A stretch of DNA of 64,000 nt from Owenweeksia hongkongensis DSM 17368 (GTDB lineage: Bacteria; Bacteroidota; Bacteroidia; Flavobacteriales; Schleiferiaceae), in the NCBI RefSeq assembly GCF_000236705.1, contig NC_016599.1:3100001-3164000 (forward strand). Reading direction: 5' to 3'. Made by a program: the position numbers and the translations under genes. Below, piece after piece: positions 1 through 64,000 of the stretch (positions within the stretch are counted from its first letter, which is position 1; the number at the start of each line of letters is the position of its first letter). Below the pieces are notes generated by a model that had not been told where the DNA came from, made no database searches, and was given only the letters and a program-made list of their open reading frames with translations.

Positions 1-1
1 C

Positions 2-217
2 GTTATTCCCAACAATATGGAAATAAAGATGAAGGTGGAGGGGCGAGAAAAGTTGTGCTTAGTAAGTTTAGACTCTAGAATTTATAGTGTGCCATCAGGC
101 TCTGAGCTTACCATGAAGTTGGGACGTTTTAAAATCAAATTGGTGAAAACCGAGATACAGGATTTTCCAACAACACTGCGCAACAAGCTCTTGTGGGGGC
201 TCGACAAAAGGAATTGA
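2..217 (+). CDS. nadK: NAD kinase, C-terminal fragment (cut by window edge)
   Basis: The reading frame is open from the first bases of the window, so this is the 3' end of a longer gene. The visible tail has a VSLDSR segment followed by the phrase TTLRNKLLWGLDKRN, which I recognise as the C-terminus of Bacteroidota NAD kinases (ATP-dependent phosphorylation of NAD to NADP in the cytosol). The catalytic GGDG and NE motifs lie upstream of the window and cannot be checked. The gene order nadK - DUF6089 - uppS - bamA is common in Bacteroidota and supports the call. Confidence 0.8.
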   Translation, partial: VIPNNMEIKMKVEGREKLCLVSLDSRIYSVPSGSELTMKLGRFKIKLVKTEIQDFPTTLRNKLLWGLDKRN

Positions 218-248
218 TTTACACACCCTTACCCTCTATCTAATTGAT

Positions 249-256
249 TATATTTG
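249..256 (+). promoter_or_regulatory. Candidate -7 element TATATTTG upstream of the DUF6089-uppS-bamA operon
   Basis: TATATTTG matches the Bacteroidota -7 consensus TAnnTTTG and lies 16 bases before the ATG at 273. No good TTG -33 box is seen at the expected 19-21 base spacing, so this is a half-supported promoter call. Confidence 0.4.
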
Positions 257-272
257 CCCTCATTTTTAATAA

Positions 273-1091
273 ATGAATAGTAAAGGTTTCATTCTCAAAA
301 TATTAGCTGTTTTTTTCAGTCTATCATTAAAAGCCCAATACTCTGAAGTTGGTGTTTTTGGTGGTGGTACTAATTTTATTGGCGATGTAGGCGATTATGG
401 CTTTCATCTTCCAAAGGATTTTTCAGCAGGTATATTTTACAGATATAATTTTAATAGACACTGGGCCATCCGTGTACAGGGTACTTATGGACGTATCCGT
501 AATGCTGATAGCTTGAGTGATTTTGCTGATCGTTTAAACCGAAACCTAAGTTTTGAGTCAGAGATTTGGGAAGGTTATGCAGCCCTGGAATTTAACTTTT
601 TAGAATTTGAGCCTGGTACTAAGCGCAATCATACACCGTACGTGATGGGAGGTTTTGGAATGTTTTCATTTAATCCAATTACGGAGTATCAGGGCGAAAT
701 GTATGAGTTGCGCGAGTTGGGTACCGAAGGACAAAATTCACGTGCCACTAATAAAGGATTTTATGCTGAGGCTTCTAGTTTTTTCATTTTTGGGATGGGG
801 TATAAATGGGCCATTGGCGATTTTACCAGCATAGGTTTTGAAGCCACATTTAGAAGTACCAATACGGATTATTTGGATGATGTGAGTGGTAAGTATGCTG
901 ACCCGGATGCAATAGAATTAGCTCATGGAGAAGTGGCTGCTGCACTTAGTGATAGAAGCCTAAGTCAGAATAATACGGAAAATAATTACAGAGGGAATCC
1001 TGATACTGATGACTGGTATATTTTTACAGGAATCACAATACAGTTTAAGTTTGGCGAATTGTATGAAAAATGCACAAACTTTATTAGGTAG
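273..1091 (+). CDS. DUF6089 family outer-membrane beta-barrel protein
   Basis: The 272-residue protein has an N-terminal signal peptide (hydrophobic stretch to about residue 21, ending KAQYSE). It continues with a glycine- and aromatic-rich beta-strand pattern including GVFGGGTNFIGDVG near the N-terminus, where alternate residues look outward-facing as in small outer-membrane barrels. This matches DUF6089, which sits directly before uppS and bamA in many Bacteroidota. The exact function is unknown; an envelope role is inferred from the context. The stop codon abuts the uppS start codon, so the two are probably translationally coupled. Confidence 0.75.
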   Translation: MNSKGFILKILAVFFSLSLKAQYSEVGVFGGGTNFIGDVGDYGFHLPKDFSAGIFYRYNFNRHWAIRVQGTYGRIRNADSLSDFADRLNRNLSFESEIWEGYAALEFNFLEFEPGTKRNHTPYVMGGFGMFSFNPITEYQGEMYELRELGTEGQNSRATNKGFYAEASSFFIFGMGYKWAIGDFTSIGFEATFRSTNTDYLDDVSGKYADPDAIELAHGEVAAALSDRSLSQNNTENNYRGNPDTDDWYIFTGITIQFKFGELYEKCTNFIR

Positions 1092-1835
1092 ATGAGCTTA
1101 AAGGACCAATTGATAAAAGATAAGTTGCCGCAGCATGTGGCAATAATTATGGACGGCAATGGCCGCTGGGCCAAGAAGAAAGGTTTTCTGAGGGCCATAG
1201 GTCATGAGAATGGAGTTTCTGCTCTGCGCAATGCCACTACTACCTGTGCTGGTTTGGGTATCCCATACCTTACTGTTTATGCTTTTTCAAGCGAAAATTG
1301 GAACCGCCCGAAAAAAGAAGTAAACACCTTGATGAGTCTTTTGGTGTCAAGTCTTAAAAAGGAACTAAAGACTTTGGAAAAGAATAACATCAGACTAAAG
1401 GCAATTGGCAACTTACAAACATTACCGGATAAGTGTCAGAGAGAGCTTAAAGAGGTGATGGATAAAACAGCCGGCCACAAGCACATGACCCTTACTTTGG
1501 CTTTGAGCTATGGTTCAAAGGAAGAAATATTGACAGCCACCAAAAATATTGCCCAACGGGTAAAGGATGGTGAAATTGGTGTGGATGAAATTGATGCGGA
1601 GATGATTGATGCCAATCTTTATACGGCTGATATGCCCGACCCGGACTTGCTTATTCGCACCAGTGGGGAGAATAGAATTAGCAATTTTTTGCTTTGGCAA
1701 ATTGCTTATTCTGAGCTCTTTTTTAGTGACAAACTTTGGCCCGACTTCGGTGAAGAAGATTTTTACGGTGCCCTATTGAACTACCAAAACCGCGAAAGAC
1801 GATTTGGTAAAATCAGTGAACAAATAAACTCCTGA
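1092..1835 (+). CDS. uppS: Isoprenyl transferase / undecaprenyl diphosphate synthase
   Basis: This cis-prenyltransferase condenses isopentenyl diphosphate onto farnesyl diphosphate to make the C55 lipid carrier for peptidoglycan and other wall polymers. The family signature HVAIIMDGNGRWAKKKG is at residues 15-31, with the metal-binding Asp in IMDGN. The second signature DPDLLIRTSGENRISNFLLW is near residue 181, followed by WPDF. At 247 residues it has the normal family length. The ATG follows immediately after the upstream stop, and bamA starts 5 bases after its own stop, so it sits in the middle of an envelope operon. Confidence 0.95.
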   Translation: MSLKDQLIKDKLPQHVAIIMDGNGRWAKKKGFLRAIGHENGVSALRNATTTCAGLGIPYLTVYAFSSENWNRPKKEVNTLMSLLVSSLKKELKTLEKNNIRLKAIGNLQTLPDKCQRELKEVMDKTAGHKHMTLTLALSYGSKEEILTATKNIAQRVKDGEIGVDEIDAEMIDANLYTADMPDPDLLIRTSGENRISNFLLWQIAYSELFFSDKLWPDFGEEDFYGALLNYQNRERRFGKISEQINS

Positions 1836-1840
1836 GTTGA

Positions 1841-4345
1841 ATGCGTAGAATCCTACTAGGTCTGTTTTTGACCTTAAGTCTATTTGAGCCGATATATGCC
1901 CAAATTAGTACCGACAAAAAACTCAATGAACTTTCCATATCTAGTCCAAAGGAATACGAGATTGGTGGTATTACCATTACTGGTTCTGAGAATTTGGACA
2001 ATCAGATTATTACACTAATTAGTGGACTTCAGGTTGGAGATAAAATCACCCTTCCGGGGGAAGAAACCACCAAGGCTATCAAAAACCTTTGGCGTCAAAA
2101 GCTTTTTGATGATGTAGGTATTTACGTTACTGAAATTAAGGGGTCTTTAATATTTCTTGAGATAAGACTTACCGAGCTTCCAAAGCTTAGTAAATATGGA
2201 ATTAGAGGTATTAAAAAATCAAAGCAAAACTCGCTTCGTGAAGAGCTGGACCTTAGTGCTGGTGCTATTGTGACGGAAAACCTTATCATAAGCACTCAAA
2301 ATACAGCTAGAGAGTATTTTGTAGAAAAAGGGTACTTAAATGCTACAGCTACTGTTACCAAGAAACCTGATACTACTCGCGGAAACTCTGTTATCATAGA
2401 AATATCTATTGATAAAGGGGAGAAGGTGAAAATCCAGGACATCAACATTACGGGTAACGAAAAGTTGACAGACAAGCAGGTGCGTAAAGCTATGGATGAA
2501 ACCAAGCGTAAGCGCATTTGGAACATCTTTAAAAGCTCAAAGCTTAAAAAGGAAGATTATGAGACCGACCTTAAGCTGATTGTCGAAAAGTACAATAGTG
2601 AAGGTTACCGAGATGCGAGGATAGTAAGTGACTCCATTTATCAAATCAATGAAAAGCGAATCGCAATAGATATTGAAATTGAGGAAGGACAGAAATATTA
2701 TTTTAGAAACATTACTTGGCTGGGAAATACAAAGTACAGCACAGAAACTCTTGCTGAGGTTTTGAAAATAAGCAAAGGTGATGTGTATGATGCTACCTAC
2801 TTACAAGAGCGACTTTTTGCCGATCCTACAGGTGGTGATGTAAGCTCCTTATATCTGGATAATGGATATCTGTTTTTTGACCTAAACCCTGTGGAGGTAA
2901 TGGTAGAAAACGATTCTATTGATATAGAAATGAGAATCCGTGAAGGAAGACAAGCTACTGTGAGAAGCGTGACTGTGGTAGGAAATGATAGAACCAATGA
3001 CAAGGTTATCATGCGAGAGCTAAGAACCAAGCCAGGTGAGCTTTTCCGTAGGTCAGATATTCAGCGTAGTATGCGAGAATTGCAACAGCTTGGATTTTTT
3101 GAGCCAACAGAGCTAAATGTAAACCCACAACCAGATGCTGCCACAGGTACAGTGGACATTGAATACTCTGTAGTAGAGCGATCAACTAGCCAATTGCAGC
3201 TCGAAGGAGGCTGGGGTGGAGGAAGTATAGTTGGTACTTTGGGCTTAAGCTTCAACAATTTCTCGGCAGCAAATCTTTTTAATAAAAAGGCATGGCAGCC
3301 ATTACCTTCTGGGGATGGACAAACCATCAACTTGCGAGCTACCACAAACGGTACCTACTACCAGGCATATTCAGCTTCATTTACTGAGCCTTGGTTAGGG
3401 GGTAAAAAACCTACATCGCTTACCGTTTCTATGTATTACAATATCCAAAGTAATTATCAGTCTAAGCAAAGTGATGACTATGGTGATTTGAGGGTAACTG
3501 GATTTACAGTAGGATTGGGTAAACGACTTAAGTGGCCGGATGATTATTTCACACTTTATCAGGGAATAGATTTACAGCGCTATAACCTTAATAATTATGG
3601 AGGTCAATTGCTAGGCTTGAGTTTTTCGGATGGGTTTATTAACAACATAAACTATAGAGTGACCTTGGGAAGAAACAGTACGGATTACCCGATTTACCCA
3701 AGAAAAGGTTCATTGTTTAATATTACCGGAGAATTTACACTTCCATATTCTTTATGGAATGATAAAGATTACGATAACATATCGGATCAGGAGAAATTTA
3801 AGTTTTTGGAGTATTATAAAATTAAGGTGAACAGCAGCTGGTTTACAGAGATATTTAACAAAACCGTAATCAAGATGGCTGGTGAATTTGGTTACTTGAG
3901 TTTTTATAATCAGGATGTTGGTTTACCACCTTTTGAGCGATTTTATGTGGGAGGTGATGGTCTTCAAAACTTTAGTTTGGATGGACGTGAAGTTGTTGGT
4001 CTGAGAGGTTATCCAAACTTCTCCGTTGTTCCAACAGATGTGCAGCCTACTGAAGCAGGTTCAGTATATACCAAGTTTACTTTGGAACTGAGATATTTGA
4101 TTACTGAAAACCCGAATGCGCAGATTTTTACACTCGGATTTATTGAGGGAGGAAATGACTATGCAAGATTTGATAACTACGAACCGTTTAAACTAAAACG
4201 ATCGGCTGGTTTTGGATTGAGAATATTTATGCCAATGTTTGGTTTGCTTGGTGTTGATTTCGGATATGGATTTGATAATATTCCAAATCAAGGCTTCGAG
4301 CCAAGTGGCTGGAACACTCACTTCATTATTGGTCAGCAATTTTAA
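1841..4345 (+). CDS. bamA: Outer-membrane protein assembly factor BamA (Omp85)
   Basis: This 834-residue protein is the core subunit that folds and inserts beta-barrel proteins into the outer membrane. It has a signal peptide (about residues 1-20, ending IYAQ), a series of POTRA-like alpha/beta domains (about 40-440, with recurring patterns such as ITGNEKLTDKQVRKAM and VVGNDRTNDKVIMREL), and then a C-terminal barrel. The barrel includes the characteristic YPRKGSLF segment and the FYVGGDGLQNF/GLRGYPN region (the VRGY/F loop equivalent). The chain ends in Phe, as expected for an outer-membrane barrel. The ompH/skp-like genes that follow would supply periplasmic chaperones for the same pathway. 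Confidence 0.95.
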   Translation: MRRILLGLFLTLSLFEPIYAQISTDKKLNELSISSPKEYEIGGITITGSENLDNQIITLISGLQVGDKITLPGEETTKAIKNLWRQKLFDDVGIYVTEIKGSLIFLEIRLTELPKLSKYGIRGIKKSKQNSLREELDLSAGAIVTENLIISTQNTAREYFVEKGYLNATATVTKKPDTTRGNSVIIEISIDKGEKVKIQDINITGNEKLTDKQVRKAMDETKRKRIWNIFKSSKLKKEDYETDLKLIVEKYNSEGYRDARIVSDSIYQINEKRIAIDIEIEEGQKYYFRNITWLGNTKYSTETLAEVLKISKGDVYDATYLQERLFADPTGGDVSSLYLDNGYLFFDLNPVEVMVENDSIDIEMRIREGRQATVRSVTVVGNDRTNDKVIMRELRTKPGELFRRSDIQRSMRELQQLGFFEPTELNVNPQPDAATGTVDIEYSVVERSTSQLQLEGGWGGGSIVGTLGLSFNNFSAANLFNKKAWQPLPSGDGQTINLRATTNGTYYQAYSASFTEPWLGGKKPTSLTVSMYYNIQSNYQSKQSDDYGDLRVTGFTVGLGKRLKWPDDYFTLYQGIDLQRYNLNNYGGQLLGLSFSDGFINNINYRVTLGRNSTDYPIYPRKGSLFNITGEFTLPYSLWNDKDYDNISDQEKFKFLEYYKIKVNSSWFTEIFNKTVIKMAGEFGYLSFYNQDVGLPPFERFYVGGDGLQNFSLDGREVVGLRGYPNFSVVPTDVQPTEAGSVYTKFTLELRYLITENPNAQIFTLGFIEGGNDYARFDNYEPFKLKRSAGFGLRIFMPMFGLLGVDFGYGFDNIPNQGFEPSGWNTHFIIGQQF

Positions 4346-4367
4346 AATAACTAATTTCGCCCGCCTT

Positions 4368-4877
4368 ATGAATAAGACTCTGTTTCTGATAGTTGGACTG
4401 GTTTTTGGATTGCAGGTTTCTGCTCAGCGTTTCGGTATTGTTGATAGCGAAATGATCCTTAATAAAATACCAGAATACGGACAGGCTCAGCAGCAGCTCA
4501 ATCAGCTTTCTACAAATTGGCAAGGAGAGGTTGAAGCTTTGTATTCAGAGCTTGATGCTTTGAAACAGGCTTACAATGCAGAGAAAGTTCTTCTTACCGA
4601 AGAAATGCAAAAGGAAAAACTGAAGGAGATTGCTGATAAGGAAAAAGAAGCAAAAGAGTTGCAGCGTAAATACTTTGGTCCGGAAGGGGATGTGTTTAAA
4701 AAGCGACAAGAGTTAATAAGACCAATACAAGACCAGATTTATAGTGCGGTGCAAGATGTGGCGCGCAGGAGAAAGCTGGATGTGGTTTTTGATAAAAGTA
4801 GTGCCTTGATAACTTTGTACAACAACGGAAAATCCGACATTAGTGACGAGGTGCTCGAGAAAATGGGATATAATTAA
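4368..4877 (+). CDS. OmpH/Skp family periplasmic chaperone (first copy)
   Basis: I place the start at the ATG at 4368. It gives a clean signal peptide (MNKTLFLIVGLVFGLQVSAQ) and avoids overlap with bamA; the same frame is open further upstream inside bamA. The mature part is a long charged helix (EALYSELDALKQAYNAEKV, KEKLKEIADKEKEAKELQRK) typical of the Skp/OmpH jellyfish tentacles, followed by the C-terminal strand region with VVFDKSS. Skp-like proteins hold unfolded outer-membrane proteins in the periplasm for delivery to BamA. A second paralogue follows 24 bases later. The 169-residue length is normal. Confidence 0.88.
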   Translation: MNKTLFLIVGLVFGLQVSAQRFGIVDSEMILNKIPEYGQAQQQLNQLSTNWQGEVEALYSELDALKQAYNAEKVLLTEEMQKEKLKEIADKEKEAKELQRKYFGPEGDVFKKRQELIRPIQDQIYSAVQDVARRRKLDVVFDKSSALITLYNNGKSDISDEVLEKMGYN

Positions 4878-4901
4878 AAAAGAAAAATACCTACAACAAA
4901 G

Positions 4902-5420
4902 ATGAAAAAGCAACTTACCGTATTGGCTCTGGCCTTTGGAATGTTAGTGAGTTTTGGAGCAGCAGCTCAGCAAAAGATTGGACACATTAATGCTGATGAG
5001 CTATTGCAAATGATGCCAGAAACTAAGGCGGCTCAAACTCAATTGGAGGCTTACGGTCGCCAGTTAGAGAAAGATTTGAAGGATATGGAAACTGAGCTTC
5101 AAGCTAAGATTGCCAAGTATCGTGAAGATGATAAGATGATGACCAACCTAAGCCGCGAAACTCGTACCAAGGAGATTCAGGAACTTCAAGGTCGTATTCA
5201 AGAGTACAGCATGGCTGCTCAGGAAGATCTTCAAAACAAGCAAGTAGAATTGCTTACTCCGATTATTGAAAGAGCAACTACTGCTGTTCAAAATGTAGCT
5301 AAAGCAAATAAATTTACCTACATCCTTGACTCTTCTGAAAGCAAGGCTGTTGTGATTTTTGCTGAAGGTGGCGAAGACATTATGGACAAAGTAAAGAAGG
5401 AATTGGGCATTACTGAGTAA
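4902..5420 (+). CDS. OmpH/Skp family periplasmic chaperone (second copy)
   Basis: This is a 172-residue paralogue of the preceding gene. It has a signal peptide (about 1-22, ending GAAAQQ), then KIGHINADELLQMMPE, a long coiled coil (KDLKDMETELQAKIAKYRED), and the C-terminal pattern FTYILDSSES. Its role is presumably the same, holding unfolded outer-membrane proteins. A strong rho-independent terminator lies 30 bases after the stop and likely ends the nadK-to-ompH transcript. Confidence 0.88.
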   Translation: MKKQLTVLALAFGMLVSFGAAAQQKIGHINADELLQMMPETKAAQTQLEAYGRQLEKDLKDMETELQAKIAKYREDDKMMTNLSRETRTKEIQELQGRIQEYSMAAQEDLQNKQVELLTPIIERATTAVQNVAKANKFTYILDSSESKAVVIFAEGGEDIMDKVKKELGITE

Positions 5421-5449
5421 GCCATAATTCTTTAAAAAGATATATTAGC

Positions 5450-5485
5450 ATCCCGATAAGGAAATCAATCCTTATCGGGATTTTT
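5450..5485 (+). terminator. Rho-independent terminator after the ompH pair
   Basis: A perfect 12-bp stem (ATCCCGATAAGG / CCTTATCGGGAT) with an 8-base loop is followed directly by TTTTT. It ends only 13 bases before the murI start codon, so it also sits in any murI leader transcribed from further upstream. Confidence 0.9.
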
Positions 5486-5498
5486 ACTTTCTACTACC

Positions 5499-6302
5499 TT
5501 GAACAGACCTATTGGAATATTTGACTCGGGCGTTGGCGGGCTTACCGTAGCTGCTGCTATTCGTAAGTTTTTGCCTAATGAATCATTCGTGTATTTTGGA
5601 GATACCAAGCACTCACCTTATGGTGATAAATCGGATGAGACTATTCGTAATTACTCGGAAGAGATAACCCGGTTTTTGATTAGTCAAAATTGTAAGGCCA
5701 TAGTAATTGCTTGTAATACGGCTTCGGCCTTGGCGTATAATTACTTGGTAGAAAACCATCCTGATATTCCAATAATAAATGTGGTAGACCCTGTGGTGGC
5801 TCATGTCGGGAGTAAAATCAATAACAAGGTTGGGATTATTGCCACCCGCGCTACTACCAAGTCAGATATCTATCGAAAGAAACTTAGAAGATTAAACCCA
5901 AAACTTCATGTAGCGGCCGCTGCCACTCCTTTATTAGTAACTATAGTTGAAGAGGGTTTTGTAAACACAAAAGTTAGTGCAGGGGCAATTGAGGCCTATT
6001 TAGGAGTCAAAAAGTTCTCAGATGTAACCACCGTAATCTTAGGGTGCACGCACTTTCCTCTTTTGCAAAAGGAAATAGAAAGTTTTTTTGGGGGGCGTGC
6101 TGAGGTGGTTGATTCGCCTGAGTTGGTGGCTCATCATTTAAAACTTCAGTTGCAGAAAGCAGGACTCTTGTCACAGGAGACCGAGGCGAATTACCACTTT
6201 TATGTTTCTGAAAAAACGGACGCATTTGCGCGTACCGCAAAAATGTTTTTTGGTGCAGATATAAAGTTGGAAGAAAAGACGCTTCGTGTAAACGGGTTTT
6301 AG
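5499..6302 (+). CDS. murI: Glutamate racemase
   Basis: This enzyme interconverts L- and D-glutamate and supplies D-Glu for peptidoglycan. Residues 4-13 carry the hallmark PIGIFDSGVGG. The two catalytic Cys residues are in IACNTASA (about residue 74) and LGCTHFPLL (about 185). The start is a TTG; the conserved N-terminus begins three residues in, so no later start is possible and no in-frame ATG is available upstream. The 267-residue length is normal. The start lies 13 bases after a terminator hairpin. The stop overlaps by 4 bases the stop of the convergent hydrolase gene. Confidence 0.93.
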   Translation: MNRPIGIFDSGVGGLTVAAAIRKFLPNESFVYFGDTKHSPYGDKSDETIRNYSEEITRFLISQNCKAIVIACNTASALAYNYLVENHPDIPIINVVDPVVAHVGSKINNKVGIIATRATTKSDIYRKKLRRLNPKLHVAAAATPLLVTIVEEGFVNTKVSAGAIEAYLGVKKFSDVTTVILGCTHFPLLQKEIESFFGGRAEVVDSPELVAHHLKLQLQKAGLLSQETEANYHFYVSEKTDAFARTAKMFFGADIKLEEKTLRVNGF

Positions 6303-7057
6303 TTTTCTAAAAACTCAGAAACTGTAGCGTAAAATTCCTTAGGCTTTTCGGCATGTAGCCAGTGGCCGGCTCCTTCTATAGTTTCTAATTTTGCATCGGG
6401 AAAATGGCCCAGAATGTCATCCCATTCTTCATCCTTTATGTACCATGATTTTCCTCCTCGTACAAAAAGAACATCGCCATTATAAATAGCATTTGGCGGA
6501 AGAGCCTCACCTACCTTTTCAATTTCGCGAGCGATTACAGGTACATTAAATCTCCAGGCAAGCTCTCCCTTTTCTTTCCAGTAAAGGCTTTTTAGTAAAA
6601 ACTGTTTGGTGCCGGGGTCGTGTATTCCAAATTGCTCTTCGGCTTCACCTCGTGAGCTGATGTTTGGCAAGTCAAGACTAGTAAGCGCCTCAAGTATTTG
6701 TTGATGATGTGGTTTGTATGATTTTGGGCCAATATCCGCAACTACCAGCTTGAGCACTTTGCCTGGGTTTAGCGTAGTAAAATGCATAGCCACTTTACCA
6801 CCCATACTGTGGCCAATAATGTTTGCTTTTTCAATATTGTGCTCTTCCAAATATTCCAACAAGTCATCACTCATGGCTTCATAAGAAAACACATCACTAT
6901 GAGGACTGCGTCCATGGTTGCGCATGTCCAGTAAATGAACCTCATACTCTTTTGACCATTTTCGGCCTAAAGTCTGCCAATTATCGCCCATGCCAAATAC
7001 GCCATGCATGATGATGAGAGGAGTGCCTTCGCCAGATATTTGAGAATATAGTTTCAT
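6299..7057 (-). CDS. Alpha/beta-fold hydrolase (YbfF-like esterase)
   Basis: This 252-residue cytosolic protein has an oxyanion loop segment (HGVFGMGDNW, about 18-27), the nucleophile elbow GHSMGGK with the catalytic Ser near residue 93, and the catalytic His in GAGHWLHAEKP near residue 229. The segment DMRNHGRSPHS is typical of the YbfF/epoxide-hydrolase-like esterase group. There is no signal peptide. The substrate cannot be read from sequence. The gene is convergent with murI and overlaps it by 4 bases at the stop codons. Confidence 0.82.
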   Translation of the reverse strand: MKLYSQISGEGTPLIIMHGVFGMGDNWQTLGRKWSKEYEVHLLDMRNHGRSPHSDVFSYEAMSDDLLEYLEEHNIEKANIIGHSMGGKVAMHFTTLNPGKVLKLVVADIGPKSYKPHHQQILEALTSLDLPNISSRGEAEEQFGIHDPGTKQFLLKSLYWKEKGELAWRFNVPVIAREIEKVGEALPPNAIYNGDVLFVRGGKSWYIKDEEWDDILGHFPDAKLETIEGAGHWLHAEKPKEFYATVSEFLEN

Positions 7058-7148
7058 TATAATTTGAATTTATTGACTTGTGCTCTAAAAGCTTCTTGAA
7101 ACAAATGTTTTGAGCTGCAAAGAAAAGAGCTTTTTGATAATAAAATCC

Positions 7149-8555
7149 TTAAGGACTCAAAACCCCTAATGCATGCTGTGTGGCCAGTTCCGCTTTTTGA
7201 TTTTTAGCAGTTAACTCCACCAGCTTAATTTGTGCATTGATATAAGCCATCTCTCGTGAGTTTATCATAAAAAGCGAGCTCTCACCAATATTGAAGAGCC
7301 TGTTTTCGCCTTGCAAAAGTTGATTATAATTCTGTGTTGTTTTTCGATATTGATTCACTTGGTTGGCGGTAGTGTTCCATGAGTTAATGGTATTGATGGC
7401 TTTGTTTTGCAGCTCAGCTTTTTTGGTACTCCTTTGCAACTCTGTTTCGGTAATCTTCAGTTTCGCCAATTGCAGTCCTGCGCGTTCTTTTCTTAGCAAA
7501 ATAGGCATGCTAAAAGACAGCCCCCATTTGTAGTTGTTGATGCTATAATTTTCCATTACATCCCCATTTATTGGTTCGGCTATGGCGTTATAATTTAAGT
7601 CAACAGTGGGTTTAAGCTGCTCTTGTTTCCATCGCCTTTCTACCTGAAGCTCTTGCACTTTATAATTATATATTAAAAACTGTGGGTGAGAATCAATTAG
7701 GCTGTCCATTTGGCCCACTAACTCAGGCCGTACAGTAGTAGAGCTTATTGTTTGCGAAGATGGAGGAGTGGTATTGTCTTCTAGTTCCAATGGAATATTA
7801 CCATCCTGCCAAAGAAATACACCCAGCTGGGCCGTTGCATTTTGATATTCAAGCTCTGCATCCCATAAAGACACTTGGCGATTTTGTACCTGAATACTTG
7901 CTTCAAGTGTATCAATGTAAGGCCTGTCACCTAGCTGTGCACTTCTTTGTATAGCTTCAAATCGGAGCTGTGCGGTGGTGTAAGCCTCTTTGTACACCAA
8001 TAGTTTATTAAAGCTTTCAAACCATGCCCAATAGGTTTTACCAGCTTCGTAAAGCAAATCATTCAGCATGGCTTTTTGTTCTGCCTGAGTACTCTGAGCA
8101 TAAATTTGAGCTTTGCGCAAAGCCGCTCTTCGTTCGTCAATAAACAAACCCTGACCAAGCGGCACCGAGATTCCAGCATACCAAAGCCCAGCATCGGGCA
8201 CGTAATGCTCCGGATTCAAGTACTTGCCCTCATTTAGTTCATAACCTCCTTTTAGCTCCACGCCAAACCAAGTTGGAACTTTTAGTCCAGCATCTATCAA
8301 ACTATAATACTTGTCTCCCGAAAAATATTTCTGATTCACATCTGCTCCAGCTTTTGGTTCAAAACCTGCTCGGGACTGTAGCAAGGTGGCTTCACCAAAA
8401 CTAGAACGGAGCTGAGCCTGCAATGCTAATGGATGGTGCTCACTAACCCGGTCTGTATATTCCTCAAAAGTGAGTACGGTGTCGGGCTGCTGAGCTGTTG
8501 CAAGGTTGATTTGCAAAAACACAAAAACCAGTAATATTAACCTTATTACTTTCAT
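7149..8555 (-). CDS. TolC family outer-membrane efflux channel protein
   Basis: The 468-residue protein has a signal peptide (to about residue 21, ATAQQ) and two halves rich in long amphipathic helices (for example AQSTQAEQKAMLNDLLYEA and KKAELQNKAINTINSWNTTA), the pattern of OEP/TolC proteins. It would form the outer-membrane channel for the ABC/HlyD pair encoded just upstream in the same operon. Its start overlaps the HlyD gene stop by 4 bases, so the three components should be made together. Confidence 0.88.
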   Translation of the reverse strand: MKVIRLILLVFVFLQINLATAQQPDTVLTFEEYTDRVSEHHPLALQAQLRSSFGEATLLQSRAGFEPKAGADVNQKYFSGDKYYSLIDAGLKVPTWFGVELKGGYELNEGKYLNPEHYVPDAGLWYAGISVPLGQGLFIDERRAALRKAQIYAQSTQAEQKAMLNDLLYEAGKTYWAWFESFNKLLVYKEAYTTAQLRFEAIQRSAQLGDRPYIDTLEASIQVQNRQVSLWDAELEYQNATAQLGVFLWQDGNIPLELEDNTTPPSSQTISSTTVRPELVGQMDSLIDSHPQFLIYNYKVQELQVERRWKQEQLKPTVDLNYNAIAEPINGDVMENYSINNYKWGLSFSMPILLRKERAGLQLAKLKITETELQRSTKKAELQNKAINTINSWNTTANQVNQYRKTTQNYNQLLQGENRLFNIGESSLFMINSREMAYINAQIKLVELTAKNQKAELATQHALGVLSP

Positions 8556-9901
8556 TTTTCAGCAGGTTTTTGTGGTGAAGCAGCTTTGTAATAATCCGGA
8601 GGGAAACCATTGAACCTACGCCACAGTTCGTACCAAATCATCACATCTTTTAATAGGAGCATATTTCGTACTCCTCCACCTACACGAAGGGCTTCAGGCC
8701 AGGGTTCAGCTTCTGGGTCTGGGGCTACCAGTAAGCGAAATTTACCATTGGGACTGATGAAGTTATCAATGGCAAATACCTTTCCGCCAAAGGTGCCGTA
8801 GCTGGTGTTGGGCCACCCTGAAAATACAATGGCGGGCCATCCATCAAATTGCAATCTTACTTTTTGACCTTTTTCAATCAAGGGTAAATCTATAGGGTCA
8901 ACGTACATGGCTACAGCCAAATCATACTCTGATGGCATGATGCTCACAATTTCGCTGCCTTCTTTTATGGTTTCGCCAATACCGGATTGGATAGCCTGCG
9001 TAACATAACCACTCTGAGGCGCTGTGATGTAATAATACCCAGCTCGAACGGAGTAGTTTTTGAGCTGATTCTCCATTTTGTTAACTGTAATTTCGGCATC
9101 GTACATATTGCTCATTGCCGTGTATTTGTCACTCTCCGCTTTGGCAATGGCATTTCGGTATTGGGTTTCCAAGGACACAATTTCTACTTGAGCATTAAGC
9201 AATTCATTGCGGGTGGTCAACAATTTATTCTCAGCAGAAATCAACTCAGCTTTCGCCTTTTGAGCCTTTAGTTTTCTCGACTCCAGGTCGGTAAGTGATT
9301 TTAAACCTTCCTGTTGAAGTTGCTCCATACGCTTCAATTGTTCTTCGGCAATGTTTGCATTGATACGCGCAGCTTCCAAATCGATACTGTCGGTCGCAAT
9401 TTTGAGTTCAGCTTGGCGAAGCTTATTTTCTGTTTGCTCAAGCTTCAACTTGCTGGTTTCTTTTAAAGCTGCAATTTGAGCCGTTAGAGCTTTTACTTTT
9501 TCATTGTAAGCTTTTACGCCTTCTTGCTTAGATCCAAGTTGCTTTTCAGTTCGAGGTAATAATTCGGGATCAAAATATGCGTCCTTTACTTCAGAAATAA
9601 AAAGGATCGTATCACCTTTTTCTACAAAATCACCTTCTTGCACGTACCACTTTTCAATACGTCCGGCTATGATGGAATGTATAGTTTGCGGACGTTGATC
9701 AGGCCTTACTGTAGTTACCGTTCCTGGTGCTTGTATATTTTGAGTCCAAGGTAGGAGCAGGGTGAGAAAAAGCAAAATTGAAAGGCCGATAAGAATTTTG
9801 ATAAACACTTTACCAGACTTTTTACTTTCCACGTATCTGAGTGAGCTAAGGTTTCTTCTGCTCACCATTTTTGTTACACTTTTGGGTGAAATGTTAAGCA
9901 T
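8552..9901 (-). CDS. HlyD family periplasmic adaptor (membrane fusion protein)
   Basis: The 449-residue protein has one N-terminal transmembrane helix (about residues 33-50, ILIGLSILLFLTLLLPW). A lipoyl/biotinyl-like segment follows (SIIAGRIEKWYVQEGDFVEKGDTI within about 72-98), then a long coiled-coil hairpin (about 125-270), a second lipoyl half (APQSGYVTQAIQSGIGETIKEG), and a beta-barrel region. This is the standard layout of the adaptor bridging an inner-membrane ABC exporter to TolC. It overlaps the upstream ABC gene by 8 bases and the downstream tolC gene by 4 bases. Confidence 0.9.
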   Translation of the reverse strand: MLNISPKSVTKMVSRRNLSSLRYVESKKSGKVFIKILIGLSILLFLTLLLPWTQNIQAPGTVTTVRPDQRPQTIHSIIAGRIEKWYVQEGDFVEKGDTILFISEVKDAYFDPELLPRTEKQLGSKQEGVKAYNEKVKALTAQIAALKETSKLKLEQTENKLRQAELKIATDSIDLEAARINANIAEEQLKRMEQLQQEGLKSLTDLESRKLKAQKAKAELISAENKLLTTRNELLNAQVEIVSLETQYRNAIAKAESDKYTAMSNMYDAEITVNKMENQLKNYSVRAGYYYITAPQSGYVTQAIQSGIGETIKEGSEIVSIMPSEYDLAVAMYVDPIDLPLIEKGQKVRLQFDGWPAIVFSGWPNTSYGTFGGKVFAIDNFISPNGKFRLLVAPDPEAEPWPEALRVGGGVRNMLLLKDVMIWYELWRRFNGFPPDYYKAASPQKPAEK

Positions 9902-11624
9902 TGTCCTCAGGGTTTTCGGTTAGTAGATTTTTCAATTCCGCATAGGTGCCAAAGGCTTCAAGGTGTCCATCTTTTAGGTAAATTATTCGATCAAAAACTT
10001 TGGCATATTGCTGGTCAGAAGACGCAATAATCAGAGTCCACCCATGCTTTGGGTCGGTAAGAAAGTCGTTTAGATCATGGCTTTCTTTAAAGCTTAAATA
10101 GCGGAATGGATTTTTGAGCAATAGCAACTTTGGGCGGTGTGCAATGCTGCGGGCCATCATTAGTTTTTGTGCAATACTCTTGGGGAGTTTTCGCCCTTCA
10201 GGATCCATAAGTGTATTATAGCCTTCGGGTAGTTGGCGAATAAACTCGGTAAGCCCCACGTTTTTACTTGCCCATTGTACATCTTCAAAACTCACATCTT
10301 CGCGGCCCATTGCTATGTTTTCCATAAGGGTGCCCTCAAAAATGTCATCCTCATGAAAGTAGCTCCCAATCCTTGCCCGAAGGAGCTTCATATTTAGGTT
10401 TCCTGTGGGCAAACCATTGTATGCGATGGAGCCATCAGTAGGGTCAAACAATCCGGCAATCAGCTTTAAAAGGGTAGATTTTCCTGTGTCACCATGGCCG
10501 GTGAGCATTATTTTTTCACCAGCTTTTATACTGAGCGAAATATTCTTTAGAGTAGTTTGGCGGTTGTTCGGGTACTTAAATGAGCATTCAGAAACATCTA
10601 TAGCCATTGGTTCACCCAAGTCAGCTTTCAAGTCGCTGGGGCCCGAAAGTTTTTCAAGCTCTAAATCTGTAACCTGCCCCACTTTTTCTAATGAAGTAAG
10701 TACATCATAAATAGTTTCCATGGCCATGATAAGCTTCTCGATAGACGTCATCACCAACAGGATGATGATTTCTGCAGCCACGAATTGACCAATATTCATC
10801 TGCTGATCCATTACCAAAAGGCTACCAATGATGAGTAGCCCGGTGGCGACTAGCACCTTGAAAAACACCATGAAAGAAAATTGACGAAGCAGGATCTTAA
10901 AATGCCCTTCGCGATTTCTCAAGTATTTTTCAGTAAGATCATTGGTGCGGTTTAGCACAAGGTCACTATCGCGGGTCATTTTGAAAATGGAGATGTTGCG
11001 CGCGACTTCTTCGAGCCAATGAGCTACTTGGTATTTTTGAGCTGACTCTTCAAGGCTAGTTTTCATACCAAGCCTAAAAGTTGCAGCAAAAATCAAATAA
11101 GCCAATAGGGCAAGGCCTATGCTAAAGGCAATAAAAAAGGGATGGTAAAACGATAAAAGGATGAGTCCAAAAACTCCCTGTAATAAAGCCGTGGAGAAGT
11201 CAATCAGAATTTTGGAAAGCCCTTTTTGAATGGAAACGGTATCGAAAAAACGATTCATCAACTCAGGCGCATAATGGCGGTACAGGGCCTCTGCTTTTAT
11301 TCGCGGTAAGCGAAAAGAAAACTCAAAAGCTGCACGGGTAAAAATCTTTTGCTGCAGATTTTCTGTAATACGCAACTGAAACACTTGAAGTATCCCCGTA
11401 AGGGCCACTCCTGAAATTACAAACGCGATGAGCACCACTAATGAGGTGCTCATTCTGCCACCTTGAATGAGGTTAATGATAGCCTGTATTCCGAGTGGAA
11501 GGGAAAGGTTTATAAGACCACTAAAGATCGCCAGAACGTAGACGTTTACAATCTCTTTTTGATCTGGCTTTAGCAAACGCCAAAAGCGCTGCAAAGGTGT
11601 AAAGGCTGGATCGTATGCCTTCAT
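9894..11624 (-). CDS. ABC transporter (exporter fold) with a degenerate nucleotide-binding domain
   Basis: The 576-residue protein has an N-terminal transmembrane domain of about six helices (about 30-310) and a C-terminal ABC ATPase domain (about 345-570). Walker A is intact (GHGDTGKST, Lys near 381). The Q-loop Gln position reads His (SYFHEDDIF). The LSGGQ signature reads LPKSIAQK. Walker B reads LLLLKNPF, so the Asp-Glu pair is Lys-Asn. The H-loop position reads IIASSDQQ with no His. It probably works with the HlyD and TolC genes as a type I-like exporter, but its own ATP hydrolysis is doubtful. No peptidase domain is present. The substrate is unknown. Confidence 0.85.
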   Translation of the reverse strand: MKAYDPAFTPLQRFWRLLKPDQKEIVNVYVLAIFSGLINLSLPLGIQAIINLIQGGRMSTSLVVLIAFVISGVALTGILQVFQLRITENLQQKIFTRAAFEFSFRLPRIKAEALYRHYAPELMNRFFDTVSIQKGLSKILIDFSTALLQGVFGLILLSFYHPFFIAFSIGLALLAYLIFAATFRLGMKTSLEESAQKYQVAHWLEEVARNISIFKMTRDSDLVLNRTNDLTEKYLRNREGHFKILLRQFSFMVFFKVLVATGLLIIGSLLVMDQQMNIGQFVAAEIIILLVMTSIEKLIMAMETIYDVLTSLEKVGQVTDLELEKLSGPSDLKADLGEPMAIDVSECSFKYPNNRQTTLKNISLSIKAGEKIMLTGHGDTGKSTLLKLIAGLFDPTDGSIAYNGLPTGNLNMKLLRARIGSYFHEDDIFEGTLMENIAMGREDVSFEDVQWASKNVGLTEFIRQLPEGYNTLMDPEGRKLPKSIAQKLMMARSIAHRPKLLLLKNPFRYLSFKESHDLNDFLTDPKHGWTLIIASSDQQYAKVFDRIIYLKDGHLEAFGTYAELKNLLTENPEDNA

Positions 11625-11705
11625 AAATGCAATATTTTAAAATTGAAATAAGAAACGATGCTACCCAACTGAAAAGCTGGGAAAATCAAGAGGAATTGTG
11701 GAGCC

Positions 11706-12023
11706 TTAAGATAGCTCGGGAGGGGGAGTTTGCACCATTTCTACCCACGAAAGTGGAAGAAGAGATTCATCCGTAAAAACACTGGAAAGTGGCTTTCCAG
11801 AATTTATTTGAGAAACATCATTGGATAGGTCTAAATTGAGATTTAGCCACTTAGCGTGATGTTGCTCATTTATTTCGTTAATCTCATTTATTTCTGATAA
11901 AGCAAACCAAGGAATATCTGGCAATGGACGATTGGCCATTACAGTAAGAAATATCAAAGCTGAAAGCATGATGCCAACTTTGAACCTCAAAAATGGGGTG
12001 ATATGATTTCTATTTCCTTTCAC
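11706..12023 (-). CDS. Small hypothetical membrane protein in the exporter operon
   Basis: This 105-residue protein has one N-terminal hydrophobic helix (about 13-30, FKVGIMLSALIFLTVMA) and a hydrophilic tail. The tail contains the short tandem repeat INEINEINE, encoded by an 18-base unit repeated imperfectly. Its ATG overlaps the stop of the TetR gene (ATGA type overlap) and it lies 81 bases before the ABC gene, so it is probably co-transcribed. I recognise no family. It could be an accessory factor of the exporter or a small secreted/anchored peptide, but nothing in the sequence decides this. Confidence 0.55.
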   Translation of the reverse strand: MKGNRNHITPFLRFKVGIMLSALIFLTVMANRPLPDIPWFALSEINEINEINEQHHAKWLNLNLDLSNDVSQINSGKPLSSVFTDESLLPLSWVEMVQTPPPELS

Positions 12024-12691
12024 TTTAAGTTGAGTGCCTTTTTGGCTAATTCTAAATAAAATGGAGTGATTAAGTCTTCTTTTTTATCAACGTCAGTAAG
12101 CCTGGGTAGGTGCTCGCTAAAATGCCTTTGGAGGTGAGATCCTTCCAAAATAGTAGAGACCAACATGTGAGGGCAACGATAGTTCGGATCTATTTCAAGA
12201 ATAATGTCACTTACTACAGAAACTAGTCTCTTATAATCTGAAAAAACCCCAAGCTTGTTTTCATTGTCCACATTTTTATTGAGGTAGGCTTTGGGCGATT
12301 CAGCAATTACTATTCGCTGAAGTTTTACTTCGCTCACATGTGCAAAAGTGGAATCTTCAGCGGCCACCTCGGTGAGTAAATTGATCGCTCGCGTTAGGCG
12401 CTCTTCTGGATTTTCAATATTTGCGAGCTTTAATGATAGCTTGTATTCCATCCATCCCCAGTACCATCCGGTGAGGTATAAAAGGAGCTTGTTTTTACTC
12501 TCAAAATATCGGTATATCGAAGCTTCGGAAGAGCCAATTTGCTTACTGAGCTTTTTAAAATTGAAGTGCTCATAACCCAATTCATCCATCATCTGTATGC
12601 TGGTATCAACTATGTTTTGACCCAACTCGCTTGAGTTAGGGTCTTTTAAGTGAGTGTTCACATTTACTTGGATGCTGATATTTGGTAGCAC
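12020..12691 (-). CDS. TetR/AcrR family transcriptional regulator
   Basis: The N-terminal TetR DNA-binding domain is clear: ELGYEHFNFKKLSKQIGSSEASIYRYFESKNKLL contains the helix-turn-helix, followed by a ligand-binding region starting YLTGWYWGWMEYKL. The longest frame begins with TTG at 12742, but that codon lies inside a well-formed promoter (TTG at 12748-12750, TATATTTG at 12719-12726), so a start downstream is more likely. I use the GTG at 12691; a GTG at 12661 is also possible. It heads the exporter operon and probably represses it in the absence of a ligand. Confidence 0.82.
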   Translation of the reverse strand: MLPNISIQVNVNTHLKDPNSSELGQNIVDTSIQMMDELGYEHFNFKKLSKQIGSSEASIYRYFESKNKLLLYLTGWYWGWMEYKLSLKLANIENPEERLTRAINLLTEVAAEDSTFAHVSEVKLQRIVIAESPKAYLNKNVDNENKLGVFSDYKRLVSVVSDIILEIDPNYRCPHMLVSTILEGSHLQRHFSEHLPRLTDVDKKEDLITPFYLELAKKALNLK

Positions 12692-12718
12692 TTGTTTTTT
12701 TCTTGTTAATAATGAATG

Positions 12719-12750
12719 CAAATATAGTAGTAATACTTTCAATATTGCAA
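12719..12750 (-). promoter_or_regulatory. Bacteroidota promoter of the TetR-exporter operon
   Basis: On the minus strand TTG (12748-12750) and TATATTTG (12719-12726) are separated by 21 bases, matching the Bacteroidota sigma-A pattern TTG-N19-21-TAnnTTTG. Transcription would start near 12712, so the TTG codon at 12742 could not be in the mRNA. No clear operator palindrome is visible. Confidence 0.65.
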
Positions 12751-12870
12751 GTAGGTTTTTAGAGAATGATAGATTTAATTCTAATTAGAGGAGGGGAAGG
12801 AGTCTTACAAAGCTTTGTTTTTTGTGTTATTTTGGTCTTTCAATTTTAGAATCAATTAAAAAATAACAGA

Positions 12871-13452
12871 ATGAAAAGTTGGAAAAACTTGAAAATGCTG
12901 GGCTTAGCACTAATAATGGCTATGATGTCTGGGTGTGGAAAAGATGATAAGGATGATGATCCTACACAGGATGATGTTACGATCACAAAGAAATATTACA
13001 TAAAATCAAAGATCGATGCGGAGTGGAAACTGAATCAGACTGGGGCTAAAAATTGGTGCCAAGTAGGAAATGGCCTTTGTTACTCAAATATTAATGGAGG
13101 CTTTTTTGATGAGGTAAGTATTTTTATACTTAAAGAAAACCATCACTTTACAGAAGGTAACATTCCATCACTAATAGGAGATACTATTTCATTTGATCAA
13201 GATGAGGATTACTACGCTTATTTTAGTTGGGGCGAGAATGGAAAGATATGGTCTTCACTTAATACCAACGCTTCGCAAAAGGATAGCTACCTCTATATTC
13301 AAAATGTTGAAGAAGACGGTAGTCACTCGGGGTATAAATGTTTTAAAGTAACTGGAACCTTTAAATGTATGGTTGGTGATTTGGATCAAACCATTACAAA
13401 ACCGTTAACAGAAGGTGTTTTCAGTATTAGAGTCTCGGAAGAAGATGTTTAA
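12871..13452 (+). CDS. Hypothetical lipoprotein with surface-export-like signal
   Basis: This 193-residue protein has a lipobox at residues about 19-22 (MSGC) after a hydrophobic signal. The Cys is followed by GKDDKDDDP. An acidic K-(D/E)2 stretch next to the lipidated Cys is the lipoprotein export signal described in Bacteroidota, so surface exposure is likely. The rest has four further Cys residues (NWCQVGNGLCYSN and YKCFKVTGTFKCM) that may form disulfides. I recognise no family. It is transcribed alone, with a small terminator after the stop. Confidence 0.7.
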   Translation: MKSWKNLKMLGLALIMAMMSGCGKDDKDDDPTQDDVTITKKYYIKSKIDAEWKLNQTGAKNWCQVGNGLCYSNINGGFFDEVSIFILKENHHFTEGNIPSLIGDTISFDQDEDYYAYFSWGENGKIWSSLNTNASQKDSYLYIQNVEEDGSHSGYKCFKVTGTFKCMVGDLDQTITKPLTEGVFSIRVSEEDV

Positions 13453-13475
13453 CAATTTCCTTACTCGAATAAATT

Positions 13476-13497
13476 AAAGGTCCTCAAGGACCTTTTT
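13476..13497 (+). terminator. Short rho-independent terminator
   Basis: An 8-bp stem AAAGGTCC / GGACCTTT with a TCAA tetraloop is followed by two further T residues. It lies 23 bases after the lipoprotein stop codon. Confidence 0.75.
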
Positions 13498-13537
13498 GGT
13501 TTGATAGTGTGTAGTTTATTAATGAACAGACAAGATG

Positions 13538-13567
13538 TTGCTCTTGTCTAAGTGTTCCATACTTTTG
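13538..13567 (+). promoter_or_regulatory. Bacteroidota promoter of metG
   Basis: TTG (13538-13540) and TACTTTTG (13560-13567) are spaced by 19 bases, a good match to TTG-N19-21-TAnnTTTG. The predicted start near 13574 lies downstream of the ATG at 13535, so the longest open frame does not reflect the real metG start. Confidence 0.65.
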
Positions 13568-13597
13568 CCAATTCGAAAAAAAATGAAATCGAGACGA

Positions 13598-15634
13598 ATG
13601 TCAGATCCCAAAAGATATACAGTTACAGCAGCATTGCCTTATGCAAATGGACCGGTTCACATTGGTCACTTGGCGGGCTGCTATCTTCCGGCCGATATTT
13701 ATGTGCGCTATTTGCGTCAAAGAGGCAAGGATGTGAAATTTATTTGTGGAAGCGATGAGCATGGTGTGGCCATTATTATGAAGGCCAAGGCTGAGGGCGT
13801 TACTCCACAAGAAATTGTAGATAAGTACAACGGTATAATGCAGTCCGCTTTCGCGGAATTTGGGATTAGCTTCGATATTTACTCTCGTACTTCAAAGAAA
13901 ATCCACCACGATACGGCTTCTGATTTCTTCTTAAAACTATATGAAAAAGGATGTTTTGAAGAAAAAGAAACTGAGCAATATTATGATCCTGAGGCCGACC
14001 AGTTTTTGGCTGACCGATACATTGAGGGAACTTGCCCCAACTGCGGTTTTGAAAGCGCTTATGGCGATCAGTGTGAAAGTTGTGGGACTTCATTAAACCC
14101 AACGGAGCTTAAAGATCCACGCTCAAAGTTGAGTGGAGCTAAACCGATTTTGAAAAAGACCAAGCACTGGTTTTTGCCTCTAGATCACCTTAGCGGAAAA
14201 ATCAAGAATTACATTCAACAGCATAAAGACTGGAAGCCTAATGTATATGGCCAATGTATGAGCTGGCTGGAAGACGGGGCAGGCCTGCAAGCTCGATCTA
14301 TGACCCGCGATTTGGACTGGGGTATAAAAGTTCCATTAAAAGATGCAGAGGGAAAAGTTCTTTACGTATGGTTTGATGCTCCGATTGGTTATATCTCGGC
14401 TACCAAAGAGTTGATGGGCGATGATTGGGAAAAGTATTGGAAAGATGAGGATACTTCCCTAGTTCATTTTATTGGTAAGGATAATATTGTTTTTCACGCT
14501 ATCATCTTCCCTGCTATGCTTATGGAGCATGGCGACTTCATTTTAGCAGATCAAGTTCCGGCAAACGAGTTTTTGAACCTTGAAGGACAGAAGATTTCTA
14601 CCAGCCGCAACTGGGCAGTTTGGTTGCACGAATATTTAAGAGATTTTGAAGGTAAGCAGGATGCTTTGCGCTATGCACTTTGTGCAGCAGCACCAGAAAC
14701 TAAGGATAATGATTTTACCTGGAAAGATTTCCAGACACGCAATAATAGCGAGTTGGTAGGCATTTTTGGAAACTTTGTAAACCGTGTGCTTGTGCTTATG
14801 CAGAAGTATTACGATGGTAAAGTTCCAACAGCTCACAATTTAACGGAAGTAGACAAAGAAGTGCTAAAAGCGGTGCAGGAAGCTCCGGCTAAAATTGGCA
14901 GCTCTTTGGATAAATATAAGTTTAGAGAAGCCTTGGCTTCTTACATTTCTTTAGCAAGAACCGGGAATAAGTATTTGGCGGATGAGGAGCCTTGGAAAAA
15001 GGTAAAAACCGATGCCGAGCGTACTGAGACAATTATGTATGTAGCTGTTCAGGTGTGTGCTCAGTTGGCTCAATTAGGAGAGCCTTTCATGCCTTTCAGT
15101 TCATCTAAGTTGCGTGAGTGGCTTCAGTTGGATTTGATGACTTGGGAGGATTGCGCTATTCAGGAGTTTTTGCCAACAGGCGAAACCGTACTTCGTGGTG
15201 AGTTGCTTTTTGAAAAAATAGAAGACGAAGCAGTGGAAGCCCAACTCGGAAAACTGGAAGCAACCAAAGAAAGCAATAAGCCAAAACCTCAGGCACCAGC
15301 TTTAAAGGAAGAAATAAGCTTTGATGATTTCATGAAAATAGACATCCGCACTGGAACCATTTTGGAAGCAGAAAAAGTGAAAAAGGCGGACAAGCTATTG
15401 CAACTGCGTGTAGACATTGGTGTAGAACAACGGACTATAGTTTCAGGAATTGCGGAGCACTTTAAGCCTGAGGATATTATCGGAAAACAGGTTTCTGTAT
15501 TGGCAAACCTCGCACCGCGAAAAATACGTGGCGTAGAAAGCAAAGGGATGATACTGATGGCCGAAGATGCTGATGGGAAACTGGTGTTTGCGAGTCCATC
15601 TCAAAATATAGAAAATGGCTCCATCGTAAGATAG
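13598..15634 (+). CDS. metG: Methionine--tRNA ligase
   Basis: This class I synthetase charges tRNA-Met. The HIGH motif is in [10 protein letters not shown] near residue 20. A zinc knuckle reads CPNCGF...CESCGT (about 142-160). The KMSKS loop reads KISTSRN (near 337), as is common in this MetG type. A C-terminal tRNA-binding (EMAP/OB) domain follows (about 565-678, [17 protein letters not shown]). I chose the ATG at 13598 (678 residues) because the promoter at 13538-13567 excludes the ATG at 13535 and the protein family starts close to [14 protein letters not shown]. The ATG at 13583 remains possible. Confidence 0.95.
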
Positions 15635-15637
15635 GGT

Positions 15638-15666
15638 TTGTATTTTTTCTGATGTGGTTATTTTTG
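15638..15666 (+). promoter_or_regulatory. Promoter of the tRNA-Arg genes
   Basis: TTG (15638-15640), an 18-base spacer and TATTTTTG (15659-15666) lie just upstream of the first tRNA gene, with a predicted transcription start a few bases before the tRNA 5' end at 15677. Confidence 0.55.
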
Positions 15667-15676
15667 CCGCATCTTT

Positions 15677-15748
15677 GGCCCCGTAGTTCAATGGATAGAA
15701 TAGAAGTTTCCTAAACTTTAGATGGCAGTTCGATCCTGCCCGGGGCTA
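15677..15748 (+). tRNA. tRNA-Arg (anticodon CCT)
   Basis: The cloverleaf folds by hand. The acceptor GGCCCCG pairs with CGGGGCT (one G-T at the tip). The D stem is GTTC/GAAT, the anticodon stem GAAGT/ACTTT with loop TTCCTAA, and the T arm GGCAG-TTCGATC-CTGCC. Anticodon CCT reads AGG. The discriminator is A and CCA is not encoded. Confidence 0.93.
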
Positions 15749-15824
15749 CATTTTAGTGATAGGTTAATTAGTTCGAAATAGAGTCTGGTTTACATTTTTA
15801 CAAATCAACTAATTAACGATTTTC

Positions 15825-15896
15825 GGCTCCGTAGTACAATGGATAGTATATGGGTTTCCGGTACCTAGGATGCAGGTTCGATTCCTGCCGGGGCTA
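15825..15896 (+). tRNA. tRNA-Arg (anticodon CCG)
   Basis: The cloverleaf folds by hand. The acceptor GGCTCCG pairs with CGGGGCT. The D stem is GTAC/GTAT, the anticodon stem TGGGT/ACCTA with loop TTCCGGT, and the T arm GCAGG-TTCGATT-CCTGC. Anticodon CCG reads CGG. The discriminator is A and CCA is not encoded. It lies 76 bases after tRNA-Arg(CCT) and is probably in the same transcript. Confidence 0.93.
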
Positions 15897-15979
15897 CAAA
15901 GTAGGCATGGTAGTGCTGCGAATGCAGTTTTTGCAACAGCAAAATGAATCAAAGTTTATCCTGAGCGATAAGTCAAAGG

Positions 15980-15997
15980 GATTCCTGCCGGGGCTAC
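15980..15997 (+). repeat. Direct repeat of the tRNA-Arg(CCG) 3' end
   Basis: GATTCCTGCCGGGGCTAC at 15980-15997 is an exact 18-base copy of 15880-15897, the T-arm/acceptor 3' end of the tRNA gene, 100 bases downstream. Duplicated tRNA 3' ends are typical attachment-site scars of integrases, but no integrase is nearby. The segment just before the copy (ATCCTGAGCGATAAGTCAAA) also resembles dispersed palindromic repeats known in Bacteroidota genomes. Confidence 0.75.
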
Positions 15998-16057
15998 TTT
16001 TTTTAATTTCTCTCAAGGCGTAAAGTTTTAGTACTTTTATGCTTACAACCCTATATT

Positions 16058-17467
16058 ATGAAATCAAAGTTACTCTTAGCTGCATTCTGTCTATTTAGTT
16101 TGAGCCAATCTAATGCTCAAACCCACTTGCTTTCTTACCAATCTTTGGGTATTGATCAGGCATCCACTTTCAAGCCGCTCATGCCTCAGGCTATTTATAA
16201 TGTGGAAACATTTAAAATCACATACAACACTGTAGATGTAGATGGAAGTCCTACGGTGGCTAGCGGTGCTGTAGTAATACCAAAGCAAAGTTCTTGTGAT
16301 ACATTTTCAATAGTAACATATGCTCACGGTACGGTGTTAGAAAAAGAAGATGTACCCTCTAGGAATAACCAGGAAGCTACAATCGCCAAGGTGGCGGCAT
16401 CAGTTGGGGCGGTATGTGTTGCTCCAGACTACCTAGGCCTGGGTGACAATCCAGGTTTGCACCCTTATGTTCACGCTGAGTCAGAAGCTACGGCTACCAT
16501 AGATGCTATTAGGGCTGCCCGCGAACTTTTGGATACTTTGGGCAAAGGAGACAACGGAGAGGTGTTTTTAGCTGGATATTCACAAGGTGGACATGCAGCA
16601 ATGGCAACAGCCAAATATATTCAGGATAATAATCTGTTTTCAGAGTTTGATGTTATTGGTGCGGCTCCGGCTTCCGGACCTTATAATTTGAGTGGTACAC
16701 AAGCTGCAGTTTTGCTGAGTGATCAGCCCTATAGCAACCCAGGGTATGTGTGCTATGTTTTGTTTGCTATGGAAAGAGTGTACGGCAATATCTACAATTC
16801 GTATGACGAAATTTTAAAGAGTCCTTATGATACCCTTATTCCACCTTATTTTGATGGAACATATAACATGAGTCTGGTGAATAACTTGCTTCCAGACACA
16901 CTTTCAGGTTTTTTGCAGGATTCGGTTTTGGCTAATTTTAAAAATGACTCAATAGGTAAAACACATTCAATTTGGCAAGCCTTGTTGGCTAATGATAATT
17001 ATGATTGGAAACCTGACTTTCCTGTAGAAATGTATTACTGCACAGAAGATGAACAGGTAGATTATCACAATTCATTGATAGCAGAAGATAGCATGAATGC
17101 CAAAGGTGCAACCTCGGTTATTGCAATTGATAAAGGTGCCTATTCTCATGGGGTTTGCGTTGTACCTTCGTTGCAGGATGCTATGTCATTTTTCTTAACG
17201 CTAAAGACGGGGTGTAATATCGGAATAGAAGAGTTGGAGTTTGAAAATCTGGAGGTTTATCCCAACCCAGTAAGTAACACATTTACGGTGAGTGGGAGTG
17301 AAAACCCCATGGACATTGAGCTTATAAATGCTGCGGGTGTATTGGTGAAAAAAGGTGTAGTAAAACCAAATGGGCAAGTTGATATTTCAAACTTACCCAC
17401 CGGTATTTATTTCTTAAAACTGCAGATTGGTAATCATTTTATTACCAAGCAATTGGTAAAGCAATAA
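16058..17467 (+). CDS. Secreted alpha/beta hydrolase (lipase-like) with T9SS type A sorting domain
   Basis: The 469-residue protein has a signal peptide (to about residue 20, SNAQ) and an alpha/beta hydrolase domain with the nucleophile elbow AGYSQGGHAA (Ser near 175) after APDYLGLGDNPG. It resembles the secretory-lipase/LIP-like group. The catalytic Asp and His are likely in the YYCTEDEQVDYHN and GAYSHGVCV segments. The last 80 residues (VYPNPVSNTFTVSG ... GIYFLKLQIG ... ITKQLVKQ) form a T9SS type A C-terminal domain, so it should be exported through the Gld/Sov machinery and released or surface-attached. It is convergent with the ABC-F gene with only 4 bases between the stops. Confidence 0.82.
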   Translation: MKSKLLLAAFCLFSLSQSNAQTHLLSYQSLGIDQASTFKPLMPQAIYNVETFKITYNTVDVDGSPTVASGAVVIPKQSSCDTFSIVTYAHGTVLEKEDVPSRNNQEATIAKVAASVGAVCVAPDYLGLGDNPGLHPYVHAESEATATIDAIRAARELLDTLGKGDNGEVFLAGYSQGGHAAMATAKYIQDNNLFSEFDVIGAAPASGPYNLSGTQAAVLLSDQPYSNPGYVCYVLFAMERVYGNIYNSYDEILKSPYDTLIPPYFDGTYNMSLVNNLLPDTLSGFLQDSVLANFKNDSIGKTHSIWQALLANDNYDWKPDFPVEMYYCTEDEQVDYHNSLIAEDSMNAKGATSVIAIDKGAYSHGVCVVPSLQDAMSFFLTLKTGCNIGIEELEFENLEVYPNPVSNTFTVSGSENPMDIELINAAGVLVKKGVVKPNGQVDISNLPTGIYFLKLQIGNHFITKQLVKQ

Positions 17468-17471
17468 TAGA

Positions 17472-19430
17472 TTAAGCTTCTAGCTCTGCTTTGCCTGCAA
17501 GAGCTTTATCCAGTTTTGCCGCCCATTTTTCCCAATCCGCCATTGCCTTTTCAAGATTTACTTTTTTGGCTTCATACTTTTCGTAAAAGTCTGGCTCTTT
17601 GCTTAGCTTTTGAAACTGTCCCGGATCTAAAAGTTGCTTATCAATTTCCGCAATTTCCGCCTCCAGCTTTTCTACTTCCTGCTCTAGTTTTCTTACTTGA
17701 TTTTCAGCTTTTCGAATGTCCTTGTCAAGCTGCTTGCGTTCCTCGTAGTTATTTGCTTTAGGCTCACTTTTGGCGGCAGCCGCAGCTTTCACTTCTGCCT
17801 GCTTTTCTACCTGGCGAAAATCGTCAAACTTGCGGGCTTCCAGATATTCATTGATGGTACCCAAAAATTCTTTCACCTCACCATTTCTGAACTCATAGAT
17901 TTTGTCCACCAAATCCTGAAGAAAATAACGGTCGTGAGACACCAGAACTAAAGTTCCATCATAGTCTAGAAGTGCATTTTTTAGCATCTCTTTACTCTTC
18001 ATGTCGAGATGGTTGGTAGGCTCATCCATCACCAAAAGATTATATGGACGAAGCAAAAGTTTACAAAGTGCCAATCGGCCTTTTTCTCCACCTGAAAGTA
18101 CTTTTACTTTCTTCTCCACATCTTCACCTGTAAAAAGGAATTTCCCTAAGAAGTCACGAGCGCGTTTGCGCAAATCTTCAGGAGCTGCGTCTTCTATGGT
18201 TTGAAGGAGGGTTTTGTTGCCATCCAAAGTTTTGGCTTGTTCCTGAGCGTAGTAGCCAATCTCTACATTGTGCCCAATTTCCAACTTGCCTTCATGCTGA
18301 AGTTTTTCGGTTACTACCTTTACTAAAGTAGATTTTCCCTGGCCATTTTGTCCCACAAAGGCTACTTTTTCCAGTCTGTTTACCGCAAGGTTGGCATCCT
18401 TAAAAATAACCTTGTCGTCATATTTTTTGGTAAGATTTTCAGCTTCTAAAACCACTTTTCCCGAACGAGGAGCTGGAGCAAATTTGAAACTGATTTTTCT
18501 GGAATCATCAACATCAATGTCGATGCGGTCCATCTTATCTAGCTTCTTTATCAGATTCTGAGCAAAGGCAGCTTTGGACGCTTTATATCGGAACTTTTCA
18601 ATAAGTTGCTCCGTCTGCTTTATTTCCTTTTCCTGATTTTTTTGCTCTTGCAGCTGCAGCTGAATACGTTCTTCACGTAGCTCGGTAAACTTGGTGTAAG
18701 GAACCGGGTAGTCGTATACCGTGCCTTGAACAATTTCAACTGTTCTGTTAGTGATATTATCCAAAAAAGTACGGTCGTGTGACACCATCAAAATAGCCCC
18801 TTCATAGCTTTGAAGAAAGCTTTCGAGCCAAACAATGGAATTTATATCAAGGTGGTTGGTAGGCTCATCCAGCAGCATCACATCATTATTTGCCAAAAGC
18901 AACTTTGCCAACTCAATACGCATACGCCACCCTCCGCTAAACTCGGTAGTTTGCCGCTCAAAATCTTCAGTTGTAAAACCAAGTCCTGTTAGGATTTTTT
19001 CCAAATCAGCATGATAGGTATAACCGCCTACCAGGCTGAAGCGCTCGGTAAGATGATTTAGCTCCTCAATAAGATCCAGGTAACTTTGGCTTTCATAATC
19101 TTCGCGAGTAGCCAGTAGATGATTGATTTCGTCAAGACGTGTCTCAATATTTTTAATTTCGCTAAATGCGGATTCGGCCTCTTCCCATACGGTACGTCCA
19201 TCATAAAGAGGTAACTCTTGTGGAAGATATCCAAGTTTAAAATCCTTGGGACGGCTAATGTTTCCGGCATCTGTAGAGATTTCCCCAAATATCACCTTGA
19301 GAAGGGTAGATTTGCCTGCACCGTTGCTACCAACGAGGCCAATCTTCTCCGCAGGATTGATTAAGAATGAAATGTTTCTAAATAAGTGCCTATCATTATA
19401 TTGAAGGCTGATGTTATTGATTCCTAGCAT
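17472..19430 (-). CDS. ABC-F family ATP-binding protein
   Basis: The 652-residue cytosolic protein has two ABC ATPase domains and no transmembrane segment. NBD1 has GSNGAGKST (about 36), FSGGWRMR and LLDEPTNHLD; NBD2 has GQNGQGKST, LSGGEKGR and VMDEPTNHLD. The linker is charged and helical, and the C-terminus has a coiled coil (KDIRKAENQVRKLEQEVEKL). This is the Uup/YfmR-type ABC-F layout; such proteins act on the ribosome E site. All catalytic motifs are intact. A TACCTTTG -7 element at 19438-19445 on the minus strand would give an almost leaderless mRNA. It is divergent from the DUF983 gene, 27 bases apart. Confidence 0.92.
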   Translation of the reverse strand: MLGINNISLQYNDRHLFRNISFLINPAEKIGLVGSNGAGKSTLLKVIFGEISTDAGNISRPKDFKLGYLPQELPLYDGRTVWEEAESAFSEIKNIETRLDEINHLLATREDYESQSYLDLIEELNHLTERFSLVGGYTYHADLEKILTGLGFTTEDFERQTTEFSGGWRMRIELAKLLLANNDVMLLDEPTNHLDINSIVWLESFLQSYEGAILMVSHDRTFLDNITNRTVEIVQGTVYDYPVPYTKFTELREERIQLQLQEQKNQEKEIKQTEQLIEKFRYKASKAAFAQNLIKKLDKMDRIDIDVDDSRKISFKFAPAPRSGKVVLEAENLTKKYDDKVIFKDANLAVNRLEKVAFVGQNGQGKSTLVKVVTEKLQHEGKLEIGHNVEIGYYAQEQAKTLDGNKTLLQTIEDAAPEDLRKRARDFLGKFLFTGEDVEKKVKVLSGGEKGRLALCKLLLRPYNLLVMDEPTNHLDMKSKEMLKNALLDYDGTLVLVSHDRYFLQDLVDKIYEFRNGEVKEFLGTINEYLEARKFDDFRQVEKQAEVKAAAAAKSEPKANNYEERKQLDKDIRKAENQVRKLEQEVEKLEAEIAEIDKQLLDPGQFQKLSKEPDFYEKYEAKKVNLEKAMADWEKWAAKLDKALAGKAELEA

Positions 19431-19457
19431 AAGTTTGCAAAGGTAAAAAGGCTAATC

Positions 19458-19853
19458 ATGAATATACTCCCAAAAGGTTCTAAACTCTATAGTATTTTTA
19501 AATACAAGTGTCCACGCTGCCATCAAGGTGATGTATTTAAGAGCAAAAGCTCGTACAATCTACCGAAGATGTTTGATATGCACGAGCAATGCAGTAACTG
19601 TGAGCTGAGGTATGAATTTGAGCCAGGTTTCTTTTATGGTGCCATGTATGTGAGCTACGGACTTACTGTAGCTCTTGGTGTGGCTACCTATGTATTAATG
19701 CAAATGTTTTTTGAAGCATCCGTTGCTCAAATCATTTTAGTATTGATAGCAGTTTTAATCGTGGGTTCACCACTGGTTTTGCGCTTGTCCAGAATTATCT
19801 GGATGAATCTTTTTATTAAATACGAGCCAGAGAAGAGGGGAGTGAATAAATAG
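19458..19853 (+). CDS. DUF983 family membrane protein
   Basis: The 131-residue protein has two CxxC zinc-ribbon-like pairs (KCPRCHQG near 15-22 and CSNCELRYEFEPGFFYG near 43-57), followed by two transmembrane helices (about 60-82 and 86-107) and a short basic tail. The motif FEPGFFYGAMYVSY is characteristic of DUF983. Function is unknown. The gene stands alone before the large T9SS island. Confidence 0.88.
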   Translation: MNILPKGSKLYSIFKYKCPRCHQGDVFKSKSSYNLPKMFDMHEQCSNCELRYEFEPGFFYGAMYVSYGLTVALGVATYVLMQMFFEASVAQIILVLIAVLIVGSPLVLRLSRIIWMNLFIKYEPEKRGVNK

Positions 19854-20106
19854 GGCAATTTTTAGAGGCTTCAGGAGGTATGTTAAGTTTTTCTGGAACA
19901 GTGTTTTTTTACAAATGCTAAACCCAATGCTGAAATCTATTTTGTATTAGCTCCTTTGAGTGTATTAAAAAACAAGGGTGGCAGTGTTTTGATTTTCAAT
20001 AAAGAAGGGTGTTTTGATAATGTATTTTTAATATAAAGTAGATTTCCTCGGTGTTTGATTAAAGTAGTTTAGATCCCTCAGATTTTAACTACAAAACCAC
20101 AACACA

Positions 20107-23100
20107 ATGAGGATTTTTACATTTTTAATGGCACTTGTTTTGGCTAGCACCTTGTGCTTTGCTCAAAACGGCTCTCTCGATTTTGGGAGTAATAATGCCT
20201 ATGTGTCTTTTGGCACAAACTCAAATTTAGGACTTGCCCAAATTACCCTGGAGGGTTGGTTTAAATGGTCAGGTCACGGCACCACTGCTTCGTCAGGATC
20301 AGGAGGTGTTATTGCTATTCCACTTATCACTAAAGGTAGGGGTGAGTCAGACGGAAATACCAGAGATTTAAACTATTTTTTTGGGATTCAATCAGGAACC
20401 AATTTTTTGTGTGCCGATTTTGAGGAGGGTACTGCAGGAAACAGCCCTGGATTAAATCATCCTATTATAGGAAATACCGCAGTTACACCAAACCAATGGT
20501 TTCATGCGGCTGCTACCTATGATGGCAGCGTTTGGAAACTTTACCTGAATGGTAATCTGCAAGGTTCAATTACTATAAATGAACCACTTCAACACTTAAG
20601 TATACAGCATGCAGCTTTGGGAGCAGCACTTAATTCTGCTGGCTCTGCTGCTGGCCACTTTGAGGGGCTGATGGATGAGGTTAGAATTTGGAGTTATGTT
20701 CGCTCAGAGTCTCAAATTTGGGATGCTGCCGATAGTGTGATTACTGGCCCTAAAGCTGGGCTAGTGGCACTTTGGAGTTTAGATGATGCAACTGGAACTT
20801 CTGTTTTTGATGCATCAGGGAATGTGGTGACAGGAACTATTTTGGGTTCGGGCTATAGCTGGAGTACCGAAGTTGCTCCTTACAATGCCACTTTGGTTCA
20901 GTCTTTAGATTTTGCAAATTCTGGTTCGTACGTAACTTTTGGAAACAATACTACCCTAGGTCTTTCAGCCTTTACGCTAGAGTGTTGGTTTCAAAAAACA
21001 GGAACAGGTTCTACAGCTTATTCTGGTACTGGAGGCGTAACAGCTTACCCTTTGCTTTCTAAGGGACGTGCGGAGTCAGATGGAAATACGAAAGACTTAA
21101 ACTACTTTTTTGGAATTCAATCAGGAACCAAGTATTTGTGTGCAGATTTTGAGGAAAGTACAACAGGTGGGTATCCGGGTTTAAATCACCCAGTGGTAGG
21201 TCATACCGCAATTTTGGATAATCAATGGTACCATGCCGCTGCTACTTATGATGGCGGTACATGGAAACTTTATCTAAATGGAGTCTTAGAAGATTCTTTG
21301 GTGGTGAATGAGCCAGTGCAAAATAATAGTATAGGTCATGCCTCTTTGGCTACAGCGCTTAACTCCACAGGCTCTTCTGCCGGCCGATTTGCCGGACTTA
21401 TGGATGAAGTTCGCGTGTGGGATTACGCCCGTACGGAGCAGGAAATAAGAGCAGATATAAACGAAGAAATCGTTGGTGCTCAACCAAATTTAGTAGCCCG
21501 ATGGGGGATGAATAATGCTAATGGTACTACAGTGATAGATAGCTCGGGCAATGGTGTGGACGGTACCATTGTAGGAGCTGGTTACAGTTTGTCAAATGCT
21601 TCTGCTCCTTTTGATCTTGACTTTACCCCTCCCGATACAAGCAAAGCATTACAGCTAGAAGGTACTGATTCTTACGTGACCTTTGGAGACACTTCAGCGT
21701 TGGGCTTAGCTCAGTTTACCCTTGAGGGATGGGTGAAAAAAGAAGGTAGTGGAGTTACTACTTCTTCAGGTTCTGGAGGTGTTTCAGCTGCTCCGTTAAT
21801 CACTAAAGGGGTTGGCGAGGTTGATGGAAGTAATAGAGATCTCAATTATTTCTTCGGTATACAATCGGGTACCAATGTGCTTTGCGCAGATTTTGAAGAA
21901 GGAGCAGGAGGGTCTTCACCAGGATTGAACCACCCAGTAGTTGGACAAACGGCTTTGCAGGATAACCAATGGTATCATGTAGCGGCAACTTATGATGGAG
22001 CCACCTGGAGTCTTTACCTTAATGGTCAATTAGATGGCACTACCACAATAAATCAACCTGTTCAAAATTTAAGTATTCAACATGCGGGCTTAGGTACTGC
22101 ATTAAATTCCACTGGAACGGCTAATGGTCGTTTTAATGGAAGCATGGATGAGGTGAGAATTTGGAACTATGCTCGTAGTCAAGCACAAATTCTAGCTACA
22201 GCTAATACAGAACTGTATGGTCCACAAACAGGTTTGGTTGCACGTTGGGCATTAAACGATATTGAAGGAAATGTGGTAGCCGATAGTTCCGGAAATGGAC
22301 TTGACGGGCAGCTTATCGGTTTTGGTCACAATTGGCTACAAGCCGGAGCGCCATTTAATGTAGATACCAACTTCAATATAGTTCCGGAAATTACCATCGC
22401 AGATTCTGCTACTGCTGTAGAGTGTGTAGTAGATTCAATTGTACTAAGTGTGGATGTTGACGATCTCAATTCTAAGGATGAATTGGTTGTACAGTTTTAT
22501 GGTCGTCCTAAAAAGAAAAATATTGACCCATTTACCTTAATTGGTCTTCCTGATACACAGTTTTATACTGAGCAAAGTAGAGGAGGAAGTAATGCTATTT
22601 TTAAAGATCAAACGAGCTGGGTGGTTGCTAACCAAGAGGCACTAAATATTGTACACACCATGCAGCTTGGTGATTGTGTTCAAAATGGACAGAATGGTGG
22701 GAATGATATAGAGTGGAAAAGAGCGGATACTTCTATGAGTATTATGGAAGATCCTATCACCACGCATCACCATGATGGGATGTCATACACCATGTGTGTT
22801 GGTAATCATGATCAATCTCCTTTTGGTAGCGCTACTGGTTCCACCGATTTTTACAATCAGTATTTTGGTGTAAGCCGTTTTGCGGGAAGATATTATTGGG
22901 GTGGAAATTACGGTAGCAATGCGGATAATAATTATCAGCTGTTTTCTGCTTCAGGAATGGACTTTATAGTAATTAGCTTGGAGTATGATGCAAATCCAAA
23001 TATATCAGTTTTGGCTTGGGCCGATAGTCTTTTGAAAGCTAATAGCAACCGTCAGGGAATTATTGTTGCTCATTATCTTATCAACACAGCCGGTAACTTT

Positions 23101-25173
23101 GGTTCACAAGGAGCGGCTACTTATAATGCTCTAAAAGATAATCCAAATTTATTTTTGATGCTTAGTGGGCACATAGCAGGTGAAGGTTTGCGTGCGGATA
23201 CCTACAACGGAAATACAGTGTATACCATTTTGGCCGATTATCAAAGCCGAAGCAATGGTGGAGATGGTTGGTTGAGATTAATGGAAATCGATCCTTCAAC
23301 TAAAAGTATGCATGTAAAAACCTATTCCCCATGGTTGAACAAGTATGAGACGGATGCGAATAGTCAGTTTACGCTAACCGATCTTAACATTCCTGGAGAT
23401 GTTACTCCCTTTACTTTGATGCACACGGATTCATTAGCAGGAAATGGAATAGCTAGTTACACATGGAAAAACCTTCCGTTGGATACAACCTACCAATGGT
23501 ATGTGGCAGTAAGTGACGGTAGAGACACTGTGGAGAGTTCGATATACGAATTTAGCACTGCCCCGGGAAGTACCCAAAATGAAAGCATTTGCGAAGGTGA
23601 CAGCATCCTTTTGGGAGGTGCTTATCAAACCGAGGCCGGTACCTATTTGGATTTGCTACCTACAATTGATGGTTGTGATAGCGTGGTGAGTACAATATTG
23701 ACTGTTGATAGTAGCTCCGTTTGTGATAATGTATCAGGCGACAGCCTGGTGATAGTAACGGAGCCCGGTTGGATGAAGAGTACCGTAACCAATACAGCAG
23801 AAGCAGGAAGTTACCCCTGGACAGGTGTAAGCAGTTTGCCAACAGTAGGCACTTATATATTACCGGCAGAGATAGGCCAGCCCTACCCATGGCACTCAAT
23901 TGACAGCGTGGAAGGGGCCCATGTGTTCAAATCAGGCAATGGCGTAACCTTCTTCCGCACCACCTTTACCCTTACGGTAAATACTGGTGTGATGGCTCAG
24001 ATCCGCAGTTTTATGGACGATGGCATGGAGATTTATGTCAACGGGCAGATGCTGGCAAGAGAAGATGACCGTGATGCCGACAACTTTAGAGGAGCCCAGC
24101 ACCACCTAATGCTAATGGCTGATGGCAACCAGAGCAATGGAGATAATGGCGATCAGGCCTTTGATGTGGTAAACAATTACCGCATGGATAGTATGGTGCA
24201 TGTAGGACAAAACGAACTGGTGATAGCTCTAAGGAATGCGCCTCAAACTTCGGACAAAGGAGGTTTTAGTTTCCGTATGGATTTGAAAACGGGCGTACCA
24301 TCAGTACAGCTTTTATCACAATACATTGTGTCTGATGCCGAATGGATGAAGAGTACTGTGACAACTCCAGGCGGATCTAGCTGGAACTGGCCAGGAGTGA
24401 ACAACCTTCCGGCAGCCAATACCTTTACCGAAGAGGTGGAACTGGGCCAGCCTTATCACTGGTACAGCACGGAAGAAGTACCGGGTTCATTTGCCATCAA
24501 GGCCACCGAAAATGTGACTTACTACCGCAGAAGGTTTAACATTACAGACTCTGCCAATATAAGTGCACGATTAAGGAGCACTTTTGATGAAAACCTGATG
24601 GTGTTTATCAATGATAGCCTGATAGCTGGCCACTACCAGCATGGGCTACAAAATCGAGCTATGCCGGCCCACGATGTAGATTATCCAAATGGTGGCATTC
24701 CCATAAATGGTAATGCTGGTGGAGATATGTTTATGCAGGTAGAAAATGTAGACTGGAACCAGATCTTAAGAAAAGGTGACAACTACATTACCGTAGCCTT
24801 GCAGAACAGGGCGAATGAACCAGGAGGCTTTTCGCTAAGATTGGACTTGGATCAATCTGGAGCACCAGTAATCCGGAAAGTGGATGAAGCGAATGAACAT
24901 AGAAACCGAGTAGATAAAGAGGCTTTGGCTTTCAATCTATATCCTAACCCAACCACGGGCAAGGTGTATGTTGAGCTTGTTAAATCACCGTCTGATGACA
25001 ATCAGGTATTGGTGTTTGACCTAAACGGAAAACTGCTTTATCAGCGTACCCTTATCAATCCTGAAACAGGCTTGATGGATATTGATTTGAAAGACTATGC
25101 TGACGGTATGTACATTATCCGAATCCGTTCAGGAGGTGAAATGTACCTTGGCAAAAGGGTGATGAAGTTTTAA
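20107..25173 (+). CDS. Giant T9SS-secreted protein: three LamG domains, metallophosphoesterase, tandem C-terminal module
   Basis: The 1688-residue protein has a signal peptide (1-20) and three LamG/concanavalin-like repeats (about 22-245, 264-495, 514-750; each with LNYFFGIQSGT and MDEVR[IV]W). A calcineurin-like phosphoesterase (about 805-1100) shows IGLPDTQ, GDCVQNG, GNHD, VAHY and SGHIAGEG, so the dinuclear-metal ligands look complete. That domain is inserted between two parts of a fibronectin-III-like sandwich (VVQFYGRPK before, YQWYVAVSDGRDT after). Then come one GCDS repeat (about 1163-1205), the tandem two-copy module (about 1212-1591) and a T9SS type A sorting domain (about 1608-1688, LYPNPTTGK ... 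MYIIRIRSG). It is likely surface or extracellular, degrading phosphorylated substrates while binding glycans. Residues 1210-1688 are identical to the end of the 4841-residue protein. Confidence 0.85.
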   Translation: MRIFTFLMALVLASTLCFAQNGSLDFGSNNAYVSFGTNSNLGLAQITLEGWFKWSGHGTTASSGSGGVIAIPLITKGRGESDGNTRDLNYFFGIQSGTNFLCADFEEGTAGNSPGLNHPIIGNTAVTPNQWFHAAATYDGSVWKLYLNGNLQGSITINEPLQHLSIQHAALGAALNSAGSAAGHFEGLMDEVRIWSYVRSESQIWDAADSVITGPKAGLVALWSLDDATGTSVFDASGNVVTGTILGSGYSWSTEVAPYNATLVQSLDFANSGSYVTFGNNTTLGLSAFTLECWFQKTGTGSTAYSGTGGVTAYPLLSKGRAESDGNTKDLNYFFGIQSGTKYLCADFEESTTGGYPGLNHPVVGHTAILDNQWYHAAATYDGGTWKLYLNGVLEDSLVVNEPVQNNSIGHASLATALNSTGSSAGRFAGLMDEVRVWDYARTEQEIRADINEEIVGAQPNLVARWGMNNANGTTVIDSSGNGVDGTIVGAGYSLSNASAPFDLDFTPPDTSKALQLEGTDSYVTFGDTSALGLAQFTLEGWVKKEGSGVTTSSGSGGVSAAPLITKGVGEVDGSNRDLNYFFGIQSGTNVLCADFEEGAGGSSPGLNHPVVGQTALQDNQWYHVAATYDGATWSLYLNGQLDGTTTINQPVQNLSIQHAGLGTALNSTGTANGRFNGSMDEVRIWNYARSQAQILATANTELYGPQTGLVARWALNDIEGNVVADSSGNGLDGQLIGFGHNWLQAGAPFNVDTNFNIVPEITIADSATAVECVVDSIVLSVDVDDLNSKDELVVQFYGRPKKKNIDPFTLIGLPDTQFYTEQSRGGSNAIFKDQTSWVVANQEALNIVHTMQLGDCVQNGQNGGNDIEWKRADTSMSIMEDPITTHHHDGMSYTMCVGNHDQSPFGSATGSTDFYNQYFGVSRFAGRYYWGGNYGSNADNNYQLFSASGMDFIVISLEYDANPNISVLAWADSLLKANSNRQGIIVAHYLINTAGNFGSQGAATYNALKDNPNLFLMLSGHIAGEGLRADTYNGNTVYTILADYQSRSNGGDGWLRLMEIDPSTKSMHVKTYSPWLNKYETDANSQFTLTDLNIPGDVTPFTLMHTDSLAGNGIASYTWKNLPLDTTYQWYVAVSDGRDTVESSIYEFSTAPGSTQNESICEGDSILLGGAYQTEAGTYLDLLPTIDGCDSVVSTILTVDSSSVCDNVSGDSLVIVTEPGWMKSTVTNTAEAGSYPWTGVSSLPTVGTYILPAEIGQPYPWHSIDSVEGAHVFKSGNGVTFFRTTFTLTVNTGVMAQIRSFMDDGMEIYVNGQMLAREDDRDADNFRGAQHHLMLMADGNQSNGDNGDQAFDVVNNYRMDSMVHVGQNELVIALRNAPQTSDKGGFSFRMDLKTGVPSVQLLSQYIVSDAEWMKSTVTTPGGSSWNWPGVNNLPAANTFTEEVELGQPYHWYSTEEVPGSFAIKATENVTYYRRRFNITDSANISARLRSTFDENLMVFINDSLIAGHYQHGLQNRAMPAHDVDYPNGGIPINGNAGGDMFMQVENVDWNQILRKGDNYITVALQNRANEPGGFSLRLDLDQSGAPVIRKVDEANEHRNRVDKEALAFNLYPNPTTGKVYVELVKSPSDDNQVLVFDLNGKLLYQRTLINPETGLMDIDLKDYADGMYIIRIRSGGEMYLGKRVMKF
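20164..22340 (+). repeat. Three tandem LamG-encoding units
   Basis: The three LamG domains of the first giant gene (starting near 20164, 20895 and 21645) are about 740 bases each. They share long stretches at protein level, including FFGIQSGT, GLNHP[VI][VI]G and the end segment LVA[RL]W. They are clearly internal duplications, now diverged at nucleotide level. Confidence 0.7.
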
Positions 25174-25216
25174 AATAAAGACTTAAACTGTTTAAATCAG
25201 TAAAATCTTTGTGATG
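23733..25216 (+). repeat. Long direct repeat, copy 1 (1.48 kb)
   Basis: This segment aligns without gaps to 45146-46629 at a constant offset of 21413 bases. By eye I find two synonymous substitutions in the coding part and one in the 3' untranslated part. It covers the shared tandem module, the sorting domain and about 40 bases after the stop, and ends right at the terminator stem. Confidence 0.93.
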
Positions 25217-25217
25217 G

Positions 25218-25258
25218 GAGGCTGTCCGAAAAGTAGTTTTCAGACAGCCTCTTTTTTT
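25218..25258 (+). terminator. Rho-independent terminator after the first giant gene
   Basis: A stem of GAGGCTGTC / GACAGCCTC, extended by CGAAAA / TTTTCA-like pairing, is followed by seven T residues. It lies 44 bases after the stop codon. Confidence 0.88.
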
Positions 25259-25827
25259 ATTGAAATTTAAATCCCGAAAATGGAAAAATCAGTCTTTTTT
25301 TGAACATGGTTAAGTGATTGTATTTCAGGCGTATGTTTTAGAAGAGCTCTCTTCATTTACAGCAGAGAGCTTTTTTGGAAACATCTCCCAGATTGGAAAT
25401 TTTAGTATACATGTTGAGATCATGATCTGTTGATTACCAGTGCTTTAGTTTGTCGGTATGGTTATGGTTAATCACATTTAGCTGTCATGTATGTTTGATT
25501 CCAGTACTCTTGTAAAGTGCACCTACTCTCTAAAGTATTTTGTTGTTAGAATATTACTAATTAAAAGAACAAAACCCTTTGAATTAAATTAACAAAAACC
25601 TAAACCTTAACCCCAAATTCTGATGAGTTTACCGCTCCTGCTTTACGAATAGCTTCTCTAGTCGTAAAAATTATTGTCTCAGCACTACATGTTTTGCCTG
25701 TTTGTAGACAAACTTTCGTTTTCAAGAATCTAAATATTTTTTAATTGCCGTATTGCTTAGTTGCGAAGTATACTAGGTTCTTGCCTTATAGATTTAAACT
25801 TTAACCAATTTCTAAATTAAACTTACT
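25259..25827 (+). other. 569-bp AT-rich intergenic region
   Basis: No convincing gene is present. A leader-like string AAACCTTAACC at 25602-25612 resembles the one just before the starts of the 4841- and 2138-residue genes. On the minus strand a short stop-free stretch (about 25600-25750) encodes EAIRKAGAVNSSEFGVKV, which weakly resembles the linker after the shared module (VIRKAG...). It may be a relic of a lost T9SS gene. The rest shows nothing recognisable apart from room for the promoter of the tail-collar gene. Confidence 0.4.
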
Positions 25828-26349
25828 ATGGATCCATTTTTAGCACAAATCATCATGTTTGGAGGAAACTTTGCTCCTCGCGGTTGGGCATTTTGCGATG
25901 GCCAACTATTACCTATTTCACAATACACAGCCTTATTTTCAATACTTGGAACCACCTATGGTGGGGATGGTAGAACTACCTTTGCCTTACCTGATTTAAG
26001 AGGCCGTGTGCCTGTGCATGCAGGTTCAGGTTCAGGTCCTGGATTAAGTTTAAAACGCGTAGGTGAAAAAGGCGGAGCGGAAAATGTAACTCTTTCGGAG
26101 GCACAAATGCCTGCCCATAACCATGCAATTCATGGGTCAAACGTGGGAGGAGATGATTCTGATCCAACTACAGGAAATGGATTTGGTACTGCAGCAAACG
26201 ATTTATATATCGAAACAGCGCCAAGTACAAATATGGGGTCAGGAGTGATGTCCAATGCAGGAGGAGGACAAGCGCACACAAATATGCAGCCATTTGGATG
26301 TGTAAATTTCATTATTGCCCTTCAAGGGGTTTTTCCATCTCGAAGTTGA
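25828..26349 (+). CDS. Phage tail collar domain protein (MdpB/microcystin-dependent-like)
   Basis: The 173-residue protein starts MDPFLAQIIMFGGNFAPRGW, then AFCDGQLLPISQYTALFSILGTTYGGDGRTTFALPDLRGRVP, the canonical tail collar domain. The rest is the glycine-rich tip region with MPAHNHA and a final PFGCVNFIIALQGVFPSRS. Full-length homologues of this type are encoded in many Bacteroidota, often as several adjacent copies; here there is one. There is no signal peptide. Its function in cells is not established. It sits between two giant T9SS cargo genes and no other phage-like gene is nearby. A strong terminator follows. Confidence 0.9.
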   Translation: MDPFLAQIIMFGGNFAPRGWAFCDGQLLPISQYTALFSILGTTYGGDGRTTFALPDLRGRVPVHAGSGSGPGLSLKRVGEKGGAENVTLSEAQMPAHNHAIHGSNVGGDDSDPTTGNGFGTAANDLYIETAPSTNMGSGVMSNAGGGQAHTNMQPFGCVNFIIALQGVFPSRS

Positions 26350-26400
26350 TTGTAAGTACCTCCTTAATTTCAAGGAGTTAATAATTAACCAAATTAAACC

Positions 26401-26430
26401 AAGCTGCACGATGAAAGTCGTGCAGCTTTT
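26401..26430 (+). terminator. Terminator after the tail collar gene, just upstream of the next giant gene
   Basis: A perfect 11-bp stem AAGCTGCACGA / TCGTGCAGCTT with a TGAAAG loop is followed by a short T run. It ends only 13 bases before the ATG at 26444, leaving little room for a separate promoter, so it may also act as an attenuator for the downstream gene. Confidence 0.8.
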
Positions 26431-26443
26431 ATAACCTAACAAA

Positions 26444-29400
26444 ATGAAAACAAAAATATTAAGCTTATTAGCAGTCCTATTGGTTTGTGTCATTCAAGCT
26501 TTCGCACAAACAACGGTTTTTTCCGAAAGCTTTGAGACCAACGGAGAAGTCTCCCGCTATAATTCGAACCGTGGTGGAGTTTGTAATGATTTCTTTGATA
26601 GAGTTTCTTCAACTCCTTCCTGTTTTGCAGGCCCCATCACAGGGGTAGATGGAACCTGGTATTTTGCTGGAGAGGACGTTGATAATGGCACTGCGGGAGG
26701 CGGTCCTGGTAGCGTTACTTTTGTAAACCACAGTATATCTGGACTTTCTAATCTTCAGCTTTCATTTAAATTCGGAACACCAAGAGCGGGTTATGAAATT
26801 GATGATGTTATTCTTGTTCAATATTCTATTGACGGAGGTTCTTTTACAAATGCTATTGTTCTACAAGGAAATCCAATAAACGGAACTAATTCAGGGCCTC
26901 TAAAAGTTGATACCGACAGAAACCCTACGGCAGCTCCACCCACAGGGGCGGATGTTCCTAGTTCAGGCACAATGAGCTTGTATTCATACAGCATTCCAGG
27001 AACGGGGTCAAATATTGTGGTCAAGGTTGTAGTTGATGTTGATGGAGGAACTGAAGAGATTGCGTTTGATTTGGTTAAATTGGAAGGAACACTTGCCGTG
27101 AACTTCCCTCCGGTTCTTGCAAACATAGAAGGGGCATCGCTAAATTACACGGAAGGAGACCCTGCTGCACAAGTAACAAATACATTATCTATATCCGATA
27201 CTGAAAATGACAACATTACCTCAGCAACAGTGGAAATTTCGGCAGGTTTTGCTTCGGGAGAAGATGTATTGTCTTTTACATCCCAATTCGGAGTTACAGG
27301 TTCTCAAACTGGAAGCACACTTTCTTTGTCTGGAATTGCCACACTGGCTCAATACCAAACAGTACTGCGCAGCGTAAAATATCAAAATACAAATACAATA
27401 AATCCAAGCATCGCAACACGTACTATTCGTTTTCAAGTGAGCGATGGAGGAAATAGTAATTTTCAAAGTAGAAATATCAACTTTACCCAAACCCTTAACG
27501 GACCCATTTCTTTGCCCGCTTGTGAAAGCTTTGAAACCGATGGGCATGGAACACGATATTACGCCTATGAGTACGCAAGTGGTAACGATTTTTGGCAACG
27601 ACATGATGCAAGTGGAGGGGCTCATCCCAGCCATGGTCAAGCGATAATCGGAGCTGATGGAAATTGGATATGGGTTGGCGAGGATGTTGCTTCTTCAAAC
27701 CCTAACCCTTCCGGACTGGGTGAATTGCTGTTACAATCTTTTAATGCGGGGGCAGGCACGACATTTTCTGTAGATATTGACGTGGCGGTAAGCGATGTGT
27801 CGCCATCTAGTTGGGAAACTAATGATTATTTAAAGGTACAATATAAAATGGATGCTGGTGCGTGGACTACCATTGGCGCTTTTTATGGTGATGCTTCAAA
27901 TAATTTAGTAGCAGATGCCAATCTGGATGGAATAGCCGATCCCGCAGGTATTATACTTACTAATACTTTACAGCGATTTACCTATAACTTCAACACCAGT
28001 GGAACAAATTTACAGGTGAGGGTTCAACATAAAAGCGATGGGACAGAGGAAATAGCCTTTGATAGAATCTGTGTTGATGGCAATGTTTCGGGTAACGCTC
28101 CTCCGGTATTGGCCAATATAGAGGCTGGCATACTAAATTATGTTGAAGGCAGTGGTGTACAACAGGTAACGAATTCAATTACTGTTTCAGATGCTGAAAG
28201 TGATAATATCACAGGCGCAACCATTGTTGTCTTTCAGGGGTTTGATGCCTCAGAAGATGTGCTGAGCTTTACGCCACAATTTGGTGTGGTAGGGGCATAC
28301 GTTGGAAACACCTTAACCCTTACAGGTTCGGCTACCCCGGCTCAGTACCAAACCTTGCTTCGCTCAGTATCCTATCAAAATACCGATGGCTCTGATCCTT
28401 CTTTACAAAACCGCACTATACAGTTTCAGGTTTCGGATGGTGCTGGAAGTAACTTCCAGACCAGGGACATAAGTATAGATGCCTCACTGCAGGCTGCCCA
28501 AAGCCTACCTTACTGCGAAAGTTTTGAAACTGACGGACATGGTGTTAGGTACGCTGCATACCAGTTTAATGATGCCAGCAATAATTTTTGGGAGCGTCAT
28601 GATGCCAGTGGGGGAGCTCATCCAAGTCATGGCCAAGCCATTTTAGGTGCTACCGGTAGCTATATTTGGGTAGGTGAAGATGTTGATGAAGCTTCAAACC
28701 CAAACCCAGCTGGTATTGGAGAAATGTTACTTACCCCTTTTAATGTAACATCTCAAGACAGTTTTACTGTGTCGGTAAACCTAGCCGTAAGTGATATTGC
28801 TCCGCTGAGTTGGGAAGCAAGTGACTATGTAGTGGTTGAATATAAAATGGACGCAGGGGCCTGGACAAAAATTGGAGCTTTTTATGGCGATGGAACCACC
28901 AAAAAGTTGACGGAAGATGCTGATCTAAATGGTATTGCCGATCCGGCTGGTACAGCTCTTACCAACACTTTAGCGCCATTTACTTATGGGTTTACTGCTT
29001 CAGGCGGCACATTACAGGTTAGGCTGTTGCACAAAAGCGATGGCTCAGAAGAATTAGGATTTGATAACTTCTGCATAACAGGGTTTTCAAGTTGCAATGA
29101 ACCTGATATTCCTACAATCAGTACCAGTGGAGTTTGTAATCCACAAACGCTTAGTATTACTTCAGGCAACTTAAATGATGCTACAAACTGGCATTGGTAC
29201 ACCGGTAGCTGTGGAGGTACTTCTGTTGGCACAGGTAATTCAATTATAGTTTCTCCAAATAGCTCTACTATTTATTATGTAAGGGGTGAAGGTGGCTGTG
29301 TAACACTTGGCGCATGTGCCAGTGTTACGGTTGGCCCAGATGGAGTTGCTCCAAATCCTGTTTGTCAAAATATAACAGTATATCTAAATGCAGCTGGTAC

Positions 29401-31840
29401 CGTCACAATTGTGGCTGCCGATGTTGATGGCGGAAGTACAGATAATTGTGGTGTTGACTCACTGTATGTTGATAAAACAACTTTTACCTGTGCTGACGTT
29501 GAGACAGATACTGTAAGTCTTACGGTATTTGATGCAGCAGGAAATTTTAGTTCTTGTAATGCCATAGTTACAATTGAGGATACCATTAGCCCGGTAATTT
29601 CATGCCCTGGTGATGTTACTGTTAGTAATGACGCTGGAGTTTGTGGAGCAACAGTTGCTTACGCTATTTCAGCCACTGATAATTGTGGCGTTGCACCTGA
29701 TTCCATTCCTGGCTTTTCTACCCTAGGAACTCATAATGGCAAGATTTATTATGTTTCAAATATTGCCTTTACTCCACAAAACGCTTATGCTGATGCTTTG
29801 GCAAATGGTGGCTATGTAGTGACAGTAAACAATGCGGCAGAAAACACCTTTTTGGCTCAGGGAATCGCAAATAGATCCCTTTTTGAGGCATGGATTGGAT
29901 ATGATGATAGCGAGGTGGAAGGGACTTTTGTTTGGCAAAATGGAGAAGTTTCTGGATATTCTAATTGGGATGCTGGCAACCCAGATAATGCTGGAAATGA
30001 AGACTATGTTGAATTAAAATTTTATGGCGTGTGGAATGATAGAACTGCAACTACAACTATGCCTTACATTCTGGAAAGAAACATTGGTATCCAGCAAATT
30101 GAAGGTATTGCCAGCGGTGGTTTCTTTCCGGTAGGCGTTACAGTTAACAAATTTGTTGCAGTTGATGATGATGGTAATTCTGACACCTGTTCATTTACTG
30201 TTACAGTTAATGACACTGCCTCACCCACCTTGTTTACAGATAGCATTTGCCTTGGCGATAGCCTTTATGTAGGTGGTGCGTGGCAAACGGTTCCTGGAGT
30301 TTATACCGATACTGCAACAGCAGCTAGTGGGTGTGACAGCCTTTTGGTTACCACCTTATACTACCAAGCGGATTCTATTTGCCACTCAAACACTCCCGAC
30401 AGCCTACTTATCGTATCAGACGCAAGCTGGATGATGAGCACAGAGGTTAACACTGTAGATGCATATAGTTACCCTTGGCGAGGGGTTACCACTCTTCCTG
30501 ACGTATCTACTTACACCCTTCCTGCAGTTGTAGGTCAGCCGTACCACTATCACTCTATTGACAGTGTTGATGGTGCTCGGGTATTGCGTGGAGACAATGG
30601 AATTAGATTTTTCAGAACTACTTTTAATCTGAATGTTGACACAGGTGTAGCTGCACAAATCATCTCACGTATGGATGATGGAATGGAAATTTACATAAAC
30701 GGACACATGATAGCACGTGAAGCTAACCGAACCACAGCAAACTTTTTAGGTCTTCCTCATAACTTAGTTCTTCTTCAAAATGGTGATCAGGACAATGGTC
30801 ACAATGGTGATATGGAATTTGATATCGTGAATAATTACCGCTTGGATTCAGTAGTAGTAGCTGGAGAAAATGAGCTTATAATTGCTCTTAGAAATGCACC
30901 ACAAACTTCTGACAAAGGTGGTTTCAGTTTCCGCATGGAGCTAAAAACCGGTGAAGCTTATATGCCAGAACTTACCGGATACTTGGTTTCTGATATAGAG
31001 TGGATGGAAAGCACAGTAACCACTCCAGGGGGAACTAGCTTTAACTGGTCTGGCGTTAGTGGTCTTCCAGCTGCAAATACATTCACTAAAAATGTAATGC
31101 TTGGTCAACCATATGGATATTATAGTATCGAAGAAGTACCTGGCTCATTTGCGATAAAGTCTGGTACTGATGTAACCTACTATACCAGAAGATTTACCAT
31201 TATGGATTCTGCCGATGTAAATGTGCGACTACGTTCTACATTTGATGAAAGTGTGATGATTTATGTAAATGGGGTATTGATCGCGGCAGACTATTCTACA
31301 AACTACAGTGACCGCACTCTTGCAGCCCATGATGTAGACTTTCAAGCAGGAGGTACCATAACCAACGGAAATGCCGGAGGAGACTTGTTTGACCAAGTAG
31401 AAAGTGTTGACTTTGACAACATACTTCGTAAAGGAGATAATTACGTTACTGTAGCTCTTCGCAATAAAGGTATTACTGACAAAGGTGGCTTCTCCTTACG
31501 ATTAGATTTAGACAAAGCAGGAAGCCCTGTAATCCGTAAAACCACCTCTGAAAGAAATGGGAATGAAGATAAAAAAGCAAACGACCTTCAAGTGAACTTT
31601 AATATTTATCCTAACCCAACCACAGGTAGAGTAATTATTGATCTAATTGAAAGCCCCACTGGAGACAACACAGTTACCGTGCTTGATTTGAATGGTAAGG
31701 TGATCATGAATCGCTCCTTGGTAAACCCACAAACAGGCATCATGGATATTGACTTAAGCGAACTTGCTAATGGAATGTATATTATCAGAGTAAAATCTGG
31801 GGATACAAACTACCAAAGCAAGCGAGTGATGAAGTTCTAA
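26444..31840 (+). CDS. Giant T9SS-secreted protein with C-type lectin domain nested in an HYR domain
   Basis: The 1798-residue protein has a signal peptide (1-22). Three copies of a sandwich domain that opens ESFET(N/D)G and has GEDV (near 27, 357, 688) alternate with two cadherin-like units (near 224 and 548, each ending in a QVSDG strand). An Ig-like region follows (about 890-965), then HYR-type domains (about 970-1265). A C-type lectin-like domain (about 1095-1210, AWIGYDDSE, FVWQNGE, GNPDNAGNEDYVEL) interrupts the second HYR between ATDNCG and IEGIASGGFFPVGVTVN. The rest is one GCDS repeat, the tandem module (about 1324-1697) and a T9SS type A sorting domain (IYPNPTTGR ... MYIIRVKSG). It is probably a surface adhesin that binds sugars. 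Its copy of the shared module is clearly diverged from the other three. Confidence 0.85.
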   Translation: MKTKILSLLAVLLVCVIQAFAQTTVFSESFETNGEVSRYNSNRGGVCNDFFDRVSSTPSCFAGPITGVDGTWYFAGEDVDNGTAGGGPGSVTFVNHSISGLSNLQLSFKFGTPRAGYEIDDVILVQYSIDGGSFTNAIVLQGNPINGTNSGPLKVDTDRNPTAAPPTGADVPSSGTMSLYSYSIPGTGSNIVVKVVVDVDGGTEEIAFDLVKLEGTLAVNFPPVLANIEGASLNYTEGDPAAQVTNTLSISDTENDNITSATVEISAGFASGEDVLSFTSQFGVTGSQTGSTLSLSGIATLAQYQTVLRSVKYQNTNTINPSIATRTIRFQVSDGGNSNFQSRNINFTQTLNGPISLPACESFETDGHGTRYYAYEYASGNDFWQRHDASGGAHPSHGQAIIGADGNWIWVGEDVASSNPNPSGLGELLLQSFNAGAGTTFSVDIDVAVSDVSPSSWETNDYLKVQYKMDAGAWTTIGAFYGDASNNLVADANLDGIADPAGIILTNTLQRFTYNFNTSGTNLQVRVQHKSDGTEEIAFDRICVDGNVSGNAPPVLANIEAGILNYVEGSGVQQVTNSITVSDAESDNITGATIVVFQGFDASEDVLSFTPQFGVVGAYVGNTLTLTGSATPAQYQTLLRSVSYQNTDGSDPSLQNRTIQFQVSDGAGSNFQTRDISIDASLQAAQSLPYCESFETDGHGVRYAAYQFNDASNNFWERHDASGGAHPSHGQAILGATGSYIWVGEDVDEASNPNPAGIGEMLLTPFNVTSQDSFTVSVNLAVSDIAPLSWEASDYVVVEYKMDAGAWTKIGAFYGDGTTKKLTEDADLNGIADPAGTALTNTLAPFTYGFTASGGTLQVRLLHKSDGSEELGFDNFCITGFSSCNEPDIPTISTSGVCNPQTLSITSGNLNDATNWHWYTGSCGGTSVGTGNSIIVSPNSSTIYYVRGEGGCVTLGACASVTVGPDGVAPNPVCQNITVYLNAAGTVTIVAADVDGGSTDNCGVDSLYVDKTTFTCADVETDTVSLTVFDAAGNFSSCNAIVTIEDTISPVISCPGDVTVSNDAGVCGATVAYAISATDNCGVAPDSIPGFSTLGTHNGKIYYVSNIAFTPQNAYADALANGGYVVTVNNAAENTFLAQGIANRSLFEAWIGYDDSEVEGTFVWQNGEVSGYSNWDAGNPDNAGNEDYVELKFYGVWNDRTATTTMPYILERNIGIQQIEGIASGGFFPVGVTVNKFVAVDDDGNSDTCSFTVTVNDTASPTLFTDSICLGDSLYVGGAWQTVPGVYTDTATAASGCDSLLVTTLYYQADSICHSNTPDSLLIVSDASWMMSTEVNTVDAYSYPWRGVTTLPDVSTYTLPAVVGQPYHYHSIDSVDGARVLRGDNGIRFFRTTFNLNVDTGVAAQIISRMDDGMEIYINGHMIAREANRTTANFLGLPHNLVLLQNGDQDNGHNGDMEFDIVNNYRLDSVVVAGENELIIALRNAPQTSDKGGFSFRMELKTGEAYMPELTGYLVSDIEWMESTVTTPGGTSFNWSGVSGLPAANTFTKNVMLGQPYGYYSIEEVPGSFAIKSGTDVTYYTRRFTIMDSADVNVRLRSTFDESVMIYVNGVLIAADYSTNYSDRTLAAHDVDFQAGGTITNGNAGGDLFDQVESVDFDNILRKGDNYVTVALRNKGITDKGGFSLRLDLDKAGSPVIRKTTSERNGNEDKKANDLQVNFNIYPNPTTGRVIIDLIESPTGDNTVTVLDLNGKVIMNRSLVNPQTGIMDIDLSELANGMYIIRVKSGDTNYQSKRVMKF

Positions 31841-31862
31841 ATAAATCAGTTTTAGCGATTGC

Positions 31863-31901
31863 AAATCCCGGCTACCAAAATAGGAAGTCGGGATTTTTTT
31901 T
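31863..31901 (+). terminator. Rho-independent terminator
   Basis: A stem of AAATCCCG / CGGGATTT, with three further inner pairs, is followed by a run of T residues. It lies 22 bases after the stop of the 1798-residue gene. Confidence 0.82.
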
Positions 31902-32060
31902 GAAGGAAGAAAGGGACAAAACCAACTAATCAATCAAATAGGTCAATTACTCTTTTCGGTTGTCTAAGATGTTTTTGTAGTTGTTTTTTTGTGCCTATTT
32001 AGTTAGTTTTAATTGATTATCAAGGCTTAGTAGACTTGATTTTTAACCAAAACCTTAACC

Positions 32061-35000
32061 ATGCATCAAGACTATTACCGTTCAAAGCCCTTTAAGGCTA
32101 TTGTGTATTTCTGCACTTCTGTCATTTTTTCAAATCACCTTATTATGTATTACAATTCCTCACACCTGAGGAGGACAATTCTTGTCTTCCTAGCAATAAT
32201 GCCTGTTCTTATTTTTGGGCAAACTGTACAAATGGGCTCTGGAACATCAGCGACTGGTGTTAATGGTCCATCACCGGTAAATAATAGGTACCGAAGCCAG
32301 CATTACCAAATTGTATATAGTAAAGGCGAGCTAAATGCTGTGGGGATTACAGCTGGCAATATTGAAAGGCTAGGGTTTTACATAGCCTCTTCTACCAGCC
32401 AAGCCATACCAGATTATAAAGTAAGTCTGGGCCACACCACGGCTCGCGCTGCCTGGCCGTATCTTACAGATCCTGTTCGTCAAGTATATTATAATGCTTC
32501 CTATGCACCTGCAGCCGGAGGTTTTGACATGCTGAGGCTAGACACTTCATGGTACTGGAATGGAGTGGATAATATTATTGTGGATGTATGTTTTGATTAC
32601 GGAGTGAACCCTAGCATATCCACGGGTACCGTAAGAACTTACAATGACTCTAATTATAGAGTATCGTATGGAACGTCATCCGTTTTTGATCTTTGTGGTA
32701 CCAGCAACTCAAACAGTACTACAGCCAAACCTCAGGTGCAGTTTGAGTTTACATCACCCACTTTGAATGATGCTGGAATATCGGATATATCTCCAAACGG
32801 TCAGGTTTGTAGTGGTTCCCAACCTGTGAGAGCTACGATTATTAATCATGGTACAAATGCCCTTACAAGTACAATGATAAACTGGTCAGTAAATGGAGTG
32901 GTACAGACACCGGTAAATTTTGCAGGTTTGCTAAGTGCTCAAGGTGGAAGCGCAGATGTAGCTCTCGGCAACTACTTTTTTGTTCAAGGTGTGAATTATA
33001 CTATCCAGGCATGGACTACATCGCCTAATGGAAATATAGATGGCAATGGTGATAACGATAGCCTTGGCGTAGAAATGTCAGGTGCTCTTTCAGGTACTTA
33101 CACTATTGGTGGCGGTGGAGCTGATTATTTAAGTTTTACAAACGCTGTGGCTGATTTGGAAATGTACGGTATATGCGGAGACGTTACTTTTAATGTAGCC
33201 TCAGGTGGCTATTTTGAGCAATTGGAAATCAACGAAATACCTGGGGTGAACGCGAATGCTACCGTAACATTTCGGAGTGCAAGTGACGATAGCTCAACTG
33301 TGGTTCTTTCGCATGGTGCAAATAGTGCTGCAAACTATACTCTTTATATAAATGGGGGAAGTTGGGTAACCTTCAAAAATCTAACAATAGAGTCTACCGA
33401 CAATTATTATGACCGTGTGGTTTTGATTGGTGATGAGTCAAATCATCTTTCTTTTGAAAATAATATTATTAGGAATGCGGCAGCTTCAACACCTCATATT
33501 CACCGCAATATTGAGGTGGAGAGTAATGCAAATAGCGATTGGTTAAACTTTAGCAACAATAGAATTTATCAGGGACACCGTGGTATTTACTGTGCTTCCC
33601 AGTATTCAGATCATTATATCATTACGGGAAATACCTTTTTGCACCAGCGATATGGGGGTGTGGAAATGTATTATGCCGATTTTGTAACGGTAGATGACAA
33701 TCAAGTAATTACTGATATTACCAATACAAGCGGAATTCAGGGAATATTGGTTTATGATGCGGATAGCAGTGTTTCTATTCAAAGGAATATAGTGCGTGGC
33801 GGCATTAACGGTTACGGTATTAGTGTTCAATACAGCGATGCTACCAGCGGTGGTCAGTATTTAGTAGCCAACAACTTTGTGAGTATTGGCAGAAACACCG
33901 GTACTACCCGAGGAATTTATCTTTTAGGATGCCGATATGTAGATGTGGTTTTTAATACGGTGAACGTAACTACCCCCAGTACCAACCACTACGGGATACA
34001 GGTGAGCAGCTATAATGATAATCGTCTGTACAATAATAATGTTCGTGCAGATGGAGGCTATGCACTTTATGTAAATAGTTCCAACGATGTTGTTGATTCA
34101 GATAATAATAACTGGTACACGGGTAGCTCCATTTTAGCCTACTGGCAAGGCACTACAGTTTCAGATTTAGCAGGCTTGCAGGCCGCATCATCACTTGATG
34201 CAAATTCCTTTAACGAGCCTCCTTATTTTATCAATGACTCTTCTTTTCAGGCCACTCAAATTTCTTTGAATAATAACGCTGCTCCTTATATTGGAATCGC
34301 CACCGATATTGAGGGCGAAGCCAGAGATGGCTCTAATCCAGATATAGGTTGTGATGAATTTACACCCCACAATGATGATGCAGGAGTACTGGCAATTATT
34401 CCCCCAGCTACACCTTTTGCACCAAGTACTCTACCAGTAACAGCTGTGCTTAAAAATTTCGGAAACAATACCCTCACTAGTGCTACTATTAATTGGCAAG
34501 TGAATGGAGTGTTACAGTCTTCTGTAAATTTTTCAGGTTCCATTGCAAGTGGAGATACCGTTAGTGTACTGCTGGGTAATTTCAATTTTGCTACAGGAAC
34601 TATTTATTCCGTGGAAGCCTATAGTAGCGTACCTAATGGTAGTGCCGATGGTAATGCAATAAATGATTCTGCCATGGTAGGCCCATTTGCCCCGGCTTTG
34701 GGCGGAACTTATACCATCGGTGGTACGTCTCCTGATTTTGCAGATTTTACCACTGCCCTGGAAATATTAAACCTTGGTGGAACTTATGATTCTACCGTCT
34801 TTGATGTGCGAAGTGGTACCTACACCGAGCGTATTGTCATTGAGAATTACCCTAAGCTAAACCCTGCAGATCATGTTACTTTTCAATCAGAAGCGCAGGA
34901 TAGCTCTGCAGTAACGATTACTGAAGGTTATTTGAACTCAAGCACCAATTATGTGGTAGCCCTGCACGGGGCTGTGGGGGTGAGTTTTGAAAAATTAACT

Positions 35001-38000
35001 ATCCAGAATACATCCACAAACTCATATGGTTCTGCTGTCCAGATTGACTACGGATCATCTTATATAAGCTTTAATGAATGTGCAATAATGGGGGGTACAA
35101 CTACCAGTGCGGCCAGCGCAGCCCTCTATGTTCGAAAAAGTGTCGGTGGATATCCACCACAGCATCATATTTATGTGACCAATTCTAGTCTCTCCGGCAC
35201 CTATTATGGAGCCTATTTTTACGGATTATCCATCCGAGAGAATAATATTAGGATAGAAGACTGCCATATCAATGACTTTTATGGAACGGGGATTTATGTT
35301 TACCTGGCAGATAGCGTTTGGGTGATGAATAATACAATTATACCCCGTTCATCGGTTACTACAAACTCTTATGGAGCTTACCTGTATGATCTTCATGAGG
35401 GCGAATTCTCGGGCAACCAGATTCTTGGACATGGCCTTAGGTATGGTGCTGAGTTTGGCTTTCTAGATGGAGTAATTTCAAACCCCTTTATTGTTGCTAA
35501 CAATTTCATCACAAGTGGAGGGAATGTTTCAAGTGGCCGAGCTGTTTATAGTTATGCATGCACTTATACAAAGTTTGTACATAACAGCTTGTGGTGTAGC
35601 AATAGCCAGAATAATTCCGTGGCTTTTCAGGATCATAATAACAATGCAACCATTGATGTATTGAATAATATTTGCCTAAACACGGGTGGTGGCTATGCTT
35701 ATGATAAAAATTCTGCCAGTGCCCAGCAAACCATAGATTACAATAACCTTTATGCCACTGGCACTTTTCTGGCTAGATATGGAACTATTGATATTTCGGA
35801 TTTTGCTACTTGGCAAAACACCAGCGGACATGATTCCAACTCCGTTTCTCTTGACCCGCAATTTGCGACCATGGATGATTTGCATACCAGTGCGTCCGGC
35901 CTTAATGCCGCGGCCACTCCGCTTAGCTATATAACTACCGATATTGATGGTGATGTTCGCGACCCCTCTACTCCGGATATTGGTGCGGACGAATTTGTAC
36001 TGGCTGGCAGCGATGCCGCCTTGCTGGAATTTGATGCTCCACGTTTGCCATTTTCTTCAGGTCTGCAAAATGTATATGTGAGCCTTTTAAATAATGGAGG
36101 TGACACACTTACAAGCGTGGATATACATTGGGAAGTAAACGGGGTAGCCCAATCCACTTTTGCATGGACGGGCACTTTATCCAGCAGTCAATCCGAAGAC
36201 TCAATAAGTATAGGTAACTTCAATTTTATGGCAGACACAAATTATACTCTGAAAGCTTGGACGAGTCTTCCAAATGGTAATGCAGATATATTGGCGGCTA
36301 ATGATACCATTCAAAGTACAAACATTTTTGCAGCGTTATCCGGGACTTACACCATCGGTGGAACAACGCCTGACTTTAGTGATTTTACATCAGCTGTAGC
36401 AGCTCTTCAAGCGAGAGGAATATCCAATAATGTGGTATTCGATATACGCGATGGAGTTTATGATGAATACATAAAAATTATACGCTTTGCTAAAACAAAT
36501 AGTATGGATTCCGTGGTATTTCAATCAGAAAGCGGAAATAGTGCTTCCGTGGTATTACAAACGGGCAATACTAGTGAGCCAACCTTAGGACTTAATGGGA
36601 TAACAGGGATAAGTTTTAAAAACATAACTATAGCTCATACCTATTATTGGTCTGGGCCGAATGTAATAAGATGGGCTGGTGTGAGTAACCTGAACATTAT
36701 TAATTGTGAAATTAAAGATTCGCTGTATTCACCAAGCCCTTCTGTCGGTGACTATCTTATCTATAGTCCTTATAATTACCCCAATTATAACATCCGTATT
36801 ATAAATACGACATTTAAAAATGGTAGGTATGGAATCTATATGAATACTCCAAGTGCCTCTGGTGCAGATAGCAATCTAGTGATTAAAAATTGTGTATTTG
36901 ATGATCAATATTACCAAGCCATTAATGTCAGATATCTGGACAACCTCGAAATAAGGGGTAATACTATTATCAACCGCAGAGGCCATACTTCCTACGATGG
37001 TATGGTTATAGACCAAGTTGGTGGAGTGATAAATATAAGCAATAACCAAATGCGTCACATCACACATTATGGATTGGCACTTTTCAATATATCTGCAGCA
37101 CAAGGCACACCGGCTACTATTTCCAATAACTACATCCAAATGGAAGGCGCAAATACTGGTGCCATTGGTATTTATCTTTATATATCGAGTTATGTGAACT
37201 TGGTTTATAATTCAGTGAGTTCATTTACCACAGCAGCTTCGTCACGAGCTTTTTACGGTTACGTTAATAACAACTCAAATGTTCTTAATAATATTTTTCA
37301 GCAACATGCAGATGGTATGGCTACTGAATGGCTGAGCAACAATGTTTCTAACACGGTTTATAATTTTAATAATCTATTTACCCCAGGAGCTACTTTAGGG
37401 GAGTATCAAAATACACCTTATGCTGATCTTACGAGCTGGATAAGTGGTACAGGTCAAGATTCCAACTCGGTTTCCATTGATGCCCAATTTAGTGACACCA
37501 CAGATTACCACGTAGAAAGTGGTGCTCTTGATGGAACGGGAATACCACTAACCTATATAAGCACCGATTTGGATGGCGATCTCCGCGATCCGGCAACACC
37601 TGATATCGGTGCAGATGAAATTAGTATCAATACTAATGATGCATCCCTTACAGCTTACCTCAGACCTAGCAAAGTATTTGCCCCAGGCAACCAAACCATT
37701 TATGTAGACCTTCTAAACAATGGTTCGGATTCACTTACAAGCGTTCAGATAAACTGGACTGTAAATGGAATGGTTCAGACTGCTTTTAACTGGGCTGGAG
37801 CATTGGCCACAGGGCAGGGTGAAGATTCTGTTGCAGTGGGTATTTATAATTTTACACCACTCACCTCACATGATGTAGTGGTTTATACTTCTATGCCAAA
37901 TGGCCAACCGGATGATTTGCCGGTAAATGATACTGTAAAGAAACTTAGCTTGTACCCCGGCCTGGCTGGTATTTATACCATTGGAGGTGTCTCACCGGAT

Positions 38001-41000
38001 TTTACGGATTTTACCACAGCCATACAAGCCATGAATGATGGCGGCATTGTGACAGGGGTTACTTTTAACGTAAGAGATGGTGTGTATAATGAGCAGCTTA
38101 CACTCGATCCGGTAATGGGAGCTACCAGTGCTGATAGCATAGTTTTTCAATCTGAAAATGGAGATTCCAGTTTGGTGAGCCTTGAGTTTAATGCCAACAG
38201 TGCTGACCGTCATACTATTTTGATAAATGATGCCGATTATATGCATTTCAGAAATATGACCCTAAGTGGGCTTAATACCAATTATGCTTATATCGCTCAC
38301 TTGGTAGGAAACACGGGTGATTTAAGCTTTGAAAATTGTCGCTTTAGTTTGCCAGTTTCAAATGCCGGAATCTATGGAGTTTATGCCACGGGTGGTTCAT
38401 CGTGTACCGACCTGAAAATTGTGAACTGTCTCTTTGTGAACGGTAGTTATGGTATTAACATCAATGGAAACAATGGCAGTGGCCTTGTGGTACAAGGAAA
38501 TCATTTTATCAATCAGCGCAGCTATGGTGCCTACATGTATTATTGGTTAGCACCTCAGATTACCAATAATCATTTCAAAACTAACAACTCAAACACTGGC
38601 TACCGTTCGCTGTATTGCGGGGAGTTCCATAGTGATTTTGAAATATCCGGTAACCGTGCCCATGCTCCTGTAGGTTCATATGGATTCTACTTTGACTACT
38701 TAGATGGTGGAGTTTCAGCGCGTGGGCTTATAGCAAATAACTTTGTGACTGTGGGTGACAGCAGTGCGAGCAATTCCAACTTTGTAGGGATGCGTTATTT
38801 TAGCGGTAGCTACACGGATATTTTTTACAATTCCTTTAATCATGCTTCTAATGTTGGTGAAGCTGTGCAGCTTTTCAGTAGCAGTACGATTGATGTGAAA
38901 AACAATATTATGGCTGCTACCAATGGTGGTTATGCCTTAGAGTCTAATATGTCGCCAGCCGCTTTTGATGCGATGGATCATAATGACTTTTATAGCTCCG
39001 GAGCCAACCTCTTTAATTATACCTTTTCGAATATTGGTACTATTGCTACACTTGCTTCATGGCAGGGGCAAACAGGGCTTGACGCCAACTCGATTGTAGC
39101 TGATCCGCTTTTTGTTTCCAGTGTAGATCTTCATGTAAATCAATCAGCACTTGATAGTGCTGCCATACCTGTGGCGCAGGTTACAGTGGATATTGATGGT
39201 GAGCTTCGCGACCCTGTGAACCCTGATATAGGGGCGGACGAGATTTCCTTCCTTTCGGGAGATATTGCAGTTACCGCTATTGGGGGGGTAAGTTCTGGTT
39301 GTGGGCTTTCAGACTCTGTTCAAGTAACTATTACCATTGCCAATAATGGTACTGATCCACAAACAGGTTTTGATGTGACCCTTGTGGTGGATGGTGACAC
39401 AACTATCGAAACTTTTGGTGCAAGCATAGCTAGTGGAGCCAATGCTAACTACATTTTTACTCAGTATTATGATTTTAGCAGTATTGGAACATATAGCATC
39501 ACCGCCTGGAGTAGCCTTACGGGAGATGTAAATAGTGCAAATGATACAAACAGCACTAGTATTGATCATTTTGCGCCACCTATTATTACTATAACAAGTG
39601 ATACCACCATATGTGGTGGTACACCTGTACAACTTACTGCAAGTGGAGGTGTCAATTTCTTCTGGAGCACTGGACTCACGGGGCCTTCTATTACCGTAGC
39701 GCCAAATGATACCACTGTATATACAGTAACGGTAACAGATGTTAACGGTTGCCAAGCTTTGGATTCGGTAACCGTGTTTGTGAGCAACAGTATCGACTCT
39801 GTTTTCATATCAGGCTTTACCTGTGATTCTACTATGGCCGATACCGTGATGAATGTTTATGTAAATCAAGGAGGGTGCGACAGTGTCGTTTACACTGTGC
39901 TTACCTATAGCCCGAGTTATATCACCAATTTATCTGATACTACCATTTGTCAAGGTGATACAATAGATTTATTCGGAATGTCTGTAACCATGCCAGGTAC
40001 TTATTATGATTCACTTAGTACAGTGGGCGGGTGTGATAGCATATTTGCAAAAACAGTGATTGTCAATCCTTCTGATACGCTAATCCTTCCTATAAAAACT
40101 ATTTGTCAGGGTGACAGCTCACAAATTTTTGGAACGTATAGATCAGTTGGAGGTACTTATGTTCGTAACCTTACTAACCGGTATGGTTGTGATAGTGTTG
40201 AGGTTTGTGAGTTGGTTGTAAACCCAGTTTTCAATGTATCCATAAATGCCTCAATTTGCGAAGGACAATCTATACTTGTGGGAGGGGCGGCACAAACTAT
40301 GGCCGGAACTTATTATGATACCCTGCAAACGAGCTTGGGCTGTGATAGTGTTCTCGCTACCATAGTGTCAATTACTCCGGTAGATTCTACCCAATCTACC
40401 ACCAATCTTATTGCAGGCGATAGCCTTTTGGTTGGCGGTGCTTATCAAACTACCAGCGGCACCTACTATGATACATTTACCGCAACCAATGGTTGTGATA
40501 GTGTTCACGCCATCGTGCTCAATTTCCTATCTCCTGCAAGGTCACTTACATACAGCGGCAACTCCGGATTTATAAATTCAATAATCAGTCCTACTCAAGG
40601 AGATGCGTATTCTCAGTTTAATTTTGAAGTCGAGTTTACGGATACCAATGGTATCTTACCTCCTTTTGGTTTCCCCCGTGTGATACTGGATTTTGAGGGC
40701 AATGGTATTTTTAATAATACAAATGACCGTACCATAATAATGACCGAGGTAGATGCCAACGATACAAATCCCTCTGATGGTAAGATATACTCAGCAAGTA
40801 TTAGTGGTCTGCCAATTGGCGTTAATTGGGAAACGCGGGTAGTAGTGGTAGAGGGTGGTAATACCACAGTATTGGGTCCTCAGGTATCTGCGCCTCAGGT
40901 GCTCGCTTTGCCGGATGTTGAAATATTTGCCAATGATATTTCATTCTCTGATCCAAATCCAGCAGTGTCATCACCTCTTACCATATCTGCTACTGTCCAC

Positions 41001-44000
41001 AATGCCTCAGATTATGATGCACAAAACTTTGTAGTGCATTTGGTAAATCAATTTGATACCACGATTGCCTATCCAGACATTACCATAAGTAATTTACCGG
41101 CTCGCAGCAGCACCACTGTAAGCTGGAATATCACTACACCTGCAGTAGATGCCTGGTGCCCTATACAGGTATGGGTAGATTATACTAATGTAATTTCTGA
41201 AACCAATGAGTTGGACAATACTGCATTACGACCCTTTACCAATGGAAACTTTAATATACCGGGAGCCATCAATGTAATAGCGAACACCAGTCCATCTGTA
41301 CTTTGTTCCAATCCAGGTTCTTCGGTTACCATTTCAGGGTTTGCATACTATACCGGTACGGCCGTGCCGCTTACAGATAGCAGCGTGGCGGGTGCTCAGG
41401 TAGACTTTACAGTAGGAGGAGCCACTTATACGGCAGTTACCAACTCACTTGGTAATTTCTCTAAAAGTGTACCTGCTCCCATAGCAATAGGCGGGTATTC
41501 GGTGCTGGGAACGGTTACTGATTTTACCCTTACAGGGAACTTGAGCACGTCATTTCAGGTAAAAAACTGTGGGTGCAGCTTACCCGACCTGAGAACTACA
41601 GTGTCAACTTCGGCTCATACAATTATTGCCGGTCAAAGTGTTACAGGAAGCTTTACGGTAAGTAATATTGGTACAGCATTAGCACCAGCCAGCGTACTTA
41701 CGTTAAATCAAACAGGAGGAGCACCAGCTTTGATCAATGAGCCCGTGCCAGCATTAGCACCAAGTGCAAGTTCTATTTATAATTTTCCAGCCATTACGTT
41801 TAATGTGCCTGGTACCTATAGCATTTGTGCTACAGCCGATGGAACATTTTCTATAGCTGAGTGCACAGAAAATAATACTGCCTGTGCTACCATTAGGGTG
41901 TTGCCCAATCTACCAGATATTATACCAGTGTCAGGGCCTGGAAATAGCAGCTACTTATGTAATGCAGTTAGCCCGGCATTTACTGTTAGAAATGCAGGAG
42001 GAGTGGCTACCGGGCAGTTTGTTTGCAAGGTAGATGTTTCGAGAAATGGGCTACCGGAAGGAACTTTTTATCATACTATTACCAATATTCCGGCACAGCA
42101 AAATGTAGGCTTTAGCATTCCCTATAACTACCCAAGTGTAGGCTCCTATAGTTTCGTTGTTTCTTGTGATACTAATGTGGTCACGGGAGGTATTGTAACC
42201 GAGGTAAGTGAGCTTAATAATACCGGAACTTACGGTAAGCAGATAAATGCTTGTATGCCAGATTTGGCAGTGGTCGGTTGTAGGCCACTTCGGGTAAGTC
42301 CTTTAGATCCGCAATTTCCTGGTTCGGTAGATTATGAAATTTACATCCGAAACGGAGGTAACGCTACTGCGACCGGGCCCATCCCTATTCGCTTTACGGT
42401 TACTCCCGGAAACGTATTCAACACTACTTTCCCCGGAAACCTTGCTCCAGGACAGACGGCAACGGTTACAGTAAATACCGCATCTGTGGCACCGGCTACG
42501 GCTACCCTCACCGCTACCATTGATCCGCTTAATGCAATTGCAGAATTTAGTGAGTCAAATAATAGTGCTTCTGATGACCTGTGTTGGGAATTTCAGCCAG
42601 TGCCGAAATGTTATGGCAACTTTTGGGATAAATCTTATTTGATAAACCAAACGGCTTTCTTGTCCGTGGGTGTGCAGGTTGAACACCTATATGAGGCATC
42701 CTCGGTTGATGTGCAATTTGAAGTAAGTGGACCGGGAATAGTAGGTACACAAAACTTAGGTAATGCAACTATCAATAATGTGCACAAAACATGTGTTTGT
42801 CCTGTGGCGGCTACATTGCCTTCCAATTTTGTTTTCAATCAGGTAGGAACGTACACCTTTACCATGACGGTAGATCCAAATAATGTTTACAACGAATGCA
42901 ATGAAGGGAACAATGTATTGGTAAAAACTGTGACAGTGGGTAGTGCACCTGATATGCGTATTCTCTCGCAATTTATAAATCCAAGTATGCTCAACCCTGA
43001 TGTAAATGATACTGTGGGTATTATAGTTACCTATGAAAATATTGGGCATCAAAACATTAATGACCAAATGGAGCTAAAACTCTTGGTAAATAATGTGCCT
43101 ATTGATTCTATAAAACCAGTGAGTGGATTGGTTACTGGAGATAATGCATCCTTCAATTTCCCAATGGTTTGGGGAACCAATATTCCCGGTGCACATATTA
43201 TCCGTGTTATTATAGATTCTGATAATGAAGTACTCGAAACAGATGAGCTGAATAATGAAGCGACCCGTGCCATTGTGGTGGGCGATGCTGCCAATTTGTA
43301 TTTCCAAAGCTTGATAGCTAGTAATGCCGCTCCAGCCTTGCTAGACACCATTATACTAACTGCAGAAATCGGAAATGGAGGTGATGTGGATGCTATGGCA
43401 GATGTAGCATTCTCATATATAGATGATATTGGGGATACTATATATATTGGAGCTGTTCCTGTAAATGTGGCAAAACATGATAGTGCTGCTGTGCAACTGC
43501 CATGGTGGGTACAGGATGTGAATACCACTATTGTTGCAGAGATTACTAATACTAATACCCTTGAATTTTTGTACACCGATAATATGGCGACTATTCCAAT
43601 AGGGGGGGTTGCTATAAATATAAGTGCTACTGACGCTTGTTATGCTAATGCCAACGGTACGCTGACAGCAGCAGCTAGTGGAGGAGTAGCACCTTATAGT
43701 TATACTTGGAGTACAGGTCAACCTGGGGCGGTACTTACTGATGGACCGGGTTCTTACTCAGTAACGGTACAGGATGTCAATGGTACTTTAGCACAAGCTA
43801 TGGGAACTATAGGCGTGGCGCCTGGTACTTTGATGCAGCTGCCTTCTGTTGCGGTTTGTCAAGGAGATAGTGTATTGATATTTGGCAAGTATAGACATGT
43901 AGCAGCAACATATAGAGATACAATTTCCGGTGCGGGTGGCTGTGATACGGTGCAGGTAGTTACGTTGAGGTACAAGCCTATCCATAATATCACATTGCCC

Positions 44001-46586
44001 ACTTTAAATATTTGTGAAGGTGATAGCGCTATGATTTTAGGTGCCTATCGCACTGCGAGTGGATTGTATATTGACTCATTGACCAACGTGGGAGGTTGCG
44101 ATTCTATTCGCAGTCAGGCGTTGATTGTAAACCCTGTAGATACCACCCATCTTACTGCCACCACCAATGATCCAGCACAGGCCGGAACCTTTATAGCGCA
44201 GCTTACAGCAATGAGTGGATGTGATAGTACTGTTATTACCGTGGTAACTTATGTACCGGGTAACTGTCCATCAATTGATTCCATTACTATTTCTGCCGTT
44301 ACCTGCGATAGCACTATGACTGGAATAAATTCTCAAACTTTTGTTGGTAGTGATGGCTGCGACAGCATCGTAACCACCATTACCACATATGACTCGGGCA
44401 GCATGATGGCCTTGCCGGCAAAAATGATTTGCGAGGGCGATAGTATAATGATTTTTGGAAACTATGAGAAGATGGCCGCGGTGTATTACGATAGTTTGGC
44501 TAATCAGAACGGCTGTGACAGCCTTATTAGTTGTGAGCTTATTTTGCTAAGAAGTGATACCGTTTATCAGTCTTCTACCACCACCGATTCTACCATGGCA
44601 GGAGTGTTTGACACGCTATATACCAATGTGGAGGGTTGTGATAGCCTGGTTATCACCACCATAATTTATAGCCCACTGCCATGTACCAATGATAGCCTTA
44701 CGGTAAATGCAGTAACCTGTGATAGCACGATGGCGGGTACAGTCATCACCACCTATCCGAAGCAAGACGGCTGCGATAGCGTGGTAACCACCATTACTAC
44801 TTATGACCCGGGCAGCATGACGACCTTACCGGCAAAAATGATTTGTGATGGCGATAGCCTGATGATTTTTGGACTTTATCAAAACATGGCCGGCACGTAT
44901 TACGACAGCCTTCAAAACCAGAACGGCTGTGACAGCATTCTGAGCTGTGAGCTGATGGTAAAACCAAACGTAACAGTAAGCGTGACGGACAGCATCTGTC
45001 CGGGCGATGGTCGCTTTGTGGGCGGAGGCTATCAAACCACAGCCGGGGTGTATTATGATACATTGATGGCCAGCAGCGGTTGTGATAGTATTTTAGTTAC
45101 CACTTTAACAATCCGCACGGATCCCGTGTGTGGCGTGGTACCAACATCAGGCGACAGCCTGGTGATAGTAACGGAGCCCGGTTGGATGAAGAGTACCGTA
45201 ACCAATACAGCAGAAGCAGGAAGTTACCCCTGGACAGGTGTAAGCAGTTTGCCAACAGTAGGCACATATATATTACCGGCAGAGATAGGCCAGCCCTACC
45301 CATGGCACTCAATTGACAGCGTGGAAGGGGCCCATGTGTTCAAATCAGGCAATGGTGTAACCTTCTTCCGCACCACCTTTACCCTTACGGTAAATACTGG
45401 TGTGATGGCTCAGATCCGCAGTTTTATGGACGATGGCATGGAGATTTATGTCAACGGGCAGATGCTGGCAAGAGAAGATGACCGTGATGCCGACAACTTT
45501 AGAGGAGCCCAGCACCACCTAATGCTAATGGCTGATGGCAACCAGAGCAATGGAGATAATGGCGATCAGGCCTTTGATGTGGTAAACAATTACCGCATGG
45601 ATAGTATGGTGCATGTAGGACAAAACGAACTGGTGATAGCTCTAAGGAATGCGCCTCAAACTTCGGACAAAGGAGGTTTTAGTTTCCGTATGGATTTGAA
45701 AACGGGCGTACCATCAGTACAGCTTTTATCACAATACATTGTGTCTGATGCCGAATGGATGAAGAGTACTGTGACAACTCCAGGCGGATCTAGCTGGAAC
45801 TGGCCAGGAGTGAACAACCTTCCGGCAGCCAATACCTTTACCGAAGAGGTGGAACTGGGCCAGCCTTATCACTGGTACAGCACGGAAGAAGTACCGGGTT
45901 CATTTGCCATCAAGGCCACCGAAAATGTGACTTACTACCGCAGAAGGTTTAACATTACAGACTCTGCCAATATAAGTGCACGATTAAGGAGCACTTTTGA
46001 TGAAAACCTGATGGTGTTTATCAATGATAGCCTGATAGCTGGCCACTACCAGCATGGGCTACAAAATCGAGCTATGCCGGCCCACGATGTAGATTATCCA
46101 AATGGTGGCATTCCCATAAATGGTAATGCTGGTGGAGATATGTTTATGCAGGTAGAAAATGTAGACTGGAACCAGATCTTAAGAAAAGGTGACAACTACA
46201 TTACCGTAGCCTTGCAGAACAGGGCGAATGAACCAGGAGGCTTTTCGCTAAGATTGGACTTGGATCAATCTGGAGCACCAGTAATCCGGAAAGTGGATGA
46301 AGCGAATGAACATAGAAACCGAGTAGATAAAGAGGCTTTGGCTTTCAATCTATATCCTAACCCAACCACGGGCAAGGTGTATGTTGAGCTTGTTAAATCA
46401 CCGTCTGATGACAATCAGGTATTGGTGTTTGACCTAAACGGAAAACTGCTTTATCAGCGTACCCTTATCAATCCTGAAACAGGCTTGATGGATATTGATT
46501 TGAAAGACTATGCTGACGGTATGTACATTATCCGAATCCGTTCAGGAGGTGAAATGTACCTTGGCAAAAGGGTGATGAAGTTTTAA
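32061..46586 (+). CDS. Giant T9SS-secreted protein (4841 aa): CARDB/beta-helix tandem units, GCDS repeats, tandem module
   Basis: The start is taken at 32061, directly after the leader CAAAACCTTAACC that also precedes the 2138-residue gene. An ATG at 32145 would give a more ordinary signal peptide (RRTILVFLAIMPVLIFGQ). After an N-terminal domain come four tandem units of about 540 residues (beginning near 32769, 34378, 36013, 37640), each a CARDB sandwich plus a right-handed parallel beta-helix opening with YTIGG. A fifth CARDB follows without a helix. Next are an Ig/PKD-like domain, GCDS repeats, several more CARDBs with a carboxypeptidase-regulatory-like unit, a SprB-type repeat (near 3850, GGVAPYSYTWSTG), and more GCDS repeats. 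The end is the tandem module (about 4365-4744) and a T9SS type A sorting domain. No catalytic motif is seen. Likely an extracellular adhesin or long surface fibre. Confidence 0.85.
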   Translation: MHQDYYRSKPFKAIVYFCTSVIFSNHLIMYYNSSHLRRTILVFLAIMPVLIFGQTVQMGSGTSATGVNGPSPVNNRYRSQHYQIVYSKGELNAVGITAGNIERLGFYIASSTSQAIPDYKVSLGHTTARAAWPYLTDPVRQVYYNASYAPAAGGFDMLRLDTSWYWNGVDNIIVDVCFDYGVNPSISTGTVRTYNDSNYRVSYGTSSVFDLCGTSNSNSTTAKPQVQFEFTSPTLNDAGISDISPNGQVCSGSQPVRATIINHGTNALTSTMINWSVNGVVQTPVNFAGLLSAQGGSADVALGNYFFVQGVNYTIQAWTTSPNGNIDGNGDNDSLGVEMSGALSGTYTIGGGGADYLSFTNAVADLEMYGICGDVTFNVASGGYFEQLEINEIPGVNANATVTFRSASDDSSTVVLSHGANSAANYTLYINGGSWVTFKNLTIESTDNYYDRVVLIGDESNHLSFENNIIRNAAASTPHIHRNIEVESNANSDWLNFSNNRIYQGHRGIYCASQYSDHYIITGNTFLHQRYGGVEMYYADFVTVDDNQVITDITNTSGIQGILVYDADSSVSIQRNIVRGGINGYGISVQYSDATSGGQYLVANNFVSIGRNTGTTRGIYLLGCRYVDVVFNTVNVTTPSTNHYGIQVSSYNDNRLYNNNVRADGGYALYVNSSNDVVDSDNNNWYTGSSILAYWQGTTVSDLAGLQAASSLDANSFNEPPYFINDSSFQATQISLNNNAAPYIGIATDIEGEARDGSNPDIGCDEFTPHNDDAGVLAIIPPATPFAPSTLPVTAVLKNFGNNTLTSATINWQVNGVLQSSVNFSGSIASGDTVSVLLGNFNFATGTIYSVEAYSSVPNGSADGNAINDSAMVGPFAPALGGTYTIGGTSPDFADFTTALEILNLGGTYDSTVFDVRSGTYTERIVIENYPKLNPADHVTFQSEAQDSSAVTITEGYLNSSTNYVVALHGAVGVSFEKLTIQNTSTNSYGSAVQIDYGSSYISFNECAIMGGTTTSAASAALYVRKSVGGYPPQHHIYVTNSSLSGTYYGAYFYGLSIRENNIRIEDCHINDFYGTGIYVYLADSVWVMNNTIIPRSSVTTNSYGAYLYDLHEGEFSGNQILGHGLRYGAEFGFLDGVISNPFIVANNFITSGGNVSSGRAVYSYACTYTKFVHNSLWCSNSQNNSVAFQDHNNNATIDVLNNICLNTGGGYAYDKNSASAQQTIDYNNLYATGTFLARYGTIDISDFATWQNTSGHDSNSVSLDPQFATMDDLHTSASGLNAAATPLSYITTDIDGDVRDPSTPDIGADEFVLAGSDAALLEFDAPRLPFSSGLQNVYVSLLNNGGDTLTSVDIHWEVNGVAQSTFAWTGTLSSSQSEDSISIGNFNFMADTNYTLKAWTSLPNGNADILAANDTIQSTNIFAALSGTYTIGGTTPDFSDFTSAVAALQARGISNNVVFDIRDGVYDEYIKIIRFAKTNSMDSVVFQSESGNSASVVLQTGNTSEPTLGLNGITGISFKNITIAHTYYWSGPNVIRWAGVSNLNIINCEIKDSLYSPSPSVGDYLIYSPYNYPNYNIRIINTTFKNGRYGIYMNTPSASGADSNLVIKNCVFDDQYYQAINVRYLDNLEIRGNTIINRRGHTSYDGMVIDQVGGVINISNNQMRHITHYGLALFNISAAQGTPATISNNYIQMEGANTGAIGIYLYISSYVNLVYNSVSSFTTAASSRAFYGYVNNNSNVLNNIFQQHADGMATEWLSNNVSNTVYNFNNLFTPGATLGEYQNTPYADLTSWISGTGQDSNSVSIDAQFSDTTDYHVESGALDGTGIPLTYISTDLDGDLRDPATPDIGADEISINTNDASLTAYLRPSKVFAPGNQTIYVDLLNNGSDSLTSVQINWTVNGMVQTAFNWAGALATGQGEDSVAVGIYNFTPLTSHDVVVYTSMPNGQPDDLPVNDTVKKLSLYPGLAGIYTIGGVSPDFTDFTTAIQAMNDGGIVTGVTFNVRDGVYNEQLTLDPVMGATSADSIVFQSENGDSSLVSLEFNANSADRHTILINDADYMHFRNMTLSGLNTNYAYIAHLVGNTGDLSFENCRFSLPVSNAGIYGVYATGGSSCTDLKIVNCLFVNGSYGININGNNGSGLVVQGNHFINQRSYGAYMYYWLAPQITNNHFKTNNSNTGYRSLYCGEFHSDFEISGNRAHAPVGSYGFYFDYLDGGVSARGLIANNFVTVGDSSASNSNFVGMRYFSGSYTDIFYNSFNHASNVGEAVQLFSSSTIDVKNNIMAATNGGYALESNMSPAAFDAMDHNDFYSSGANLFNYTFSNIGTIATLASWQGQTGLDANSIVADPLFVSSVDLHVNQSALDSAAIPVAQVTVDIDGELRDPVNPDIGADEISFLSGDIAVTAIGGVSSGCGLSDSVQVTITIANNGTDPQTGFDVTLVVDGDTTIETFGASIASGANANYIFTQYYDFSSIGTYSITAWSSLTGDVNSANDTNSTSIDHFAPPIITITSDTTICGGTPVQLTASGGVNFFWSTGLTGPSITVAPNDTTVYTVTVTDVNGCQALDSVTVFVSNSIDSVFISGFTCDSTMADTVMNVYVNQGGCDSVVYTVLTYSPSYITNLSDTTICQGDTIDLFGMSVTMPGTYYDSLSTVGGCDSIFAKTVIVNPSDTLILPIKTICQGDSSQIFGTYRSVGGTYVRNLTNRYGCDSVEVCELVVNPVFNVSINASICEGQSILVGGAAQTMAGTYYDTLQTSLGCDSVLATIVSITPVDSTQSTTNLIAGDSLLVGGAYQTTSGTYYDTFTATNGCDSVHAIVLNFLSPARSLTYSGNSGFINSIISPTQGDAYSQFNFEVEFTDTNGILPPFGFPRVILDFEGNGIFNNTNDRTIIMTEVDANDTNPSDGKIYSASISGLPIGVNWETRVVVVEGGNTTVLGPQVSAPQVLALPDVEIFANDISFSDPNPAVSSPLTISATVHNASDYDAQNFVVHLVNQFDTTIAYPDITISNLPARSSTTVSWNITTPAVDAWCPIQVWVDYTNVISETNELDNTALRPFTNGNFNIPGAINVIANTSPSVLCSNPGSSVTISGFAYYTGTAVPLTDSSVAGAQVDFTVGGATYTAVTNSLGNFSKSVPAPIAIGGYSVLGTVTDFTLTGNLSTSFQVKNCGCSLPDLRTTVSTSAHTIIAGQSVTGSFTVSNIGTALAPASVLTLNQTGGAPALINEPVPALAPSASSIYNFPAITFNVPGTYSICATADGTFSIAECTENNTACATIRVLPNLPDIIPVSGPGNSSYLCNAVSPAFTVRNAGGVATGQFVCKVDVSRNGLPEGTFYHTITNIPAQQNVGFSIPYNYPSVGSYSFVVSCDTNVVTGGIVTEVSELNNTGTYGKQINACMPDLAVVGCRPLRVSPLDPQFPGSVDYEIYIRNGGNATATGPIPIRFTVTPGNVFNTTFPGNLAPGQTATVTVNTASVAPATATLTATIDPLNAIAEFSESNNSASDDLCWEFQPVPKCYGNFWDKSYLINQTAFLSVGVQVEHLYEASSVDVQFEVSGPGIVGTQNLGNATINNVHKTCVCPVAATLPSNFVFNQVGTYTFTMTVDPNNVYNECNEGNNVLVKTVTVGSAPDMRILSQFINPSMLNPDVNDTVGIIVTYENIGHQNINDQMELKLLVNNVPIDSIKPVSGLVTGDNASFNFPMVWGTNIPGAHIIRVIIDSDNEVLETDELNNEATRAIVVGDAANLYFQSLIASNAAPALLDTIILTAEIGNGGDVDAMADVAFSYIDDIGDTIYIGAVPVNVAKHDSAAVQLPWWVQDVNTTIVAEITNTNTLEFLYTDNMATIPIGGVAINISATDACYANANGTLTAAASGGVAPYSYTWSTGQPGAVLTDGPGSYSVTVQDVNGTLAQAMGTIGVAPGTLMQLPSVAVCQGDSVLIFGKYRHVAATYRDTISGAGGCDTVQVVTLRYKPIHNITLPTLNICEGDSAMILGAYRTASGLYIDSLTNVGGCDSIRSQALIVNPVDTTHLTATTNDPAQAGTFIAQLTAMSGCDSTVITVVTYVPGNCPSIDSITISAVTCDSTMTGINSQTFVGSDGCDSIVTTITTYDSGSMMALPAKMICEGDSIMIFGNYEKMAAVYYDSLANQNGCDSLISCELILLRSDTVYQSSTTTDSTMAGVFDTLYTNVEGCDSLVITTIIYSPLPCTNDSLTVNAVTCDSTMAGTVITTYPKQDGCDSVVTTITTYDPGSMTTLPAKMICDGDSLMIFGLYQNMAGTYYDSLQNQNGCDSILSCELMVKPNVTVSVTDSICPGDGRFVGGGYQTTAGVYYDTLMASSGCDSILVTTLTIRTDPVCGVVPTSGDSLVIVTEPGWMKSTVTNTAEAGSYPWTGVSSLPTVGTYILPAEIGQPYPWHSIDSVEGAHVFKSGNGVTFFRTTFTLTVNTGVMAQIRSFMDDGMEIYVNGQMLAREDDRDADNFRGAQHHLMLMADGNQSNGDNGDQAFDVVNNYRMDSMVHVGQNELVIALRNAPQTSDKGGFSFRMDLKTGVPSVQLLSQYIVSDAEWMKSTVTTPGGSSWNWPGVNNLPAANTFTEEVELGQPYHWYSTEEVPGSFAIKATENVTYYRRRFNITDSANISARLRSTFDENLMVFINDSLIAGHYQHGLQNRAMPAHDVDYPNGGIPINGNAGGDMFMQVENVDWNQILRKGDNYITVALQNRANEPGGFSLRLDLDQSGAPVIRKVDEANEHRNRVDKEALAFNLYPNPTTGKVYVELVKSPSDDNQVLVFDLNGKLLYQRTLINPETGLMDIDLKDYADGMYIIRIRSGGEMYLGKRVMKF
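32769..39258 (+). repeat. Four tandem CARDB plus beta-helix units
   Basis: Protein-level repeats begin near 32769, 34378, 36013 and 37640, with periods of about 1609, 1635, 1627 and 1619 bases to the next CARDB start near 39259. Each unit opens DA(G/A/S)-, contains a strand with WxVNGxxQ, then YTIGG and DF(T/A), and ends with IDGD(V/L)RDP-like text and PDIGxDE. Nucleotide sequences have diverged. Confidence 0.85.
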
Positions 46587-46629
46587 AATAAAGACTTAAA
46601 CTGTTTAAATCAGTAAAATCTTTGTAATG
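45146..46629 (+). repeat. Long direct repeat, copy 2 (1.48 kb)
   Basis: This is the partner of 23733-25216, in the same orientation. The protein encoded (last 479 residues) is identical in both genes. The left boundary falls exactly between the GCDS repeat and the tandem module, and the right boundary at the base before the terminator stem. Confidence 0.93.
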
Positions 46630-46663
46630 AAGTCCCTCATAGTATATGGGGGACTTTAATTTT
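46630..46663 (+). terminator. Rho-independent terminator after the 4841-residue gene
   Basis: An 11-bp stem AAGTCCCTCAT / ATGGGGGACTT (one G-T pair) with a 5-base loop is followed by TAATTTT. It differs from the terminator after the other copy of the long repeat. Confidence 0.8.
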
Positions 46664-46853
46664 ACTGGGAAACGCTCTCCCACTTTGGTATTAAACCGTA
46701 TTCTTGGTTTGAAAGACATGCTTTGATAATCAGTATTTTAAGAGTAGCGGTATGATTGTGGTTGAGGAAAGTGTTTAGCTAAATTGAATTGTCTTGTTGG
46801 AAATGAGTGGTTTAACCTTTCATTTTCGATAAACCAAACCAAAACCTTAACCT

Positions 46854-49800
46854 ATGATTTCTATTAAACCCTTTTGGGTACTTATGCTTTTGTTTTGCAA
46901 TAGTTCCGTCTTACTTGCCCAAGGCAGCAATTCAGCGAAATCGAATTTCCCCAAAAATAACACTAAGCAAACCGAAAAGGTTAGTTCCATTTTACTAAAG
47001 CTTTATACAAATAGTATAGCTCCAGAAGAAGAAGAGAAAGCATTACAGCTAAACCTAGATCTTTTAATGACTCAAGGCAGTATGATTCGTATTGAAGCTA
47101 CTGCGGTTAAAGATGGTGAGGTGCTAGCTAAGCAACTTAAAAGTTTGGCTGCTAAAGATATTCAGGTTTATAAACGAATAGTAAATGCCTGGGTAAATAT
47201 TAAGAACATACCTCAGTTGGAAGAGCTTGAGGAGTTACGGTATGCAAAGCCTGTTTATCGGCCAATTACAAATATTGGTTCGGCCAACTCTGAAGGTGAT
47301 TCCGCTCTAGCGGCAAAAATGACTCGCTCAAAGTTTTGCTTGGATGGAAGTGGAGTAAAAATTGGTGTACTGTCAGATACGTATAACGCAAACTCTGGCG
47401 CTACTTCTGGAGTGAGTACTGGTGATTTGCCTGGTGTGGGAAATCCCAATGGATATACAACTCCTGTTACCGTAGTGGCAGATTTGACTGCGGGTAGTGA
47501 TGAGGGTAGAGCCATGTGCGAAATTGTGCATGACTTGGCACCAGGAGGTGAATTATTCTTCGCAACGGCATTTACCGGACAAGCCGGTTTCGCCAGCTAT
47601 ATCGAAGATTTATATGACTTACACAGCTGTGATGTCATAGTAGATGATGTGTTTTATTACGAAGAGCCATTTTATATGGATGGGGTAATAGCTCAGGCTT
47701 GTGATTATGTTAATTCCAAAGGAGTGGCTTATTTTTCATCGGCTGGTAATAATGCACAATCTTCATACGAAGCACCATTCAGGAATAGGGCAGGAAGTCG
47801 CTGGCATGATTTTGATCCGGGTCCAGGCGTGGATACAATGCAGTCTATTACTGTAAATGCAGGTTCCGATATTCGAATAGTTTTACAATGGGATGACCCA
47901 TGGGGTTCATTATCCCCAAAAGGAGCACAAACAGATATTGATCTTTACCTTTATGATGCTGCAGGAAGTTCGGTATTATTATCTGCAACGGATAATAATC
48001 TCAATTTGGATCCAACCGAGTTTATTTCAGGTAAGGCTAATGGATCGGGGACAGTTACATTTAATATTGCCATTAAGAACTATTCTGGCCCGTGGCCATC
48101 GTCACTTAAATGGGTTATTTGGGGAGGAAATGGACTTATGTATGAATATGCGCCAACGATCGCAAGTGGGCTATCTACATGTTTAGGGCATTCCAATGCG
48201 GCTGGGGCAATGGCTGTTGGAGCAGCACCTTGGTTCAGTAGTCCAGCTTATGGAACTAACCCTCCGCTGCCTGAGCCCTTCACTTCTTCGGGGGGAACTC
48301 AAATTCGATACGACTTAAATGGAAATTCAATTACGCCAATTGACCGTTTTAAACCAGAATTTACAGCTATTGATGGAGTTAGTAATACCTTTTTTGGAAA
48401 TGGTCATTTTTTCTTTGGTACTTCAGCCGCAGCTCCACATGCGGCAGCTGTTGGGGCTTTAATGATTGAAGCCAACGAAAACCTGAATCCTACCGAGGTT
48501 AGAGATATCTTCAAGAATTCAGCAATAGATATGAGCACCAGCGGTTTTGACTATCTCACGGGTGCGGGTCTCATTCAGGCTGATGTAGCTATGCAGGAGG
48601 TTTATGATAACCTTTGTAATATAAGTTCAATATCGGTCGACTCTGCTCCAACATTAGAAATTGGTGACACAACCTATTCCGTGGGTATTATAGTAAAATA
48701 TGCAGGAGCCACCTGCAACGATTCATTGTTGGTAAATGGAGAATTATTTGAAGTAACCAACCTGGATTCAGTGGCTGTTATTTTTTCTGGACTCGTAGCT
48801 GATGGTCTTCCTTTAGATGTTACTGCTTCTTTTTCGAGTCAAACCGGATGTAGTCTTACAGTCAGCGCTCTTTTTACTGCACCTATCACACCATCTGTTA
48901 GTATCCCAATTGATACTTTGGTGATTTCTGAGATTATGTATGATGCTCCTGAAACAGGACAGGATTCCTCGGAATTTATAGAAATATATAACCCCATATC
49001 TAAAAGTGTGGATATGACTGGTTTTTACTTTAGTGAAGGAGTCAATTATACATTTGGTAATGTAATATTACCAGCCGAAAGTTATGTGGTAGTGTGTGGT
49101 GATAGCCTTTCACTTTACAATAACTATGGTGTTTCAGGTTATGAATGGAATGGAGTACTCCACAATGGTGGTGAGGATATAGTGCTGAAGGATGCAAGGG
49201 GAAATACGCTGGATTCTGTAGATTATGACGATTCATCGCCATGGCCAACAAATGCAAAAGGAGATGGTCCTTCAATAGTGTTGTGTGATGTGGGGAGCGA
49301 TAATAATATTGGTTCTAACTGGACAGAGTCTACCTCTCTTACAGGTACATCCGTAAACGGAAATGCTTTAAAAGGTTCGCCAGGTACGGGGGATGTAGCA
49401 TGTGGTTCGTGCCCCACCCCAGATTCCACATTCGTCACCATTCTTAGCTGCGACTCAACCCTTGTAGGGAGCACATCAACATTATTTTCTAATGCCAGCA
49501 AGTGCGATTCTGTTCATACCATTATAACCATGTATGATGCTGGTTCTACAACCTTATTAGCTTCCATATCGATATGTTCAGGAGATAGCATATTCATTTT
49601 TGCAGAATGGCAAATGTCAGGAGGGATTTTTTATGACACCCTTCAAACCCAGCATGGTTGTGATTCTATTTTAAGTCAAGAATTGGTTGTGGATTCAATT
49701 ATCAACTCTTCTGGCACAGAAATAACTTGCTTTGGAGATAGCGTTCTAATTTTTGGCAATTGGGAAATGATTTCAGGAGTGTATAGTGACACTTCTTCTA

Positions 49801-52800
49801 ATATTAATGGTTGTGATAGTATTCATACGATTTCACTTTTGGCGCTACCAATATCTACAGGTAGTAGTGCCTTAGAAATTTGCGAGGGGGATAGTCTCCT
49901 TATTGGTGGTAGCTATTATGGAATGGCGGGCGTGTATAATGATACACTTATAGGGAGTAATACTTGCGATAGTATAGTTAGAGTCACCCTTACAGTTAAT
50001 CTATTGGATACTGTTTATCAAAGTACTACAACCGGACACCCATTACAGGCTGGAATTTTTGATACCACCTATACCAACAGCAATGGTTGCGATAGTACAG
50101 TTATTACTACGGTAACATATTTGCCAACGAGCTTAGACACTTTGGTAATTACTGAAATAATGTATAATCCACCAGAAAGCGGTGCGGATATTCATGAGTA
50201 TATAGAAATTTATAACCCCGGTCTGATTACCGTTGATATGACAGGGTACAGCCTCAGTGATGCTGTAAACTACACTTTTGGTAATGTTTCAGTTCCTTCT
50301 GGAGGATATGTTGTAGTGTGTAAGGATAGCTTAGCGCTTTACAGTCAGTTTGCCGCAAATGGGCATCAGTGGTCTGGGTCTGGAGTCTTATCTAATGGAG
50401 GGGAGCTTATACTTTTAAAAGATGCATTAGGTAACACAATAGATTCAGTTCCGTATTCACCAACAGGAACCTGGCCTATTGGAGCTGATGGAGATGGCCC
50501 ATCCGTAGTTTTATGTGATTGGACTGCTGATAACACTATTGGTAGCAATTGGATAGAATCAACTAGTTCTACCGGCAATGTAATAAATGGAAATATGCTA
50601 ATGGGCTCACCAGGCGCTGATGATGTTGCTTGTGGTCCTTGCACTACGGTAGATTCTACTTTTATAAATTTAGTTACCTGTGATAGTAGCTTACAAGGAG
50701 TGGTAGTAGTTACATTGACAAATCAAGATGGTTGTGATTCCATAATCACAACTACTACCATATTGGATCCGGGTAGTGTAACCCAACTTGCAGATAAATC
50801 GATTTGCAATGGCGATAGTACGCTGATTTTTGGAATGTATCAAACCTTGGCAGGTACATACTATGACAGTTTGATTAATAAGAATGGTTGCGATAGCACG
50901 TTGAGCCGTGAGTTAATACTAAACCCAACGTATTCAAACTTTTTGACTCCAATGAGTATTTGCGATGGTGATAGTGTTTTGATTTTTGGATTATATCAAG
51001 ATATGGCAGGTGTTTACTATGATACCCTCAAAACTACCCACGGTTGCGATAGTATTATTGGTATAATGTTAGCAATTAATCTTTCGGATACCGTTCAACG
51101 TTTCACTACTACTTTAGATAGCAGTTTAGCGGGAATTTTTGATACTCTGTATACCAATGTAGAAGGGTGTGATAGTGTGGTTATCACAACGGTGGTATAC
51201 GCTGGGGTACCTTGTGTAAATGATTCAATAATTGTGAATGCCATAACCTGCGATAGTACTTCGGCAGGAACTACAATTGTAAGTTACCCCAAAGTGGATG
51301 GGTGTGATTCTATTGTGCTCACCATCACTATTTACGATGGAGGAAGTGTAATGGCATTACCAGACAAAATGATTTGCGAAGGCGATAGTATTCTTGTGTT
51401 CAATACATATCAATATATGGCTGGTACTTATTATGATACTTTATTAAATAGTAATGGTTGTGACAGTTTATTGAGTTGTGGATTACTTGTGAACCCTACC
51501 TATGAAACGCAAAGTAATGTTTCTATTTGCTCAGGTGATAGCCTCCTCATTTTCGGAGAGTATCAAGGAATGGCAGGAGTATATGTAGATACTTTACAGA
51601 GTCTCTTAGGCTGCGATAGTATTCATACTGTGGTGCTTGTGGTTAAGCCCAATGTTATGACAAATGTAAAGGACAGCATTTGCCCTGGTGAAGGATTATT
51701 TGTGGGAGGAGCTTACCAAACTACAGCAGGAGTTTACTACGATACGCTGACAGCATTCAATGGCTGTGACAGCATCATTGAAATAACCTTATCTGTACGT
51801 ACTGACTCAGAGTGTGATGGTAAAGTAGTCGGTGATAGTGTAACAGTGGTGACGGGAAAAAGCGGTTGGATGAAAAGCACAGTAACTAATATTGCCGAGG
51901 CGGGATCCTACCCTTGGCGAGGAGTAAGTGATTTACCTGCTTTGGCAACCTTTACTATGCCTGCAGAACTAGGTCAACCTCACCATTATCATAGTATTGA
52001 CAGTGTTGATGGTGCTAAAGTTTTCAAAACTGGTAATGGCATTACTTTTTTCAGAACAACATTTAATTTGACGGTAGACACAGGTGTCAGTGCAAGGTTT
52101 AGAAGTTATATGGATGATGGTATAGAAATTTATATAAATGGCAAAGTGGTAGCACGTGAGAGCGATAGGGAAGTAGCCAACTTGACTGGTGTACAACATC
52201 ATTTAATAGTACATCAGAATGGAGATCAAGAGAATGGCGCTTTAGGCGAACAAGAATTCGATGTTGTAAATAATTATCGGATGGATTCATTGGTGCATAT
52301 TGGTAGCAATGAGCTTATTATTGCTTTACGCAATGCGCCTCAAATTACAGATAAAGGCGGCTTTAGCTTTCGTATGGACATTAAAACAGGCGAACCCTAT
52401 ATGCCAGTGTTTACGGGTTTCATTGTGTCAGATGCAGAATGGCAGCAGAGCACAGTTACTACTATTGGAGGATCAAGTTGGAGCTGGCCAGGCGTTAGTA
52501 GCTTGCCTTCTTCTAATACGTTTACACAAGATGTCAAACTTGGGCAGCCTTATAGTTGGTACAGCACCCAGGAAATAAATGGATCGTTTGCAATTGAGGC
52601 TACAGAGAATGTGACCTATTATAGAAGAAGGTTTACTCTAGTAGATTCAGCGGATATCAATGTCCGTTTAAGAAGTACGTTTGATGAGAATATTATGATT
52701 TTTATAAATGATAGCCTACTATCCGGACATTTTCAACATAATCTCATGAACCGTTCCCTTCCTGCTCATGATGCATGGTTTCCAAGTGGCGGAGTGCCTG

Positions 52801-53270
52801 TAAACGGTAATGCTGGGGGAGATATGTTTATGCAGGTAGAAAATGTTAATTTTGATCAAATTCTTCGTAAAGGTGATAATTACATCACTGTTGCTTTGCA
52901 GAATAGAGCTAATGATAAGGGAGGTTTTTCCCTAAGATTGGATTTGGATAAGGCTGGCGCTTCCGTAATACGGAAAGCTGGAAATGCGAACAATAGGGTG
53001 ATTAGGGAAGAAGTGAAACTTGAATTGGATTTTGACTTGTATCCAAATCCTACCACAGGGCATGTGCATATTAGCTTGTTAGAAGGAACTTCTGATGATA
53101 ATGAAGTTGTGGTAACAGATTTAAACGGTAAAATACTTTTGAGGCGCGCTTTGGTACATCGGGAAGCTGGTGCTATGGGTTTGGATTTAGGGTTTTTGCC
53201 TAAAGGAATTTATATGGTTAGGGTTAGATCAGGGGAGGTATTTAAAGGAAAACCTCTTGTGAGGTTTTAG
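46854..53270 (+). CDS. Giant T9SS-secreted subtilase-like (S8/S53) protein with lamin-tail domains
   Basis: The 2138-residue protein has a signal peptide (1-23, LLAQ), a pro-region, and a subtilase-fold domain (about 165-590). Candidate active-site residues are Asp175 (IGVLSDTYN), oxyanion Asn299 (SSAGNN) and Ser524 (GTSAAAPHAA). The position of the usual catalytic His reads DEGRAM, with Glu217, as in sedolisin-like relatives. Two lamin-tail domains follow (near 690-850, LVISEIMYDAPE, and 1095-1265, LVITEIMYNPPE), alternating with GCDS repeats. The end is the shared tandem module (about 1659-2041) and a T9SS type A sorting domain (LYPNPTTGH ... IYMVRVRSG). It is predicted to be an extracellular or surface protease. 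The leader CAAAACCTTAACC sits directly before the ATG. Confidence 0.86.
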   Translation: MISIKPFWVLMLLFCNSSVLLAQGSNSAKSNFPKNNTKQTEKVSSILLKLYTNSIAPEEEEKALQLNLDLLMTQGSMIRIEATAVKDGEVLAKQLKSLAAKDIQVYKRIVNAWVNIKNIPQLEELEELRYAKPVYRPITNIGSANSEGDSALAAKMTRSKFCLDGSGVKIGVLSDTYNANSGATSGVSTGDLPGVGNPNGYTTPVTVVADLTAGSDEGRAMCEIVHDLAPGGELFFATAFTGQAGFASYIEDLYDLHSCDVIVDDVFYYEEPFYMDGVIAQACDYVNSKGVAYFSSAGNNAQSSYEAPFRNRAGSRWHDFDPGPGVDTMQSITVNAGSDIRIVLQWDDPWGSLSPKGAQTDIDLYLYDAAGSSVLLSATDNNLNLDPTEFISGKANGSGTVTFNIAIKNYSGPWPSSLKWVIWGGNGLMYEYAPTIASGLSTCLGHSNAAGAMAVGAAPWFSSPAYGTNPPLPEPFTSSGGTQIRYDLNGNSITPIDRFKPEFTAIDGVSNTFFGNGHFFFGTSAAAPHAAAVGALMIEANENLNPTEVRDIFKNSAIDMSTSGFDYLTGAGLIQADVAMQEVYDNLCNISSISVDSAPTLEIGDTTYSVGIIVKYAGATCNDSLLVNGELFEVTNLDSVAVIFSGLVADGLPLDVTASFSSQTGCSLTVSALFTAPITPSVSIPIDTLVISEIMYDAPETGQDSSEFIEIYNPISKSVDMTGFYFSEGVNYTFGNVILPAESYVVVCGDSLSLYNNYGVSGYEWNGVLHNGGEDIVLKDARGNTLDSVDYDDSSPWPTNAKGDGPSIVLCDVGSDNNIGSNWTESTSLTGTSVNGNALKGSPGTGDVACGSCPTPDSTFVTILSCDSTLVGSTSTLFSNASKCDSVHTIITMYDAGSTTLLASISICSGDSIFIFAEWQMSGGIFYDTLQTQHGCDSILSQELVVDSIINSSGTEITCFGDSVLIFGNWEMISGVYSDTSSNINGCDSIHTISLLALPISTGSSALEICEGDSLLIGGSYYGMAGVYNDTLIGSNTCDSIVRVTLTVNLLDTVYQSTTTGHPLQAGIFDTTYTNSNGCDSTVITTVTYLPTSLDTLVITEIMYNPPESGADIHEYIEIYNPGLITVDMTGYSLSDAVNYTFGNVSVPSGGYVVVCKDSLALYSQFAANGHQWSGSGVLSNGGELILLKDALGNTIDSVPYSPTGTWPIGADGDGPSVVLCDWTADNTIGSNWIESTSSTGNVINGNMLMGSPGADDVACGPCTTVDSTFINLVTCDSSLQGVVVVTLTNQDGCDSIITTTTILDPGSVTQLADKSICNGDSTLIFGMYQTLAGTYYDSLINKNGCDSTLSRELILNPTYSNFLTPMSICDGDSVLIFGLYQDMAGVYYDTLKTTHGCDSIIGIMLAINLSDTVQRFTTTLDSSLAGIFDTLYTNVEGCDSVVITTVVYAGVPCVNDSIIVNAITCDSTSAGTTIVSYPKVDGCDSIVLTITIYDGGSVMALPDKMICEGDSILVFNTYQYMAGTYYDTLLNSNGCDSLLSCGLLVNPTYETQSNVSICSGDSLLIFGEYQGMAGVYVDTLQSLLGCDSIHTVVLVVKPNVMTNVKDSICPGEGLFVGGAYQTTAGVYYDTLTAFNGCDSIIEITLSVRTDSECDGKVVGDSVTVVTGKSGWMKSTVTNIAEAGSYPWRGVSDLPALATFTMPAELGQPHHYHSIDSVDGAKVFKTGNGITFFRTTFNLTVDTGVSARFRSYMDDGIEIYINGKVVARESDREVANLTGVQHHLIVHQNGDQENGALGEQEFDVVNNYRMDSLVHIGSNELIIALRNAPQITDKGGFSFRMDIKTGEPYMPVFTGFIVSDAEWQQSTVTTIGGSSWSWPGVSSLPSSNTFTQDVKLGQPYSWYSTQEINGSFAIEATENVTYYRRRFTLVDSADINVRLRSTFDENIMIFINDSLLSGHFQHNLMNRSLPAHDAWFPSGGVPVNGNAGGDMFMQVENVNFDQILRKGDNYITVALQNRANDKGGFSLRLDLDKAGASVIRKAGNANNRVIREEVKLELDFDLYPNPTTGHVHISLLEGTSDDNEVVVTDLNGKILLRRALVHREAGAMGLDLGFLPKGIYMVRVRSGEVFKGKPLVRF

Positions 53271-53292
53271 TGGCAACTCATCTTGCTATTTG

Positions 53293-53317
53293 AGGGGCTT
53301 ACATTTGTAAGCCCTTC
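53293..53317. terminator. Bidirectional terminator between convergent genes
   Basis: A stem of about 10 bp built on GGGCTTAC / GTAAGCCC with an ATTT loop lies between the stops of the subtilase gene (+) and the FAD oxidoreductase gene (-). T-rich sequence follows on the plus strand. Confidence 0.75.
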
Positions 53318-53322
53318 TTATT

Positions 53323-54336
53323 TTACAGAAAGCGATCAATATTGTATGCTGCTGGTAATGGATTTCCAGTTGTCAAGTAATCCAGAAAGGTATTAGATAG
53401 CTGTGGAGCCATAAGTGCTGCTCTTGACCCCATGCCGTTGAATACCATTACATTATCTTTCAGCTTTCCAATGATAGGTTTGCGGTCTTTCGTGTTGGGA
53501 CGTACTCCAGCTTGGTGATTAATAACTTCATATTTCCCAGAATATATTTTTTCTAAATCAGTTTTCAAGCGCTCTATTCCATCACCAGTAGGCATGTCGT
53601 TTAACTTGTCCCAATGGTAGGTGGCCCCTATTTTAAATTGTTTTTTACCAAGCGGGATGGCAAAAATAGAGCTATGTAAGATATTGTTTTCAGACAATCC
53701 ATCCGTTTCGATGGTCATCACTTCTCCACGGGTGGGAGTAAAGGTGTTTTCAGGCAGTACTTCCCAATCTTTTAATAAATGACCATTACATAGTATTATG
53801 ACTTGTCCAGATTCTGCTAGAGTAGAAAGATCATTTTTCGGAAATGGTGTCTCAGTAATAAGAATACTATTATTATTACAAAAAGCCTTGTGAGCGTTCA
53901 AGAAGCTTTGTGTATCAAGCCATCCAATGCCCTCAATAACTCCCAGTCCATGCGGTGCCAGTAGGTTCGGATTAGTGTTTTTTGCTAAACCTTTTAAGAA
54001 CTGCGAATGGAAAACATTATCCTTTTTTTCCTCCCATAGGTTTATCTCGCCTGCATTAGCAAATATATGATGGATAGTGCTTTCATGGTAGAACTTAAAT
54101 CCAGTTAAGACTTCTTTAGTTTGATAAAAATCAGGGATATGAGTCATAAATTCATCGGCTCCCTGAACCATTTTTAATCTTTTCAAGACTATTGGGTTGA
54201 CTAAACCTGCGGCAACCTTTGAGGATGAGGATAGGGAAGGCTGATCAACAATATGGTGTTTAATGCCTTTTGCAAGAAGTTGAAATGACAAGGTGGCCCC
54301 AGCCAAACCTCTACCAACAATAATTATATCTTTCAT
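53323..54336 (-). CDS. FAD-dependent oxidoreductase (DAO family)
   Basis: The 337-residue cytosolic protein begins with a Rossmann FAD-binding segment, IIIVGRGLAGATLSFQLL, with GxGxxG at residues 8-13. Near the C-terminus it has the DAO-family pattern GVRPNTKDRKPIIGKL...VFNGMGSRA, which binds the FAD. The mid-region segments KVAAGLVNPI and TPTRGEVMTIE also fit the D-amino-acid/glycine-oxidase superfamily. The substrate cannot be named. A terminator hairpin separates it from gldN, so it is probably not part of the gld operon. Confidence 0.82.
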   Translation of the reverse strand: MKDIIIVGRGLAGATLSFQLLAKGIKHHIVDQPSLSSSSKVAAGLVNPIVLKRLKMVQGADEFMTHIPDFYQTKEVLTGFKFYHESTIHHIFANAGEINLWEEKKDNVFHSQFLKGLAKNTNPNLLAPHGLGVIEGIGWLDTQSFLNAHKAFCNNNSILITETPFPKNDLSTLAESGQVIILCNGHLLKDWEVLPENTFTPTRGEVMTIETDGLSENNILHSSIFAIPLGKKQFKIGATYHWDKLNDMPTGDGIERLKTDLEKIYSGKYEVINHQAGVRPNTKDRKPIIGKLKDNVMVFNGMGSRAALMAPQLSNTFLDYLTTGNPLPAAYNIDRFL

Positions 54337-54342
54337 ATCATT

Positions 54343-54377
54343 AAAAAAGCCCTTTTACATTTACGTAAAAGGGCTTT
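54343..54377 (-). terminator. Terminator after the sprF-gldKLMN operon
   Basis: A perfect 13-bp stem AAAGCCCTTTTAC / GTAAAAGGGCTTT has a 6-base loop. On the minus strand it is followed by a T tract (A run at 54343-54348 on the plus strand). It lies 22 bases after the gldN stop and ends 7 bases before the oxidoreductase start. Confidence 0.9.
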
Positions 54378-54398
54378 AAATTTATTGATTAGGAGAAA

Positions 54399-55235
54399 TC
54401 AATACTCCCAAAGATCATGTTCGAAATTGCGAAGCTCTTCTTTTATCTGCTGAGCCTCCAATAACTGATCAAGAGGTGAATTTCTCTTGTAGTCTTTAAT
54501 CTGGCGGTCATAAACATTATCTTCCTTATAAATCACAGAGTTAAAGTAACGTATGTGGAAAATTTGGTCATATGTTAAACGTGCCGCATTGTTTTGGTTA
54601 TTGAAAGCGGTGTGTGTGGACAATGCATAACGTGCATCTGGAAACCAAACCCAAAATAGAGTATAAACATCTTGTGTAGAAGGGTTTCTTACCACAGGCG
54701 AAATTCCGATAATTCGATTCTTCATTTCCCCACGTTGCTTATCAAAGAACCAGTCAGATTTAATCTGGTAGGCTAGTACATCTTTGGCAGTAATTTTAAT
54801 AGTATCTACTGCTAAATACATACTCGGGTCTTCGGGATCCCAAAGAGTGTCAACCTTCGAAGCATACTTTTGAACTTGCTCAGGCGTAAGCGGTATTTCA
54901 AAACGATCGTCCGCAAAAACCTCCACAATTGTTCCTTCGTTTAGAATTCCATCAACTAAAACATCGTAAAGACTCTTTCTATCGGGAATGGCCTGAATAG
55001 GATAATAAAGGTGATGATTGATTTTCTCGCGAAGATCAATTCTTTCCCAATGGCGAGTACTCCACAGCATATCCGATTCCCTTAAATAAGGGTAAGGAAA
55101 CACTTGATTGTGGTGGTAGTGCTTGGGTGGGTCGGGAATGATACCATCATCCTGAGGCGTAAGAACTTGAGCCTGTGAAGAAAAACTCACAGCCATAGCT
55201 CCAATCATCATTAAACTTATTATTATCCTTTTCAT
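54399..55235 (-). CDS. gldN: Gliding motility / T9SS protein GldN
   Basis: The 278-residue periplasmic protein has a signal peptide (to about residue 22, SSQAQ). GldN (PorN) forms, with the GldK lipoprotein, the ring-shaped periplasmic/outer-membrane part of T9SS. Recognisable features are the DVLVDGILNEGTIVEVFADDRFE segment split around residue 90, the IKSDWFFDKQRGEMKNRIIG region and the FWVWFPDARYALSTH region, all typical of the family. It is the last gene of the sprF-gldK-gldL-gldM-gldN operon, 14 bases after gldM. Confidence 0.93.
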   Translation of the reverse strand: MKRIIISLMMIGAMAVSFSSQAQVLTPQDDGIIPDPPKHYHHNQVFPYPYLRESDMLWSTRHWERIDLREKINHHLYYPIQAIPDRKSLYDVLVDGILNEGTIVEVFADDRFEIPLTPEQVQKYASKVDTLWDPEDPSMYLAVDTIKITAKDVLAYQIKSDWFFDKQRGEMKNRIIGISPVVRNPSTQDVYTLFWVWFPDARYALSTHTAFNNQNNAARLTYDQIFHIRYFNSVIYKEDNVYDRQIKDYKRNSPLDQLLEAQQIKEELRNFEHDLWEY

Positions 55236-55249
55236 CGTATTCTATATTA

Positions 55250-56797
55250 TTAATTAACGTCTATAGAAATGTTGCCAATTTGAGGTACACGGGTTCCTTT
55301 ACCAGCTACAACAGCCTTAATATTTCTTATAGAAATGGTAGAACCGGGTCTAAGCTTAGAAATACGGGTTTTTACACCTTCTGGTAGCTTATCGCCACGT
55401 ACTTGCTCTGGTGGAAAACCAGGAACAGCAATTTCAAAAGCTGTAACCGTTAGATCTAAGTCAAAAGGAAAATCTTGATAAGTAGCCTTAACAACGGCTT
55501 TACTGATCAAACTCTTGGACATAATACCTTCTGATTTCCCAAAAACACTTCCTTGTGCTGGTGGCAAACCTTTTACACGGAATTCTTTGCTACCCATATT
55601 ACGGCTTACTGTTTTGCCGTTTTCGTCTATTTCTTGAACAGAAACGCTTATGGACATTTCTCTACCAGAGACATTAGTTACATCTGCCATATAAGTTCCG
55701 TTACCAAGTTTTTTGATACCAGGACCGGTTACCGTTAACTTTGATGGGTCTACACCAGGAACGCCAATGTCAAGAGGGTTGTCAACACCTCTATATAGCA
55801 CATTCATCTTAGTTGGAGAAATTACAACTGAAGGAGGAGCTACTGTGTAGCTTGCTTCAATAGGGTACTCAATAGGATCTTTACCCATTTGACTAATCTT
55901 GATAACTCCAGCCCACTTTTGTTCTCCAACAGAGGAAGCTTTAAATGTAACCTTTCCCTTCCCATTTTCGATTTGCTCAGAAGAAAGAGCTTGTCCGTTA
56001 ATGGTGATTTCAGGCTCCTGGGTGTCATCATATGCCGCCAAGAAAACTTCAGCCTCATACTCGTCACCTTGAGTTACATAATTAGATTTTGGCATAACGA
56101 TAGCACGTACACCAGTAAACTTCAAGTCGCTTTTACCAATGTTACGCTGCAGCTCACTAATTACATCTGATTCAGTATTACGAACCTTAGCTTGATAATC
56201 TGTAAGGAATGGTAAAATAGCAGCCAATGGGAAGTGCTCAAAGTTTGCGCTTTCCCAAGAGGTTTTTACTTTGTCTTTACCTACTTCTTGATCTCCAGTG
56301 TCAAAACTTGTAGCAATGTTTGATTGAAGCTGAGGTTTATCAGCAACATATTGAGATACATTATCTCTATATGCATCAATTTTACTTTTTAATTCAGAAG
56401 CATGCTTTTGATTTAGAAGGTAGTTAATTGGTTTCTCACGGGCATCCAAACTTTTAGGAAGGCCTGTTTCTTTATCTACACCACCACTCACTTCTATAAG
56501 ATCAGTTTTTAGCTGCGCTATATAGTTGTAAAGATCATCAGACTGCTTCTTCACTTCCTGAGCTTTTGTGTTCCACTCACCAGCTTTTTCTGGGTTTTCA
56601 GAAGCGGCTGCTGCAAAAGCACTATAAATATCTGCATTCTTCTTATCTACAGTTTGCACGGTTTGATCCAAGCTAATATTAAGCTTAGTAAGTGCATCCA
56701 GGATATCCTTCGAAATGTTTAGGGCAAGAAGAGCAGTTAACACGAGGTACATCATGTTAATCATCTTCTGCCTTGGGGTTTGTTTTCCACCTGCCAT
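55250..56797 (-). CDS. gldM: Gliding motility / T9SS motor protein GldM
   Basis: The 515-residue protein starts MAGGKQTPRQKMINMMYLVL, the conserved GldM (PorM) N-terminus. One transmembrane helix (about 13-30) anchors it in the inner membrane with GldL, and a long periplasmic region of stacked beta domains reaches GldK/N. GldLM is the proton-driven motor for T9SS and gliding. Length and N-terminal helix are normal for the family. The gene lies 65 bases after gldL. Confidence 0.95.
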   Translation of the reverse strand: MAGGKQTPRQKMINMMYLVLTALLALNISKDILDALTKLNISLDQTVQTVDKKNADIYSAFAAAASENPEKAGEWNTKAQEVKKQSDDLYNYIAQLKTDLIEVSGGVDKETGLPKSLDAREKPINYLLNQKHASELKSKIDAYRDNVSQYVADKPQLQSNIATSFDTGDQEVGKDKVKTSWESANFEHFPLAAILPFLTDYQAKVRNTESDVISELQRNIGKSDLKFTGVRAIVMPKSNYVTQGDEYEAEVFLAAYDDTQEPEITINGQALSSEQIENGKGKVTFKASSVGEQKWAGVIKISQMGKDPIEYPIEASYTVAPPSVVISPTKMNVLYRGVDNPLDIGVPGVDPSKLTVTGPGIKKLGNGTYMADVTNVSGREMSISVSVQEIDENGKTVSRNMGSKEFRVKGLPPAQGSVFGKSEGIMSKSLISKAVVKATYQDFPFDLDLTVTAFEIAVPGFPPEQVRGDKLPEGVKTRISKLRPGSTISIRNIKAVVAGKGTRVPQIGNISIDVN

Positions 56798-56862
56798 GTT
56801 AGAGGTCTATTTTCTTTAAGTTGTTAATCTTATTCGATTGTCAAAAAAGTCCTGAAACAGGC

Positions 56863-57528
56863 TTAATTTTTGTTAATATTCATTGCAGAAAGCATTCCGC
56901 CATAAACGTTATTAAGCTTACCAATATTGCTCACCAAAGAAGTTACTTCAGAGCTTAATTTTTCTGAGTCGTTAATAGTACTAGTAAGGTTACCGATAAG
57001 AGCATTTTGTGCTTCCATGTGGTTTGCAGAGCTTTCTAGTTGAACTGCATAAAGGGCGTTCAAAGACTCCATGTTTTTAGAGGCTAAACTTAATTGCTCA
57101 CCATATTCTTTGGTAGCTGCTGCTGCTTCAACAGTACTGTTAAGTTTATTTGCAGCATCACCAAAATTTCTAAGACCTTCCCCTAAACTGTCAATAAGGG
57201 CTCCATCAATTTTAGCATCAGCAAGCATATTGTCTAACTCTTGAGTTGCTGTAAGACCGGTGGTGCGATTGTATTCTGTATCAGGATCTTCCATTCCAGC
57301 AAGTTCAGGGTATACCAATGTCCAGTCAAGCTCCTCATGTGGCTTTTCGAAAGCTGAAAAGAAAAAGATTACAGCCTCAGTAGTAAGACCAACAATAAGC
57401 ATGATATCTGCACCAGGAAAGTGAAGAATCTTAAACATCGCTCCAAGAATAACTACTGCTGCTCCCCAGCCATACAATTTGGCCATGAAGTTCTTGAATC
57501 TTTTACTATTTACATCTATTAAAGCCAT
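56863..57528 (-). CDS. gldL: Gliding motility / T9SS motor protein GldL
   Basis: The 221-residue inner-membrane protein has two adjacent helices, LYGWGAAVVILGAMFKILHF (about 18-37) and IMLIVGLTTEAVIFFFSAF (about 43-61). The second carries the conserved Glu in TTEAVIF that is implicated in proton translocation in the GldLM motor. A cytoplasmic coiled coil follows. Spacing to gldK is 42 bases. The upstream leader is A-rich with no clear Shine-Dalgarno, as is usual in the phylum. Confidence 0.94.
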   Translation of the reverse strand: MALIDVNSKRFKNFMAKLYGWGAAVVILGAMFKILHFPGADIMLIVGLTTEAVIFFFSAFEKPHEELDWTLVYPELAGMEDPDTEYNRTTGLTATQELDNMLADAKIDGALIDSLGEGLRNFGDAANKLNSTVEAAAATKEYGEQLSLASKNMESLNALYAVQLESSANHMEAQNALIGNLTSTINDSEKLSSEVTSLVSNIGKLNNVYGGMLSAMNINKN

Positions 57529-57570
57529 AGGTTGAAAAATTAAAAATTAAAATTTGAGTTTGTAGAAAAA

Positions 57571-58992
57571 TTAAAAATCTTTTAGGTCACGTCCCATAAA
57601 GCTTTGAACTGTTCTAAAGCCGATATAGGACTTGCCTGTGTCTTGGTATTCGTAATCACGGCTGCTTACTTGCATGAAGTAGGCTACATCTTTCCAGCTA
57701 CCACCACGAATTACTTTTCTTTTAAGTGTTTCTTCATCAGTATCCCTTGCGTTGTATTCAAAGTTAGGGCTGATATCACTGATATAGTAATATGAGGCTG
57801 CGTCAAATGCGGTACTTGTCCACTCAGAAACATTCCCAGCCATATTATAAAGGTTCAAGCCATTTGGAGCATAGGCGGTTGTAGTAACAGGGTAAAAACC
57901 ACCGTCAGCCACAAGATTTCCACGCTTAGGCTTAAAGTTACCTAAGTAGCAACCAGAACTATTAAGCGCATAAGGCCCACCCCAAGGGTAAGTCATATTA
58001 TCTTGACCACCTCTAGCAGCGTACTCCCATTCACCTTCGGTAGGTAGACGGAATTCATGTTCAATCATTTCACCTGAACTACCTAAATAGTCGTTTCGAT
58101 ATTTAGTACGCCAAATACAAAATGCTGTAGCCTGCTGCCAGTTTACACCCGCCACCGGATAGTCGTCATAAGCTGGGTGCCAAAAGTATCTGTCGTGCAT
58201 TGGATCGTTGTAGCTGTATGTAAAGTCATGAACCCAAACTAAAGTGTCTGGATAAACGTTTACCACACCTTTTTCAAAGAATGAACTACGGTCAGAGATT
58301 TCCTTTGTGTCTTTGATGTAATCTCGGTAGGAGAAGTACTCTCCATCTTGATCCTCATCCTTGTAGTCATACATTACGCGATTACCACGCTGAGCCGCTT
58401 TTTGACGATTCAACGTAAAATATACATAGTTCAACTGACGGGCATCAATCATACTTCTTCCCAAAAACATTTCTTCTGGTGGTAAGTACATACTACGGAT
58501 TATTTCCGTGTATTCTGCATCAGGATAGCGCTCGGTTCTCCATTCTAGGTAAGGCCCCCAATCAAGGCGTCTTTGCATAGAATCTGGATAGTTTAGAGAA
58601 ACATATTCTTCGAAGAAGGTTGGATCCTCCATCTCAGCTGCATCAATAAGTTCATACCCCTCAACCAATCCATCCTCGCCTAGTCTAAATCGCAGAATCG
58701 AATCTCTAACCCAATTCACAAATTGACGATATTCATTATTAGTGATTTCAGTTTGATCCATCCAAAAGGAGGCTACCGATACCGTTTTGGTAGGCGAAAC
58801 AAGGCTGTAAGGCACGTCTTGGTCTGCATTACCCATATTGTATGATCCTTGTGGAATGTATACCATTCCATAAGGTTCTGAAGGATACCAAGTAGGTCTA
58901 TTTTGCACGCCTACTAATTCTCCTCTATCGTTGCTGCTGCATGACGCTAGTATAAAACTGGCACCCAACATCATGATTATGAGTTTCTTCAT
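57571..58992 (-). CDS. gldK: Gliding motility / T9SS lipoprotein GldK
   Basis: I place the start at the ATG at 58992, which gives a standard lipoprotein signal (MKKLIIMMLGASFILASC); the frame is open to an ATG at 59025. The 473-residue protein has a formylglycine-generating-enzyme/sulfatase-modifying fold (MVYIPQGSYNMGN near 37, WMDQTEITNNEYRQFV, RLPTEGEWEYAARGG, NMAGNVSEW, VIRGGSW, GFRTV). GldK (PorK) uses this fold structurally in the outer-membrane-associated ring with GldN. It is the first gld gene, 57 bases after sprF. Confidence 0.94.
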   Translation of the reverse strand: MKKLIIMMLGASFILASCSSNDRGELVGVQNRPTWYPSEPYGMVYIPQGSYNMGNADQDVPYSLVSPTKTVSVASFWMDQTEITNNEYRQFVNWVRDSILRFRLGEDGLVEGYELIDAAEMEDPTFFEEYVSLNYPDSMQRRLDWGPYLEWRTERYPDAEYTEIIRSMYLPPEEMFLGRSMIDARQLNYVYFTLNRQKAAQRGNRVMYDYKDEDQDGEYFSYRDYIKDTKEISDRSSFFEKGVVNVYPDTLVWVHDFTYSYNDPMHDRYFWHPAYDDYPVAGVNWQQATAFCIWRTKYRNDYLGSSGEMIEHEFRLPTEGEWEYAARGGQDNMTYPWGGPYALNSSGCYLGNFKPKRGNLVADGGFYPVTTTAYAPNGLNLYNMAGNVSEWTSTAFDAASYYYISDISPNFEYNARDTDEETLKRKVIRGGSWKDVAYFMQVSSRDYEYQDTGKSYIGFRTVQSFMGRDLKDF

Positions 58993-59049
58993 GTTATACG
59001 GTGTTAATTTCGTGTTGATTTTCAAATAGTTTCAATCAAGGCTGCTATA

Positions 59050-60018
59050 TTACAAAAATCTTGGATTCTTGTAACTTCCCTTTTGTCTCGGTGGAATCTC
59101 TATCTTAAAGCAATAGCTTAAAAAGATTTCATGGCTCCCACCACCTTGCTGAGAAATGCCATTAATTCCTATATCATAAGAATAACCTGCTTTAAGTGAC
59201 TCTGTAAACTGATAACCCACGTTCACCGCTACAGCTTCCGTGAGTCTATAAGTAACGCCTCCCCAGAATTTATTATTGTACACCCCCATCACGTTAACGT
59301 CAACTACGGATGAGGCACCGAAGTCTGACTTGAGTAAAAGACTCGGACGAAGGTCAATGTTAGAATTAGGAATGGCCCAGTTATAACCTCCCATAATATA
59401 ATAATGTCTACGATTATAGAAATCTGTAATCGTAGAAAGGGTAGGGTTGAGTGCTGGGTTGACATTATTGTCAAGTTCGGTTGAACTCTGAGCTAAACGA
59501 GCCGAGGAAATGCCCGCCCACCATGTGTCATTTTCGTAATAAATACCCAAAGAGCCGTCAAAAGTAATGCCTTGAGTAATTGGAGCGGTAATACTGGGAT
59601 CGAAACCAGTGGTGCCATCAGGAGCAACCCATTCCGCATTATTAACGCTTGATGTAAATAGTTCAAGGTTTAGTCCAAAACCTAAAGTTCCATTTGCTAA
59701 TTCCATTTGATAGGCGTAACCAAGGCCAATATTAAAATTTTGGAAGTAACCAATCTGGTCATTAGAAACTTTAAGAGCCAAACCGCCATGAAGTTTTTTA
59801 ATTGGAGCGTTAATATTTAAGTTTTGACTGGTAGGAGCACCTTCAAAACCTACCCATTGGCTTCTATGGAGCGCATTTACGCAAATGGCACCACCACTTC
59901 CAGCTACTGCAGGATTGTAGTATATTTTGTTGAACATGAATTGGGTGAACTGCAAATCTTGCTGACCTACAGCTAGATAAGAGATGCCCGTAAGCAACAT
60001 TATGTAAATTTTCTTCAT
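59050..60018 (-). CDS. T9SS outer-membrane protein, PorP/SprF family
   Basis: The 322-residue protein has a signal peptide (to about residue 18, AVGQQ) and the family opening QDLQFTQFMFNKIYYNPAVAGSGG. The rest is an outer-membrane beta-barrel pattern ending in LSYCFKIE. PorP/SprF proteins help export or attach particular T9SS cargoes. Being first in the gld operon fits the PorP position in other Bacteroidota, so it may be the general member rather than a cargo-dedicated one. The surface adhesins nearby are candidate partners, though nothing in the sequence proves this. Confidence 0.9.
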   Translation of the reverse strand: MKKIYIMLLTGISYLAVGQQDLQFTQFMFNKIYYNPAVAGSGGAICVNALHRSQWVGFEGAPTSQNLNINAPIKKLHGGLALKVSNDQIGYFQNFNIGLGYAYQMELANGTLGFGLNLELFTSSVNNAEWVAPDGTTGFDPSITAPITQGITFDGSLGIYYENDTWWAGISSARLAQSSTELDNNVNPALNPTLSTITDFYNRRHYYIMGGYNWAIPNSNIDLRPSLLLKSDFGASSVVDVNVMGVYNNKFWGGVTYRLTEAVAVNVGYQFTESLKAGYSYDIGINGISQQGGGSHEIFLSYCFKIEIPPRQKGSYKNPRFL

Positions 60019-60063
60019 AGAGATTTGCTCCTTTTCTCAGTTTTTTCTCAGTCTTGGAACCAC

Positions 60064-60071
60064 CAAAGATA
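60064..60071 (-). promoter_or_regulatory. Candidate -7 element of the sprF-gld operon
   Basis: On the minus strand TATCTTTG matches TAnnTTTG, 45 bases before the sprF start. No TTG box is found at 19-21 bases, so only half of the promoter is supported. Confidence 0.4.
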
Positions 60072-60148
60072 AAATTTTGAACAAAAAAATGTTAGTTCAA
60101 GGTTAAATTTGCCGAAATTTCTTACTTCTTTTCGAAAATAATACGGGG

Positions 60149-61327
60149 CTAAAGTGCTTTTTTCATTGCATGCCACCACCTTAAAGGTGTCTCATTTTCG
60201 CAGGCCCTAATGTAATCAGAATGGCTACACGGAATTAATTTATGCCGTTCGTGCATAGTATTTCCTATCGCTGGCATTGGTACTTCGATCCACCAGCGGT
60301 CGCTTAAAGGGCTTTTGTAAAATACCAACTCGTGTTCTCCTTCGTCCATGAGTACGGTAAAACGCTGGTATTCATTTTTGCTAGCAAAGGGATAATCTCC
60401 CTTTCTGGAATTGTAACCTTCAATAAAGTACCAGATCATTTGAGCTACCAAATGTGAAGTCTGCCCATTATGGTCTTTAGATGGATTACAACCGTAAATT
60501 CCAAAGGAACTTACTTTATCACTTATTCCTGAATACCTGCTTATTGCACAAGCTTCTTCTCCTGAAAAACCGTTTGGTGATGCATTTAGGTTTCCAGGTG
60601 CATCCGGTTGTCTCACGGCAGAGAGATCGAAAGTTACAATATCAGCATCTCGGAGTATAGGCTCAGTTTCAGTTATGTTATTCTTAAAATAACCTAATCG
60701 ATTGACATCAAAATACATTTTTTCCATCAGGTCTATTTCTTCCTGATTGGCAAAATAGGTTTGATAACCGATGTTACTATAATTAAAAAGTATGTAAGGC
60801 TTCTTTAAAATAACGTGACTTAGGAAGTTTTCCTCATTTAAATCTTGCTCCTGCTCGCCTAAGTCAAATCGCGAATCAATACTCACCAAGTTTACTGTTT
60901 GCTCTAAGCGGTCATATGCGCGATAGTTTCCATAAGTAATGTCTTGGCTGCCTCCTATTATTATAGGTGTAATGCCTTCCTTTAATAATAGATAGCAAAC
61001 CTCGCGAAGACCTTCGTACGTATCGGTGATGGTTTCCCCAGGGTAAAGATTTCCCAAATCCACTATTGGAACATTCCATTTGCCGCAATAGAGACTGTAT
61101 AAATATCTGCGTACTTCATCGGGTGCAGATTTACAGCCTTGATTATTCAGCGAGCCACGATCTTCTATAACCCCGATGATAGCCATTTTTACGCCATCAA
61201 GTTCTGGTATACCCTGTACTTCGAGGTGTACCTGAAGATTGGAAGCTAAACTCTGTGGGTGCCAATCTTTATGTTGTGGATTGGCAATGCTATCCCTTAC
61301 GGGAGCGAGGAAGTCCTCTAAATTCAT
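60149..61327 (-). CDS. Arginase-superfamily protein (formimidoylglutamase-like) with altered metal site
   Basis: The 392-residue protein has an arginase/ureohydrolase-like core. Motif equivalents are GGSQD (125-129), SIDSRFD (149-155) and VTFDLSAVRQPDAPG (about 231-245). In active family members these read GG(D/G)H, DAHxD and SxDxDxxDP. The His residues and several Asp metal ligands are therefore absent, so binuclear-Mn catalysis is unlikely. Related Bacteroidota genes are usually annotated as formimidoylglutamase. The ATG overlaps the topA stop by 4 bases, so expression is coupled to topA. A structural or regulatory role is inferred. Confidence 0.75.
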   Translation of the reverse strand: MNLEDFLAPVRDSIANPQHKDWHPQSLASNLQVHLEVQGIPELDGVKMAIIGVIEDRGSLNNQGCKSAPDEVRRYLYSLYCGKWNVPIVDLGNLYPGETITDTYEGLREVCYLLLKEGITPIIIGGSQDITYGNYRAYDRLEQTVNLVSIDSRFDLGEQEQDLNEENFLSHVILKKPYILFNYSNIGYQTYFANQEEIDLMEKMYFDVNRLGYFKNNITETEPILRDADIVTFDLSAVRQPDAPGNLNASPNGFSGEEACAISRYSGISDKVSSFGIYGCNPSKDHNGQTSHLVAQMIWYFIEGYNSRKGDYPFASKNEYQRFTVLMDEGEHELVFYKSPLSDRWWIEVPMPAIGNTMHERHKLIPCSHSDYIRACENETPLRWWHAMKKAL

Positions 61328-63837
61328 TTCTTGGCTCTACTTTTCTTAGGTGCTGCTTTGGTTTTAGCTTTTGGCTTGGCTTTCTTTTTTGGAGCATTCT
61401 TTTCAATAATGCTTTCTGCTTCTTCTAAAGTAAACGCGGCTGCATCAGTCGTTTTTGGTAGCTCAACTTTAACTTTTCCCTTGATAAGGTTAAAACGTCC
61501 CCAGCGTGCTTTTTCTAGGCGTATGCCTGCATCTTCCCAGTTGTGGATTACCTTTTCGCGTTCCTTTTTCTTTTTGTCTTCAATCAGCTCTTCAATGTTG
61601 GCTTGAGTAAGATTATCAAAATCATACTTCTTGTTTACATTAATAAAGATGCCGTTCCATTTAATGAAAGGGCCAAAACGACCTACGCCTTTTTGTACAG
61701 GAAGATTTTCATATTCTGCAATTGGAGCATCCGCTTTTTCTTTGGCCACAATTAATTCAATAGCTCTGTCCAAAGTTGTATCCATTGGGTTTTCCCCTTT
61801 GTCAAGCGAAATAAATTTATCCCCAAACTTTACGTAAGGACCAAAACGCCCCACATTCGCCTGAATTTCTTCTCCTTTATATTCACCCAACGTGCGAGGA
61901 AGTTGGAACAAATCCATTGCTTCGTCAAAGGTGATAGTGTCAATAGACTGAGTTTTTTGAAGGCTGGCGAATTTTGGCTTTTCCTCATTATCAGCTTCAC
62001 CAATTTGAACCATTGGTCCAAAACGGCCGATACGGGCATAAACATTTTTACCACTTTCAGGATCTTGACCAAGCAGTCTTTCGCCAGAAGCACGCTCTGA
62101 GTTTTCTTCAACATCTTTTAAGTGCGGATGGAAATCTGAATAAAATTCATCAATCATCTGCGCCCACTTTTCATTACCAGATGCAATTTCGTCAAACTGA
62201 GCCTCCACCTTAGCAGTAAAGTTGTAGTCCAATACTTTTTTGAAATGCTCCACCAAAAAGTCATTTACCACAGATCCGATATCTGTAGGCATCAACTTAT
62301 TTTTATCGGCACCCGTGGTTTCACTAAGTGTTTTTTCGGCAATTTTAGAATCCTTAAGAATAAGTTGAGTGTAGTTTCTTTTCGTGCCTTCCAAGTCCGA
62401 TTTCTGAATGTACTCTCTCTTTTGGATAGTACTAATAGTAGGGGCATATGTAGATGGACGGCCAATACCTAGTTCTTCTAATTTCTTTACCAAACTTGCT
62501 TCAGTAAAGCGTGGAGGGTGCTGGGTGAATCTTTGAGTGGCGATAATATTATCATTATCTAAACTTTCACCTTTACTCATGGCAGGAAGCATTCCTTCTT
62601 GCTCTTCCACATCTTCATCATCGGTGCCTTCAAGATATACTTTAAGGAAACCTTCAAACTTTATAACCTCACCACGAGCTACAAATTCCAGCTTTTCTTC
62701 TGGGGTTTCTATTTTTAATACGGTTCGCTCCAATTGAGCATCACTCATTTGTGAAGCCAGTGTACGCTTCCAAATAAGGTCGTAAAGTTTGCGCTGCTGG
62801 TCATCTGCACCGCCACTATGTTTGCTCATATCCGTTGGGCGGATAGCTTCGTGAGCTTCTTGAGCACCTTTACTTTTATTCGAATATTTTCTGCGCTTTG
62901 CGTATTCTTTGCCGTAGCTTTTTTTGATTTCGTTCTCCGCCAGGCTCATTGCTTCATCGCTCAAGTTTACCGAGTCGGTACGCATATAGGTTATCTGTCC
63001 CGATTCGTAGAGTCTTTGCGCCACGCTCATCGTTTGCCCTACATTAAAATAGAGCTTACGGGCCGCTTCTTGCTGAAGGGTGGAAGTGGTAAAAGGTGCT
63101 GCCGGAGATTTTTTTGCTGGCTTGGTATCAATATCACCGATAGAGAATTTATAAGACTTACATTTTTCTAAAAAGTCTTTTGCTTCTTTTTCGGTGTCAA
63201 ATCGCTTATTGAGTTCTGCTTTAAATGATTTTCCTTCTTTATTAGAAAATATGGCTGCTACTCTAAAGTAAGAGGTGCTTTCAAAGTTTTGAATTTCGCG
63301 CTCACGTTCAACTATCAATCTTACGGCAACGGATTGCACACGTCCCGCAGAAAGTCCTGCGCGCACTTTTTTCCAAAGCACAGGTGATAATTCATACCCT
63401 ACCAAGCGGTCCAGAATACGTCTTGCCTGCTGAGCATCTACCAAATTTTGGTCAATTGTACGTGGGTTTTGAATAGCACGCTCAATTGCTCCTTTGGTGA
63501 TTTCGTGAAAAACGATACGATTGGTTGTAAGCGTATTTAGTCCCAAAGCTTCCGCCAGGTGCCAAGCAATAGCTTCCCCTTCGCGGTCCTCATCCGATGC
63601 AAGCCATACCGTGTCGGCTTTCTTGGCAAGGGCTTTTAGTTTTTTTACTACTTCCTTTTTGTCGCTGGAAATAGCGTAGCTCGGGGCGAAGTTATTTTCA
63701 ACATCAATCCCCATATCTTTCTTCACAAGGTCACGAATGTGGCCATAACTACTCTCTACCTGGTAATCTTTACCAAGGTATTTTTCAATGGTTTTGGCCT
63801 TTGCAGGTGACTCAACTATAACTAGGTTTTTCGGCAT
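61324..63837 (-). CDS. topA: DNA topoisomerase I (type IA)
   Basis: The 837-residue enzyme relaxes negatively supercoiled DNA. The TOPRIM domain opens NLVIVESPAKAKTIEKYLG with the catalytic Glu and the acidic DEDREGEAIAWH. The active-site Tyr lies in ITYMRTDSVNLS near residue 290. The C-terminus carries several Toprim_Crpt-type repeats (ARIGRFGPMVQIG, ANVGRFGPYVKFG, GVGRFGPFIKWNG) instead of four-Cys zinc fingers, and ends with a Lys/Ala/Pro-rich basic tail (KKKAKPKAKTKAAPKKSRAKK region), probably a DNA-binding tail. It is the first gene of a topA - arginase-like pair. Confidence 0.96.
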   Translation of the reverse strand: MPKNLVIVESPAKAKTIEKYLGKDYQVESSYGHIRDLVKKDMGIDVENNFAPSYAISSDKKEVVKKLKALAKKADTVWLASDEDREGEAIAWHLAEALGLNTLTTNRIVFHEITKGAIERAIQNPRTIDQNLVDAQQARRILDRLVGYELSPVLWKKVRAGLSAGRVQSVAVRLIVEREREIQNFESTSYFRVAAIFSNKEGKSFKAELNKRFDTEKEAKDFLEKCKSYKFSIGDIDTKPAKKSPAAPFTTSTLQQEAARKLYFNVGQTMSVAQRLYESGQITYMRTDSVNLSDEAMSLAENEIKKSYGKEYAKRRKYSNKSKGAQEAHEAIRPTDMSKHSGGADDQQRKLYDLIWKRTLASQMSDAQLERTVLKIETPEEKLEFVARGEVIKFEGFLKVYLEGTDDEDVEEQEGMLPAMSKGESLDNDNIIATQRFTQHPPRFTEASLVKKLEELGIGRPSTYAPTISTIQKREYIQKSDLEGTKRNYTQLILKDSKIAEKTLSETTGADKNKLMPTDIGSVVNDFLVEHFKKVLDYNFTAKVEAQFDEIASGNEKWAQMIDEFYSDFHPHLKDVEENSERASGERLLGQDPESGKNVYARIGRFGPMVQIGEADNEEKPKFASLQKTQSIDTITFDEAMDLFQLPRTLGEYKGEEIQANVGRFGPYVKFGDKFISLDKGENPMDTTLDRAIELIVAKEKADAPIAEYENLPVQKGVGRFGPFIKWNGIFINVNKKYDFDNLTQANIEELIEDKKKKEREKVIHNWEDAGIRLEKARWGRFNLIKGKVKVELPKTTDAAAFTLEEAESIIEKNAPKKKAKPKAKTKAAPKKSRAKK

Positions 63838-64000
63838 ACGTCAGCGTCTTAAAGCGATTTTCAACCGACAAAGTAAATCAAATGTTTTTTTGTCGAGGTA
63901 TTATATTGATAATAATGCTTTATAAAACAACTGCCAAACTGGCGCAACCCGTTTAGGATTTGTAATTTCGCCAACCTTATAAAGTATGCTGTATGCACAA
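63838..64000. other. Upstream region of topA and window end
   Basis: This stretch contains the topA promoter on the minus strand (not resolved by eye). On the plus strand ATG codons at 63986 and 63993 are possible starts of a gene that continues beyond the window; the visible codons are too few to identify it. Confidence 0.35.

Follow-up and report, generated by a model that had tools for sequence, protein, structure and literature searches.

Four giant genes in the window (the whole stretch of 64,000 nucleotides that was analysed, G000:C1:3100001-3164000, from a genome of 4.0 Mb in one contig, here G000) encode proteins that share a block of sequence near their C-termini. The locus raises the question of what this block is, and of how genes with different front parts come to end in it. 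We refer to the four proteins as P1–P4; the features on which the analysis rests are as follows.

20107-25173, + strand: P1 open reading frame, 1688 aa
23728..24285, + strand: P1 module, first jelly-roll half (profile match; structure model)
24301..24849, + strand: P1 module, second half (profile match; half-versus-half alignment)
24937..25155, + strand: P1 type A T9SS sorting domain (PF18962)
26444-31840, + strand: P2 open reading frame, 1798 aa
30386..30943, + strand: P2 module, first half (profile match)
30962..31510, + strand: P2 module, second half (profile match)
31604..31828, + strand: P2 sorting domain (PF18962)
32061-46586, + strand: P3 open reading frame, 4841 aa
45144..45698, + strand: P3 module, first half (profile match)
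45714..46262, + strand: P3 module, second half (profile match)
46350..46568, + strand: P3 sorting domain (PF18962)
46854-53270, + strand: P4 open reading frame, 2138 aa
51825..52382, + strand: P4 module, first half (profile match)
52401..52946, + strand: P4 module, second half (profile match)
53037..53237, + strand: P4 sorting domain (PF18962)
54399..60018, - strand: T9SS core genes gldN, gldM, gldL, a gene with an FGE-sulfatase domain that we take to be gldK-like, and porP/sprF

The T9SS core genes adjoin the giant-gene cluster and are convergent with the giant genes.

The shared block and its unit

A first-pass annotation of this DNA had described a common C-terminal block made of two related halves in all four giant proteins, and both profile searches and alignments confirm that description. 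In each of P1–P4 two halves of ~185 residues lie ahead of a type A T9SS sorting domain; in P1 the alignment of the two spans 181 residues with 33% identity (E 3e-34), a likeness that far exceeds chance. The block of P1 had been placed at 23733-24880; it is real, but this end lies ~30 nt past the end of the second half (24849). Across the eight halves of P1–P4 there are 37 invariant columns. (Note that these eight represent six different halves, those of P1 and P3 being nearly the same; because P1 and P3 share a 1480-nt tract with two differences, they are not independent copies of the module.) Among the motifs that had been proposed, the G-V-x-x-L-P segment and G-Q-P are present in eight of eight halves. 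The proposed W-x-x-STV start holds as W-x-x-S-T in all eight, but its V is found in seven, the first half of P2 having E instead; similarly, G-G-F-S occurs in every half, but the D-L said to close it is E-L or D-I in the first halves of P2 and P4.

The block had been regarded as a tandem two-copy module. We examined 31 module open reading frames, one of which (in L059) ends at a contig end and was set aside, leaving 30 complete proteins. Fifteen of these have two adjacent copies, 12 have one, and three (L054, L058 and G785) have two copies set apart by other sequence; two weaker copies lie further upstream, in L051 and in L056. Two halves are indeed what P1–P4 contain, but the single-copy proteins show that the unit is one domain, used singly or in tandem. 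The last copy lies 95–109 residues from the C-terminus in 25 of the 30 complete proteins, and 129, 225, 226, 229 and 838 residues from it in the others.

Library matches and predicted fold of the module

The first-pass annotation recognised no named family in the block, and our searches agree with it as far as they reach: no well-described Pfam domain with a known role emerged. When 26 module open reading frames were scanned whole, none had a Pfam match over the module at the printed cut-off, the best being PA14 (PF07691) in L051 (E 1.2e-4, 22.3 bits against a cut-off of 24). The 47 single copies matched 19 Pfam families at E<=1, with E-values of 3e-4 or more. PA14 matched two of the 47 at E<=1 (best 3e-4) and was not among the matches listed for the other whole module proteins scanned. 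BetaGal_ABD2 (PF13364), which has a cut-off of 23 bits, scored 17.1–22.5 bits for P1, P2, P4 and the C-terminal part of P3 and 16.8 bits for one half, and it matched 11 of the 47 copies at E<=1 (best E 1.5e-3). Glyco_hydro_2_N (PF02837) matched seven copies at E<=1 (best 2.9e-3) and was not among the matches listed for any whole module protein scanned. The sole NCBIfam model matched, for alpha-L-rhamnosidase, gave weak matches in 7/47 copies (best 5.9e-5). With matches this weak, identity with a known Pfam or NCBIfam domain is ruled out as far as tested. Searched as a profile, the 47 copies had as their best sequence match in the PDB a lectin, presumably a mushroom lectin (E 8e-4 over the chain and 0.06 when only the best stretch counts). 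(A sequence match to lys-gingipain, E 0.03, was dropped, being not among the matches listed with the larger profile.)

A beta-sandwich of galactose-binding-like type had been suggested from the sequence pattern. The model of a single half is confident (pLDDT 94.2, pTM 0.91), and its best PDB matches in Foldseek are GH2 enzymes, CBM36 and CBM6 (E ~4e-4 to 1e-3; query-normalised TM-scores ~0.3–0.45). The VIA comparison is led by GH2 beta-glucuronidases, whose N-terminal sugar-binding domains reach Z 10.1 (rmsd 2.9 Å, 126 aligned), and GH2-type enzymes fill the top rows, with Z of 8.3–10.1 in the best 50; the Z of 10 lies above the usual background of 7–8 that the tool quotes. The suggestion is borne out by the confident model together with these matches: comparison with galactose-binding and CBM folds supports a predicted membership of each half in the galactose-binding-like jelly-roll superfamily. 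Fold likeness by itself shows no function, and since GH2-type jelly rolls are often purely structural, no sugar binding follows from the fold alone. The model of the tandem with its sorting domain is of moderate quality (pLDDT 83.8, pTM 0.60), and the sole long stretch with pLDDT <50 (388–398) lies directly ahead of the sorting domain.

Occurrence of the module among genomes

A first profile found 16 module copies in eight proteins of the own genome. At E<=1e-10 the 47-copy profile found 50 copies, one of them partial, in 6 of 88 genomes of the bacterial family: 16 in G000, 8 in G001, 22 in G003, one each in G009 and G019, and 2 in G785. The same profile found none in G002, a genome of the same genus that is 98% complete. 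In a sample of 395 genomes from the phylum, the own genome alone passed E<=1e-15. From the class, 65 of 395 genomes (the own genome included) passed E<=1e-3; among the matches listed, a full-length match was present only in the own genome and the others were partial, mostly over positions 61–184. These partial relatives are a wider jelly-roll domain, found in part behind a weak LTD-like stretch (two of four scanned, below cut-off), and positions 61–172 of the module are homologous to it (hhalign probability 98.1%). Residues 1–60 of the module, judged from these alignments, would be either family-specific or too diverged to align. Searches with profiles built from the halves, a course that the first-pass annotation had proposed, thus recover a lineage-restricted family outside the Pfam and NCBIfam cut-offs. 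The module is a real, uncatalogued subfamily of a known fold, and as a domain family with no Pfam or NCBIfam model above its printed cut-off it marks a small subset of surface proteins.

The module, the sorting domain and the cargo

PF18962 is above cut-off in P1, P2, P3 and P4, and TIGR04183 is above cut-off in P1, P2, P4 and the C-terminal part of P3, which assigns these sorting domains to type A. Moreover, PF18962 is above cut-off in all 25 C-terminally complete module proteins that were scanned. (The other five of the 30, four G001 relatives and the G785 protein, were judged by eye from their tails; a 26th scanned reading frame, ended by a contig end, is without PF18962.) A T9SS sorting domain is a constant companion of the module. 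Such domains number at least 150 in the own genome (150 of 184 candidates were scored, all above cut-off); eight of the 150 belong to module proteins and 142 are without the module. The link with T9SS that had been proposed is therefore strong, but the module is not a unit of the whole secretion class. On their sequence distances, module and sorting domain co-diverge (Mantel r 0.57 for 23 of 25 alignment rows, with none of 5000 permutations as high; 0.35, unpermuted, without the 10 closest of 253 pairs).

What stands ahead of the module varies. The Pfam families found there are LamG, C-type lectin/HYR, CARDB with beta-helix, and subtilase with LTD, and further PhoX, thermolysin M4, integrin-beta-like and GEVED. 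The module is independent of cargo type. In the module proteins scanned, neither a glycosidase family above cut-off nor a GH2 catalytic domain is listed; the cargo enzymes recognised by Pfam are a phosphatase and proteases.

A possible role at the cell surface

The first-pass annotation had proposed a wall- or glycan-binding unit or a spacer, and either may hold. For type A cargo, cleavage of the sorting domain by PorU is known. The reading that we favour, at a probability of roughly 0.5, is that the block is a pair of galactose-binding-like jelly rolls that would serve some type A T9SS cargo proteins as a C-terminal stem close to the surface. Once PorU had removed the sorting domain after export, the predicted jelly rolls would be the C-terminal part nearest the outer membrane, and the stem could act as a rigid spacer and/or as a dock on surface or matrix glycan, whatever the cargo in front of it (phosphatase, protease, adhesin or lectin). 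Because stem and sorting domain would work with any cargo, recombination could swap the end of one gene for that of another with function kept. In favour of this reading are the predicted fold, the steady association with a T9SS sorting domain, the varied cargo, the co-divergence of module and sorting domain, and the copying of gene ends described below; the low-confidence stretch ahead of the sorting domain also resembles the flexible linker that separates IgSF domain and CTD in RgpB (PMC4804311). Several observations weigh against a stem. The distance of the last copy from the C-terminus is large (129–838 residues) in 5/30 complete proteins, the 98%-complete genome G002 of the same genus is without the module, and so are 142/150 sorting domains, so that export does not depend on the stem. 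In addition, according to a figure title in work on F. johnsoniae, where a substrate is localised is determined by its CTD (PMC12618676), which would leave less for the stem to do.

Part of the evidence also suits a pure folded spacer or insulator without ligand, retained for keeping cargo and sorting domain apart during transport. Independence of cargo and a position ahead of a flexible linker and sorting domain are what such a part would show, and the IgSF domain of RgpB has been suggested, in the accessible text of that study, to do likewise (PMC4804311); the W, GQP, H and N that are invariant or nearly so, however, would be more conservation than a spacer needs (they may be structural), and we consider this explanation rather unlikely. 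We are more doubtful still that the jelly rolls are a substrate-targeting carbohydrate-binding module that binds environmental polysaccharide and keeps a cargo enzyme on its substrate, as enzyme-linked CBMs do. The CBM36 and CBM6 matches in Foldseek, the PDB lectin to which the 47-copy profile comes closest in sequence (E 8e-4 chain, 0.06 best stretch), the weak alpha-L-rhamnosidase matches in 7/47 copies and the hydrolases among the cargoes would all fit; against this, the Foldseek E-values reach only ~4e-4 with query-normalised TM-scores of ~0.3–0.45, and the Pfam cargo enzymes, which stand beside adhesins and lectins, are a phosphatase and proteases, with no glycosidase listed above cut-off. 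It is improbable, finally, that module and CTD form an extended secretion or sorting signal, which the translocon, or a dedicated shuttle like the neighbouring porP/sprF product, would recognise as one. Although module and CTD co-diverge and are copied together, and porP/sprF, gldL, gldM and gldN adjoin the cluster, the sorting domains are of type A (TIGR04183), and 142 of 150 are without the module. According to the accessible parts of two studies, moreover, PorV recognises type A CTDs (PMC12618676) and mCherry fused to a CTD binds to the translocon of F. johnsoniae (PMC10994853).

Copying of gene ends

The stem that we favour, together with the sorting domain and stop codon behind it, occurs in near-identical copies in different genes. 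We call the copied stretches cassettes.

23733..25212, + strand: P1 cassette (module pair, sorting domain, stop and 39 nt); partner 45146-46625
45146..46625, + strand: P3 cassette, partner of the P1 cassette (near-identity to 23733-25212)
30398..31842, + strand: P2 cassette, 99.93% identical to G000:C1:2039920-2041364

The cassettes of P1 and P3 have two differences in 1480 nt, at 23853 and 23943, both at third codon positions with the residue unchanged. The P2 cassette differs from its partner at one position in 1445 nt, also silently (GAC/GAT), and the partner gene lies 1.09 Mb away and has a beta-helix cargo whereas P2 has C-type lectin, HYR and Ig-like domains, the two cargoes being unrelated by Pfam. 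The identity tracts start at the first module codons (SGDSL.. for P1/P3, DSLL.. for P2 and its partner) and stop 39 nt and 2 nt past the stop codon, respectively, and the sequence past the 3' edge differs between cassette partners. Outside the P1/P3 tract, position-by-position identity falls at once to background. Note that P1 and P3 can still be aligned upstream of the cassette as diverged repeats (31% aa identity over 139 codons), so the 5' edge lies in diverged repeat sequence and not in wholly unrelated DNA. All other full-length cassette pairs among P1–P4 and the partner are 64–68% identical, which argues that the unchanged silent sites of the near-identical pairs result from recent copying and not from selection. 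These sequence comparisons show that module, sorting domain and stop were recently copied between genes.

A third pair, without the module, was found among loci chosen for holding T9SS genes: G000:C1:1970304-1972709 and 1772942-1775347 are 97.3% identical over 2408 nt. The reading frames, of 1901 and 2042 residues, are nearly identical over their last 2.1 kb, the tract runs ~70 nt past the stop, and on the 5' side it drops to diverged but related sequence (22–36 matches per 50 nt). Two stretches served as controls. For the initial 20 kb of the window, where other genes predominate, 40 of 61 candidates were scored and none of the off-site matches exceeded 81% identity. For positions 25214-45145, which hold P2 and most of P3, 40 of 42 candidates were scored, and the one stretch with a near-identical copy elsewhere coincides exactly with the P2 cassette.

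RecA-type gene conversion acting on diverged cassettes could account for the copying, and so could illegitimate recombination; both routes are compatible with the sharp edges, provided that the recipient already had a homologous end that stopped there. Viral or mobile spread was considered and set aside: a viral fold search returned PA14 and tail proteins with low TM-scores and was uninformative, and no repeat or mobile-element signature is evident by eye at the cassette edges. (A pattern search found a half-palindrome. Terminator-like hairpins were read by eye past the 3' cassette edges; a terminator scan after P1 did not list the one at 25219-25250, the stem of which has a mismatch.)

P2 and a G003 gene (L064) are 81% identical in amino acids over the 78 codons directly upstream of the cassette and then 38% over 182 module codons; we rejected this as proof of a swap and regard it as a local mosaic, since identity drops again further upstream. 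In the G001 syntenic relative of P4, the first half groups with P1/P3 (95/89) and the second with P4 (100/76); the identities (82 vs 70% for the first half, 73 vs 76% for the second) lend this grouping weak support. Five genomes searched for relatives of the cargo parts of P1, P2 and the partner gave partial matches and no complete orthologue; the best match of the partner cargo, in G001, ends at a contig end.

We tentatively suggest, at less than even odds, that module, sorting domain and stop make up a recurrently copied 3' 'display cassette': unrelated surface proteins of this lineage would gain or renew a common stem by gene-end copying, the copies being bounded by the first codons of the domain and by a point shortly past the stop, and other giant T9SS genes with a different end would do likewise, as in the third pair. 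That the near-identity is an artefact of assembly or polishing is most improbable. Polishing with short reads can even out minor differences among repeats, but it could not bring cassettes as far apart as the other pairs (64–68%) to 99.9%. Besides, the genes that hold the copies are different, as are their flanks and the sequence past the 3' edge, and the 5' side of the third pair passes into diverged but related sequence, as expected of a real recombination tract. What is seen in this one genome is cargo-independent ends copied within T9SS genes. If the suggestion is true, T9SS surface proteins would evolve by new cargo fitted onto a standard, swappable delivery end; confirmation would provide a simple rule for the diversification of the Bacteroidota surface proteome and a natural, portable display stem that could be tried out or serve as a tool in a laboratory Flavobacterium.

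Comparison with known systems

No description of the module was found in the titles and opening parts of abstracts that were listed, a coverage from which subscription papers mostly fall out. With the GH2 N-terminal domain (PF02837) and BetaGal_ABD2 (PF13364) it has the jelly-roll fold and weak profile matches in common; it differs in that PF13364 stays below cut-off where bits are printed and in that the module proteins scanned have no listed GH2 catalytic domain. The uncatalogued jelly-roll domain of Bacteroidia (L077-L094) is homologous to it over core positions 61–172 and also has the D-D-x-x-x-x-Y-x-N-G strand, but the first 60 residues of the module do not align with it. In the 17 L077-L094 loci listed, no YPNP-like sorting-domain motif occurs within ~360 residues downstream (the sequences end after 171–501 residues).

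In RgpB, as its accessible description has it, a flexible linker joins the IgSF domain to the CTD, and the IgSF domain is suggested to be a spacer or insulator (PMC4804311). Like the module, it is a folded beta domain with a flexible linker to the CTD; unlike the module, it is a single domain of ~83 residues with an Ig fold instead of a jelly roll.

The nearest parallel is in Porphyromonas gingivalis, where RgpA, Kgp and HagA are, like the module proteins, T9SS surface proteins with gene-shared domains (in their case repeated adhesin domains) before the sorting domain. In the accessible parts of the sources, the 3' ends of hagA and kgp are described as virtually identical and thought to recombine (PMC9328147), and gingipain adhesin domains as reshuffled, with combinatorial domain modularity (PMC5266723). 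On these accounts gene-end copying is already known in kind for T9SS genes. The domain family differs, no cleaved-adhesin family being among the 19 Pfam families matched by the 47 module copies at E<=1. Moreover, the gingipain and HagA repeats are common to a small set of related genes, whereas module, CTD and stop are all that the unlinked pair of this genome has in common, its cargoes being unrelated by Pfam. What sets the present case apart is the family of the domain, an unlinked pair whose cargoes are unrelated, and a clean unit that runs from module to stop.

Near-identical gene ends that lack the module

A third near-identical pair of gene ends was found in giant T9SS genes at two loci outside the window, L125 (G000:C1:1970304-1972709) and L126 (1772942-1775347), the 3' ends of which are 97.3% identical over 2408 nt. 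The module is absent from both genes, and the near-identical tract extends approximately 70 nt beyond the stop codon.

Other giant T9SS loci also contain repeated sequence. L134 (G000:C1:3290459-3291873) carries internal tandem repeats of approximately 273 nt that are 86-93% identical, and a duplication of 4.2 kb (85%) relates L137 (G000:C1:3911599-3915820) to L138 (3921105-3925314). At G000:C1:1391957-1392169 a match to the sorting domain is interrupted by an internal TAA stop; this is possibly a decayed T9SS gene.

Additional domain copies and the surroundings of the giant genes

Two further diverged copies of the domain (residues 275-394 and 426-568) lie upstream of the PhoX phosphatase region in the module protein L051, and its relative in another genome of the family (L056 in G001) likewise has two diverged upstream copies.

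Two features in the window lie beside or between the giant cargo genes:
54399-60018, minus strand: gldN, gldM, gldL, a gldK-like gene and porP/sprF, adjoining the giant cargo gene cluster and convergent with it
25828-26349, plus strand: a gene whose 173-aa product carries a phage tail collar domain (PF07484), with a giant cargo gene on either side

Residues ~830-1100 of P1, the giant protein encoded at 20107-25173, contain the motifs GDxVxxG, GNHD and GH, which we take to resemble those of a calcineurin-type phosphoesterase; this domain was not among the Pfam matches listed at E<=10. Also upstream of the module is a cysteine-containing repeat (C-x-GDS...GG-x-YQT...GxY-x-D...GCDS), present at residues ~1155-1205 of P1 and at several sites in the giant proteins P3 and P4, with matches in other long open frames in related genomes.
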